From NCBI GenBank assembly GCA_964036665.1, contig OZ038530.1, positions 15,819,001 through 15,883,000 on the forward strand: a stretch of DNA of 64,000 bases. The letters are read 5' to 3'. This stretch comes from Gordius sp. MW1. Its lineage: Eukaryota > Nematomorpha > Gordioida > Gordea > Gordiidae. Each line of letters starts with the position of its first letter. Position 1 is the stretch's first letter. The notes under the pieces are model-generated. The model had not been told where the DNA came from, searched no databases, and saw only the letters and a list, made by a program, of their open reading frames with translations. The position numbers and the translations under genes are program-made. This document shows, piece after piece, positions 1 to 64,000 of the stretch.

Positions 1-399
1 TGTAAAAATTATTTAACTATAAAATTGATAAGCGTTATGGAACATATTATTTCTTATACATTGAAATACAAAAATAAAAATATCAATTGAATAATTATTC
101 GGCCGGGGCCGGCCTAGGGCTACACGGCCCCGGCCCGTTCGGTTATCTTAACATTCGTCCTAGCCCGGAGCTTAATTTTTTATAACAAAGAGCTCATTTA
201 TGCCTAGCACGTTTAGCGATGTAAATTTGTCAATGCTAACTATATTTGCTCTAATAAAGTTGGCTATACCATAATTATCTGAAAGTATTTTTTATAAATC
301 AATTTACTAAATGATGAGCATTGGCCTTCTTTTTGCTAATGCGGTCGTTAAGTTGCATGTCCTGCCACTTTTCGCTAAGAGACCGCGTCGCGCGGGGAT

Positions 400-1420
400 T
401 TGCGACCGGGTTGCTTCCCTTTTTCATTTGTGCGTAGACTTCAATCCCTTACCGCCTGTGGCGCAGAATTCTTCTGGATTATCTTTTGTCGGATAATAGT
501 ATCCTCCCGGGCGCCTTGATGGTCGACAAAGTTAACGCAATAGCGCTCCATGGCTAGTCTCGAGTTCCAACGCGCCTGCTCCCTTATATCTTTACCGAAC
601 TCTTTTACCCAATTGATGCCAGGCAAAGTTCCTTCCCGTTCGCCACTAACAATGGCTGGATATTCCGCGTCTGGCCTAGCTGAGCCTCGACCTTTGAGTC
701 GGCCACCTTTATTTTTCTGTCATTCGTAGACGGTCGAGGTGGGTCTTTCACGGTTGGTATGGTTTCCCTCTAAAGCTAGCTCGGCACGATCCTAACGGCA
801 GACCCCGTGCCCAATAAAAATTGAACCAAATTATTATTAATATGCAAATCGATAGTCAAAATATCTAAAGCATGGGTGAACCTGGTCAAGTTATGGCGTG
901 CACTTGGCGTATCCACCGCGAATGTTTCTTCCCCTGGCAGGTGCACCGTTTTTAGCCTCTTCTCAATCGCTATCCCTAGGGCTAACTCGATGACCCTGTT
1001 TCATTTTAGGTCTCTATCAGCCGTCAATCTGGCTTGAATCGTCAGATTCTGCAACACCAGATTAAATTGGCTAATCAGCCTGTTGGGTAACTCCCCGCTT
1101 CCAAAGCGGCAGTCCCTTGCTGCGGATTTCAGTGTGCGTACATATTGCATTACCGACTCTCCTTCCATTTGTCTGATGTTTCTCAGTCGGAAGATTTGAG
1201 TCAGAGGGCAATTTTTCTTTGAATAGTATCTTCAACTTGCTCGTTAATTCCTCGAATGCTCATCCGGTAGGGTTGTCTGGAATCGCATCCTCTGCCCCCA
1301 CCCGAATGGCTTCAGTTGATAGACAACTCAGCAGCATGTATGTCCTTTGGGCACCAGTCGCTGGAATTATTTGACTTATGACGTGATGCTCAAACTGCAA
1401 AAGAAAAACTCAATCAAATC
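400..1420 (-). pseudogene. Degraded Gypsy-type gag and protease fragment
   Basis: Reading the minus strand from about 1400 downward gives a broken but recognisable LTR-retrotransposon polyprotein. A gag-like stretch (FEHHVISQIIP, then MLLSCLSTEA) is followed after a frameshift by gag helices (ESVMQYVRTLKSAARDC, LISQFNLVLQNL). Near 840-790 there is a retropepsin-like stretch, LLGTGSAVRIVP, where the family's catalytic D of DTGS is G. A short pol-like piece (LPGINWVKEFG) follows at about 630-590. Several stops and frameshifts break it, so it cannot be functional. No intact LTRs were found. Family assignment rests on motif order by eye. Confidence 0.6.
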
Positions 1421-1510
1421 TCCCAATTTATATAATTCCATTTAGGTTCAAATCCAACGCCAATTACGCCAATTGTTGAAGGAAGGAATGTTGAGGAAGG
1501 AAGGACACGA

Positions 1511-1602
1511 TTTATTTAGGAGGGATCACAGCTGACGATGTATTTGGAAGGAGGGACCACAGCTGACTATTAATTTGGAAGGAGGGACCACAGCTGACAA
1601 GA
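1511..1602. repeat. Short tandem repeat, about 32-bp unit, three copies
   Basis: Three consecutive units each contain GGAGGGAYCACAGCTGAC separated by AT-rich spacers. They lie next to the retroelement relic, and a phrase shared with the 54.8-kb region (CTTTCAACCCTCAACATAA) occurs at about 1707, so the stretch may belong to a retroelement terminal region. Confidence 0.6.
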
Positions 1603-1605
1603 CAC

Positions 1606-3278
1606 GCGATATATATTCAAATCAGGTTCGTAATACAAATTTAATATCACATCACGAAATATAAATATTACATCAATTGAAATTACACACACTTAATCTC
1701 ACAATCTTTCAACCCTCAACATAATTAATGTCTTTTTTACTATCTCTCGCTAGCATTTTAATTTATATAAAATTAATAAACATATTTCTATAAATTCAAA
1801 TATTGTTCAAATAATTCTTAATATCTCGTATGATAATTAAAAATGAAAAACTAATCTTAACTTTTTGTTAATTTTAATTTCAAACATTTAATAATTAACA
1901 TTTTAGTTAAATTTTATCACGCTACTTTTTAATTTATATATATCCTTTCAGTTAATATCTTAATACTCACATAGCCATTATTTGATTTTTATTCTAATTT
2001 ATAAAAGTAGTTTTTGATTCTTAAATGAACAAAGTTATTTCTGCTTCAGATTCCTCTACTCAGTGGCCTGGACGAGCAATTTTGCCAGCTAACGCGCATC
2101 TTTTCCATCTTAAAACATAATTTATATCATTATAAAATCATATTGTTTTACCAATTCTTGATTTATTTTAAACCTACTCGGTTAGGATAGTATTAAAACT
2201 TGGTTGAATTTAATTTCTCAGGTGTTATTAAAAAAGCAATTTTAGGCCAAAGATTCGAATAAAAATTTTACTATTTGTCTCGCGATTTTATTTTAATTCT
2301 ATTCCTTAGTTGAGAATCATGTTTCCATTTTATTCGGTCTTCAAAAAAATTTGAATCATTTTTTTTTATTTAGAACTGACCAATTGAGTTTTCTGACGAG
2401 TGGGTCCGAGAGAGGTCAAAATCGTAGGACATATCGAGCAAAATATAAACAATTCCTGGCCAGGCGGTGGTGAAATTTTAGATTTGCAAACCATTTGTAA
2501 GAGTTTTCTAATTTAAAGAATACATTTAAACCAAAGAGCACATTTTAAATATAAAAGAAAACCCACTATGAGCAATAAATGAAATTTATTTGTAAGTATA
2601 CAAATTTTTTAATAAGCTCTGACTTTTCACTTGTTCTATATGAAAAAGTAGTAACTTGGGAAGGAAGAAACGACAAACTGAAACTAGTTCCTTTTTTAAT
2701 GAACCTATGCAAATCTAATCAAAAACAATAAGTTTGAGTTATAAATTTGAATGGCACTCGCTATCAAAAGGTGGCCAGGATTTGAATAGGAGACAGGAAA
2801 AAAAGTAGGAGCCAGAAAACGAAAAACTTAACACTCTTGCTCGAGAATATTTTTAAAAAATCATCGAGAGGGGCGGCTGCCCACCCTATTATCAATACAT
2901 TAATGTAAATTAAATTTGTTGAATAGCGGTGGTAATGATTAAGATATAAATTGCGATGTAAAAATAATTATGAATATAATGCGTCATAAAATTTTATATT
3001 TTAACATGTACTGATCTTTCTCCGTAATTTAAAATCGGAGTTTGTGGAATGTTCTTATTAAACATATAATCGTGATTAATAATCTATTAACGTAAAATGT
3101 TTCTTCCATCCTATCTACACCCATCTCAATGTTGAGACCGGATAATAGTAGTTTTATTTTAAACTGCAGTAAATTATTTTTGTATAAATAATAATAAGTT
3201 AATCATTATTTATGAAAAAAGCTTCCATTATTTTCAATTGGTATAGTAGCGGTATCAAATGACTCATTTTGAGAGTTA
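1606..3278. other. AT-rich intergenic stretch
   Basis: No open frame, splice-flanked exon or repeat structure that I can support was seen on either strand. It looks like old non-coding sequence between transposon remnants. Confidence 0.5.
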
Positions 3279-3286
3279 GCCATATA

Positions 3287-4639
3287 CAGGGTTTCTATCA
3301 GGGGGGAGCCCGGGGGGGTATTACCCGCCCGGGCAATTTCAAATACCCCCCCCCCCCCCCCCCCGAAGAGTTTTGATTGAAGGAAGCATGAACTCAAGTT
3401 CCATCATGAAGCCATAAATTATATTAATAGGCTAAAATTGAAATTCAATAAATTATTTTAATTTGTCAATAAAAAAATATAAAATTGGCGAAATTAAATT
3501 TTTTTACAAATCAGGTGGAAATTATTTATAGACATCATGTTTTAACATCTGTGAACCCTAATTTACAATCTTGAAAGTTACAAATTATCTTTAATTAAAA
3601 AATATTAATAGGTTAATAAACATAAATAAATGCTTTTAGAATTATTAAATCACTATCTTACTTATAAATTTAAAAAGAATTATTATTAATAATAGATTCT
3701 ATTGTTTGTTTTTTATTGATATAATATGCATATTTTGAATCGCAGATGTCTGGTAAATATAAAAGTACTCTTTTACACTACTTTAGTAAATAGGAAAAGC
3801 CTAATAAAAAATATGGTAAATATCATTTAATTTGGAATAATTATAATTATGTATGGGTATTTGTGTTTATATAAAATAAGACATGAATATGTTTGTTTGT
3901 CATAGGTAAAGATGGGACTGAATTAAAAAAACTCTTGTTTTATCCCTTACTATGGGAAATTATGGTAATTATTTTTAAGCATTAGATGTTTTAAATATAT
4001 ATAAGTTAAAGGCAGATATTATTCTGCTTCCAGCAGTGAAATTCACATGATCTCTGAAACAGGCAAGAAAGATTTTGGTTTTACATAGAAGTATTATATA
4101 TTTTTTCATGTTTTAGGTCAAGATGAAAATTGTAATTCAGCTGGAGTGGGCAAAACTGTCTCTTCTTTTTCTTAGGATAAAAATGCTGGTAATAAATTAT
4201 GCAAGTTGTTTTTATTTTATTAATAGGTATATATAGATAAAGATGAGTGTATTGGCAGCTCTACTAATTGCTCAGTCTCTGAAAGTGAAAAACATAGGCA
4301 AAATTTAAAACTTAAACCATCATATAAATTTATGATTTCATGGACATCTAAATACAAATGGCTAATTTTTGATGAAGCCTTAGGTGGGGCTTTATGCTCT
4401 GTCTGTTGTCTTTACAACATACTTTCTTAAAAAAACACTTGCCCGTTAAAATATTACATGTATTTATTTAATGATTATGCGTGTATGTATCTATTTATAT
4501 ATCACTTATATCACCAACAAAAATCAGAAAATATTATACAAAATGGTTTAGCAATTTAAAAATTTTTACCCCCCCCCCCCCCGGAAGTTGAAAATACCCC
4601 CCCCCCCCCCCCTGAGCATTTTTTCTGAAAGAAACCCTG
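3287..4639 (+). mobile_element. Degraded hAT-type DNA transposon with TTF-like zinc finger remnant
   Basis: The ends form inverted repeats: CAGGGTTTCTATCAG at the left and the complement of CAGGGTTTCTTTCAG at the right. They are flanked by an imperfect 8-bp target duplication (GCCATATA at 3279-3286, GCCATAGA at 4640-4647). Poly-C/poly-G blocks sit just inside both ends. Around 4290-4430 the plus strand reads SYKFMISWTSKYKWLIFDEA followed by GGALCSVCCLY, which resembles the TTF-type zinc finger region found near the N-terminus of many hAT transposases. The frame is short and closed by stops, so the element is non-autonomous or dead. The 8-bp duplication and the finger agree on hAT. Confidence 0.7.
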
Positions 4640-5130
4640 GCCATAGAGACGAGACTAGTCATTTGTGGTGTCGATGGTATTGTTATCTAAAACAAAAACT
4701 AAGATTTAACAATTCAATAAATTTCCTAATGGTGCTGCTAGATATTACTATATTGAAGTTTTTAAGCCTTATTTATAATATTCATACGATTGCTCTTCAA
4801 ATAATTTGTAACTTTCATTGTAATTCATATGTGTGTGATTGGGCTGGGCTTTTATCTTTGCAAATAAAACCTTGTCATCATGTGATTCACTCGTATAAGG
4901 AAAAAGTGGCACTCGACTAGACGAACTAAATTTACGGAACAATCTGTTTAGAGGTTGAATTGTACAAACAATGTATGCCCGCTCTTTTATTAAATAGCAG
5001 GCTTCGCTCATATTTATTAGTACCACTGAAATAATTTAATTTAAGTTTAAATGTTTGATTACTTTTATCGTCTATAAAGTTTTGATATATTTTTGCACCT
5101 ATAAAGTAATTTCACATATGATACATACAC

Positions 5131-5433
5131 TTAACTTAATCGGCAATTAAAAACTTGAACAAAAAGTCTGGGTGCATGCTCTGGCACATTTTCCAACCCT
5201 CGACCTACAATGCTGGACTTTAATTTAGTTATATATCCAGTTAAAGATTGTGCTGCATAAAGTCTTTTAACAGCTCTTGTCCTATCGTAAAACTCTATAT
5301 TTGAAGTCCACGTTTGATGCATAATAATCTGTTTGGAAAAAATATGAGTATGCAATAGTTCAAAAGGTCTTATTTTTACACTTTCGAGATCAGACGCTTG
5401 AGATTGATTGTATATTAGAATCAGGCTAAACAT
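5131..5433 (-). CDS. Unrecognised open frame of about 100 residues
   Basis: An open frame with a mixed, non-repetitive composition (it contains SKQIIMHQTW, DRTRAVKRLYAAQSLTGY and ENVPEHAPRLFVQVFN) and no low-complexity bias. A second minus-strand frame at 4769-5026 lies just downstream and could be a continuation, but I could not close a phase-consistent junction. No family is recognised. It may be an exon, a transposon coding remnant, or chance. Confidence 0.15.
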   Translation of the reverse strand: MFSLILIYNQSQASDLESVKIRPFELLHTHIFSKQIIMHQTWTSNIEFYDRTRAVKRLYAAQSLTGYITKLKSSIVGRGLENVPEHAPRLFVQVFNCRLS

Positions 5434-5504
5434 TCTCCACTTTTGGGTGACATTTTTCCTAACCTAGACAACTTGCCAAAATAAATTTATTAATAAACAA
5501 AAAC

Positions 5505-5715
5505 AATAATGGAATTTGAGCTTAGGCGAGGTCGAAAAAAGTAAAGCCAATCAGCGGTCAGCTAAATAATAGTCTTTCACAAAGGCATAAGTCCACAGCC
5601 ATTAAAAACCCGTATAAGTTTCCACGGCAATTATTTAAAAATTACAAGTTGGACAGGACAGGTTGGACAGGACGGATAACCTAAAGAGAGCCCATAAATT
5701 GCATAGCAATTTAAA
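5505..5715 (-). repeat. Dispersed interspersed repeat (copy 1)
   Basis: Closely similar to 19367-19600. Shared landmarks include CAATCAGCGGTCA or its CAACCAGCGGTCA variant, AAGTCCACAGCCATTA, TATAAGTTTCCACGGCAATT and TTACAAGTTGGACAGGAC. It ends in CATAAATTGCATAGCAAT, a terminal phrase that recurs in the reverse orientation near 39520 and 40780. No coding capacity was seen. Confidence 0.6.
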
Positions 5716-6059
5716 TAAAAAATAGTTTATAATATTAAATTAATTCACTCAATATTGCTAGAGGGTATAAATGGGGAGGCAAATATGGGCAGCTGTACCC
5801 CTCCAAATCCAAAAATTCCTGATGTAAAAACATTTTTTGCCCTATTTAAACTGCACCCCTCCAATTTTAATTGGCTCCGCCCATGGGATCACGTGTATAA
5901 ATTATCTTTAACATTTATAATGCGGGTGAGCTATGGATGAATTAATGAACTAGGATGGAAACAAAATTTAACTTTCTTGTTAATTTAATATACATGAAAT
6001 AATTACAAATTAGAACATTATAAAAACACCTTTTTTTATACTAAATCTAATTAATTTTT

Positions 6060-6190
6060 TAAACGGGCCTTAAGCATAACTAGGCCCGGCCCGAGCCCGT
6101 TACGTTATATATCGGCCCGTCCAGGCCCGACCCGTTTTTTTATTTTTAAGCAGAAGCCCGTCCAAGCTCGGCCCGCGGGCCGGGCCGTGC
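6060..6190. repeat. GC-rich repeat with GGCCCGG motifs
   Basis: A GC-rich island in AT-rich sequence made of near-repeats of GGCCCGGCCCG and AAGCCCG. Similar islands occur at about 100-165, 7680-8040 and 26640-27135. It is probably the end of a transposon family with repeat-rich termini. Confidence 0.45.
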
Positions 6191-6589
6191 AGGTCTTTAC
6201 TCTATTGACCCAACCCATAGCGTTTAGGTTAATTTTACGCTCTTACCTAACCTTTAGGTTAGTCTACACATATTGACCTCAAGGTTTAAGGTTGATATTG
6301 ACCTTTAACCTCAAGGTAAAGGTTAGCGTTTTTAAACGACCTCAAAGGTTTTTTGAAAAGCCTAACCTAACTTATAAGTTTAGGTCGAAAAAACCTGAGG
6401 TTTTCCCATCACTACACCTATCAAATTTAGTAACTATCCTTATCTAAATAAAAGTTGGGAATTTTAGTATAACAAGGTTTTTTGGATGCAACACGAATTG
6501 CGAATAAATTTGCGCGGAAATACAAATATATATATTTAAAAGGGAGATCGCAGGCGATTAAATTCGCCCACAGCAAAAAAACGAACGAA

Positions 6590-6775
6590 AATAAGATTCT
6601 TTAGTTAAAAAGATTGGAATATATTTTATTGAAGGGAAAATATAACAGTGGTAGCAAATCTATAAATCGCGACTTTATATACCAATAGATAACGATAAAC
6701 ATTCAGATTAAAGTTAATTCAGTTCGTGTATTCTTTCTCTTATCACCTTGTGCGTATTATAATTCATAATCTTTC
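6590..6775 (+). repeat. Dispersed repeat, possible LTR fragment (copy 1)
   Basis: Nearly identical over most of its length to 56155-56330. Shared text includes CTATAAATCGCGA, ACCAATAGATAACGATAAAC, ATTCAGATTAAAGTTAATTC and TTCTTTCTCTTATCACCTTG. Two well-preserved copies far apart suggest a retroelement LTR or end, but no paired LTR, primer-binding site or coding region was demonstrated. Confidence 0.45.
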
Positions 6776-7679
6776 CTTATTTGAGCATATTTAAAAATGG
6801 CCGAAAAACGGTACAATTAGTTAACGTTGATGAGCAGTCTGTCTTGACTATAGAAATAACGTAATAGCCAAGTATAAAGATAGTTTTTTTTGCAAATACT
6901 TATATATTAAAGATTTTTTAAATGTAGCGCTAAATCTTTTATGTTCCTCTCCACACTTTGTGACAATTTTTTCATTCAATATTATAAGGAAAAAGTTAAC
7001 TTTGAGCCAAAAAAGGTTTGTGATTTACTGTATAGTACATTTGTTAGATTAATAAAAGATATAACATTTTTTATAAATTTTTTATTTCAAAATTATATTT
7101 TACACACAGGTTACATCGCTCATGCAATATGGCTTTAAACTAAATTATTGGGGCTATAAATCTTATAGATAATCATAAACCGCAAGTTAAATGAATATAA
7201 TAAATGACATAGAAACAATTTGAATTTTTATACGGCGATTGGCATTATATGTTAAAATCAAATATTTACCCTAACAATAAATTATAAACTTGATTTTTGT
7301 AAAATTTGATATTTCTGTTTATGTACAATAAAACGTAATTATTTGAAATCGTTCAACGTGATATAATTAAGCCGTTACTAATAAACATCAAGGCCATTTT
7401 TATAAAATGGATCTTGATTATGAAGTATGTTTAGTAGTCTTATAATACTCTGATTAAATTGATAATTTAATAATGAGCCTGAAACATTATCTCGAAGCTC
7501 ATACTGATTTAACAGGTGTAGTTGGTAACGCTAAAGCCATTCAATCACCTCACCCGTTTTTTATTTGACAATTAGTTAAATGATGTTAACCAAATTTATT
7601 ATCAATGCAGGCGCGTAACAAAAAGTTTCTCAGGGGGGGCTATTTTCAGAAATTTATTTTTTTATATATCATATGAGAT

Positions 7680-8040
7680 AAGTTCTGCCGGGGCCTATGG
7701 GCCGGGCCATTGTCGCAAAAGTAGATTTTCTATCAAGCCGGGGCGGCACCATAATAATTCGAGCAATTTGGGCCGAATCTTATATTTTTTGTGTATTATT
7801 TTGTCGCTTAGACATTTGTTTGTATATTTATTAATCGTGTTTTTCATCTAAAACGAGAGGTAAATTTATAATTATTTGAAAATATAACAAAATTATTGCT
7901 AAACAATTTAAAAAATATCATTTTCGGGCCAGGCAACTTTAATAAATCGGAAATGGCCTAGCGGACTCCAAGAAAGGTTTATTCGGGCTAGGGGGGGGCA
8001 ATTAGTCATAAATTCGGACCTGAAGGGTTCGGGCAAATTA
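7680..8040. repeat. GC-rich transposon-like island
   Basis: Bounded by GC-rich segments (GCCGGGGCCTATGGGCCGGG at the left; GGCCTAGCGG and GGGCTAGGGGG at the right) around an AT-rich core. The arrangement matches 26640-27135, which also has CATGGGCC and ATCATTCCGGGC near its ends. It is interpreted as a second member of the same non-coding family. Confidence 0.4.
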
Positions 8041-9802
8041 TTTTATCTTACGTTTGAAAAGATATAAATTGTGTGTAGTAAATTTTTAACGTTATAAAAA
8101 AATTAATAGTCATTATAAGACATGGTGAATGTTTCTATCGCTCAGAGATTTTCTATTTAGAAATTTACCTGAGGTGGAGCCATCCTCAATCAATTGTTAA
8201 TAATGCCCATACTATTTAATAATTCAATGGTGCATGTGGTTATTGGGAGACAAAAATGATGTAATTATATCAGGTAGTGGTTTTAAAAGCGTATAGGCTA
8301 TTAGGGTGTCGAGAGCTTTCTTAGGACGACAGGCCTCTTAAGTTTGAGACTATTAAGAGGGGAGACTCTTTATTGAAAGTATATAATAAAGTGAGGGAAA
8401 AGAAAAGAGTTCGAAGAGTAATGAAGAAGTGTTTTAAATGCCTTTATATAATCGCGAATTAATTGAATAAACCAATTACAATTGGTGGTGAATCCGCGAG
8501 GTATATGTGATTGGTCAATCAACGTCGCGAAGTAGTAAGGTAATGTAAATGAGTCAATTAAGTTTCAAGACATAAGTAATATGCCGCGAGCAAAAATAGT
8601 AAATGACGCAACAAGACAAAGTAAACCATCTATTTTAGTAAATGTTTGTGCCATTATAATCACTTCAGAAAAATTCATTTAAAATATCTTCTGACTTGGC
8701 ACATTAATTGACGGTTGCGGAAATGTTATTCCAAATTAGTTAGAACTTGTTTAATTTGATCTAGGAGATAAAAATTGATAATTTAAATAAAACTCAATGG
8801 ATTTAGTCGAAATACTATTTCGAAAATATTTGTTCTTGGCAAATCGAGATTTATAAACATTTAAATTAGCTTTAGCTAATAGATAAAATTGTTCCTCAAA
8901 TGGGTTCCTTAAAATTGTTTTCTGAGTTGCAATGTTAATTGCTAGTTCTATCATTTGAATGCCAATCCTTTTTCTTCAATTTTTTGGAATCAAGGATGTA
9001 CTGAAAAATTTAATAAGATTTAAAAAGGAAACCATATATTCAGAATACTGAAGAGAACTACCGGTAATTGATTTTCTACTTACAAGGTGTGGGACGGCCA
9101 GGTAATCTTGTGGAAGATGCTTAATCAAATTATATTGGAAAGTGAATTTAAAAATAGTTTATTAGTTATTGAAAGCTTTTCTGTCAAAAATTTAATTAAA
9201 AAATATATAAAAACTATTAAAGTATTTATAAATGTGATAGTCTTTTATGCAGCTATAATACTCTTCGTTAATTTAATAATTTATTTCTAATAAAAAAATA
9301 TTTTCAAAATGTAATTCATAATTCGTCATAGTATCCATTGCAATACATATTGAGCTTAGTAGCAATAATTTGTATATATCGTCGAATAGAAGAAGATTAA
9401 AAAAAACGATTTGATTGTCGATTTTAATAATTAAAATTATACCAAATATTAAAAAAAAAATCAACAAAATAAAAATTTCGCATATAAATGGGAACAGTAT
9501 TTCATGTGATAAAATATCCCATGATATAAATGAAAGATATGTACAGCTTTGTCACTATCGGGGGTGTTATTTAAAAAGTTTCTCAGAAATTTATATGATA
9601 TCCATCGTAGTGTCATTAATATCCTTCTTGAACAAAGTCTGTCAGAAATTTCTATAAAAAACGTTTAAAAAATGGATTCGCTAAAATTGAACCTATGTAA
9701 ATTCAATGTTGACATCGTAAGTCATTTAAAATAGCGTAGGACTAGGGATTTTCGTAAATTTTAAGTAGACATAGACCAACTGTTCAACATTCACACTCCA
9801 GA
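8041..9802. other. Intergenic region downstream of the receptor gene
   Basis: Two open frames of 60-80 residues occur here (minus 8751-8954, plus 9415-9657), but their composition is dominated by I, L, K, N and F, as expected from AT-rich DNA, and no family or splice context supports them. The 3' end of the receptor transcript must lie in this region. I could not assign a clear AATAAA signal to it. Confidence 0.4.
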
Positions 9803-12800
9803 TCAATTAAGGTAAAGGCCGTCGTCATCTTTAGCTTCTCCAGAGGTTGAAATAACCGTTTCATCCGTTGCCCCCGAAGTATTTGGATCGGTATAATTTA
9901 AAGAATCCTCAGTTTTTTTCTCATTTTTCAAGCATTTAGCTGAGGCCGGAATGTTGTTGACTACGGATAAATAAGGTTCAGGAGCCTCGAAGGGGGGAGC
10001 ATTGTAATCGTATATCGTTTCTTTTTGTTCAGTTGCCAGTTCGTCGATAACAGAAGTTACTAGGGCTGTTAAAGAGGAAAAATCGGGTCGTTGCGTTGGA
10101 TCTGGCAACCAACAAGACGTCATTATGGTGTATCTTTATTGTGTCAAAAGGGCAAATACATAATCAAGTAGCAACATATAGATTTAACTCATCGGTGTAG
10201 CTTAAAAAACATTTAATGCTCCTAATACTCACCAAGTATGAATATATAGTTAAAAAACAATAACTGATTTGCTCGAATATTTAGCACCCCCCCCCCCCAC
10301 GCCAATGTAGGTATTTAAAATTAAATTGCTCTAGATGATATAATGCCAAGTTAATAAATGTGTCATTATCGTTTAAAGGGCTTTTAAATAAATATCCCAT
10401 ATTTACTAGTATTCACCTTTGCTGTGCAAGTAATTTCATTATTGCAGTCAAAATTAACTAATAAAACGAGAGACGCGAACAATTTTGTTTGTCACGTCAT
10501 TGTCGATCTCAGTGCCTAAAAGCTCACGATAAAATATAACTCAAAATAATTTGTCCAAATTCCAATATTTAAAAAGTTTTATAAAAATTAGCTCTCGATT
10601 TTTAGAAAGTTTTACAATGAATCAGGGCAATAGAGGGGTTGTTGTAGGCGTCGACCGGCCCTGAGGTAATTGATGATATCCCAATTATCAACGTCTGGGT
10701 AGGGATTGACACCGCGGGTCATCAATTCCCATAGTACTATGCCGAAAGACCACTGCAACAAATAACAATACAAAATAAACTAGTAAAGCATACTAATTAA
10801 ACAAACATATTGCACATGTATATAGAAATCGTTTTTAAAGTTAGTCTATTCTTAAGCTGGTGAGGTTGTTTAAGATTTTAGAAAACTAAATAAGCATTCA
10901 TAGGCATATTTAATTAAAAATTATCGAAATATTCACGATATCATCATGAATAGTAAACCGATAATGTAATGCAAGTAAACACTAACTATTCCATGCACCA
11001 AGAACGGCATACTATTCTATTTTTTATATTAATCATAGTTTTTATTAACTGGATTTATATAAAATAAATGACCATACCCTTGTGATGATAAATATAGAAA
11101 AAAAACATAAAATAAGCATTAAAAGTGGAGTTTGTGAGCGAGAAGTCTATCGTATTACCTTCGTAAAGCCAAAATTCACTTTTATCAATTGAAAATAACT
11201 TTTATAAATAAGGTGATAACACAAAAACCAAGCACGTTGCATATTCAAAATTCTTTGTATAACAGTAACAAGTCACGCGATTATAAACGCAGAAGATTTA
11301 ATACTCTGTTACGAAAATAATACTCACGTGATTATAAAATGCAGACGATTCATACCCTTATTTTAAATCTAGTTTTAGACACTTCTTTTTCTTCTAACAT
11401 CTTTATCTTGTCTCAATACCTAGCTACTTTATTTAATTACTTATAACTTAATAAATCTTAACCTAAATTCAACAAGCACATATCTTACCACGTCTGTTTT
11501 AGAGTTGTAAACGTTTTTTTGCAAGCTTTCCAAAGCCATCCACTTCACGGGTAATTTTATGTTTTTATTCGAACTGGAGTAATAATCCTTCTCATAAATG
11601 TCGCGAGACAGCCCAAAATCTGACACCACGGCACGGTAGTCGGCATCCAACCTAAATTACATTACATTCTTGAAAGATTTTTAATAGATCAAAAAACTTG
11701 ATCTTTTCTTTTTCTAATATATCCTAAGGTTATTTTTGAAAAAAATTAATCATTACTATATCAAAAACATTTTTAAAATATAACGATTAAAATCATAGCC
11801 AATTACAAATTTTAAGCTTAAAATTTGTCTGCATGAACAAGCATTAAAAATCACTTAATGCTATTTTCTTTTTCATTGTTAACTTATGAATACTTTTATT
11901 ACCTGTTAGGTTTTAGCAAACTTGGTCGATAAAAACAAATACATGAACAATATTTTATTCTGTAGTCATTTTACTTAAACAATATTTATCCCTAAATTTA
12001 GGCAGTGATCCAATCTTTATTAAAAATTAAAATAAGGGTTAATTTTGTTGTTATCTTCGATCTAAACGACGAAAAAAACTTTTAATGCTCACCCAAACAA
12101 TTTTAGATGTGCTGAATTATTATCTTAGTGCGAATTTATTAAATATCGCCCATTGCACCGATAAATTTAATTATATATAAAAGAATAGACAAAATCCTAA
12201 TTTAAACTCACCGTTTAGAAATTTATTTACAATATAATATTAAAAAACGACCGAGTCAGAGCCATTTTCAAGCCTCTACTATCATAGACATACTAAATTT
12301 TTATAACTACGCTCCAAATTAAATGATAAACGAATCTCAAAGTGTAATTTTAAGAGCATTATAGGAAATAAAAAATAACCATAATTATTATAATTCAAGG
12401 ACATCATCGGATTAAAATAATATGAATTGATAAATAAAAAAATTGCATAGCAATTAATAAAATAATACAATTAAATGGAAATGATGTTATTAACTCCCTC
12501 TAATGCTACTGCTAACAAATCTCTTAAAAGTATTCTTAACGAGGGACAAAATTTAACTCAAAGTGTAATGTTAACCTCGAAAAACAAAACTCGTTTATTT
12601 ACATGCAATTCCTAGCGGCTAAATCTCGGTGCACAAATTTGAGGTTGGAGAGGTAGTCCATAGCTTGGGAAATATCCACAGCCCAATTTAGGAGATTTCC
12701 TATGGTAGGTTGTGTTTTAGGATTTCTCAAATGCGATAATAGATCGCCGTTCGGCATAAATGGCAAAATTACGAGTGGACTTTGGCCGGGCACCCATGTG

Positions 12801-14342
12801 ATTCCGATCAGAGACAGAACGTGGGGATGATTGAATTCTTTCATGCGAAGGCCCTCCTGCAAAAACGCTTTCAGCGATTCATTATCCGTGAAACAAGCTA
12901 AATCAATGTAATAACAAGATGTGCTTAATAATTCGTGCAAAAATTGTGTTCGGAGACATAGGTGTAGCCTGAGTAGGCACAACATCTGATCATATTTTAA
13001 AAAAATCTCATTAACCTACCATAAAATACAACCAAAAAATTTTCCCAGTCCCAAAATTAATCTCAATAAAGATCCAAGGACCAAGATCCGTCATTCCTTA
13101 ATCAATGAATATCGTTATTTTAGTGTCACCTAACAAATAAAAGTTATGGCTTTATTTAAGCAAATGCATACTTTTTATCAAAGTTCATCATGAACAATTT
13201 TATAATTATAGTTTTACGAATGAAATTTGAGCGCTGTATTATAAGGTTTGCAAAAAGAATTTTTTGTATAAATTTGGCACTTTGGAAAAGCTCTGAGCGT
13301 TATTAAGTCATAAAAATTTGACTTGTCGAGTAATAAAATTTTTTTTAGTCTTTTTAAATGCAACAGAAAAATTCAAATATAGAAATGTTTCTCCAAAAAA
13401 CTAAACATAATACCGATTCGCCTTAATCTTTAAAAAAACACGTGGAAGCGCAAATGCGATTTAAATCAAGACTATTATAGCCTAAACAACAAATATATAA
13501 ACACAAAAATTTTTAAAGCCCAAATGATGCGTCGTTAGAAAAGTCAAAAAAATCAAATGCTACCTAGATCTGCCTGCACACATCCAATTCTCAACATTCA
13601 ATAAATTTACCAGTTTTGTAAAAACTTACTATTTAGCGTCTTAACCGCTACGTCGATTTCAATTTTATCATTGCCCCGTTGATCATTTTCAGCTCCGACA
13701 GTAAGCGCGCCACGTTTCCAGTAGCCCCTGAAAACAATATTGACAAAATTCATACTTGTCATCCCACTAACTAGATCAAATAACTCGATTAATCTAAAAA
13801 TAAGTCGATTAACACGGTTTGAGATTAAGGGTTTTAATCAGTATTTTTGATAAAAAGATGCGCTGCCGTAGACCTCAACCTTATGACAAAGTGTTAAAAA
13901 ATCTAGCCTCAAATTTCTATTAGAAACGATTTTGACAAACTGATAATATAAAAAACCCTAAATCTCGCCTCAAATTTATATTAAAAACAATTTCAATGCC
14001 AAACTCCAAATTTTATATGCCGGTTGTTTTTGTGTTTTCAATGGATTATAGGGCAAGAATGATAAACTTTACTCATTGTTTTTTTGGGGCAATAATACCT
14101 GTAAACTCGTCCGAAATTGCCTTGGCCCAGCATGTGTCCTATGATTAATTCCTCTCGTGGAATCATAATGGAAGAAGGATCTGCTAGTAACAATGCAGTT
14201 TCGGGATCTAAATTTTCCATGCTAAAACATGGGACGCTCTCTTGTAGGCCAGAAGAGGTAGATGCTCCACTTCTTAAGGCATCAGTCTCCCCCTGATTAA
14301 GCGCTATCGTAGAGGGTGCGGGCATTCCGGTTGGTTGATAAT
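9803..14342 (-). other. Tyrosine kinase domain and tail exons of the MET-like receptor
   Basis: Six exons encode the juxtamembrane end, the kinase and the tail. The glycine loop is GQGNFGRV; the ATP-anchoring lysine is K1268 in DVAVK; the helix-C glutamate is probably E1286 (FLQEG); the catalytic loop is HRDLAARN with D1363; DFG has D1381; the activation loop has the paired tyrosines of KDYYSS (Y1393, Y1394), as in MET. All catalytic residues are present, so an active kinase is expected. The tail has a candidate docking site PYLSVVNN (Y1524) and ends in GLYLN. MET's tail has two adjacent docking tyrosines; only one comparable site plus the terminal YLN is visible here. Confidence 0.92.
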
Positions 14343-17300
14343 CTTGCGAAATATAAAAAGCAATTTAATGCGTGCGAGATGGTATGTATGCTAAAAATTA
14401 AGAATCTTGGGAATATTTGAGGACGGTTTAGTATGGCAAAAGTTGTATAAATTAAATTTATTTGAATGTGTATATTTCCAAAAGGTATAACAAAATATTT
14501 AGTTAATTTATTATGAAGAGACGATGGCAAAACTCGACATCAGTTTATTAACATTATAGCAGAGCTCAAAATTTTTCATTGACAAATATAACAAAATATT
14601 AGAATACATTAATTAATAATGCCGAATATTTAAGCGCCAGATATAAATAATTTTTAGTTTTTCAAAATTAAAATTTTAAACTCCACACCCAGCTTAACCC
14701 TCTACAGAATCTGACATAACTAATCTCTTTTTATTACGCTATAAAGTATTAAAGCTCATAATTTTTCTTTTCCAATCATAAATCAAAAAGGCGTAAATCC
14801 TAATGAATTAGGTTGGAACAAAATTTATAAGGGTGAAAAGTATCATTTAAATTTAAAATAACGAAAAGGGATGGCATAAGTATTATGATGACTTTCTAGA
14901 AGTATTAATAGCCAAATTTTGATTTATGTGGCTCACAACCCGATGATAAATATCAACGTAATGACAAATAAAATAATATACCTACAAAATTTAGCAAAAG
15001 TGAGATTTTTTTAAATTTTAATAAATAAATAATAATACAATTTTGGATAGTCCTTATCGAAGGGTACCGGTTAGCAAAATCGGTATCGTATCTCAAACCG
15101 AGCTCTGAGTAACGCATACCCGGCAATGACTGAGGCAGGTGTGGCTTTTTTAAACCTAATTTAAATTTTTTAAGAATAAAATAATCAAATTTACAAAACA
15201 CACATTTCGTTTAATAAATTTTATGTGAAGCTAAGTGGTAAACTTCCTAACCATTTATAATGATTTTGGCTAGTGTTGTAAAAATGGCTAGGTTTTGTTT
15301 GGTCGACGTTTGGTTCTATTCGACTAAACATAAACAGACGAAAGTTTTTTTAGTCTGTTCCTCTAGGGTTAATCGAAATTAGAAAAAAAAAGTTCTGAGT
15401 CAACCGTTAGTGTTAGTTGGACCAAAGATTGACCAAACAAACCTAGCCGTCTTTACAACATTGGCCGGACGTCATTCAGTTTTGCTGCCGTATGCCACTA
15501 CAACAATGTGCAAAATATTCTAAATTATTCCTAATTTTTTCATACATTTTAATGTTTTAAATCGCCGAATCACATAAAATGATTTAGTATGCTCAAGCTT
15601 ACAACTTTGAATTATAAACAAAATATGGCGAATTTTGAGTTGGTTTTAGGTAAATCAGAACATAACCAAAAATCTAGCTCATTAATAAAATTTTATTTCA
15701 TATCGGGTGCATTAAGTCACCGATTAAAGCTATTATACTCGTTGGTACATAAAACCACATCTTATAGTTGCAGGTTCTCATTAAAATTTCAATCATGACA
15801 AGTATAAATAAATTTTTGGACGATTTTTAGACGAAAGGCTAAATTGTCTTTTAAATTCGCAATATACATGTCAATAATAAGTAAATTTTTCATATAAAAA
15901 GGGGGGGGGGCGTTCATATAGGACGACGCAAAGTTATTTTTTGCCCCCTCCGAAGGAAACCTAGATCATATTAGTATAAAGTTGTCATTTTTATTTGTGC
16001 CTTTAGTTTTAGCCAACAGTAGGGTAACGGCTGGGTTTTGTTTGGTCGACCCTTGGTTTTAGTCGACTAAACAAAAATAGACCAGCGCTAAGAAAAACAA
16101 ATCAAGAAATCTTTGGTTTGGTGATGTTTAGTCGACCAAACTAAAACCAGCTGTTTTTACAACACTAGCTAATAATTATCCCAAATTGAAACACTTACGC
16201 CTAGCTCTACGCCTTTTTGTCCAAATGGCCAGCACTAAAAACAGGGCAAAAAAGACCAACAAAAGAATGGCCGCCAGTATGGCCCAAACAAAGTTGGATT
16301 TGATTGGTTCGGTGGAGTAAACCACGTGACCAAGGTGAAACTCGATTGGTCCCGCGAAAACGACGACGCCATATTTATCAAGACCCTCCCGCGTCTTGGG
16401 GCCGGGCGATGGAGCTTTCCTTTTGACTACGGATTTGCCCAAAGCAGCTGAGCCATCTACGATTATATTAATATGATTTAAGGTTACTATAGCATTTTTA
16501 ATAAGGCGGCTGTTCTCCTCTAAATCCAAAAATCCTTTAAAATTTAAAACAATTATGGCTTAAATTCCAAAGAATTATCATTTTGTCCCTCCCTAAATTA
16601 TAATTGCCCCCCTCTAAATGCAATCCTGGCTACGCTTATGACTAAAATCACATTCATGATTTTAGTAAAACACAAAATGGGATAACTTAGATATTTAAAT
16701 TATAAAACTAAACTTGAATGCTCAATTTGATGAATTATATTAAGGTTAAAACCCCCCAAAAAATATGACAAGTTATGTTGTAGATATATTTTTTTGGGAT
16801 GCAATTAGGGGGAATATGATGTTATTTATTTTAGATACAAGGAGTTAATTAAGGTAATAGGAGTGGTGCTAAAACCTTTCATTTTTATGAATTTCCCTTC
16901 TGGCAGCAATAAGAAAAATATAACATCCATCGCATGGTCACTTATTAAAAAATGTATTTGATTACCCGTTCACTTATTAATTGTTTTCAAATTAATATGC
17001 TCCTTTTATAATAAACCCTAATCTTATTTTATTTTTTAATTCTATAACATCTTAAGCCAAACGGATTAGTTCAACGCAATTTCAAATCGAGATTAAAGGC
17101 TGGCTATTATAATTATTTTTTAAAATGAGGCAATTTTAAAATAATAAATTATGACTCTGATAATATAACTTAGAATTCATCTAAGGTCTTTCCAAACTTT
17201 TCTATAAAGTTTGTATAATTTATCTCAATTATTTTAAAAATAGTGGCAATATATTAATACGCAAATTCAAGGAACTATATTTAGGCCTGACACGATTGGT

Positions 17301-20300
17301 TGATAGGTCGGTTATTAAAGTCGTCTGGTTCGCGAAGTTCAAATTTGGTTGGTTGGGAAAACGTGGAGGAATACACGTGACATACGTAGACGCCATCTTG
17401 ACTATTTCGCATATGCTAGAGCCTATCATAATTTTAACATCTTTTTTGGTATGGACCAAATCTATCTTACTACCCTGCAAAATTTAAAAAAAAATAATGT
17501 AATCCAAAAATTATATAAAGATAAAAGAAGTTCAAAGGCGTTTTCGTCACTTTTTAATATCACGAAATAACATTTTATAATAAAGGCCTGTATCATTAGC
17601 CCGGCCTATGTCAATGTGCTCTTATGTCAAGCTCATCTAATCGTATCCACACATATAACTACATTAAGCACCCAAGAGTTAAAACATTAAAAATAATAGC
17701 TTAAATCAATAATAAGTTGCTCTAAAAATCATCAGTTGTGATAGAATCTAATTCAAAAACGATCATTCGATTTAGGTCCACCAACTCTTATATAAAGAGC
17801 TATTTTAGTTAAACAGATATATACATGCCAAAATTTTTGAGGTTTCCATATTTTAACCTTAATTTCCAACATTTGCGTGTCGGGGTTGAGGTAGATAGTG
17901 TCTTTGGGGAACGGATAATACACTGGGTCTGGGTAAAAACTATAAGCATCGCTGTAAGCCATAACTCCAAACAAGTTTACTAATACCCGAGCCGTTATTA
18001 AAGGGGCCGTGGGAGGAAGTCGGCCATTTTGAATGGTTATTTTGGTGAAATTTGGTGCGCGACAAAAATAAAGCCCTCCTTGGGTTAGTGTAGAAGGCGT
18101 ACAATCTGCTATACTAATTTGCAAAGCTATAACATTTTTGCTCGATTTCTTTTGAGGCATTAGGTCTTGTGTCGTTAGTAGGGGGTGGAAAGTGATGTAA
18201 GCCCGGCTGGCTAAACTTTTATCCATGCCCCGGCATCTCAGAGTTAGTATGGAGCCTCCACTGTAAAGCGATGTACAAAAATAATTTGGCAGTTAATGAT
18301 AGCTTCTATAATCAAAAGGGTACAGCTGCTCACCCATCAATAAAATGGTTTTATTTTGTTGAATATTAATTTTCATAAAAATGTGGTCAAACGACGCATT
18401 TTATTTAAATATGATTTTATGCATAGTATAGAAAAGTTTACAGTTGTTATGATATAAAGATTTGAGGAAATTAATTTATAAATACTATTTATCTGTCAGC
18501 CCATTTCAAGCAACCACACATGCTTTTGGCATGATGTGTCTCTTTAAAACTTTAATTAATATAATACTATAATTTCCACTTTTAAAATTCAAGGCAATTT
18601 AAGTAGCAAAAGATACAGATAGATGTAGTCAAACAACCAAACATAATGTTGAATATTACCTCATAATGCTTTGTTTGGGTTCGATGGATTGTACGCTAGG
18701 GTTGGGTTTAAGCACAAAATCCGGTTTCAAAATGCTAGTATAACCGTCGATGTGAATGCTTATCTTTAGCAACATCCAATTACTTGGTTGGTCATCTTGG
18801 GTCGATGCAGGAGTGGATAAATCGTTCAAAATAGAGGGTTTGTAAGGTTGGGTCACGCAACTCAAGTTTTCCCTATTTCTGCTATAAATGGTAAAAAAGG
18901 CTAACACGGGAGTAGCCAGAATCGGATCTAAAGGGGGGCAATAATAATTTAGGGAGGGGCAAATGATATTTTTTGTAATTTCAGCCATACTTATATAAGG
19001 TTTAAAAGAATTTTTGATTTTAGAGGGGAATAGTTGCCCCTCCCTACCACCCCCTGGCTAAGCCCCTAAAGGCAAAATAGTTACATAAGTTAGGTCTCAG
19101 AAGTCATTTATGTATATAAAAACATACTAATCTAAATATGTGCATGCGTTTTGAATAAAAAAATCAGATATCAAATGTTATCTATCGAGTGGAATAAAAA
19201 TAATGAGTTATTTACAATTCTGTATTTAGTAAAGAAATCGATAAGGAGAGAACATAAAACAGGTTTAAATATTTCGGACCACTGGAGCCAATCAATGAAG
19301 ACAAAATGCAAATTCAACCTAGACGAATTGCCAACAGAAATTTATATATAAAGGTAATCAGTCGAGCATAAAAACAATGATGGAATTTGGGCTCGCATGT
19401 CGAAAAAATTAAAGCCAACCAGCGGTCATTAACTAGTTCATTGGCGAAAGCAAAATAAAAGTCTTTTACAGAAGCGTAGGTTAAGTCCACAGCCATTATT
19501 AAACCCCTTATAAGTTTCCACGGCAATTATTGAAAAATTACAAGTTGGACAGGACGGACGGACAAATAAAAACCAACACATAAATTGCATAGCGATGAAA
19601 AAGTGGGAGATGCTATTAAAGCAAATACGGGTGAAGATAATGACACGTTTTAATAAATTACATTTCATCGCACCTTCAAATGGTATCTATTCAAACATTT
19701 GTAACAATCATTTAAATATATGAATGAATCACATGTCAAAATGACTTTCTCATGACAAAATGGGTATTCAACCTATGGCGGACATGGTTACCGAAAATCG
19801 GCTAAGGTGGTATGGGCATATACTAAGAAGAGACACGAATGACTTAAATGAAAAAGTACTGGACATTGAGGTACCGGGAAAAAGAGGAAGAGGACGACCT
19901 CGTGTCACGTGGAAAGGGGAAGTCGATTAAGTAATAAAAACAAAAGAGACTAGTCAAGACATGGCACTCACCCGGTCAAGATGGAAGAAACTCATCAAAA
20001 CAAACCCCACGACTCTGGGACCAAATAACTGATAAAGAATAAGAGAAAAATCACATTGTCAATATAATTCATAAAAGCTCAAAACACCCGTCAAATCCAT
20101 CGGGCCCATTAAATGGCAGAATAGATTTTTCAACTTTAACATATTTAAACTAACATGGATATTATCAAGTGCATACAATAAGGGAAAATATTCTAGACCA
20201 CAGGTTTATGTAAGAATTTGGCAATACATGGTTATTTACCAAGTAATATCACATAGTGGCCATATGCTTAAATGGAAAATATAACTTTAGATACTCCATA

Positions 20301-23300
20301 AATTTTGCATTGATTTAGGTGTCACCATTGAAATTTATTTAAATAGGTATAAAGACTCAATAACAATTGAGGGTGGATATTTTAATAAAGCAATAATAAT
20401 GTTGTCTAAAACATTGAGTCAACAATTAAATAGTTTCATGAAAACCCATATAAGAACATGAAAATGATACGAGTTTATGTTACGAATAATAAATAACAAT
20501 TTCAAAATAAAAATTTATTTAAACGCAAAACTCTCGCAAGAAGGACTTTAACAATCATTTATTCAATGCATAGATAAACCCCTATAAAACAAAAAAATTA
20601 ATTACAATTATTAACTAATTGATCGTATACTATCAGCTTTTTACTATATAATGTCACATTGTAGCGAACTGCCAATTTGAACCGAAGCACGGGAGCCAGC
20701 ATCTAAATATTGCCCCTTCACGATAATCTCATTTTTTCCGGAATATATACCGAAGTCGGGCTCGTAACTATCTATCCGAACGTTCTGTTAAGGAATATAA
20801 TAAAAATAATTACAAAATACACATAGGTAACATAAACCATATTAACAAGATGCAAAACTTTATATAGGCTTATTTAGCCATTTTTTATCCGGAATTTTAT
20901 AATAAATCATCATATTAAAGGATATCATTATATAAATCACAAAATAAATATAATTATAATTTATCTCGACCCAAAATTGCTGAAAAATAAGTTTTAAGAA
21001 TGCCAAATCTCCTTTTTGCACATTGTAAAAGGCAAATTTATAAAAATTCGCATTTTTGAAACTTAATCATAAGGGTAATGTAAATTTTCAAAATTTGTTC
21101 ATAATTAATAAATTTCAAAAACTCGGTAGGTAAAAGAGGTAGGGGCTTTGGCTAAGCCAGAGATCATAAAACCAAAATTCTTTCTAGTTCGGTCTATAAC
21201 TTCCACTGATAAGGTGCTCGATAATCCATCGTAATTATGGCCCCGAGGCGTTTTCATCAAAATCCTATTATTACATTAAATAATAGAAAATTGGAGGCGA
21301 AACTTGTAACTACATAGCAAAATTTGTTACAATATTGGATATTATAGTTCAAATTTTAAAAAAATATCGTTATCCCTATTAGTGTTTGAAAAACAGGCTA
21401 ATTTCTATGTCTAAGGGTCGACTTTGGTCAGTATTTCAAATTCCGACTAAGCCTACAGGTCTACTAAGATAAACAGACCAACTTTGTCTGTTTATGTCAA
21501 ACTAAAGGTTGCACATAATAGACTCAGCCGTTTTTAAAACACAATTTAATAGTAATTGTCGGATTCAAAGCGTGTAAACGTTAAACACAAATTTGGAAGC
21601 AGCCAAAATATGGGATAAATTTGGCTCGCATTAAAACGTCTAGTTATTTAAATTTGCAAGCGGAATTACTATCAAACAATGTTAAAAGTGGCAAAAAGGT
21701 TAAAATTCTTAGTTCCACAAATAAAAACTCTTATTATCTCAATTAAAAGAAGAGAAGGTTCCATAAAAACGTGTGTTGTTTAATAAAAGCCAGGGTAAAA
21801 AAGTAGACCTCCGCATAGTGGCATTCACAAGGTCACACTTCCTACCACCCAATAATATGTTGTAGGTCGAGCTATGTTGTTCCCCGAAGTAATCACCCTC
21901 TATGATAACCGTCGTTCCGCCTTCCATGGGACCACTCGATGGACTTATCTGGTAATAAATGAGAAAAGAGTAGTGTAAATAATTATCCAAATATTGTTGC
22001 CCGCATTAGATCTTTACATTTCTCATCTACTGCAACAGTATTAATCAGCCCTTGTATCTAAACAAATGACTAGTAGTTTTATTTAAAATCCTCGTAAGAA
22101 TAATTTTATTACAGCTATACATATTAAGTCATTATATATATATATGCCTATCCTTACAAAAATGATTTATAAATTGAGAAATGGTTCTTTTAATAGACGA
22201 TAATCCAGCATCTTTTTATTTTTAAGCCTCGCTGCAAACCCTGCTTAAGCATTATTACAAGGTCGAGTTCGTAATAAGTTGTAAAACTTTTTGCATTTTA
22301 ATCATTCATAAAGTTTCATCCCGACGCAATGCAAAACTAAATACGTTTAATTCGAGAAACAAATATATCCATTTACACATATAATACCTTCAAAAGCTTT
22401 CGCTAATAACAGTAGTTAAATTAACCCATGCTAAAAAAATAAATAAAAACTGTCGCAAAAGTAGTGTTTCAAAACGCCATTATAAAAAGCTACTTTGGTA
22501 ATGAGAGGAAAGCAATGGGACTGAGTCCAAGCATTGAGCGGACATTCGGATTTTGCCGTACACGAATCGGTGTGAGAGCACCAACCACAAGCCAAGGGGT
22601 CTTGTGGACCACTCTTTAAGCAATCTCCACACGTTTCGTACAGAGAACACGAATTCATGGGCATTATAAAGAGCTGTCCCAAAAATAATGGATGAATATC
22701 AATGTTAAATGGTTGTACAATATTAGTATATCCTAGGGCTTGTCTTAATATCGGATTCAGATTCAAAATGCGCGAATTTATCTTTGCCTAAATATCCGAT
22801 TCAATTTCATGGGTCAAACTAGGTTGTAATTATGAACATTTTGTTCTTTGATAATTAAAAACACCTTTTTGTTTATTTCAACTCTTGAGATTAAATCCAA
22901 ACTTTGCCGATACTTAAAAATTTAGAAACATACAACATTTAAGTTTAGGAAAAATTTTGCATCTTACAAAATCGCTGTTGTGTTATGCGTCTGAAATGTG
23001 AGTCTGCTGTGAATTCGAAGTTAAGACACGGCTATGCTATGTATGACCCGCACAACAATTTTTGCTGCGCAACAAAATCCGATATTAAGACATGCCTTAT
23101 CTATTAATTTTAACAAAAAAAGGTATTTTAATAAAAAAAAGAAAAAAAAGTAGTAACAAATATAGCAATAAATACTTTATTGAGTGCCAAAAAGTAGAGA
23201 TAATTGTGATCGGGTGAAAATGCGTTGGAAGACTTGATAGAACGATCGAAAGCTGGAATGTCTTGAGAGGTTGTCCCTTTAAAAACATCTTTCCAACCTT

Positions 23301-26300
23301 GAGCAAACACGTCTGAGCTGTACAAGGATACTTTCCTTTGAGATTCCAACAAGACCTTATATGTGCCAGCAAAAAAAAAACCCATGTAAAAAAACAGTCG
23401 GTCGTATAAAGTATAAAACATGTCTAACATAGTCATATTGTTGCATTAGATTTATTTAAATAGGTGCTTGAAAAGTTTTAAAAGTTGCCAAATTATAGGG
23501 GCAGAGAAGAACCATTTGTTTTCGTGTATCTAAAGAGTGTTCAAAATATTCCTGAGTCTTACAGTTTTATAAACAAGCTAAGTACTTTTCATTGAACGTT
23601 ATTATTCAACCATAAATATTACTATGATTCGTCATTTGCATTCACATCTTTTAAAAACCTTCCTATTTGAGTCAATAACATGTAAGTTCAAAAAGCCGCA
23701 TTCCTTTTATAACTAAGAAACTTATATATAGGTCCCAGTAGATATAACAAGCAATTTAGGATGCTAAAGGAGCTCATGATATTCCCAAACTCTAAATAGC
23801 TAAAATTTGGTTGTTTTAAAAGACAAACATCTTATAGAATGAGGACGTAATATTTAAACTTCAATACGCGTATATTGTTGTATTATCATTTTCATTATTT
23901 AAGTTTATGTTTTACAATTCAATATCAATTATAAAAACGGCCTCAAAAATTGTATGCCAGTTTTGCAACGCCTTGGGGTCTCAGGGACCCCACGCGACCC
24001 ACGGAGTGTTACATAAAAATTACACGAAATTTAGTTTTTCACCTTATGGGCAAATCCATCGCGAGTTCCTAAGAAGGCCAGTACATTGGATTTTCCATTG
24101 GCAGTGTAATTGTGAACGGCAAGGGAAGTAATGATTGATTCGAATCGATGCACGGAATGGGCAAATAAATCAACGTCCGTTTCTATGGGAAAATTCAGCG
24201 ATGAGCCGCAGTACGAGTCAGTTATCGTTTTATTCTGTGAACAATGGGGGCCACAAACTCAAATATACTTTAAAGATTATTATATTCCAATTTATTTTAG
24301 ATTTTTCTGCAAATCTTTAACTGCCGTGGGAGGAAGAGCATTTTTCAAATATTTAGAAACGAAGTAGAGCCCATAGGCGTAGCCAGCATTGGAATTAAAG
24401 GGGGTCAATAATGATTTAGGGAAGGGCAATCGTACATTTTTTGAAATCTTTGCCGTAATTTTAATAAATTTCAACAAATTTTCAGATATAGAGAGAAGCA
24501 ACCGCCCCTCCTTGCCCCCTCCCCGGCTATGCCCATGGTATAGCTTACTCAAAGCAGTAAAATAATGTTTTCTAAAACTATCACTATCTAGATGTTTTTT
24601 TTTGGATTGAGTAATAGTAAATTCAGAATATGTGTGAATGTGACTGAGTGAATTGTCATGTTTACAATTTTTTATATATTAAAGAGTCAGTAAACAAATA
24701 CCAAGGATTAAAAGAAATTCTATAAACTTCATTCATATCTCATAAAAAATTAACGTGTCCTCGAATTAAAATTCTCTTGTTCATAATATCAGATCGTACA
24801 ATAATTTACAAAAAGATGGGCGTATTGAATATTTAACGAAATTATGATTTACATTAAAAAATCACTATTTTTCCACTACTAAATTTTTTACCCTACCCCC
24901 CTTCAAATCATGTTAAGCTCATATATGACACTGTAAAGTCAGTAGCCGGTTAATAAGTAAATAGTTTATCAAAATATTAAAGACATTTTGCAATTGAGGA
25001 AAACTGGCTTACACTTTTTAAAAGGACAGGAACAACTTATATCAAAAACAAGCATTTCACAAACACCACAAACAGTGCGGACAAAATTCACTTATAAAAA
25101 AATGGTGTTAATTTTTTAATCTGATTTTAATGCGAGTAGTACCATAATATTAAGGAAAGAGAATCAAGTATTTGCTACACAAAATATAAAAAAAAAATGG
25201 TGGGCATAGCTTTTTTAGCAATATACGTTTAGCGCTCATAGTGTCCTTACTATTAAAGCCGAAGTAACTAAAGGTTTTTATCTATAAAATAACAAGGCGA
25301 GCCATATTTACATAAAGGTCCATAAAAGACATACATATAAAAATAAGAAAAAAAACAAAATTAAATAATGCTAAACCAATCACATCATAAAACCACCCAA
25401 ACTGAGGCTAAAATTTCGGCTAAAGAACTAAAATACGTTTTAAAATCCAAGCAATTCGACAAAAGTTTTACACACGACTCTAAAACATTTTTTCTCAACG
25501 CCCATATAAAATCATAAGACGAGCCATATACAAAACGTACATAAAAGACATACATAGGAATTAACAAGAAAAAACAAAATTAAAAATGCTAAGCCAATCA
25601 CATCATAAAACCACTCAAACTGACGCTAAAATTTAACTAAAATACAATTAAAAACGAGTGTAATTCGACAGCAGTCTAACTCACGGCTCTAACACATTTT
25701 TCCTTAACGCCCACGATGTAAGGTATATGATCGCCTATGCCGTCGTAACACCTCTGAACGGCCTCCCTAAAACTCGATATGATATCGGCGATAGGATAAA
25801 TGCAGAGGGTAGAGCCTAGGGATTCGTTCGGTACGTCTAGGTGAAAATTTGGGTAACTGCTCGTCATGGACACGTACAATGCCATACCACCACCAGCACC
25901 CACTTTAGTAGTGTAATCGGCTTGGTAGGGTCCTGATTTATAACAACAAAGTAAATATAAATTAGAAGAACTGCACGGGCGACCCGAGACCCGACCCGAC
26001 CGTCGAAATTTTAAAATGCTTTCGGGTTGGGTCAGGTTCGGGTTGAAAATTTTAAAATGCTTTCGGGTCGGGTCGGGTTGAATAATTAAAAATGCCTTCG
26101 GGTCGGGTTTGTGTTGAAAAAAAATGACTTTGCAGTTCTCTAATACTAGTATATACATGGGCGTAGTCAATCCCCTCTAAATCCAAAAATCTGTTAAAAT
26201 TATGGTTAATATTTCAAAAATGATCATTTTGCCCCTCCCGAAGTCGTTATTGCCCCCCCCCCTAATTCCAATGCTGGCTACGCCCATGAATATATTTAGG

Positions 26301-28856
26301 TGTAAACTGCAAAAAACTTACTGGGAATTAAATTAAAATTGTTGTACCTAAATAAATAAAATGAAGCAAAAATTTCCAATTAATAACGCTGTAAAAGATA
26401 GAGAAATATTTTGGTGTAAAAATGGGTAAATTAATTCATTTCTCGGGCCTTCAATAAGGCTAACAAAAACATTAGGTACAGCGAGCATTATTTTTCAACT
26501 AAAAGAATCATATAAAAGTAAGTTTATGGTTGATTCAAAAAGGTAGAGTTTGATTTTAGCTAGGATTTGGATTAGAGAGGGCGTAAAACATAATAATGGG
26601 AATAATGAATTTTTAAAATTTATAGGGATGATAGTAATGGAATCAGAGATCAAATAAGCACGGCTTGCCGCCAGGCCCATGGGCCACGCCGGGTAACTGC
26701 CGCAAATTTAAACGTTCGGGCGGGCCCGAGCGGACACCATCACAAGATTCGGCAATTCAAGTTCAATGATATTTTTTAAAAATATACTATTTACCTTTTA
26801 ATTTGATTTCATGATTTATAAGAGATTTCTTCACAAGGGCATGAGAGCCCTCCAATGCTCCTGCGAATAAATCACTTAAAATATTCTTTAAGAGGCAAAA
26901 TCTTTCTAATCTGATTTTATGATATTTGTCAATCCTAGTTCTTATACAAATATATTGGAAATTTAAATTAAAAAAATATAACAATTTTACTGCTAAAAAT
27001 TTAAAAAACATCATTCCGGGCGGGGCAGTTCTAATAGTTGGGGCATGGCCGGACGGGCACTTAAAAAGGTTTGGGCGGGTAGTCTAGGTGTAGAATAGGA
27101 CGGGGCCGGGCTCGGGCGGAAAAATTTTACCAAATCTGATCTCTGATTGGAATACATCATTTTTTAAAATCGAGGAGGGGGGGAGCTGCCCTATCCGATT
27201 TCTCGATTTTAAGGTAGTTTAGAAATTACCAATGGGGGTTGTGTTAAATTTCCCAAAAATGCAAAAAATTAAGAAAGAATGCAAAATCAAGGTATCATCG
27301 ATAGTTTTAATTGAAATCATGTCATTTAAAAATGAGTAATGATTAAAAAATATTACCAAAAAAAGCTGTTTGGGCGATGTTGTATTCGAATTGGTCGGGG
27401 GAACTGAAACATGTGATGGGTACTTCTGTGTAAGAAAAGAAACTCAAGTCCTCCTGGCACACCCTCACTATTCGGGTTTGGAATGTTTTATCAGGAGAAT
27501 TATTGATGGAATTATTCTAGATGATAATTTAATAACAAAATTTTGTCATAACTTAGATAGAATGGGTTAACATATAGTATATGAATAACTTTAAATTTTT
27601 ATATCAACAGTTTATTACAAACCCAACATTCATAATAAGAAATATTAGTCAAGACAATTGCTTCACTAATTTTAAGTAACCCTTGCCAAACTAGAAATTA
27701 TCTTTAATAACAAAAATCTATGGAGTATTTTACCCAATTAAGCCTGACTACAAAAGGATAAAAATTTATTAGAAATTTTAGGGGATTATTTTACTGAGCT
27801 TAAAACAACAGCTAAGTTTGGCAAAAATTCAAATAAAGCCTCATTATAGAGCTAAAAATCTTCTAAAGATATTATGAAGGCAAAAATACACAAATTCCAC
27901 TAGATAAAATATTTAGTAAAAAGAATACCAAATTATACTATTATTTAATGATAAAATAGGCTAAAATTTGTGAACTACATTTAACACTACAATGTAAAAA
28001 CATATTATAAAAGCTCTTAAATTACTTGTAATGTTAAAAAGTAACTAAATCCTTGATAATCAAACCCGTATAAATATTTGATTAGAATATTTCTTTGATA
28101 ATGTGGTGCTACATTAATTCCAGTAAAAGACACACCATCATCATATGTATATGCAAAATCAAATTGTGACTTTTTTAAAGTATTAAAAGTTTGACTAGTG
28201 TATTGAGAATATTTAAAAGCTTCTCGTCTGCTTGATAAAGAAAGAGGTGAAAAATTGTTTGGTCTATCAGGATCATATGTGTAGCCAACATAGAGGACTT
28301 GAGAATTTTTAACAGGAGATAAAATTGAGGGCCCTGGAGCAAAAAATGCATAGGAACTTTTATTGGATGAAAAAATATTTTCAGGCTTTGAATCTAAAAA
28401 GATGTGATCATTTAAATCTGATAAACTATGTATTGAACATTTCAACCCTAATCCTCTGTAGTATTTTATTCCACATGCTAAGAGATATCCACCATTATTG
28501 TAGGATATAATTAAAAAATTTATTTTTTCTTCATTGTTTTGTTTAAATTTAAGTAAAGAGGATGCATCAATTTTTTGATTGTTTAAATTTTGTTGACTTG
28601 AATAATCAAAATCTTGATATTTTTGTGTTAAATTTAAATATTGTTTTGATTGGTCTAATACTGTTTTTATATAATCATATTTTATATAGAAGATTTTTCC
28701 TGATCCCCCTCCTCCAATAAAAATGTCACCATGGAACTTGTTAACATCAATTTTAAAAAGTTCTACATCTAACGTTATATATTTATAACATTCATATGGG
28801 CAAATAATGGTTATAAATACAGGAATAAAAAATATACAAGGTAAAAAGGCATTCAT
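9803..28856 (-). CDS. MET/RON-family receptor tyrosine kinase (complete, 20 exons)
   Basis: A single-pass receptor that should phosphorylate itself and recruit signalling adaptors when its extracellular Sema/PSI/IPT part binds a ligand. Exons: 28856-28026, 27516-27357, 25932-25685, 24234-24043, 23355-23176, 22673-22494, 21948-21809, 21264-21123, 20784-20645, 18881-18660, 18260-17858, 17474-17294, 16534-16199, 15155-15039, 14342-14099, 13727-13630, 12897-12603, 11651-11489, 10752-10616, 10133-9803. All junctions are GT-AG and all phases close, giving 4740 nt (1579 residues). Order: signal peptide 1-21, Sema to about 540, PSI about 544-590, IPT repeats about 598-1006, helix 1088-1111, kinase about 1225-1500, tail. 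MET-family marks are [23 protein letters not shown] and [12 protein letters not shown]. Human MET has about 1390 residues, so this one is longer, mainly outside the kinase. Weakest donors: 21123, 17294 and 15039. Orthology to MET versus RON is not resolved. Confidence 0.9.
15274..15460. mobile_element. MITE, GTTGTAAAAA/GGTCGAC family, copy 1
   Basis: Inverted ends: GTTGTAAAAATGGCTAGG with GGTCGAC inside at the left, and CCTAGCCGTCTTTACAAC at the right. About 190 bp, no coding capacity, lying in a receptor intron. Other copies are near 16021, 21385, 36990, 38838 and 40544, so this is a locally abundant family. Confidence 0.7.
16021..16165. mobile_element. MITE, GTTGTAAAAA/GGTCGAC family, copy 2
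   Basis: GGCTGGGTTTTGTTTGGTCG at the left and TCGACCAAAC followed by CAGCTGTTTTTACAAC at the right. It sits about 35 bp from the donor of the receptor's transmembrane exon, so it lies at the very start of that intron. Confidence 0.7.
16199..16534 (-). other. Transmembrane exon of the MET-like receptor
   Basis: This exon carries the membrane-proximal stalk, one hydrophobic helix (about residues 1088-1111, [20 protein letters not shown] and onward) and a basic stop-transfer TKRRRARR. The stalk contains a dibasic run, [14 protein letters not shown]. The donor GTAAGT at 16198 is strong. The acceptor at 16535 lies inside a short repeat also present at five other places in the window, so the first codons (FLDLEE) seem to be repeat-derived; see findings. 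Confidence 0.8.
16512..16641 (-). mobile_element. MITE, GGGCGTAGCC family, truncated copy overlapping a coding exon
   Basis: Matches the family seen at 26156-26290 and 35569-35735: CCTCTAAATCCAAAAATC, then AATTATGGCTTAA, ATTATCATTTTG, and CTGGCTACGC at the right end. The left terminus is missing. The remaining left part runs into the receptor's transmembrane exon and includes its splice acceptor. Confidence 0.7.
18912..19066 (+). mobile_element. MITE, GGGCGTAGCC family, copy in receptor intron
   Basis: The inverse orientation of the family: AGCCAGAATCGGATCTAAAG, GGGGGGCAATAATAATTTAG and a right end CCCCCTGGCTAAGCCCC. It begins about 30 bp upstream of the acceptor of the IPT exon 18881-18660. 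The open frame running into it from that exon is not coding. Confidence 0.65.
19367..19600 (-). repeat. Dispersed interspersed repeat (copy 2)
   Basis: Second copy of the repeat at 5505-5715, sharing AAGTCCACAGCCATTA, TATAAGTTTCCACGGCAATT and the terminal CATAAATTGCATAGC. It lies within a receptor intron. Confidence 0.6.
19736..20040 (+). pseudogene. 3' end of a non-LTR retrotransposon ORF2, copy 1
   Basis: The plus strand reads [14 protein letters not shown] followed by [12 protein letters not shown] and then, after a stop, [11 protein letters not shown]. This is the conserved C-terminal tail of many non-LTR reverse transcriptase polyproteins. It is 5'-truncated and broken, and ends in ACTGATAAAGAATAAGAG. 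Related fragments lie at 44093-44400 and 49130-49235 with the same 3' text and orientation, all antisense to the host gene. Confidence 0.7.
21385..21542. mobile_element. MITE, GGTCGAC family, diverged copy
   Basis: Contains GGGTCGACTTTGGTCAG, the internal AGACCAACTTTGTCTGTTTATG and the end GACTCAGCCGTTTTTAAAAC. It matches the family at 15274 and 36990 but is more eroded. It lies in the intron between two IPT exons. Confidence 0.5.
22494..22673 (-). other. PSI domain exon of the MET-like receptor
   Basis: One 60-codon exon completes the Sema domain and encodes the cysteine-rich PSI domain: [18 protein letters not shown], then further cysteines in SCTAKSEC and SHC. The spacing and the CGWC signature match PSI domains of MET, RON, plexins and semaphorins. 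Acceptor GGGACAG and donor AAA/GTAGCT are both in phase 0. Confidence 0.9.
24368..24538 (+). mobile_element. MITE, GGGCGTAGCC family, copy with both ends
   Basis: Left end CATAGGCGTAGCCAGCATTG and right end CCCCGGCTATGCCCATG form inverted termini around GTCAATAATGATTTAGGGAA and GCAACCGCCCCTCC. About 170 bp, non-coding, in a receptor intron. Confidence 0.7.
25978..26131 (-). repeat. Tandem repeat of about 42 bp built on CGGGTCGGGT
   Basis: About three units of TTTTAAAATGCTTTCGGG followed by TCGGGTCGGGTTGA. The same phrase, on the opposite strand (ACCCGACCCGAAAGCGTTTT), forms an array at 55036-55205. It creates an open frame that runs into the Sema exon 25932-25685 but is intronic. Confidence 0.7.
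26156..26290 (-). mobile_element. MITE, GGGCGTAGCC family, nearly intact copy
   Basis: Left end CATGGGCGTAGTC, then CCCCTCTAAATCCAAAAATC, ATCATTTTGCCCCTCCC and TAATTCCAATGCTGG, right end GGCTACGCCCATG. It is the best reference within the window for the copy that overlaps the transmembrane exon. Confidence 0.75.
26640..27135. mobile_element. Transposon-like element with GC-rich ends
   Basis: Outer inverted phrases AATCAGAGATCA (left) and GATCTCTGATT (right) enclose GC-rich subterminal blocks (CCCATGGGCCACGCCGGG, GGGCGGGCCCGAGCGG on the left; GGACGGGGCCGGGCTCGGGC on the right) and an AT-rich core. The left subterminal block resembles 7680-7720. No coding capacity. Confidence 0.45.
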
Positions 28857-29821
28857 AAATTCAGGTGCACACTTTCAAAAATTAGCCTATATGTATTTAT
28901 TATAAAAATTTATGAATTTGATAAAACAGCTGATTTAATTCCAAATGCCTTACATCCGTCGAAAACATGCAGTGGAACTTGTGAGAACGACATACTAAAC
29001 AGAATATAAATAGCCTTTTCCATCCTTTAGAAACTAATGGGAACCTACCCATAACATTAGTTTATGGTTACACTAACCTTTCTTATTTGAATATACTTAC
29101 TTGGAATTATATCTTTACCTAGGAAAGAAATTGACCTTCTAGGTAATTTGAATAAAGCAACTCGCTCATCGGTTACCTAGGCAAAAACTTAACCTTTATT
29201 ATTTGAATATATAAACTCGATCATTGATTACTTATTCATACAATTTAACCTTTATTATTCGAGCATTCACAACCCTCACTATTCATATATCTTAACCTTA
29301 TTATTTCACCGCGATACTATATAAACAAGATGTTTTTTAACTAAATATTATTCATTTCGAATCATTTTTATTTTGGGTTATAAATAAAGCTAAAGTAGAG
29401 AACATATTTCTCTACAAGTTTAACCAATCTCTAGAAGGTAGTATGTAGGACAAAGCTTTTTTAAAACCATGGGATGATAAGTTCCCAGCTTGGTATTACC
29501 CTAGGGTAATATATCCTTGCCTTCCAATAAGATGTTGACCCACTATCTTCTGCCAAAGATTGTAAAAAACTTAAGTACGAAGATATTGCATTCTCTGAAA
29601 TTTTAACTCCATAGTAGCCTCCTGTCCTGGCACTAGCATTGACTTTTTTTAATCAGTAGGAAAAGTTCCCCCAAAGTCAGACATTCACCCAGCTTTATTT
29701 TGCGTCAAAGAATAGGCATTTTAGTAGCGAAATACACATGGCTTTGGCGAATCTGATAAATAGATTTTATTTTATATAGTATTTTTTGCCGGTTTAGTGT
29801 ACAATTTATGCACATTTTTAC

Positions 29822-30364
29822 CTAATGGAAGAATTTCAATTTAAAAAAAGTAGCAAGCATATTGCTGTAGCTCGCCTTTTCCATGGCACGAGAGGTGTCC
29901 AGCGCAATTTGCCATGTCAAATTTTCTATGCCTAAAAGGCGTTCAACAATCTTTGTTTTCTTTAATCCAGCTACAAACCTATCACGGAGGCTACTTTCAA
30001 GGTTCGATCCGAATTCGCAATGGATTGCCACCCCCTTTAATCTTGCTGTAAATGCATCGATGGTTTCATCATCCATTTGGGACAACTTATTAAATTTGTA
30101 GCGTTGTACGATTGGGTTTAATTTGGGAGAATAAAAGTTTTTTAGGGCTAAACATAATTCTTCAAAAGGAAGGTTTGCAGGGTTCTGGGGGGCAATAAGG
30201 TTTGTAAGTAATTCGAAATTTTCGGTACCTATAACGGATAGAAATAAGGATTTTTTATCGCAACCGATAACATTGTGAAAATGGTTGAATTGTGACAAGT
30301 ATAAGTCAAAACTATCGGTAGGACTATATTGATGGAATTGTATATTGGAATTCGACCGCGCCAT
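29822..30364 (-). pseudogene. Retrotransposon gag remnant
   Basis: A 180-residue frame with the look of Gypsy/Metaviridae-like gag: SFDLYLSQFNHFHNVIG, KSLFLSVIGTENFELL, FEELCLALKNFYSPK, ETIDAFTARLKGVAIHCEFG and LRDRFVAGLKKTKIVERLLG are the usual conserved helices in order. The zinc knuckle and everything downstream (protease, reverse transcriptase) are missing, so it is a 3'-truncated fragment. It lies about 1 kb upstream of the receptor start codon. Confidence 0.75.
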
Positions 30365-30500
30365 ATTTTATGGCGTAATAAAATGCGTAAGAAAGGGAAA
30401 AAATCCAAGAATCCATTTATGCGATAATTTGGTAATATATAGGAAAAAGCGTGGGAATAATAATGTACTTACTTACAATAATGAATGCGAACTCAAATCA

Positions 30501-30660
30501 TGGTGAGAGTGTGGGAAAGTAACTAATTATATTATAACTAATGGTGAGAGTGTGGGAGTATTAACTAAAAAGGAAAAGCACTAATGAGTTAATTTGAGTA
30601 TGGGAAAAGGCTTAATCTGAGTATGGGAAAAGGCTTAATTTGAGTATGGGAAAAGGCGAG
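30501..30660. repeat. Short tandem repeats beside the gag remnant
   Basis: Two copies of TGGTGAGAGTGTGGGA and then three copies of GAGTATGGGAAAAGGC spaced by TTAATYT. CTCGCCTTTTCC also occurs in the adjacent gag frame at about 29874, suggesting that the repeats belong to the same retroelement. Confidence 0.55.
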
Positions 30661-30699
30661 CTACAGCACATATCATAAACGAAATATACAGCGAGGTGA

Positions 30700-32283
30700 G
30701 AGGGAGCTAAGACATACCCAAAGGAAACCCTGGTTCTTTTGACCGTCTTCAGCAAAATTATCTTAACCAAATGTAAATCTTTTCCAAGAAAATAAATAAT
30801 ATTAAACTAGTCGTCCTTTTTCCAATTAGTATTTTTTACTTTTCTTAATTATTTTAATTAATGCACATCATCCTTTACACTGCCAATACAACAAGGGCGA
30901 CATCCCCGTCATTCCACAATAAATAAAATAATCGGACAATTTTTGAAAAAGCCGGCTTTCCTAACTCACTGGTCTAAGCTATACCGACTGTAAAAGACCC
31001 GCGACATAACAATCATCCCGTGGGCTCGTGGTCTAAACGCTTGTTGGGACTTTACTACGGTAGATGTATTTGTCAAATCTATTACCTCTCCCCACCTCAT
31101 CTCTTCTAATGAGAAAGGGAGAGTGGAAAAACAAATACCTCAGCAATAGCATTTTTGTCACAGTAGTGGCCATGACCCTCGGTAATTTAAATCCCAAGAG
31201 CAGCCAATTCCTAAATATCCAAATATGTAACCTCCATAACACATGAACCCAAAGAATTCTCTTACATCAAGCAGAAAATCACCATGGGAATTGTAAAATC
31301 CAAATCCATGGCTCCTTGTCAACTCATTAGTTTAATATATTTTAACATGTATCATACACAATTATTTGAAAATAAACCTCTATCATTAAAAAAAATTAAT
31401 ATTCAATACAATAAAAAATAAAGTTAAAAGTTAACTTTTTTAAAATTTTAAGGTAAAAATAATAACCTATTTTTTAAGCCCGAATATTCGGACATTATTG
31501 AGTTTTTATCCTATTACTGTAGAATATTTTTAGTTTAAAATTTCTCGATATTAATTGCAGTGTATTTAAGTCTAAATAGGTAAACCCTATTTAACTATTT
31601 CAGCGCTATATTTACCATAAAATGTAATAACTTATGACAACTTTACTTTGCCTGATAATATAATTTACTTACTCTCAGAAATGCTTCCAGATTTTATTTA
31701 TTATAATATCTGTCTATAACCATGCTCTCACGTGGATTTAAACATTAATTACTTATTTAAGTTAAGAATTTTGGCATCCTACTCAAAAAATCATGTTACC
31801 TCTCACCTTAATTTATATTAGCATTCATTATGGGAATTTTTGATTTTTAAAATATTCAGTAACTAATTGCGTATTATTTATTACAAAAAAAACCGATTGC
31901 TTGATCAAAAAGTTTTTTAATGTCTTGCACATAATCACTTTGCACTAGTAAGTTTTATATTTTAAGTTCAAACTTTATATCGAAATGAATTAAAATAGCC
32001 TAAATCATATTTATAATTTAAATAATGATCGATTTTCGGTTATTATCAACAAAATTAAACATTAGCCACCCTTATTAATTTTTATTTAATATTCTAATAA
32101 TATGTTGACTATTAATATAAAGTAGATAAAGCTCAACTAATTTCGCTTAAAAACCCGATTACACTTTTATTCAAACATATTAAGTCAAGCGAGTTTTTAT
32201 AATTTATAACTTATAGCTAATATATAAATCTGGATTATATATGATATAATCATAATAATTGACTATTAAATTTTATAAATCAT
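30700..32283. other. Intergenic region, no gene seen
   Basis: AT-rich. The small frames around 31033-31246 on both strands overlap each other and show no family resemblance or splice context. It separates the gag remnant from the 3' end of the chitin-binding gene. Confidence 0.45.
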
Positions 32284-32929
32284 TTAAATACTGTTTTCAT
32301 CACAAGTTGTTGGATTGACATTAACCTTGAAGTCACAAATTTGTCGTTTATTATTGAACAAAGTGTTCCAGGGGCAGAGTAAAAACACCAATTTTCCGTT
32401 GTCGCATTTCGAGAATTTCACACACCCCGATGATATATCTCCTAGAATATGAAGAAAAAAAATCATACTAATTTTTAAAACATTTGAAAATTTTATAAAT
32501 CTATAGAAAATTTTTAGGATAGTAAACCTTTCATGTTTCTATTGACATCACATACCACATCGCAAGCTACATCGGTTTCCCAATTGCATATTCCTGATTT
32601 GGAATCAAATTTTGTTAATGTAGGACACATTCTGAGGACATTAGTATTGTCACATACAAAATATGATCTACAACCGTCTATTTGATTAGGATATAATCCA
32701 GGGGTTTTCTCTTTGCAAAATAAATCTGCAAGTCCGTATCCACTCGTGGGTTGAATATTTATTGGAGGAATTATAGTAGGTTTTGGTTGTAATTTTATGG
32801 GCGCCTTGCCTTTTTTAAATTTGGTTTGCAGTAATTTGAGGATTTGTTCCCTAGTTATTGGTTCGGGGTTGGTTGAAATCAGAAAGCAGAGACATAATGT
32901 TATAAGAATTAGGAGCCGATCTACAAAAC
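32284..32929 (-). CDS. Secreted protein with two chitin-binding type-2 (CBM14) domains, first exon missing
   Basis: Two exons, 32929-32528 and 32441-32284, join in phase (AAAG/GTTTAC donor, TTCTAG/GA acceptor) and end at TAA. The first begins with a hydrophobic run (RLLILITLCLCFLIST), the core of a signal peptide, whose start codon must lie in an undetected upstream exon, because the frame enters in phase 1 after a CTTAG acceptor. CBM14 domain 1 reads LFCKEKTPGLYP, GCRSYFVC, CPTLTKFD, GICNWETDVAC. Domain 2 reads GCVKFSKCDNGK, CPWNTLFNNKRQIC, VNPTTC. The six-cysteine pattern with C-P-x-x-x-x-F fits the peritrophin/obstructor class, which binds chitin in cuticle or gut lining. The short linker is rich in K, P and I. 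Confidence 0.82.
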
Positions 32930-35367
32930 CTAAGGATCGAACTTTATTAAATTCGGTTTAAAAAAATAATATTTATTATAAAGATAATTTAAAATCAAGT
33001 TAAATGTTGGCAGATTTAAAAATAGTATGAAAGTTAGGTGTGCTAATCAACAAATATAGCGGAACTTATTAAAGCAATGTTTAAATTGCTAAATTTGATT
33101 AATTTATAAACCTTCAAAAAAAATAGATTAAACTCTCTATATTTTAAAAATATTATCCATTACAAGAATATTTAGTAAATTATAAAGACATTATTAATTT
33201 TTTAATCATAAAATTATCTTTAAAAATTACTTGGCATGATGATGCGAAAAATATAAAGTCGTGAAGATCAGACTATCGAAATCACTTAATAAAGGGTCAT
33301 TTGGTACCTAATAGTTAAACTTCATCTATTTAAATTTTTTGTACAAAACAGTTTTGAACATTCAAATAGATTTTTAATCTTATTTTGTTAGTAATTTTTT
33401 TAATTATTATTTAATACAAACCAACAGCAGCTTGACAAAGGTCAATACATAATCAAATTTTTATCCAAGCACGGAAAAGTTAGCCAAAGTTTTATTTGAT
33501 AACGTAGTAAAATTTCCAAATAATAAAGGAAAGCTCTACGAAACTTTTAATACTATGACCCGAAGACGCAATTTAAATTAAACTCGAATACAAATATTAA
33601 CCTAAAGTCCCCCTCTTCAAAAACAAAATATTTGATAGATGAGAAATTTGCAAAACCCAGCAGAACAAGCAAAATAAAATTAAAGTAGAAATTGTTTTGA
33701 ACGATTTATTATCAAAAATGCGTAGGAAGGTATTGAAAAATCTATTTTAAACCCAAACCTTAATCCTATTTCAAATTTTTACATAAAACCCAATACCTTT
33801 AACCAAACCCTATTTGGTGGTTCAAGCGCCGATGCCAACAGAGTTACACAAATTTTCCAATAAAGATTTATAATATAATTATTTATGCATATCAATTGGC
33901 AAATAAATGGCTTGCAAAAGTGAAGGGAGGGAAAACTGAGTGGAATAAGAAACTAAACGCTAAGTCAAATTTGGCTTTAGTTTATAAAAAAACAACTTAT
34001 AGGTTTAAAAACAGAATTTCATCAATATTATGCACATCTTCCTAATATTTTGAGAGACGTCCTATTGTCGAAAAATCAATATTAGAGCTTTTTTCGAATC
34101 TGGTGCATTTCGTAATATGTGCATTTCGTAATAAGTAATACATATTATCAAATAAATCACTAAATCTAACCCTTGCCTATATTACATTTTGCCTAGATTA
34201 CATTAAATTTACAAAATAAACGATAATAATATTTACAAAATAAAAGATAATAATATTAGAAAACTTAACGCGGAGGGTTATAACTGCGCATGCGCATAAG
34301 CAATTCTTGCCTCTATTACGAAATGCACATATTACGATTTGCACAGAAGTGTTTTTTTTCCCGAAGATTGTTGAGCAAAGGTAAAAAACCAAGATCCTTT
34401 TATGGTCTAGAATTAGCAACTTTCAATTAAAAAATAGATTTATATTTTCAAATTTATTAAACAACATATAAAGTGCTTTGGCTCGCACTTTTATTAAATC
34501 TTATTCGATATGAACGATGATTCAATTCACAGTAAAATTCAGACCTCCAGGCTTTAGCTGTCGGGTGACTCATAAGATAATTGAATAAATTTAAGTTATC
34601 TATTTAAAGTTAAATTGTTAAAATTTTTATGTCCACTCGAAGGTTTTAAACATTATAACACAATAAATCTACAATTTTTCTGAAAACAAGTTATAATAAA
34701 ATAAAAGATAGGACGATCCCAATTGTTTTTACTTAAACTTATGATAACAAACTATATTACTATAATATTTATTCAATATCACTCAATCATTTATTTCTTA
34801 CTTTATATAATTCCATTTATTTATCAAATTAGAATATTTCGATAATGCCCAATAGAGTCCATTAGCGCGACGTATGATAATTATATTTAGCGAAAGTTAA
34901 ACGCGAAAAAACGCGAGCAAGAAATATTAATTACTTTGCGAACAAAGAAACTATTAATTCTCTAGTACGATCATCCACGCATGACCTGCCATGCCAGCGC
35001 AGCTGGCATTAGTAGTACGCGTATAATAAAGCGAGGAGAGAGAGATGGGGGGAGGAGACGTGTATGGTATACTGCACAGCAATGAGAGACTGTGTTTAAT
35101 AGACAACCACGACATTTTCTAAACATTACAAAATTTCATAGACAGCTAAACATAATTTATATAGACGATATTTATACATGCTCATACAAAATTGGTTAAA
35201 AAAATATATACATTTTTTAATACACGGTTGTTATAGCAACTATTTCATAAACTATAAACATAAATAGCGTAATAATTTATACGTAAATTAAATAAGCATA
35301 AAAGTATTATTTCTGAGATCGCGTCAAATAAATGTTTTAAAAATCATAGCGATGTAGCGTCTACGTC
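32930..35367. other. Intergenic region between the chitin-binding gene and KNL1
   Basis: The missing first exon and promoter of the chitin-binding gene should lie here, but a short exon with an ATG and phase-1 donor cannot be singled out. A local duplication (TTTACAAAATAAACGATAATAA and its neighbour) is at about 34205-34260. Nothing else was supported. Confidence 0.4.
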
Positions 35368-38300
35368 TTAAACATCTAATAGGAGTGGGAAAAAGGAGAG
35401 GCAGTTTTTAATGTAAAATTCGCCGACATTTGTGTTTGATAAGTGTTCCAAGATTTCCTCTTTCCTATTAAAATACAAAAAACGTATAAAAAATCAATCA
35501 GCTCAAAAACATCCATCCCTATAATCGCTATTGATAATTTCTCGCTATATCTATCAACGTGTTTATCCATGGGCGTAGTCGGGGGGGGGGGGCAGGAAGG
35601 GGCAGCTTCCCCCCCTCTAAATCCTAGATTTTGTCGAAATTTATAAAAATTATGGCTAAATTTCAGAAAATTATCATTTTGCCCCTCACTAAATCATTAT
35701 TGCCCCCTCTAATTCCAATGCTGGCTACCCCCATATGTTTACCTTATCCACTATCTCACTTACTTCATTTTTTATGTGTGATTTTATCTCCACTTTTTTC
35801 CTGATGATGAGCTATAATTACCCGAAACGTCGCGTTCCATTTCCCTCTACCTATTATTTTATAAGTTTACCCCCACCGATTTTATACACGAAACTAAACT
35901 ATCTATATAAAAATCACAAATTTTGACATTCATTTAAAGACAAATTGCATTAATAGGTCTCCAAACGCAAAATTTTTAAGCCAATAATGACCAAATTTTA
36001 TTTATTCATTTTTATGAAAAAAACACTCAGCGGACGTGACTTCAACGGGCTTTAATAACTAATAGTGCGACTTTTATGTATTTTGATAGGATATACTGTT
36101 TAGTGCTTTTGAGCAAAATATATAGAAATCGCTAATTCATTTAAAGCACATAGGAATCATTTTAGGGGTTATGAAGGAAACTTTTTAAGTTTTTTTTAGC
36201 ATTTTTAATAGAATAAACTACCCGTTCATCACTAAAACACGCGGTACACCATTATGGAGCAATAGGCAGTCTTATGCATGTACAATCTACAATGTGTATG
36301 ATGGGATAATTAAGTATATAAACCTATCGTGGCCCGATATGTGATTCAGAGTGAATGTAGCTGAATACTTTGCGTAACTTTCAGGTACCAAGGTTATTTT
36401 CAAGTCGTAGGTTCCGTACGGTTGGAGGAGCATACAATTAACATGTATTCTGTAAACAAATTTAGACATACCTTAAATTCGATTTTATATAATAATAATC
36501 GCAATTCGTTCTTTATAAAATCTGCGTTATCTGTAAATATAATCCAATAGCAATAGGGGAATGTTTTCCAAATATGTATAGCAATTAACTTTATTTCTTT
36601 CATCTTCACAAAATATGTTTTTTTTAAAAATAGTAAATGATAAGTTATCATTAAAAAAAGTAAATCGTTTTTTTTTCTACAAAACTTATGGGCATAATCA
36701 AAATCGAGGTGGGAAATGCATTGTGCGCCGCCGCGTTTAGATAAATTGTATTTGTATTCAAGCAGAGTATTAGTTAAATAAAATTATTGCTTTTTTTAAG
36801 AAAATAATTTTAACCCCCAATGATTAGAGTAAGTAAAACATAGTTTTTTAATATAAATTTCTTAGCTAGTATATAATAGTGGTGTTATCTAGACTAGATT
36901 ATAAAGTGTGCCAAAAATCTATGGTACAGTTGAGGTGATAATCATTATTTTAAAAAAAACGATCCATATTTAATGGCAGCATAGGCTGAGTAGTGGACTA
37001 ACGGTAAACTCAGGTCTGTTTTTCAAATTTTGACTAAGCCAAGTGGTCAACTAAGAAACATAGACCAAAAAATCTTTGGACTGCTTATGTTTAGTCGACA
37101 AAAACCAAAGGCCGACCAAACAAAACCCAACCGTTTTTACAACCATAGACTAAATAGACTGCTCACTCCCTTTTAAAAAGTGTTCCAAATTCTGGCTTCC
37201 ATTTTAATAAGTGAATTGAATGGTTAGGTTTATGCTTATAATGGTTTCGGCTATGCCCTATATATTTATTTTGATATAAAAATGTAAATCATTTGAGTTT
37301 TATTAACATGAGCTTTTAAAAATTAAAATATTGGTATAAAAATTAATAATTATTTATAGACATAATTAACTTTTATAGCGCCATCTACACTTGAACTTAT
37401 TTTCTAACATGAATTTTGGCCATTTCATATGGTTTGATGAATTTTTAAAGCAGCTATAATGATTAATATGGGTTGTTTCATGTTATAAGATAAATAATTA
37501 TTGACCAATACAATCCATCGCTATACAAACTATACGTCATTTATCAAAATGGCGGCCATTTTTGCAACACTTTTGATGCGTGAATATATAAGAGATTAGC
37601 AGTCTATTAGTCTATGTTTACATCACTAGAATGGAGAGATACCAATACATACACAACAATTGGGGATATCATTAATTGCCATGCAATTTTACATTATAGT
37701 TTATATTTTTTTCATTTTACTCTCGTTTTTATATCTTTCTTGTTTGGAATAAAATTAATTAGAAAATTTAAATTTAATTAAACCTATGTCTTATCGAAAT
37801 AAACTTAAAAAGCTAAGATTGAATTTAAACTACATGTAATGCATTTTTGGGATAAAACCAACTCTCCGACAACAAAAGAAAAATTGTGCAGTCAAAGCGC
37901 TTTAATGAAAATTTACTCGGATGGAGCGAATATTGGGATTTTGTGTGAAGATTCGATAATTTGAGGAACCATGTCTGGGACTGGCAATTTGACCAGATAC
38001 CGTTTACAGCTATACTGCAAGTCGCGATTAAGCAACTTAGCCTGGCTACATACTTCGCTCAAACGTCGAATTATCTAAATACATTTTAAGTGCAAAAAAT
38101 ATATTATTTTAAATTTATAACACTTTCATTTCGAGGTGCGATATTGAAAACAAATACATTAACTAAATTAGCAATTTTTGCTTCAAGATATTTATCAATA
38201 TTTTTAAAGTTTTAAATGTGAAATCGAAACGTGGAGTAATCTAATTTTCAAAGTCATGTGGAACAGCTAAGTTAGAAGCGATGAGATAGGCAGAAGCAGC

Positions 38301-41300
38301 CTACTCATTTATTAATAATCAAGCTTTCTATGAAGTTATAATTCATCAAATGTTTGCTAATTTTCATTATTCTTTATTGTCTTCTTGCACCTCAATAACA
38401 TATATATTATATATGTACATTTTAGAAATAAGCACATGTGTTTCTAATGTATTTAGTTGCACAAAACATTTAAGGTGTGCAAAATACTCATATTGCATTG
38501 ATTGGTATAAAAAACATCGAAGATACATTTATTAATTGCTCTCGTAGAAAACTTTCTAGTGCTGAAACCATATTACTTACTTTAACCCACAACTCCACAA
38601 AATTATGTCTTGAATATTAGTTTAAAACTTAACAACCTTAACGCAATCTGACTACATATTTGATTGTAATTTTTATTATTTACCCGTAAAGAAAAAAATT
38701 TAGGTTGACATTCTTAATGGCATAGGCTCTTTTAAAACATATAAATATTCTATTATCTAATGTCTTCCACTTATATTACTATATATATACACTATGATCA
38801 AAGTTATCGTCCTATTTAGTGAATTGCTGCCGACTAGTGTTGTTAAAACGACTGAGTTTTGTATAATCGACCTATGGTTTTAGTCGACGAAACCTTACAA
38901 ACCAAAGGTTTCGGTCTATTTTTCTTACTCGACCTCTAAGCTTAATCGAAATATACAGTCCAGAACCGTCGACCAAACGAAACCTAGCCGCTTTTACAAC
39001 TCTAATGATATTTTTAATTTACCTGATCATGGCTACTCTATTTGTGATCTACTCCCATTTCCTTACTTTATCACATCTATATCCACGTTAATAAACAGCA
39101 CAGCGACGCGGTCATTGAAAGAAATAGCACTCTAGTTAATTTACTCATAATCAACCTGACACAATGTTTACCCGAAACTTTGGAGTTTTAAAGAGAAATA
39201 ATAAAAGTAAGCATGTCAGAACCTAGTATAAATCACCCACAGAAGGAATAAAGTTTTTACAATTTAAATGAACAGCATACCTCGGGCAGGTCTTTAAACG
39301 TTTTGTAAGTGTCCAAATAGGATGCGTATGATGACATGATATAGTGGACCAAAAACTTTTGGAGACCCCCCAGTTCACCTAAATGCGCACGTGTTATATT
39401 TAAAAATATGACGCGCACAAAAGTAAAAACATTACACGAAGTTGATCCCAAAAAATCTTAGGTTTCACTAACATTTTATTTTTTTTATTATTTGAAGCAC
39501 TTCGTTTTACGTGCTTTTAATTGCAGTGCAATTTATGGGCTCACATTTGGTTGTCCGCCCGTCCGTCCTGTCCAACTTGTAAATTTTGCCATAATTTCGC
39601 TTATAGCTTGGTTTTAACTTTGGTATTTTTTTTTAATATATTATTCTCCAATTTCCGGATTAAAAAAATTCAAATCTAACGCGTCGTTTATATTATAATT
39701 GGACACTTGATGCATAAATATGGTAGAATTCCTTCAACTAACACATAAAAAGGTTCTATTTCAAAATTTAGGTAAACAATCTTACCATAGTTCGGTACTA
39801 ATTCCAGTGACGTTGCCGATATTTCATTTTCCAAGTATCGATATTGGATATCGTGGCCAAAAGTTATTTTGAAAATAAATTTGTTTTGAAGAAAGTAATA
39901 TTCGATGCTCCGACGACCCCAGCGCTTAATTTGCCAGTCATATTTCCTAAAATTATAACGCAAAAAAGATGCGTTTAATCTTAAAAAGAATTCGCCCTAG
40001 GTTTTATATTTTTCTATGAACCCTTCGTAGGAATCAAAGTTAGGAATGAATATATTATAATTATTATTATAATATTCAATTTTAAGAAAAGCTTGGAAAA
40101 AATTATATAAATACGAAAACTAAACTGCCTTAAAAATTACCAGATCGGAGAAATCAAGAAGGATTTTAAGTGAAAATTTAATATGCACATCGCTGCATCA
40201 CTCTCTAAGTGCTGGTCCTACAGCCTTTATCAAACATAAAATACTAACAGATCAAAATGTCACTATAAAATCTCCCTTATTTAACGATAAATGTTGGACT
40301 CCCTTTTGATGAGACCTTAATAAAGCCTCATCGAAGTGAGGAAACCCTTGGTACCCAGTTTTACACACTAATACTGCTCTACCATTATTATCTTTTTCAA
40401 AAAAAATTTTTATAGTTATATAATTAACTGACATTTTCCACGAATAGGACGAGATTTTATAATTATTATAATCCATATTTATCGCCCTTCTGGTAAAAGT
40501 CATTAATAAAAGAGGAGGCAACAAGGTTAAAACCCTCAAAGTAGTGTTGTAAAAGGGGCTGGGTTTTGTTTGTCGACCTTTAGTTTTGGTCGTCTAAACG
40601 TAAAAGGCCGACCCCTTCTCAATCTAATTGTGCTAAAAGATCCTAAAGGTTGTGGAAAAGAGTTTGTATAAACTTTCAATAGGGGATTACGAACTTCAAA
40701 AGTTAGTCTAGTTTCATTCTGTAACAACGGCGATATTAATAAAGTTTGACGGTAAAGACCTCTCCAGAAATATAACTATTAATTGCTATGCAATTTATGG
40801 GCTCGTTTTTTGGTGTCCGTCCGTCGTCCGTCGTCCGTTACCCTCCCTATCTATTTGCATTGGGTATATTAGGTTATCGCTTTATTAAATTAATGCATGA
40901 GAAAGAGTTGCTCCACCCCTCATCTCTATCTCCCTCGCTCTGTTATTTTTTAAATTAATGCATAAGAGGTGCCCCACCCCTCATCTCTATCTCCCTCGGT
41001 GTGTTATAATATAAGATTTGTTAAATTATCTATTATATAATAAACATAAATAAAAGTTGTTTACTTTTAATTGCTATGCAATTTAACTAGTTATATAATA
41101 AACATAAATAAAAGTTGTTTATTTTTAATTGCTATGCAATTTAACTAGTTTTTATTATATAATAAACATAGATAAAAGTTGTTTACTTTTAATGCTATGC
41201 AATTTAACTAGTTATATAATAAACATAAATAAAAGTTGTTTACTTTTTAATTGCTATGCAATTTAACTAGTTTTGGGGTTAGAATCCCGGAGTTTTTTTG

Positions 41301-44300
41301 ACTCTTATGATTGTTCTTGTTACTATCATTGATAATAAGAATTTTTGGCCGTCCGCTGGCTGCTGACCAATGAAAAAAATGACCATTGGCCAAAATGTGA
41401 ATCGAAATTATTTTTTTCGTTTTTTTTTGAATATTATGATTGTTCCTGTTACTACCATTGCTATTATGACTTTTTGGCCGTCCGCTGGCTCCTGACCGAT
41501 GGAAAAAATGACCATTGGCCAAAATGTGAATCGAGATTATTTTTTTCGTTTTTTTTTGACTATTATGATTGTTCCTGTTCCTACCATTGCTATTATGACT
41601 TTTTGGCCGTCCGCTGGCTGCTGACCAATGGAATAAAATGACCATTGGCCAAAATGTGATTCGAAAACTTTTTTTTTCTTTTTTTTTTGACTATTATGAA
41701 TTTATATCCACTTTTACCGTGTCCTGGCTGCTGACCAATGGAAAAAAATGACCATTGGCCAAATTGTGAATCGAAATTTTTTTTCCGTTTTTTTTTGACT
41801 CTTATGATTGTTCCTGTTAATACCATTGATAATATGACTTTTAGGCCGTCCGCTGGCTGCTGACCAATGGAAAAAAATGACCATGGCTAAAGTGAGCATC
41901 AAACATTTTTTATCCGTTTTTTGGCTATCATTGACTTATAGAGTATCTGTTGGTACTGACCAATGAAAAAAAATGACCATTAGCCAAATTTTATATGTAA
42001 CCTAAAAATTTATTATAGATGGTCTAACAGACAGCCAACTATGTAATATATATTTTTAACCTTATAAATGCATATATATTTTTTTATTGGGTTAATATAT
42101 TTCATTTAATTAGATTGTGATTTCATAGAAAACCTAAAAAGTAATATTTAAAAAAATATAGGTATTAGATTCTAATTTACGATAAAATATATTGATAGAA
42201 ACTAACACAAAATTCGAAACCTCCTTCAAAGGTATAAGCATAGCCCGTTATTTCTAATTAAATTGAATCTACTATTAAACTCAGACACGAATTGTACTTT
42301 ATTAGATGGCGCGCGTAAGTTTATATAATTAGTAAAATTTTTCTACGTGTCATAGATATTACACCGCACGTGTGGCAGGGAAATGTCCGATATTTTTAAA
42401 ATGAAAAGGTATTTTAGGAATCTGAAAAGGTTATTTTACCCCTGGCCGCCCTGGGCACCTACGGGTAAAGTTTCGAGCGAATCGGACGGGTAGTTTAAGA
42501 ATTTAGCCCTTTTATAAAACTAAAAAAAACCTTTTTTTTTAATTTTTTTTTCACATTAAATTAATATTTTGTTCTTGTTAATATCATTGATAATATGACT
42601 TTTTGACCGTCCGCTGGCTACTGACCGACGAAATATATTGATTTTCTAAACATAAAACACAACTTTATTATTTCATTATCTATATAAATAACATAATAAC
42701 TTCTATTATTTTAAAGCCAGCATGGTTAAGTGGTTATAGCGCCGTCTTGTTAACTGGAGATGTCGGGTTCAAGTCAGTGGAGGGGATAAATTTTTTCTTT
42801 AATTTTTTTAAATTAAATTAATATTATGTTCTTGTTAATACCATTTATAATATGACTTTTTGACCGTCCGCAGGCTACTGACCAATGAAAAAAATGACCA
42901 TTGGCCAAATAAATCGAAATTTTTAATTTTTCGTTTTTTAATTGGTTAACATTGATATTTACCCTATGCCCTCCCCTACAAAAGCCTATGCCTCTATTTT
43001 TAATGTGGGTCGAATCCCGTTTTTTTTAATTAAATGGAAAATTTGTATAATGTTCTTGTTAATACCATTGATAATATGACTTTTTGGCCGTCTGGTGGCT
43101 GCTGACCAATGGAAAAAATGATCACTGGCCAAAGTGTGAATCGAATTTTTTTTCTTTTTTTTTACTCTTATGTATTTATATCGACTTTTAACGTGTCCTG
43201 GCTTCTGACCATAGGAAAAAAATGACCATTGGCCAAAATGTGAATCCAAACATCTTCTATTGCTGTTAAAATTTTGTTCTGATATTTTTAATTAAAAATT
43301 GTTCGAATTCAACAAAAAATTTCTCCCAACAATTCTGCAAAATCTTAACATTGTGATGTTTTATAATATAATGTTTGTTACACGCCTAATTTTAAATATT
43401 TTTGAATTTTGGCACATATACCCGTTTTTAAACTTAGTGATTTACCCCATTTATTAATTTACTGCATTTCACTATACTCTTATCTTAACTCTTTCATATG
43501 TTTTAAGTATTTTTTTTTAATTAAATTAATATATTGTTCTTGTTAATACCATTGATTATATGACTTTTTGGCCGTCCGCTGACTACTGACCAATGAAAAA
43601 AATAACGGTGTATTTTTTTGTATGAAAAAATTATTATACTCTAAATTACTAGTTTATTTGTTAATTCTTGGTATGAAAGGAATTTTAATTAGTCAAGTAA
43701 GAGACACAAATAGTCACAAATCACGAATTTAAATAGAAGTGAGTTGTCTCCTCACAACCTGGCTAGACGTTCTTCCTAAGTTTTTTAAGGGAGATAAATT
43801 GTCTGAAATTAAATATTAGCTATATTCTAACAAAGGTATAACAAATTTGTTATAAAAATATTTATGATAAAATTATTATTCTTGAAAACAATACACCTTT
43901 CTCGCCCATAAATTGCATAGCAAATATGATACATTTATACGGAGTATAGATGAGTCGTTCCCCTTCCCTTCCCCTCCTCCCCTTCCCTTCTCCCCCTTCC
44001 CACGAGGGCCGAAGGCCCGAGTTTAATATTATATTATTTATTTAAATAAATTTAATTTTATAATAATTTTGGGGTATACTAAGCTGGACCAAATGACGAA
44101 TGACTTTCACATGACAAGAATGGGTATTCAACATATGGCGGACATAATTAACGAAAATCTGCTAAGGTGGTATGAGCATATATTCATAAGGGAGACAAAT
44201 GATGTAAATTGAAAAGTACTAGACATGGAGGTACCGGGGAAGAGAGGAAGAGGACCACCTCGTGTCACGTGGGAAGGGCAAGTAGACAAAATTATGAAAA

Positions 44301-47300
44301 CAAAAGAGATTATTCAAGACATGGCCCTTACCCGATCAAGATGGAAGAAACTCATCAAATCAAACCCCACAACCGTGGAACCAAATATTTGATAAAGAAA
44401 GATTTAATTACTAAATAGGTAGCAACAAATCAGAGATCCCCCACTTAAAACCTTCAATTCCACACCCACCTCACCAACCTCCTAGCCCTAGTATTCATTT
44501 TTTTAATTTTTGCAAATAAAGCCCTTCAATAATTATGGTTTTGTAAATCACATATCCTTGACGCAGTGTTAAATTAATTCGAATTCATCTGAAAATGTTT
44601 AAAAACCCGAGATTGGCTTGCTTCTGAACATTTGTACGACATCATATTAAAATTAATAGCTTTCCAAATATTTTCAAAATTGTAATTAATTTACCCTAAC
44701 AAAAAAAGCTTAACATACTTTAGATAGGCGTCCAATTTTTCTTGCAAATCTTTGTGTTGGGCGTTGTGATGATTACTATCGCAGTGGCTAAGAATTTTTA
44801 GATTCAATTCAACGGCCTGAATTTTTTTTTCCACGAGCGCCAATCGCAAGGCAATCAATTTTTCGTGCAATTCCAGGTTTCTAAACAATGTTTAAACAAT
44901 AAATTTAGAGCGTTTTGAAGGCTGGATGAGAGATGAATAGAATTTATAAACAATCGAAGCCGAAACATTTTTAGTGGATTATTTAGAATTTGATACTTTT
45001 ACAAAGTTTACACAGCTTTTTAGAAATATTTGCCGGGCCCAAAATTATAAATTCGTTTACCAGTTTAATATTTTTTAATATTTGAATTTAATATTTTTGA
45101 GTATCTTACATAAACCGCCTTTCAAATGACCGTCTATCGCTTAATATCTTCATATGTTTGAGGTTATTCAATTAAGAGCAACTAACAACATCGATCTACA
45201 ATTAAGAAAGTGCATAGCAATTAATAGCAATGGCTAAAATCATATGGGGGCAAATCACTGAAATATTCAATAGTTTTGTAGGATATTATATACAAAATAT
45301 TGGGCAATAAACAGTTGTTTGTGCCATCATAGTAGTGTTTTGAGTAAGGCGAGATGTCAAAATGCTTACTTATTTCAAATTTGCAATATTAAAAAAAGTC
45401 AAATTCCGTTTAGTTTTGGGGATTTTAACGCTAAATATCTATCAAGGAATTACAGATTTAAATCATAAAATTTGCTAATTCAGTTCTATAACGAAAAAAA
45501 GTACCCAGCCTATTCACACTACAAATATTTTTTTCCTCAGGATATTATGCCTAACATCTTAATATTAAGTTTTTTCAATACTAACAATTTACTAAAGTAA
45601 GAGGAACCACTTAATGCAGTACGTCTCGCTAAACAGGAGACTATATATAAAACCCATGGGCGTTACCAGGGGGAGGCGGGGAGGGGAGGCTGCCCCCTCT
45701 AATTCCAAAAAAAACTTTTAAATACGAGAATGGCTAAAATTACAAAAAATTATCATTTTGCCCCCCTATAATTACTGCTTTCCTTTAATTCAAATCCTGG
45801 CTACGCCCATAACCCCCAGAATTTACACGAGTTTGCACATAACTACACGCACTTTTTGTGAGACGTAAAAAACATGATTTTCAACAAAAAGATCATTAAA
45901 TATAGTTTTATATTGAAAATAATTACTCTTCTCGCAGGGTTAAGGAGGCGGACTCAGTATTAAAAGCTAATTCATTTTCCAACCGCTCATATTCTATGGA
46001 CATGGCTTCGCGTTCTAAAATTCAAAAGGGTTCAAAAAAATTTTAAACTTTAATATCAACATACAAGGGGTATAAGGTTTTTAGTTTTAAATATTTTTTT
46101 GTGATCTCCGAAATTAGTTTTATATATGAACCAGTGAGTAGAACATATGGGGTCCCTTAGACCCCAGAATTTTTTTAATTTAGCGGAAAATTTGGGATAG
46201 GTTCTAATTATCGATATAAAATTTGTAAACTCTAATTCGGATATAGGAAATTAAAATATCGATTTACGTCAAGAGATTATATCAGGCGTATACTTAATTT
46301 AAAAAATAAAATAACATATATTTCAGCAAATTTTCAAAAAACAGGAGGATTTAGAGTCTTAAAAAGTTAACTAAAAAAAGTATACAAAAATAAATACTTA
46401 GTCTTTCTTTCATCAATTTATCCCTGATTTCTTTGCATTTGCCGTTGAATTCTGGGTACTTTTCCTATGAAAATACACGAGCATTTCAAACCAAATAGAT
46501 AAGCAAAAACTTACTTCTAGTATTAAGGCTAAGGACTTCCAAAACTCGTCAATTTCTTGAAAAATCTTAAATTTAGCGTTAACAAAACCGTTTTGCAGGC
46601 GTTTTTTGAGGTATGCTTTATTTTTGGCGTAAGATTCAGAAGATGATCCATTGCCATTGTTCAGCAAATCTTTATTCAAACGTTCCCAGTTTAATGAATG
46701 GCTTTGAAGAAGAGCTTCCACGCTTAACAGGCTGAATGCACAAAATTCGTCAAAATATATAGCAAAAACAGAGATACATCAAGATTAATAAAATGATAAG
46801 AGTACTTTAAAACTATAAAACGTAATACTGCATTTATGATGTTTTTAACCCTCCGTTGGCTAGATGGGGTCAATGAGGACCCCAAGCGGGTTATAAATGT
46901 TGTACAAATTAAGTTAGTGATTGTTATAATTTCATTTTTTCAGTAGCTTAATAAAATTTCCCCTAGAATATCTCTGCAAAATTTGGCTTGTAGGTAGAGA
47001 GTGTTTTAGATGCCCGGGGTCGTCCATGACCCCACGTTCCACAATATGAAAAAAAAATTTCAACTTTTTTCTTTAAATATAATATTAAAAAGCATTATTC
47101 TTAACCTATTTGTAAAGAAATTTTTCTAAACATTCACTTTTATTTAAGATATTTAACTTTTAAACTCAGATTTCAACATGTTTATTTTTCCTCGTGGTAT
47201 TTCAATGTGCTCATTTGATTAAATTTTCCTGTGCACTTTGATATTTAAACATATCTAACATTAAAAGTGCTATACATTTGATATTTTTTATCTGAAGATA

Positions 47301-50300
47301 ATATATAAATATAAAATTGTATCAAGTGGTTTAAAATAAATAAACATTAAATATTAGTTTGAGGAGTTTATACTTTATAGTTAAAAGTTAATATTATAGT
47401 AGCTTAGGATTAAATAGACTAATTACTAATGTCTTTTTATAAACTGTTTATAAAGGAACTGAATTTAAACTTTCTTGTTAATTTAAAACAAATCAATTTG
47501 ATATCAAATATGTGTAGGTGCATTTGCAATATTGACTGTTTTTATAGCCTTATATGATGTTTGTTTTAATATGAAGATTAATTTCATATTCTTAAATTCA
47601 ACCTTATATGATGTATTTCAATTGTAAAAATTTAGAACTAAGTTAAGCAATTAAAATAGAAATCTTTGTCGCAAAAAATAAAAAGTCAAAACTTCCTTTA
47701 GTTTAGACAACTCTATTTTTTGTTTTGATGTTTTTTTATGCCAAATTTACAAAACCATGAACTTATATTACCATTATCTATTTATAAACTTACTATTCTA
47801 AACTTTACCTTTTCAATCTAAAATAATTTAAATTTTAAACTAAGAAAACTAGTAGGAAATCTCATTTTTTACACAAAATTTATTATTTTTAGAGCCTATA
47901 TTTCCTATTCTTAAGTCTAACCTTCTATAATGTATTTCTATTATAAAAAAATTTAAGTGAAGTATAAAAATTAGAAAAATAATGGCTAAGAACAGTGGTA
48001 CCTTTTTTACTTTAAAAAACATAGGGCCAGGGGTCATCATGACTCCCTTTACCATCCGTGTTAGGATTTGACCTGACCAACGGAGGGTTAAAGTAAATTT
48101 TAGGATGCCTGGCTATACTTCTGCCATAATATTAATTAATTCACAACCACTTCGCCACATAAGGTTAAATTTAACTTTGAAAGATACATTACAATCCGCA
48201 TTTAAACTGATAAGAAATATCCCTGAAACCTGTGTATCCATGTCTATTAGAAAGCAATAAATAACTTAAAAATTAATGTTTAGAATTGATTGGTTTGTGG
48301 TCGAATGCAAAATCTTAAATGTTATTTTCAAACTAGTCCCACTAGTTTTCATAACCAAATAAGCAGAAGATAATCAAAATCTATTGCCTTATAGAGAGTA
48401 ATTTCAATTAAGTTATATTTATATAAATTTAAAAATAAATTTCTTCGTAAAGTCAACCTTTTAATTTTTTCCTCGAGAGTATGCCGAAAGTTGATTTCTG
48501 TTTCTTGAATCGGTTTAACCAAATAAACAATTCGTAAGGCTTTAACCTCTTCACGCTCATTCCCATCCGCGCAAGACAAGCACTTAACCTTTAATCGGCA
48601 AAAAAGTAAAGGGATATAGATTTCAAAAAAATTTATATTATTAGAGGTTTATTTACAATTAATTGTGTATGATACATGCTGAAATGTATTAGATTAATGA
48701 GCTGGCATAGAGCCATGGATTGAAATTGTATTGGATTTTACATTTTCCGTGGTGATTTTCTGCTTGATGAAAGCCAATTTTAACACGAGAAAAAAAATTA
48801 TAGGAAATTATAAGATATATAGAGCTCCGAGGTTTATTTAAAGCTCGGGAATTTTTACAAGTCGAATGCCTCAAGATGTAGATATTCTATTAAATTATCT
48901 AATTTAAATTATAACTAATTTAATTCTTATAAATTTAACACTTACATAAGGATAAAATAAATTTTCAAACAAATTAGTAAAGGTGTAATGGTAAACAAGG
49001 CTTTTAGATTAAAACCGTTAAAATATCCAATGATTTAAATAAAATCAGAAGCTATGAACGCTACAAAAAGGCAGCCGGCGATAAAATATATTTATCGTCA
49101 ATAAATTTTTATGTAGCAGATAGTTATGCAAACTAAAGAGATTAGTCAAGACATGGCACTCACCCGGTCAAGATGGGTGAAACTTATCAAAACAAACCCC
49201 ACGACTATGAACCAAATAACTGATAAAGAAGAAGAAAATTTTATATAGCCGATGTAATAAAAAAAAGTTAAATGAAAATAACCAATTTTTCAAAGTTTTT
49301 TTCGTATTTCGTTTCGATGGTAGTTGGTAAAGTAATGGAATAAACGTCCAGCAAAGCATTAACATTGTTGAATTCCAACTTCTGGTTTATCACAATTTTT
49401 TCCTCCTCCACAAAAAGGTCTTCTTTAATCATATGTTATATAAAAAGTGTTACAATCATTTATATAACAATAACCACAAAATGAAAATTTAATTTGTCAA
49501 AAAATCTTTTTAAAAATTAAAATCAAATTGTACGGTTTTTTAATTCTAAGCACCCTATTTTATTTTAGAAGATTTTTACCCTCGTAAACAATGCTTATAA
49601 TTATAATTTATTTTTAACACCCTCTAACATTGCCGAAAATAAATCGATAAAAAAACCTATTTCAAAATAACATATACAGGGGCATTCCACGTCAAATCGC
49701 AACGTTTTGGGCAGACCCTCACGGATTGTTATAAAATTTGTGAGAAATTGTAGCTAAGTTATTTTTTGGTCATTATCAGATGACCATAAACCAAAAAAAT
49801 TTAATTTTTTTCTATCGAGACAAATCTTACCCGTCACTACAACAAGATTTTATGATTAGGGCGTGTATAATTTAAAAAAAACCGAAGTCGTAAACTACCG
49901 ATTTTGATCTTTGAGTCCCCACAAATCAAAAAGTAGTGGTCCAAATGAGCTAAAACTTTTAAAATCTCAATAATTTCTACATTTTCACCAAATTTCATCA
50001 AAATCTGGGCCGAAAAAAGCGTTTTTATGATCCAATTTGATACGGAATATCAGAAAAGGTCCTCTTATGAAATTCAATATATTATACAATAATAAAATAA
50101 TTTATAACAATTATCACAGAGCAAAAAAACTTATTTGTCAACAAATATTTTTGGAAATTATACATTTATAATATTTTAAAAGTGAAACAAACCAATTAAA
50201 TAATATAAAATAAATTTTATATACCATCGATACCAGTATCTTCAACCAGTGTAATGGGCTCGTGGAAAGAAGTAATTGAATTGAGTCTATCACAAGCAGA

Positions 50301-52432
50301 TATTGACATTTTGGCACTTTGTTCAGTACACAAACTTTGTTCTGCCATCTATAATTCATTTTAGTAAAGATAAAAAATTTATTTGCTAAAACTAAATGTT
50401 ATAACAGCTAAATTAATATATAGCAATCCACCCAATATTAATTCCTATTAATGTCCAACATTTACGTAAATTAAATTAAAAAACTTAAAAATAACCTAAT
50501 TTTAGGCTCTAAAACTTGTCATTTATCCACAAATAATCTTAAAATTCTTTTCAAATGCTAAAACAATAATTATTATCACACATGATTTTGAATTAAATGA
50601 ATGTTTGAATTTACTATACTCATATAAAGGTTAAAATAACAAAATTTCTACACTTACATCAACAATTTTCTCTCAATAATGTATTTATTACCATATGTTT
50701 TAGATTTATTAATGTAAAAAATGTGCATAAAAGTGTAAAATTATAATAACCTCCACACTCATATTATAAGATGGTTGACTCTTTAGAGGGTTTAATTTGC
50801 TTTGTTGGATTGCTTCTTTCCCCTCATGCTCATAAGTATTGGTATCACCATAAATAGTGGAAATTGTCATGTCCATACTAACATTGATAAAAGTCATATT
50901 TTCCATTTCATTTTTTTCATTTAACCTTTTTTCTTGACATGAAACTTCGTCATTGACTGGACAATTTTCTTCTAAATTACTGGAAACTGTTATATCCATA
51001 TCAATGGCTGATGAATGCATAGCTATGATGTACATTTTAAATTTTCATTTTGTAAATAAATCATATTTGCATTATTTATTATTTTGTAATCTTGAATTTA
51101 AGTGTTATGTTATATTGGGGTAAATTATATGAGACTTATTAAAATAGTACACTTGAACTGTTTCAAAAACAGAGTTTTTTCCAGCAAGACAAGAATTCAA
51201 TCTCTTCTTTAATTATTAAATAGTCTCACCCAGATCAAAAAATAGATTTAAACTGAAAAAATTGTTTTAAATGCAGATATATACCATTATTTGCAATGAT
51301 TTTATGTCACAAACTCTTATTAGTTAGAATATTATATGAAATAACTCGTCTAATAACAAAACACATCGTTAACTTTAAAACAAAACATTTGTTCTTAAAT
51401 TGATGTTTGTAACAAAATTTAGATTTTAAGATATATTTAAAATTTAAAGCAATATAAAAATGTTACATATAAATTGAAGGTTAGATAAATCTATTAAAAT
51501 TGATCCATATAATGATGTTATTTGTTATTAAATTTAATCCCAAGTGCAAATTTATGATATATTGTTAAATGATAAGATTAGTGTTTGTAGTTTATGATAT
51601 ATGAATAGATACTTGTATCATTTGTATCTTTAACAATAAAAGTGGTATCAAGATTGCCATTCAAGCATTGATGATTCTGGTTGATGTTGTTAGGTAACAT
51701 TTGGGTTGAAATGGGCTGTGTTTTAGTATTACAGGAGTTCATTGTTGGTGTACAACTTTAGAATAATAGTATAAATGCCAAGTTACTCGTATTTAAAAAA
51801 TTTACATAGAAAAGATATATGCTCGGCTTTAACTAGATATTTTTAAAATACTAGTTTAGATATAAATTTTATTATCTTATAAACATATTAACTTACTCAG
51901 TCTCAATGACATTATTGTGTTTAGGGAATTTTTCTTCCCTCTTATCTAAATAAATATAAAAATTACCAAAAATCATAAAAAGTACCTTTCAAGCTTGATG
52001 GTTCATCATTTTTGTCAAATAATCTATAAATCATATTAATACAACTTATTAATTACTTAATATAGTAATAATAAAAAAATTTCAAAAATCAGTGCAAGAA
52101 TAGCAATTCAATAAAATATAATTTAAAATTACATTAGATCGCAAACTAATTTAAAAATTTTAATGGAAATAGATTTAACTACCTAATATATGGTTCTAAA
52201 TTAAAGCTAACTCTGTTTGTTGATCTTCTATTGTGTAAAATAGTAAATTCTGAATCATATTCCAACTTATCCTATAATTGAAATTCAAAGCATTTAGATA
52301 TCACGATATTTGTTAGTACACAAAAAATATATAATTATTCCCCATGTACTTACATTCAATTGAGTTTCACTATAAATTATTTAAAAAAATTTTACATTCA
52401 TAGATTTACTTAAAAATAATTTGATTTTCCAT
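35368..52432 (-). CDS. KNL1: KNL1/Spc105 kinetochore scaffold (complete, 18 exons)
   Basis: The outer-kinetochore protein that binds the Mis12 complex through C-terminal RWD domains and recruits PP1 and the Bub1-Bub3 checkpoint proteins through its N-terminus. Exons: 52432-52410, 52369-52354, 52271-52183, 52023-51986, 51945-51897, 51755-51613, 51022-50751, 50348-50225, 49422-49283, 48588-48458, 46722-46515, 46464-46398, 46014-45927, 44880-44719, 39946-39705, 39378-39261, 36449-36324, 35464-35368. Every junction is GT-AG, every phase closes, total 2133 nt (710 residues and TAA). Features: RVSF at 33-36 preceded by SILK-like TILH at 23-26; MELT-like MDIT (128-131) and MDMT (169-172); charged coiled coil about 300-517; tandem RWD about 517-710. 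Vertebrate KNL1 exceeds 2000 residues. Uncertain donors: 39705, 39261, 48458. Confidence 0.85.
35569..35735 (-). mobile_element. MITE, GGGCGTAGCC family, copy in KNL1 last intron
   Basis: Left end CATGGGCGTAGTC followed by a long G run, then GGCAGCTTCCCCCCCTCTAA, AATTATGGCTAAATTTC, ATTATCATTTTGCCCC and right end CTGGCTACCCCCATATG. It lies about 100 bp upstream of the last KNL1 exon. Confidence 0.7.
36990..37146. mobile_element. MITE, GGTCGAC family, copy in KNL1 intron
   Basis: Right end CCGACCAAACAAAACCCAAC followed by CGTTTTTACAAC matches the family; the left end (GTGGACTAACGGTAAACTCA) is diverged. Internal GTTTAGTCGAC phrases match the copies at 16021 and 38838. Confidence 0.6.
38838..39002. 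mobile_element. MITE, GGTCGAC family, copy in KNL1 intron
   Basis: Left TGTTGTTAAAACGACTGAG, internal GGTTTTAGTCGACGAAACC, right GTCGACCAAACGAAACC then AGCCGCTTTTACAAC. The ends are inverted copies of each other. Confidence 0.65.
39520..39605 (+). repeat. Fragment of the TTGCATAGCAAT-ended repeat
   Basis: Contains TGCAATTTATGGGCTCACAT and CCGTCCGTCCTGTCCAACTT followed by GTAAATT, the reverse complement of the end of the repeats at 5505 and 19367. A further fragment is at 40782-40850 (TTGCTATGCAATTTATGGGC, TCCGTCCGTCGTCCGTC). Confidence 0.55.
40544..40650. mobile_element. MITE, GGTCGAC family, partial copy
   Basis: Left end GTGTTGTAAAAGGGGCTGGG, then TTTTGTTTGTCGACC and TTTTGGTCGTCTAAAC. The right terminus is not clear, so it appears truncated. 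Two minus-strand frames of 63 and 95 residues in this area (40252-40727) partly derive from it and are not treated as genes. Confidence 0.5.
41034..41273. repeat. Tandem repeat, about 60-bp unit, four copies
   Basis: Four near-identical units: TATATAATAAACATAAATAA, AAGTTGTTTACTTTTAATTG, CTATGCAATTTAACTAGTT. Each unit contains the TTGCTATGCAATTT phrase that ends another dispersed repeat family, suggesting that the array grew from a transposon end. It lies in the KNL1 intron between 44719 and 39946. Confidence 0.8.
41293..41990. repeat. Satellite-like array, about 108-130-bp unit, six copies
   Basis: Six consecutive units share CTTATGATTGTTCCTGTTAC, CCGTCCGCTGGCTGCTGACC, AATGGAAAAAAATGACCATT and GGCCAAAATGTGAATCG followed by a T-rich run. 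Start points near 41298, 41429, 41559, 41689, 41797 and 41923. The units keep open frames on both strands, which explains the 77-132-residue frames here; these repeat the same peptide and are not genes. Single units continue to 43600. Confidence 0.85.
42565..43602. repeat. Dispersed single units of the 41.3-kb satellite
   Basis: Units or part-units at about 42565-42630, 42818-42915, 43045-43150, 43185-43245 and 43530-43600, each recognised by CCGTCCGCTGGCT or a variant plus TGACCAATGAAAAAAATGAC. They are separated by unrelated AT-rich sequence and are more diverged than the array itself. Confidence 0.7.
42716..42786 (+). tRNA. tRNA-like sequence, possibly tRNA-Asn(GTT)-derived pseudogene or SINE head
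   Basis: GCCAGCATGGTTAAGTGG contains a good A box (TGGTTAAGTGG), and GGGTTCAAGTC a good B box at normal distance; TTGTTAACT between them fits an anticodon loop with GTT (Asn). The acceptor and anticodon stems do not pair well by eye, so a functional tRNA is unlikely. It sits between satellite units. It could be a degenerate tRNA gene or the Pol III promoter head of a tRNA-derived SINE. Confidence 0.35.
44093..44400 (+). pseudogene. 3' end of a non-LTR retrotransposon ORF2, copy 2
   Basis: Plus strand [30 protein letters not shown] and [11 protein letters not shown], the same C-terminal region as 19736-20040 with independent stops. It ends in TTGATAAAGAAAG. It lies within a KNL1 intron, antisense to the gene. 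Confidence 0.65.
45655..45812 (-). mobile_element. MITE, GGGCGTAGCC family, copy in KNL1 intron
   Basis: Left CCATGGGCGTTACC, then GAGGCTGCCCCCTCTAATTC, ATTATCATTTTGCCC and right CCTGGCTACGCCCATAA. About 110 bp downstream of the KNL1 exon ending at 45927. Confidence 0.65.
46849..48087. mobile_element. piggyBac-like non-autonomous element
   Basis: Bounded by exact TTAA on both sides (46845-46848 and 48088-48091), with inverted ends CCCTCCGTTGG and CCAACGGAGGG. Subterminal blocks repeat GGGGTC/GACCCC-type words (GATGGGGTCAATGAGGACCC on the left, GGGGTCATCATGACTCCC on the right). The TTAA target and CCCT ends are the hallmarks of the piggyBac superfamily. The AT-rich 1.2-kb body has no transposase frame. 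It sits in the KNL1 intron between 48458 and 46722. Confidence 0.78.
49130..49235 (+). pseudogene. 3' end of a non-LTR retrotransposon, copy 3 (short)
   Basis: GAGATTAGTCAAGACATGGC, CTCACCCGGTCAAGATGG and CCCCACGACTATGAACC match the end of 19736-20040, finishing ACTGATAAAGAAGAAG. Only about 100 bp remain. It is in the KNL1 intron immediately downstream of exon 49422-49283. Confidence 0.6.
50225..52432 (-). other. N-terminal signalling exons of KNL1 (RVSF and MELT-like motifs)
   Basis: Eight exons encode residues 1 to about 252. The start ATG at 52432 opens a 23-nt exon (MENQIIF) joined to a 16-nt microexon, then to the exon with NRRSTNRVSF, the PP1-docking motif with basic residues before it. 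A strong GTAAGT donor at 51896 and phase-matched neighbours support the chain. The MELT-like motifs lie in the largest exon (51022-50751). Known KNL1 proteins carry many MELT repeats that MPS1 phosphorylates for Bub3 binding; only two are visible here. Confidence 0.78.
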
Positions 52433-52494
52433 CCGTCAATTTTAAATTTCGCTCAAATAAAAATATTGAAAATGGCTTCAAGGTACATTTATAT

Positions 52495-52680
52495 GGTGCC
52501 CTATCAACTCGCCGAAAACAATCTCGCCGAAACTCACCAAGGGACATTTTCTGATTGGTTGTTTAATGTCCCCCAGCTTAAAATCGTCCCCCATTCAACC
52601 AATCACAAATGTGGGGACCTTTTTTTAGCTTGGGGACATTAAATTCGGCGAGATTGTTTTCGGCGAGTTGACGGGCTACC
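52495..52680. mobile_element. 186-bp MITE directly upstream of KNL1
   Basis: Flanked by a perfect 9-bp direct repeat CATTTATAT (52486-52494 and 52681-52689). The termini are inverted: GGTGCCCTATCAACTCGCCG at the left against the complement of CGGCGAGTTGACGGGCTACC at the right, continuing as AAAACAATCTCGCCGAA paired with TTCGGCGAGATTGTTTT. The interior has a second partial palindrome (GATTGGTTG / CAACCAATC). It starts 63 bp from the KNL1 ATG, so it occupies the expected promoter or 5' UTR region. Confidence 0.8.
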
Positions 52681-52704
52681 CATTTATATTAGAGTTTGGC
52701 GCAG

Positions 52705-53007
52705 AGACTAATAAAACCATAGACTGCCGAACAGCTGATAATTTTACATCAAATATAGCAACCGCCATATTGTGGGAAATTGTAACCAAACAATAGAATT
52801 CAGCAAAATTTATTGTTCTAATCTACTTATTTTTTTTTAATTTATGAATAAGCTATTAATCTTATTTATTTTCTTCAATATTTTATCCTGGAGAAGTATA
52901 AATATACCTGTTATTGAGTTTTTCCTACAAAATGGCAGCTATTTTAGTGTCTGACTGATTTCAATAGTAAAAATTAGCTGTTCGGCAGTCTATAGTTTTA
53001 GTCTATG
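52705..53007. mobile_element. MITE, CATAGACTGCCGAACAGCTG family, copy 1
   Basis: Left AGACTAATAAAACCATAGAC then TGCCGAACAGCTGAT; right AGCTGTTCGGCAGTCTATAG then TTTTAGTCTATG. About 300 bp with a T-rich core. It is followed directly by the GGGTGGGCGCGGGCC-ended element. Confidence 0.75.
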
Positions 53008-53815
53008 GGTGGGCGCGGGCCGTGAAATTACGCCACGGGTCACGGCGTGAATGTGAAGAAATTTTAAATTATTAGGCGTGACTGGGCGTGACGGGCCTTT
53101 CCAAAATTTTCCCCGTGCGTGAGTGGGCGTGAATCTATTGAAGAAAGCTGCGATTATGAACTTAAAAGATTCATCGCTCAAAAGACAAATAATAATGATA
53201 GTATTTTGAAGTTTTGGAAGCATGAAAATTCGTTTCCTTTTTTGAAAAAATTAGCGAGTAAAATTTTATCCCCCCCTGCAAGTTCGGCATCTAGTGAAAG
53301 ATTGTTTTCTGTAGCCAATCGCTTGTTGGAGGAAAGGCGTACTCAATTAAAATAAAAAAACATGGATATTATACTTTTTTTAAATAAAAATTTCGATTTA
53401 TAGCGAGTAAAATTTTATCCGCCCCTGCAAGTTCGGCATCTAGTGAAAGATTGTTTTCTGTAGCCAATCGCTTGTTGGAGGAAAGGCGTACTTAATTAAA
53501 ATAAAAAAACATGGATATTATACTTCTTTTAAATAAAAATTTCGATTTATAAATTGTATTTATTTTTGTTATGGAATTATAGAAATAAATAGAATAAATT
53601 CAAAAAAGTGTTTAATTTAAGATTACCAATTTTGAAAAATTTAAAAACACCGTGAATTTTCGGGCGTGACGTGCGTGAATCAAAATATTGCCTTTCGTGA
53701 GCGGGCGGGTCTGGTCAAAAAATTTTTAGTGGTAAGCGTGAGTGGGCGTGAATTTATTTTAATACCACCGTGAGTGGGCGGGCCGTGAATAAAAAATTAG
53801 GCCCGCGCCCCCCTC
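53008..53815 (+). mobile_element. hAT remnant with dimerisation domain and internal duplication
   Basis: Ends GGGTGGGCGCGGGCC and GGCCCGCGCCCCCC are inverted. At 53119-53355 the plus strand encodes FWKHENSFPFLKKLASKILS and SSASSERLFSVANRLLEERR, the C-terminal dimerisation region of hAT transposases (P-A-S-S-x-x-S-E-R-x-F-S). The segment from 53253 is duplicated in tandem with a 149-bp offset (second copy from 53402), carrying the dimerisation motif twice. GCGTGA words recur near both ends (GTGGGCGTGAA, GAGTGGGCG). The catalytic part is missing. Confidence 0.72.
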
Positions 53816-53842
53816 TAATTTATATTAATCCATTAAAACCTA

Positions 53843-54147
53843 TAGACTAATAAAACCATAGACTGCCGAACAGCTGATAATTTTTCAGCAAATATAGCAA
53901 GCGCCATTTTGTGGGAAATTGCAACCAAACTCGAATTCAGCATAATTTATTGTTCTAATTTACTTATTTTTTTAATTTATAAATTGAGCTATTACTCTTA
54001 TTTATTTTCTTCAATATTTTATTGTGGGAGAAGTATAAATATACCTGTGGTTGAGTTTTTCCTACAATATGGCAGCTAGTTTGGTGTCTGAATGATTTTA
54101 ATAGTAAAAATCAGCTGTTCGGCAGTCTATAGTTTTATTAGTCTATG
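53843..54147. mobile_element. MITE, CATAGACTGCCGAACAGCTG family, copy 2
   Basis: The best-preserved copy: TAGACTAATAAAACCATAGA and CTGCCGAACAGCTG at the left, CAGCTGTTCGGCAGTC then TATAGTTTTATTAGTCTATG at the right, forming long inverted repeats. About 305 bp, no coding frame. Confidence 0.78.
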
Positions 54148-54609
54148 TTAAAACCTGAACATAGAACCCTCGATAAAAAAACTTGAAATTCAAGATTTTT
54201 TATTAATTTTGTACCAAAATAGCATCTGCAATTTTTTTTGAAAAAAAACTTCTAACTATAGTTTTATTGTATAAGCGTCGTCAAATTCATACGCTGGATG
54301 TAATAATTTTAAATTAAACGTAGTTAGCAAGTTTTTATCTAAAACCTTCTTATAATAATTTAAAATATTAAGAAGAATGAATTCTAAATCAAAATTTTAT
54401 TTTCTCTGAGGACCCAACCCCCCCCCCCCCCCATCCCCATAGTCGCCCTATATTCATAAGTTTATAAACAAAATCCTTATATGATCATTTTCCTAATATT
54501 AGTATTTTAAGCATTTATATAAAAAGTTTAGCAATTAAAACTATGTAATAATAATTTTTTATTTAATAGATCAATAATTTTTGTATTAAAAGCCATATAA
54601 ACTGTAAAT

Positions 54610-55000
54610 TAATATGGAGGAAAGGACTGGGGAAAGGATGTAAATACTAATACAACATAACCGTCAACACTAAACAGTAATCACCTTTTATTACTAGGAG
54701 GACGCGACAAAAACAAACAACCGTAATCGTAAAATAGAACAACCGAACTTCGCAACTAATATCGTCACACTAGGAATAACGCAATATAAAATAATACATT
54801 TAACGAACTATTACACGAACGTAATCACGATCTTTCAACCCTCAACATAACGCCTATTTAAAGCGGCGCATCTTCTCTGTGTTGCGTTTTTGGCAGACCA
54901 ACGCTCAATGTCATCGTATGTCACCTCGTCGTTAACGTTAAATAGATAACAGGGTATATAGTTCTAACTTGTGGTATACTTAAGGCACGAGTAAGAGGAT
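54610..55000. repeat. Possible retroelement terminal fragment
   Basis: Contains GATCTTTCAACCCTCAACAT, also present near 1705-1730, and a run of A-rich sequence with scattered CG words (GGAGGACGCGAC, AATCGTAAAATAG). No inverted ends or frames. Origin is uncertain; an LTR fragment is the simplest reading. Confidence 0.3.
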
Positions 55001-55035
55001 TGCTCTCTTTGGGTTAGAGGCCAACAAAGTCACTT

Positions 55036-55205
55036 TTTTCAACCCGACCCGACCCAAAAGCGTTTTTAAATTTTCCACCCGAACCCGACCCGACCCGAAA
55101 GCGTTTTTAAAATTTTAACCCGACCCGAAAGCGTTTCTAAATTTTTAACCTGAACCCGACCCAACCCGAAAGCGTTTTTAAATTTTTAACCTGGACCCGA
55201 CAAAG
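55036..55205 (+). repeat. Tandem array built on ACCCGACCCGAAAGCG
   Basis: About four units of AACCCGACCCGAAAGCGTTT followed by TTAAATTTT. It is the reverse complement relative of 25978-26131. Short telomere-like GC words spaced at about 40 bp mark both arrays. Confidence 0.7.
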
Positions 55206-55379
55206 TAGAAAAATTTGAGGATGATAAATTTATTCGACAGAAATGATCATACAAAATTTGATTAATAAATTTATTTAATTGATTTACTATATTTATGTAT
55301 TGGCGTCTACAATTTCGGGACGTAAATTAGACCTTCTCTCTTCTATAATTCTTCCAGCAGGGGAAATATGGAAAGTGCA

Positions 55380-55830
55380 GACTAAAAAAAGTGTAAATTA
55401 ATTTGAAGTATAGAAAATTAAATTTATTGTTATGGCAAATTATAACATTTGTATCAAATTTGTGTTTGTCCATTATAAATAGACTTAGACAATTAGTCCG
55501 TTTATGGTTGACCTAGTTGCATAATGAGCAAATTGAGATGAGATGTCGTGTCCCGCTAAATCTTAAAAAAGTTTGCGTATTAAAGTTTTTCAAAAAATAT
55601 ATAAGTTTGCCATTTGGATTTTTTAACACTTATTTAATATCTTTAATAAAACAGGAGAAATTTTTATTTCGTATATATATTTTTTTTAAAAAAGTCGAGA
55701 CGAGAATTCTCGTCAAGACGAGACGAGACCGAGATTTTTCTAGACCGCCACGAGACGAGATAGAGATTTTTATAATCACTCCCGAGACAAGACGAGATCT
55801 TGTTTTCGAGACCGAGACGAGATCGAAACA
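55380..55830. repeat. Element with GAGACGAGAC-array end, copy 1
   Basis: Sequence 55380-55690 recurs in part at 61660-61980 (GAAATATAGAAAATTAAATT-type text, GCCATTTGGATTTTT, GATGTCGTGTCCCGC), partly in opposite orientation. It is followed by an array of CGAGACGAGAC and CGAGATTTTT words to 55830. Related arrays are at 60901-61010, 61545-61640 and 62491-62650. Confidence 0.55.
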
Positions 55831-55867
55831 CTAGCCATAGCATATATGTGTTGTAGGTTAAGATTAA

Positions 55868-56150
55868 CATAGACTAATAAAACCATAGACTGCCAAACAA
55901 CTGATAATTTTTTAGCAAGTATTAAAACCGCCATTTTGTGAGAAATTGTAACCAAACAATAGAAGTCAACACAATTTATTGTTTTATTTTACTTATTTTT
56001 CTAATTTATAAATTAAGCTAATAGTCTTAATTATTTTCTTTAATATTATATAGTGGAGAAGTATTACCTATTGTTAATTTTTTCCTTCAAGATAGCAGCA
56101 ATAATGATGTCTGAATGATTTTAATAGTAAAAATCAGCTGTTTGGCAGTC
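55868..56150. mobile_element. MITE, CATAGACTGCCGAACAGCTG family, diverged copy 3
   Basis: Left CATAGACTAATAAAACCATA and GACTGCCAAACAACTGAT, right CAGCTGTTTGGCAGTC; the outermost right end is replaced by the sequence shared with 6590. It is more diverged than copies 1 and 2. Confidence 0.65.
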
Positions 56151-56154
56151 TTAA

Positions 56155-56340
56155 GTGAAAGGGGTTGGAATATATTTTATAAAGGGGAAATAATAACAAT
56201 TGGTAACGAATCTATAAATCGCGAGTTTGTATACCAATAGATAACGATAAACATTCAGATTAAAGTTAATTCTCTTCGTGTATTCTTTCTCTTATCACCT
56301 TGTGCATATCACAACCAAATCACATTCAAGGTAAATGAAT
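56155..56340 (+). repeat. Dispersed repeat, possible LTR fragment (copy 2)
   Basis: Matches 6590-6775 closely (ATAAATCGCGA, TATACCAATAGATAACGATA, TTAAAGTTAATTC, TCTTATCACCTTGTGC). It directly abuts MITE copy 3 and is followed by ATTCAAGGTAAATG. GTGAAAGGGGTTGGAATATA, at its left edge, recurs at 56920 as GAAAGGGGTTGGAATATAA. Confidence 0.45.
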
Positions 56341-56399
56341 TTGTTTCCATACAGATACTCCCCCTCTAAAAAAAATTCGGCTCATTTAGCTGGCCAGTT

Positions 56400-57640
56400 T
56401 GTGGTTGTATGGCGTCAGTGTTCGCGTGAGTGTGGTTGATAGTGTGGTGATTGAGGTGTGAATGATGGTTGGAAGTTTTTGTGCTATCCAATATATTAGT
56501 AGACATGTCGCGAGCAGACTAATCTATATTGGAATCGCAGTCTTCCATCAGTTAAATAGGTCAGTGGTGGGGAAAATGCTGGTAATAGCAGCTGTTATAT
56601 GTCCTGCATCATCTCGCCGAAATTGTAGTTCTTGCTCATAAAAAAGGGCGTAAAGGTTTTTGTTGACTTGCTTGTGATGGCTATGATGAGTAGGGGACAA
56701 TTTTCATCTCTGGCTTGCAAAAGAGAGCGTTTGGGGGAGAAATAAAAAAACATAGGCTCTCCCGTTATGCTAGGTAACCAACTTAGAACCTGGGGTTATA
56801 AGTTTTCTGGGGGGTGGGAATTAAATAAATTCGGCTCCGCCGAAATGCGGGGTTAAAGTGTCCTGGGGGATGAATAAAAAGATTCGGCTCCCCCGAAATT
56901 CGGGCTCACCAGTTTTAGAGAAAGGGGTTGGAATATAATTTTAAAGATTCAAAGTAGAACTTAACATATTTAAGGCAGTCTATATTACCATCATCAATTA
57001 TAGCGCATAGTGTTTATATCAGGTTTACTATAGCGTTATAAGTTACAAAGTGCGAGTTTTAATGATAATATTATTTACAGAATTGATAACTAGTTGCACA
57101 TATTAAAACGTTGTAAAAACAACAATAAAAACAGCATTATTATAGGATTAAGAACACAGGGTTTTAAACTTTAAATTAAAGTGCACGTATTAAATTTATG
57201 ACAAAAATCATTATGATTAACTAACTTTGCTATTAAATAGTTATTTATCATATACAGTATAGGTTCGTGTATTTATTTTGTATTGCACAATTATAGAAAT
57301 CATAGTAAATTTGAATACATCTGCCAAACCAGGTATAATGTGAAAAGTAATGCATATGACAAAACTATGTATTCGCATAATGTCTTATTAAGGTTCGAAA
57401 TTTTGGAAGATTACTATTTATTAATTGAACCATAACAATTCAAGAAAACTCATGATTTAATATTTAATTTATTACGGTATCATTAAATACTCTATTGTAC
57501 ATTTGAAATCGTTAGGTGGGTTTTCAAAAGTCTAGAGCCACCTTAGCTTAGCTTGTTTAATTATTCAAACTGATTGACCACCAATTTATAATTACCACAT
57601 CAAGCCGGATGAGTAACTACGAAATTCAAATATGCTTTAG
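56400..57640. other. Transposon-derived filler, no gene seen
   Basis: The minus strand near 56690-56520 has a short frame (KQVNKNLYALFYEQELQFRR, DDAGHITAAITS) that looks like coding debris, but I cannot assign it. TTCGGCTC...CGAAAT words repeat at 56830 and 56885. The remainder is AT-rich; part of 56950-57250 recurs at 62030-62300 (TAAGGCAGTCTATATTACCA against TAAGGCAAACG..., CATCATCAATTATA, AACTAGTTGCACA). Confidence 0.35.
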
Positions 57641-57650
57641 TAATATTTAG

Positions 57651-59926
57651 GGGAGACCGGGGACTAAATAGCCATAAAAAATAATCGCGTTTTAAAAAAA
57701 CTAAAAATTATTTTTTCAATTTTTTTGTTGGAACTAAATTTTAAGGTCTATTTTTACTTTAGGAAAAAAATTCGCATTGAAAAAATTAATAGTTTTTTCA
57801 CAAATTAAATTTTTAAATAACAAAAATCCTAATAATTTAAAAAATGCCCGGGGCAAGTCATAGCCTCTGGCGGGGGATAATCCCTTACGTTTTTACTTCC
57901 TATTGGTGTATGCTAACTCAAATCAATAAACAGATTGTTTTATTGTAAAGAACATACCGAATGCAAATGTAATATGGTTATATTTTACATAAAACAAATA
58001 AAAAAAGGTCAAGATGACAATCTAATTTAGCTACCCATAAAAGACAAATTATGCAATGGAAATTTTTTTTAAATAGTCTCTTTATATTCCAAATTACACT
58101 AAGAGAAATTATTATTAAACAAAATATTGTTTTTAAATTTTGACATTTGTCTACGCAATGAAAAATGGCTAGAACTAGCCCCTCTCCGACTAGCCCCGAC
58201 CCCTATTTTTATGAAAAAACAAAAATTTAACATGTTATATTACGAATAAAAATTTAAATAATAGACGGTTTTTATATAAAAAATATCCCTTTATAAGATA
58301 AAGCCAAAAAAATTTTATGTGTTAATTAGGGCTGCACCGATATCGGTATCGGTATCGGTATCGGTACCGATATCACGATTTTTTAACGATATCGGTATCG
58401 GTTATTAATCGACCGATACCGATACCGATACCGATACTTGAAACTTTTTTTACAAATATTTTATATTTGTTAGAGCTGTATATCTATATACTTTTTAAAT
58501 TAAATTTTACTTAATTGCTGTTAAATCTAATTTATTTTTTCATTGATTTATTCATTCAAATTTCTACCACCACTTATTTATATTATTATGTAAGTTAGTT
58601 TATATTTAAAATTTATAATATAATGTATTTATTTTTATATTATATATTGTACATACGATTTTTAATATATATATTATATAATATTTATCAACAAAGCATT
58701 TAAAATATTTTAAATTAGAATAACATTCTATGTTGTGTATTATTAATTCAAATGGCCTTACATTGACTTTATTTAAATTAAATTATATTTAGGTCTAAAA
58801 GCAAGTCATTAATTTGGAATTATTTTATAATTGATGAGAACTCAGCACATATTGCAGCCTGTACAATTGATAACTGCAATAAATATGAAAAAAAAATTTG
58901 GAATATTTTAAATAAAGCTTTATAAATATTAACAGGTGTCTTTTTTATAAGATGTAAATTATCGGTATCGGTATCGGTATCGGTATATTTATTTAAATAT
59001 CGGTAGTATCGGTATCGGTATCGGTTAAAAATTTGATATCGGTGCAGCCCTAGTGTTAATGTATCCACAATAAGGGCTACCATTAATGAATCCACACTCC
59101 TTCTATTTTAGTAATATAAATATAAATAACCATGTACAATTGGCCGGGGTAAATTAATGAATATAATATCAGTCGGATAATGCTCTTCCGAAGAATATTA
59201 AAGGTCAAAGCTGAATGATGGCCGGGGGTTAAATTTCCGTGTAATCTAGGCTAGAACGAACCGGCAAAATGAAAGGTCTTGGATTAAGGCCGTTAAGTTC
59301 TTCGTCGATACTGCAACTGGACCCACGCGTTCTAAAGGTGCAAAATAAACATCTTCCCCCGCAGGACTAACGTGTCTTGAGCAAACTAAATATCTCCTCC
59401 CGCAGGACTAAATAACAAATTAATAACTGCTCAGAAAATTAAAATAACTGATCAGAAAATTAAATAACTGATTATATCATGGTCAAATTCTCGCTATTTA
59501 AATCTTGTCAATGCGCCTCTCAATTTGCATGAGCCATGAGGGATGCCGACCGTTCGACGTCTGCATCAAATTAGTGCACGTCTATTTACATAACTAAATA
59601 CATTACCTTTTTATTCATACGCTTACATTAGCGTAGGCGCGTGAAAATTAAGTTATCTAACAGCTATAAAAATAACTAAACTAATTTGAATAGGCACCAA
59701 CTACCATTTGTGTAAAACACAAAATTTTTTCAAGGCTACTAATAGCCCAAAAATCGTTTTTCCTCTATAAAAATTTTATTTTTTATTAACAAAAAATTTT
59801 TACTTACACATTATGAAAAAATACATATTTGGTTTATATTTTAATTATATATCATTATTATTTTAAAAAATAATTACAAAGGTAATAGTAACCCCGGGTT
59901 ACGATTAGCCTCGGTCTCCCCTACTA
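57651..59926. mobile_element. Candidate larger element with GGGGAGACCG ends
   Basis: Left AGGGGAGACCGGGGAC and right CGGTCTCCCCT are inverted and 2.3 kb apart, and the hAT-type MITE 58327-59052 is nested inside. CCGGGG/CCCCGG words recur inside (GGCCGGGGTAAATTAA at 59143, CCCCGGGTTACG at 59892). No target duplication was found and no transposase frame is visible, so the boundary call is tentative. Confidence 0.35.
58327..59052. mobile_element. hAT-type non-autonomous element with ATCGGT-array ends
   Basis: Flanked by a perfect 8-bp target duplication GTGTTAAT (58319-58326 and 59053-59060). Termini TAGGGCTGCACCGATATC and GATATCGGTGCAGCCCTA are perfect inverted repeats of 18 bp. Just inside both ends are arrays of the hexamer ATCGGT: left (ATCGGT)n turning into its complement (CCGATA)n, right two blocks of TATCGG. 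The interior is AT-rich without a frame. The duplication length and the GGGCTGCACC-type end fit the hAT superfamily. Confidence 0.82.
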
Positions 59927-60005
59927 TTCCATCAAAACTCATTCTAAGCCTAAAAATTTTGTAACATTTAATAATGCTATTGTTGTAGATAGCAATTAAA
60001 ATTTA

Positions 60006-60160
60006 ATAATTAAGCGTGAGAAACTAATTATCGTCTGCGATTAAGGGTTTGTTTAAAGCACTAATTGGAAACTAATTTTCGTCTGCGCGATTCATAATTA
60101 AGCGTGAGAAACTAATTATCGTCTGCGATTAAGGGTTTGTTTAAAAGCACTAATTGGAAG
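60006..60160. repeat. Tandem duplication, 88-bp period
   Basis: TAATTAAGCGTGAGAAACTA, ATTATCGTCTGCGATTAAGG and GTTTGTTTAAA-GCACTAATTGG occur twice, offset by 88 bp. Non-coding. No relation to neighbouring families was noticed. Confidence 0.75.
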
Positions 60161-60900
60161 CAGACGAATTTGTAAAGGGCATTTTCTCGTTGAGATGTGC
60201 AGTACATCGAACTTTCTGCATCTCTCATGCAAATTGAGAAGGGGATGTACAGGGTATATAAGGATGAATTTGTACTTTACATTTAATCGTTATATTTTTA
60301 TTTCTGTAGCTAGCAAATCGTTCGAAAGAAGTCTAAAGTCCTATAATCCCATACCGTAATTTACCCATAGACACCACCAGTTCTAGTCTATTGATTGCAC
60401 GAATATTCCCCCCTTCGCCATCTTCATACATCGACATTTTACTTTAATCCTGAAGATCATTATACGATCGATAATTGGTTTATTGGATTTATAATTCAAA
60501 TTCGCCCAATATTGTTTTTTATTAATTGCATACCTAAATAAAGGAGTTCAATCGAAATCTACTTACAATCATTAATTACAAATATCACACTGGTAACGCG
60601 GACATATCTGTGATAGTACTTACAAAAACCTACTTACAATACAACAAATAAAATAGCTATGGATACAAATATGTGCTAATTATATTATAAAATTATTCAC
60701 ATACCTTAAGGGTCAACCATACTTAAATAAATGATTGCCAAGTTTTAAATTTTTTGCAAAAATATATAATATTTACTACACTTAGGAATTTTTTTGATAT
60801 AAAGTATATTCCATACATATTGATTTACACTTCATATCTTTAATGTAAATCATGCAAATTATAATACACAATAATTTACTAAAATCTAACGATCAATAAA

Positions 60901-62650
60901 AAGTCGAGATCTCGCCAAGAATATTTCGTTTCGTCTCGACATCAAAATTCTCGCCTCGATCTCGACTCCATTTTTCAAATTTTCGTCTCGTCTCGGCTTA
61001 TTTTTATCTGTAACAAGTAAAAGCACAACAAACATTTTATTTTAAAAAAAATTATTAACATAGTGAGAAAAACTAATTATATTATTTACAGAGTGTTCCA
61101 GCTATTTAAACATAAACTATATTTTAAATTAGCAGACGACAATTTATTTCTTTTATTAGTCGGGGTATTGACGGCGAACGAGAATATTCTTTCGCTAAGG
61201 ACTGATGTAGGGGCTTGTCCCAAATAATCCTGTGTGGTAATTATTTTTAACGACAAATTATCCTTGTTTCATTTCCGATAAATTAATTGTAAATATTCAT
61301 GCCATAGGTTAGGCAATATAAAAATATAAAATCAAATAAACATTTTTCGAGGAAGAGGGAAGCTGGCTAAAATTTTATTACATTCTATTTGTAATTAAAA
61401 ATAAAAATTAAACAACCAACAAGTCGGGTTCGCTGCTGGGCCTACTCGGCTAAGGGGTGGGGCAGGCTACCGTAAAAAATCATTTTTATCCAAAAAAATA
61501 GTCACAAAAAAATTTAATTATGAAAATTTTATAACCCCCTCCTTCATAGTGTTTCGATCTCGACTCGTCTCGGTCTAAAAAAATCTCGGTCTCGTCTCGT
61601 CTCGACGAGAATTCTCGTCTCGTCTCGACATTTAAAAAAAATATATACGCAAAAAATTTCTCCTCTTTTATTAAAAATAATAAATAAGTGTTCAAAAATC
61701 CAAATGGCAAACTTTTATATTTTTGGAAAAACTCTAATACACACTCTTTAAAGATTTAGCGGGACACGACATCTCATTGACAATATAAAGATATGAATTA
61801 ACTCATAAAGATAACATTTTCTATAAAAAGTGCAGACTAAAAAAACTATAAATAAATTTGAAATATAGAAAATTAAATTTTACTGTTCCAGCAAATTATA
61901 ACATTTGTATCAAAACTGTGTCTGTCAACTATAAATGGACTTCAAAAATTATAAGTTCGTTTATAGTTGACTTAGTTGCATAATTGAGCAAATTGAGACT
62001 CTTTATTAACCCTTGCTAAAGCTTCAAAGTAGACCTTAACATATTTAAGGCAAACGTTTAAGTCTATTTATATAACCATCATCAATTATAACCCATAGTG
62101 TTTATTGCGTGTATACTATAGCGTTATAAACCACAAAGTGGGAGTGACATTTAATGATGTTATTATTATTTACAGAATCGATAACTAGTTGCACAAATTA
62201 AAACGTTGTAAAAATAACAATAAAAGCAGCATTATTATAGGATTAAAAACATAAAGTTTTAAAATTTAAATTAAAGAGTACGTATTTAAATGTATGACAA
62301 AAATCAACCATACTTGGGTAAATGATTGCCAAATTTTTATTTTTTGCAAAAATATATAATATTTACTACACTTAGGATTTTTTTTAATATCAAAATATTC
62401 CAAACATATTGATTTATACTTAATATACCTTAAATGTAAATCATGTAAATTAAAATACACAATAATTTACTAAAATATAATGATCAATAAAAAGTCGAGA
62501 TCTCGCCGAGAAAATCTCGTATCGTCTCGTCTCGACATCAAAATTCTCGTCTCGATCTCGACTCCATTTTTCAAATTCTCGTCTCGTCTCGTCTCGGTTT
62601 TTCGAGACGAGACGAGACGAGACCGAGATTTTTCTCGGTTTTTCCGCATC
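60901..62650. repeat. Cluster of elements with CTCGT/GAGAC-array ends
   Basis: Three arrays of TCTCGTCTCG words (60901-61010, 61545-61640, 62491-62650) separated by AT-rich blocks. Blocks at 60720-60900 and 62300-62490 are near copies (GATTGCCAA, AAAAATATATAATATTTACT, ACACTTAGGA, CACAATAATTTACTAAAAT), so two adjacent insertions of one family are likely. The array at 62590-62650 is a hairpin: GTCTCGTCTCGGTTTTTCGA, then its complement. Frames of 60-75 residues here only translate the arrays. Confidence 0.6.
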
Positions 62651-63019
62651 ACTACTCCTTCATAAAATCCTTCTTATGTTTCTAGGTTTTTATAAGTGTC
62701 TTGAAGTCTTTGATGTAACTAAAGTATAATATTTTAACCCATTTAATTTAGTTATTAATCAAAAAACTTTAGGAATTTCCCGCCCCCCCCCCTCATTTAA
62801 GCCACTGATTTATCCACAGTGTTGCTATTTTATGTTAAAAAAAGTAAATAGTACAAAGTACCCCCTCCCCCTCATGCCTTATTTGTTTTATCAATGTGAT
62901 GGTTAATGTAACTAATGTAATGGTACATGTGGCGGTTCACATTTGTAACAAAAAAAATTGTTTTGTCCCCCCCATGGCCCATTATCAGCTAAATGCCCTT
63001 CATCTGGTAAGCTGCCCCC

Positions 63020-63990
63020 TCTCCAAATATAATAAGTCCTCCTACAGCACTAGAAATTGAATCTAATAATAATATTGACATTATACCTAACTCTAATACA
63101 TTTCCAGCTACCCCTAATAATGTTTATTACAGTGATGAGCCTCTGGATTTAACATGGAGTAAAGTCCTTTTGGCACATGGCTTCACCCCCACAATTTCAA
63201 GAATTCCAAGAGGAGCACGACCTTGTTTGCAACAATTTTTAATAAACTTGCTAAATACTATCATAAGTGATCCACACAACATTGTTGCATGGGAAAAATT
63301 AATCAAATTCTCTTATCACATTTTGGCCCCACCCAAATCTAAGGAAACAAACTTCTCACAAAAAATTAAAAATGAAATTTTGAATTTTGACATTAATAAT
63401 ACACTAGCAGATTATACACCTGATGAACGAAAATTAATATCATCAACTCTAAAACAAACAGCAACTAGGATATCCAGGAAAATTCACTCATTTAATATAA
63501 AAGGAGCCATGAGACTTTTAGAGGAGAACAATCCAATTGTAACCCCTAGTCAGGAATCATATGAACACCTCCTTGCCAAACACCCAAAACATTTGTCTCA
63601 GTATTGCTTCCCCCTTGTGCCATCCAACTTAACCCTAGAATCCTCAGAAATTAGTGAAGCTAGCCATTCCTTTCCAATTGACTCTGCTGCAGGTTTGGAT
63701 GGTATCAAACCAATTTAGCTTCAAGATCTTATTAAAATTAAAAATATCAATTCTTCAATTCTGCTCGTTGCACTAACTAAATTTGCAATTTAATTATTAA
63801 TGGCAACATTTCTCAAGAAGTACGACCAATAATTTTCGGGGCCAAGTTACTTGCTATTCACAAACAGAACAAAACTCTAAGACCGATCGCCATCGGCGGA
63901 GTCTTCCGGAGAATCATATCTAAAGTTATACGCAAATCAATCAAGCATAATTTATCCCCATCTCTAATGCCTCACTAAGCTAGGATTTGG
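63020..63990 (+). pseudogene. Broken reverse transcriptase of a non-LTR-type retrotransposon
   Basis: A frame open from about 63030 to 63718 reads EPLDLTWSKVLLAHGFTPTI, SYHILAPPKS, TRISRKIHSFNIKGAMRLL and SAAGLDGIKP, the region just before and at the start of the RT domain. After a stop at 63716 and frameshifts the RT continues as GAKLLAIHKQNKTLRPIAIG and GVFRRIISKVIRKSIKHNL before leaving the window. The order N-terminal fingers, AGLDG, RPIA-G, FRRIISK is typical of reverse transcriptases of invertebrate retroelements. The frame breaks mean the visible part is inactive. Confidence 0.7.
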
Positions 63991-64000
63991 TGTTAAAGGG

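Follow-up and report, generated by a model that had tools for sequence, protein, structure and literature searches.

In receptors of the MET family, the ligand-bound Sema-PSI portion pairs two receptors, paired tyrosines become phosphorylated and the tail recruits adaptors. Human MET, the receptor of HGF (PDB 7mo7 chain E), consists of a Sema domain, one PSI domain, four IPT domains, one helix and a kinase with a YY activation loop, and RON (MST1R) has the same architecture; furin cleavage of Sema into alpha and beta chains and tandem docking tyrosines in the tail are features of vertebrate MET and RON. The AXL, MER and TYRO3 (TAM) kinases have ectodomains of Ig and FN3 domains. A 2019 survey of Sema proteins describes Met from an annelid and a mollusc, in both with a single PSI and four IPT domains, and also from starfish, lancelet and human; it further describes the Met-LP receptors, in which a complete plexin ectodomain is combined with a kinase, and which are reported to have arisen twice (PMC6374515). 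According to that survey, no Met was detectable in Ecdysozoa, sampled there as C. elegans, Drosophila and a centipede, and the loss may lie in the line leading to them (PMC6374515). C. elegans SVH-2, compared here by its description, has nevertheless been published as a Met-like receptor tyrosine kinase and c-Met homologue, the receptor of the HGF-like SVH-1 (PMC5161311, PMC11305532), yet the survey lists no Met in this nematode. Nematomorpha, the hairworms, are the sister phylum of Nematoda (PMC11603191). Among the open-access titles and abstract openings listed, none names MET in a hairworm, nor in any ecdysozoan except C. elegans. A preliminary description of the present locus had introduced MET/RON as a family best known in vertebrates that the standard ecdysozoan models lack, a picture that is too narrow in view of the annelid, mollusc, starfish and lancelet genes and that SVH-2 further qualifies.

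The predicted gene described here very probably specifies a receptor tyrosine kinase of the MET family; it looks intact and would have come down to a gordiid hairworm by vertical inheritance. It runs on the minus strand from 28856 to 9803 of the window, that is, of the whole 64,000-nucleotide stretch analysed, within a contig of 24.1 Mb, and comprises 20 exons between an ATG at 28856 and a stop codon at 9805-9803. The model was assembled from stop-to-stop open stretches, the sequence itself and Pfam matches of single ORFs, which exceeded their cut-offs for kinase, PSI and IPT and fell short for Sema, the exons then being joined and their frame and splice letters checked. All joins are GT-AG, and the joined frame is free of stops (1564 codons in the version analysed, whose numbering is used below; introns of 338 to 1763 bases). 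At 18 of the 19 junctions, one donor/acceptor pair was picked from homology and splice context by the analyst's judgement, and for some of these an alternative pair no more than 15 bases away also preserves the frame. The start, stop, exon count, GT-AG borders and open frame given in the preliminary description therefore stand, while its 1579 residues are one of several lengths allowed by the remaining junction.

The ectodomain is encoded by the first 13 exons. Exon 1 (28026..28856, residues 1-277, ending in phase 0) contributes the start, a signal-peptide-like hydrophobic stretch directly after the ATG and the N-terminal half of Sema; its ORF alone gave no Pfam Sema match, and its residues 25-277 align with MET Sema at a score of 85, compared with 33.6 (sd 4.7) for shuffled sequences, none of 1000 being as high. 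A Methyltransf_15 match in this exon (E 0.0044, below its cut-off) is taken as spurious because this part of the exon aligns with Sema. The domain continues through exons 2 (27357..27516, 278-330), 3 (25685..25932, 331-413) and 4 (24043..24234, 414-477) and ends in exon 5 (23176..23355, 478-537); exons 2, 3 and 5 are collinear with plexin-A2 and MET and have GT-AG borders, and the ORF of exon 4 gives a Pfam Sema match (E 5.6e-4, 20.3 bits) that lies below the cut-off of 23.7 by itself and above it on the joined protein. Exon 6 (22494..22673, 538-597) encodes PSI, matched by Pfam at 9.9e-7 on the single ORF, and IPT1 is divided between exon 7 (21809..21948, 598-643; Pfam TIG 4.6e-8 on the ORF; weak donor GTCTAC) and exon 8 (21123..21264, 644-691; placed by frame and MET alignment; weak donor GTTTTT). 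IPT2 begins in exon 9 (20645..20784, 692-737) and ends in exon 10 (18660..18881, 738-811), which is collinear with MET and also starts IPT3. Exon 11 (17858..18260, 812-946) holds IPT3 and the start of IPT4, its end MLEIK joining GSKID where MET reads VLEIKGNDID, and exon 12 (17261..17474, 947-1017; candidate 3' ends 17261, 17276, 17292 and 17294) holds IPT4. Exon 13 (16199..16456, alternative 5' end 16534, strong donor GTAAGT) encodes the remainder of the ectodomain and a transmembrane helix at 1072-1096, which forms the second strong hydropathy peak of the protein (3.4).

The cytoplasmic part follows in seven exons, beginning with the juxtamembrane exon 14 (15039..15155), which is considered separately below. 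Exon 15 (14099..14342, 1143-1223) covers further juxtamembrane sequence and the glycine loop of the kinase, exon 16 (13630..13727, 1224-1256) the catalytic lysine in VAVK, exon 17 (12603..12897, 1257-1354; Pfam kinase 3.9e-25 on the single ORF) the kinase from helix C on, exon 18 (11489..11651, 1355-1409) the DFG motif and the paired activation-loop tyrosines 1378/1379, exon 19 (10616..10752, 1410-1454) the C-lobe, and exon 20 (9803..10133) the kinase end and a C-terminal tail that contains YLSV and finishes in YLN. The catalytic residues are kept, and one marginal hydropathy window (1.61) lies within the kinase.

On the joined protein, Pfam matches PK_Tyr_Ser-Thr (5.4e-85), TIG (4.1e-24), Sema (1.5e-8) and PSI (2.7e-5), all above the curated cut-offs, with one Sema, one PSI and three TIG stretches. 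The order from signal peptide through Sema, PSI, four IPT domains and a single transmembrane helix to the tyrosine kinase is collinear with human MET from end to end, the fourth IPT domain resting on alignment, in which the blocks set against MET IPT1 (with PSI), IPT2, IPT3 and IPT4 each outscored every one of 1000 shuffles (z between 6.5 and 29.9). Each receptor block was compared with the matching human MET block and with 1000 shuffles per block; z was 11.0 for the N-terminal and 12.5 for the C-terminal half of Sema, 29.9 for PSI-IPT1, 8.3 for IPT2, 6.5 for IPT3 and 14.3 for IPT4, and no shuffle scored as high. Judged from the Pfam scores and these six ectodomain blocks, a chance origin of the domain matches is excluded. 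The claim that Sema, PSI and IPT domains stand outside and a MET-type kinase with a YY pair and all catalytic residues inside is hence borne out. By their description (PMC6374515), Capitella and Aplysia Met have the same set of Sema, PSI, four IPT domains and kinase.

The kinase was compared with PDB sequences, of which 911 distinct ones matched at E 1e-20, and the ranking was drawn from the best 60 of these 911. EGFR (9p9u) tops this ranking at 344.9 bits, but the chain carries two kinase copies of 171 bits each; among chains with one kinase copy, the order within the best 60 is MET (290 bits), RON (272), MER (242), AXL (235), TYRO3 (230), ROS (219) and IGF1R (206), with identities of 53% to MET, 50% to RON and 49% to MER. 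RON thus comes second in the kinase, and it is below MET in the ectodomain score as well. A tree of 13 rows was built from human MET, RON, MER, AXL and ROS1 (PDB-checked), EGFR (PDB), TYRO3, IGF1R, FGFR1, three other hairworm kinases and the query. Because several rows of this tree have long branches, a seven-row tree was made that omits TYRO3, FGFR1, EGFR and every hairworm kinase except the query. In both trees the query groups with MET and RON, with support of 83/96 in the larger and 88/89 in the smaller tree, neither starred. Forcing it beside the TAM (AXL/MER) group is 9.7 and 3.9 log-likelihood units worse for 13 and 7 rows, with p-AU values of 0.062 and 0.105, and the kinase tree alone therefore does not settle the MET placement, which it favours without proving. 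The Pfam scan of the joined protein contains no Ig or FN3 domain of the AXL/MER/TYRO3 type, and the Sema-PSI-IPT ectodomain speaks against TAM membership, since TAM ectodomains have Ig and FN3. The assignment to the MET/RON type, for which a kinase phylogeny had been proposed as a check, is accordingly backed by the architecture, the kinase ranking and the end-to-end collinearity, and the best trees agree with it, the AXL/MER side remaining unrejected.

The ectodomain ranks differently from the kinase. With the best PDB row taken for each protein, it scores 153.5 bits with plexin-A2, 151.2 with plexin-A4, 148.4 with plexin A isoform A and 145.7 with plexin-A1, ahead of MET (126.8) and RON (67.2). 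This order is expected if human MET evolved faster, and also if a plexin-type ectodomain was separately fused to a kinase. The latter would make the hairworm receptor the product of an event like that of the Met-LPs: somewhere along the ecdysozoan or nematoid lineage, a plexin-type ectodomain would have been joined to a MET/TAM-like kinase, convergently with MET. The unrejected position of the kinase next to TAM and the reported twofold origin of Met-LPs (PMC6374515) would suit such a fusion. The ectodomain, however, is truncated as in MET, with one PSI and four IPT domains in place of the complete plexin set of Met-LP as described (PMC6374515), Pfam giving a single PSI stretch on the joined protein; the kinase itself is nearest MET/RON, and the juxtamembrane exon has the place and phases of its human MET counterpart. 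Nor was a plexin cytoplasmic RasGAP domain among the eight families of the Pfam scan, a kinase standing in its stead. We consider an independent fusion improbable, and shared descent with MET is the reading followed below.

The juxtamembrane exon deserves separate consideration. Hairworm exon 14 is 117 nt long, has phase 1 at both ends and starts 8 residues past the final tryptophan of the helix (9 in human). Splice variants place the borders of human MET exon 14 at c.2888 and c.3028 (PMC8515048). The former falls on base 2 of codon 963 and the latter on base 1 of codon 1010, which gives phase 1 at both ends. By its place and both phases, the hairworm exon is suggestive of a counterpart of human exon 14, and not stronger than suggestive, because both phases alone would agree by chance in about 1/9 of cases and the encoded protein is not alike (juxtamembrane comparison with MET: z 0.5, 297 of 1000 shuffles as high).

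Several short elements of human MET differ in the hairworm receptor. Human MET has a KRKKR stretch in Sema, presumably the furin site, where the hairworm alignment has a gap; the sole R-x-K/R-R match in the hairworm receptor is at 1101, behind the helix, and exon 13 contributes a KRK at 1029-1031. Since the furin site is missing from Sema, the hairworm receptor is probably not cut there. The juxtamembrane DYR of human MET, which we take to be its Cbl site, was not found by eye in the juxtamembrane part of the hairworm protein. The tails show no likeness (z -0.8, 824 of 1000 shuffles as high), and in place of the YVHV...YVNV docking pair of MET the hairworm tail has YLSV and the terminal YLN, the latter presumably fitting the GRB2-type pYxN rule. 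By analogy with the known family, the Sema-PSI-four-IPT ectodomain would bind an extracellular ligand and so pair two receptors, tyrosines 1378/1379 would be phosphorylated in trans, and the phosphorylated tail may recruit SH2 adaptors.

The junction between exons 12 and 13 is the one at which the length of the protein varies. In the searched range, 29 donor/acceptor pairs keep the frame open, yielding 1515 to 1598 residues. Scored with a small splice-site matrix built from the other 18 introns, 17261/16534 ranks first (9.94, 1590 aa) and 17294/16534 second (9.74, 1579 aa), and 17261/16456, the pair behind the 1564-residue version used for the analyses, ranks sixth (5.91). Acceptor 16534 has the best matrix score of the listed acceptors, yet it lies inside a copy of a dispersed repeat (16513..16633, minus strand, intron 12) and was for this reason not adopted; it could be real, as an exonised repeat. 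By blastn, the intron 12 copy matches five other places in the window, three of the matches extending across the position of the acceptor; the window copies lie at 16513-16633, 18912-19030, 24372-24506, 26171-26283, 35637-35728 and 45717-45806 and are 75-85% identical to one another. In the genome, 1947 candidate places of the repeat were counted and 40 scored, the intron 12 copy among them. Some copies have TGGGCGTAGCC-like ends when viewed by eye. The junction lies between IPT4 and the helix, so the domain assignment is unaffected by its choice.

This stretch, with its several options at a repeat, is where a fragment of a Sema receptor gene and an adjoining kinase gene might have been read as one. 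We hold that to be very improbable, given a signal peptide at the start only, a single helix, the lack of an intervening stop, IPT4 reaching into exon 12 with the helix in exon 13, and collinearity with MET throughout. A decaying pseudogene or an assembly or contamination artefact, to which the weak donors of introns 7 and 8 might point, is likewise very improbable, in view of 1564 codons without a stop, retained catalytic residues, a dispersed repeat of the genome's own within one intron and a locus on a 24.1 Mb contig.

The host was judged from the mitochondrial contig to be a gordiid hairworm (Nematomorpha, Ecdysozoa). The genome comprises 211.8 Mb in 12 contigs, of which C9-C12 hold 1.5 Mb and the other eight 210.3 Mb; in Gordionus sp. 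RMFG-2023, n = 5 (PMC11371463). Contig C12 (14,798 bases) reads as a mitochondrial genome under the invertebrate code, its genes being named by eye from the translations. Inverted repeats, the longest measuring 108 bases and the long ones mostly perfect, lie within its nad1, atp6, nad5, nad2 and nad6. The scale of such repeats in coding sequence is described as exceptional in Nematomorpha, with shorter ones of up to 60 bases in a gastrotrich; those in atp6, nad1 and two in nad5 occupy the same places in each of the four nematomorph species studied (PMC6649704). Excluding atp8, the rRNA genes, trnR, trnE, trnC and trnI, which were not placed with certainty, and with some of the 29 tRNA calls spurious, the gene order reads cox1, cox2, trnK, trnD, atp6, cox3, trnG, nad3, trnA, trnN, trnS, nad4l, nad4, trnH, nad5, trnF; then trnW, nad2 and trnM on the other strand, trnQ, trnY, trnT, trnP reversed, nad6, cytb and trnS; and finally trnL reversed, trnV reversed, and nad1 and trnL reversed. 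This order matches that published for Parachordodes, Gordionus and Gordius (PMC10380579). Genome searches with nematode cuticle collagen (PF01484) and arthropod cuticle protein (PF00379) were negative, as they were in all 14 control genomes, and so carry no weight in identifying the animal. Between nad1 and cox1 (L035:3640-4076) lies a tandem repeat reading ...PYYYLTITLL... in three forward frames and flanked by inverted copies, perhaps the control region. A moulting animal had been proposed from a chitin-binding ORF in the window; the mitochondrial contig agrees with the proposal, and the ORF itself (32517-32957, minus strand; CBM_14, E 1.8e-8; a signal-like stretch near the start by eye) proves nothing in this respect. 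CBM_14 domains occur in many phyla. Another ORF of the window, at 29822-30367 on the minus strand, about 1 kb upstream of the receptor start, is retrotransposon gag-like (E 1.4e-4, 22.4 bits, below the cut-off of 24.1).

The runner-up among long genomic matches to the kinase is 43% identical across 176 residues, with shorter exon pieces elsewhere of up to 56% over 52 (94 candidates, 56 matches); no near copy of the hairworm MET kinase was seen among them, and on these matches a diverged second MET-like kinase could still exist. Summed tblastn scores on fragments were used to set seventeen further hairworm kinase loci against eight kinases, the margins being 4 to 28 bits for the loci topped by MET or RON. 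The top kinase was FGFR1 at six loci (L002, L003, L004, L016, L022, L023), ROS1 at three (L009, L012, L020), IGF1R at three (L010, L021, L030), AXL at two (L018, L024), RON at two (L026, L028) and MET at one (L031, 175 versus 168 for hairworm MET). One of the two RON-topped loci is a ROR-like gene, and the comparison is therefore too noisy to place loci. Two arrangements were observed in passing. One is a single open frame of 1838 codons at C1:22409952-22414424 (L002, L003, L005) with five tandem tyrosine-kinase-like domains, an unusual architecture, in which by eye the first and last domains keep HRDLA and DFG and the middle three are without DFG, one of them also without HRD. The other, at C8:25424284-25459966, consists of several kinase exon matches of near-equal score, spread over 36 kb and both strands, and suggests that kinase genes were duplicated there.

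Searching the genome with Pfam Sema yielded a single match, L001, which by eye resembles a semaphorin carrying PSI and Ig; the search did not list the hairworm MET gene itself and is therefore unusable for counting Sema genes. The only kringle match in the genome, from a six-frame search that is blind to introns (control, 0/14 genomes), lies inside the ROR-like gene: a kringle half (L041, C2:20674781-20674906, minus strand) belongs to an apparent ROR receptor, in which by eye Frizzled-type residues precede the kringle and pieces of a helix and a kinase come after it, the kinase exon matches following at C2:20672361-20671263. The kringle was accordingly not taken to indicate an HGF-like ligand.

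The receptor is thus of a known protein kind, found in a clade in which the survey literature holds MET to be lost. That the gene is informative on the timing of the family's loss was a sound point: finding a full-length MET in Nematomorpha, sister to the nematodes, speaks against a loss in the ecdysozoan stem, and MET was probably lost later and in fewer branches than the survey held. If the hairworm gene is orthologous, a complete receptor was still present in the last common ancestor of moulting animals, MET disappeared wholly or partly in arthropods and nematodes independently, and the axon-regeneration receptor SVH-2 of C. elegans may be a reduced MET orthologue. More tentatively, and with more doubt than confidence, we suggest that the hairworm keeps an ancestral protostome MET with a skippable phase 1-1 exon that predates the protostome/deuterostome split, that this receptor works without an HGF-type kringle ligand, and that nematode SVH-2 is a cut-down descendant of such a gene. 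Were this so, the exon whose skipping occurs in human lung cancers would be older than the split between protostomes and deuterostomes.
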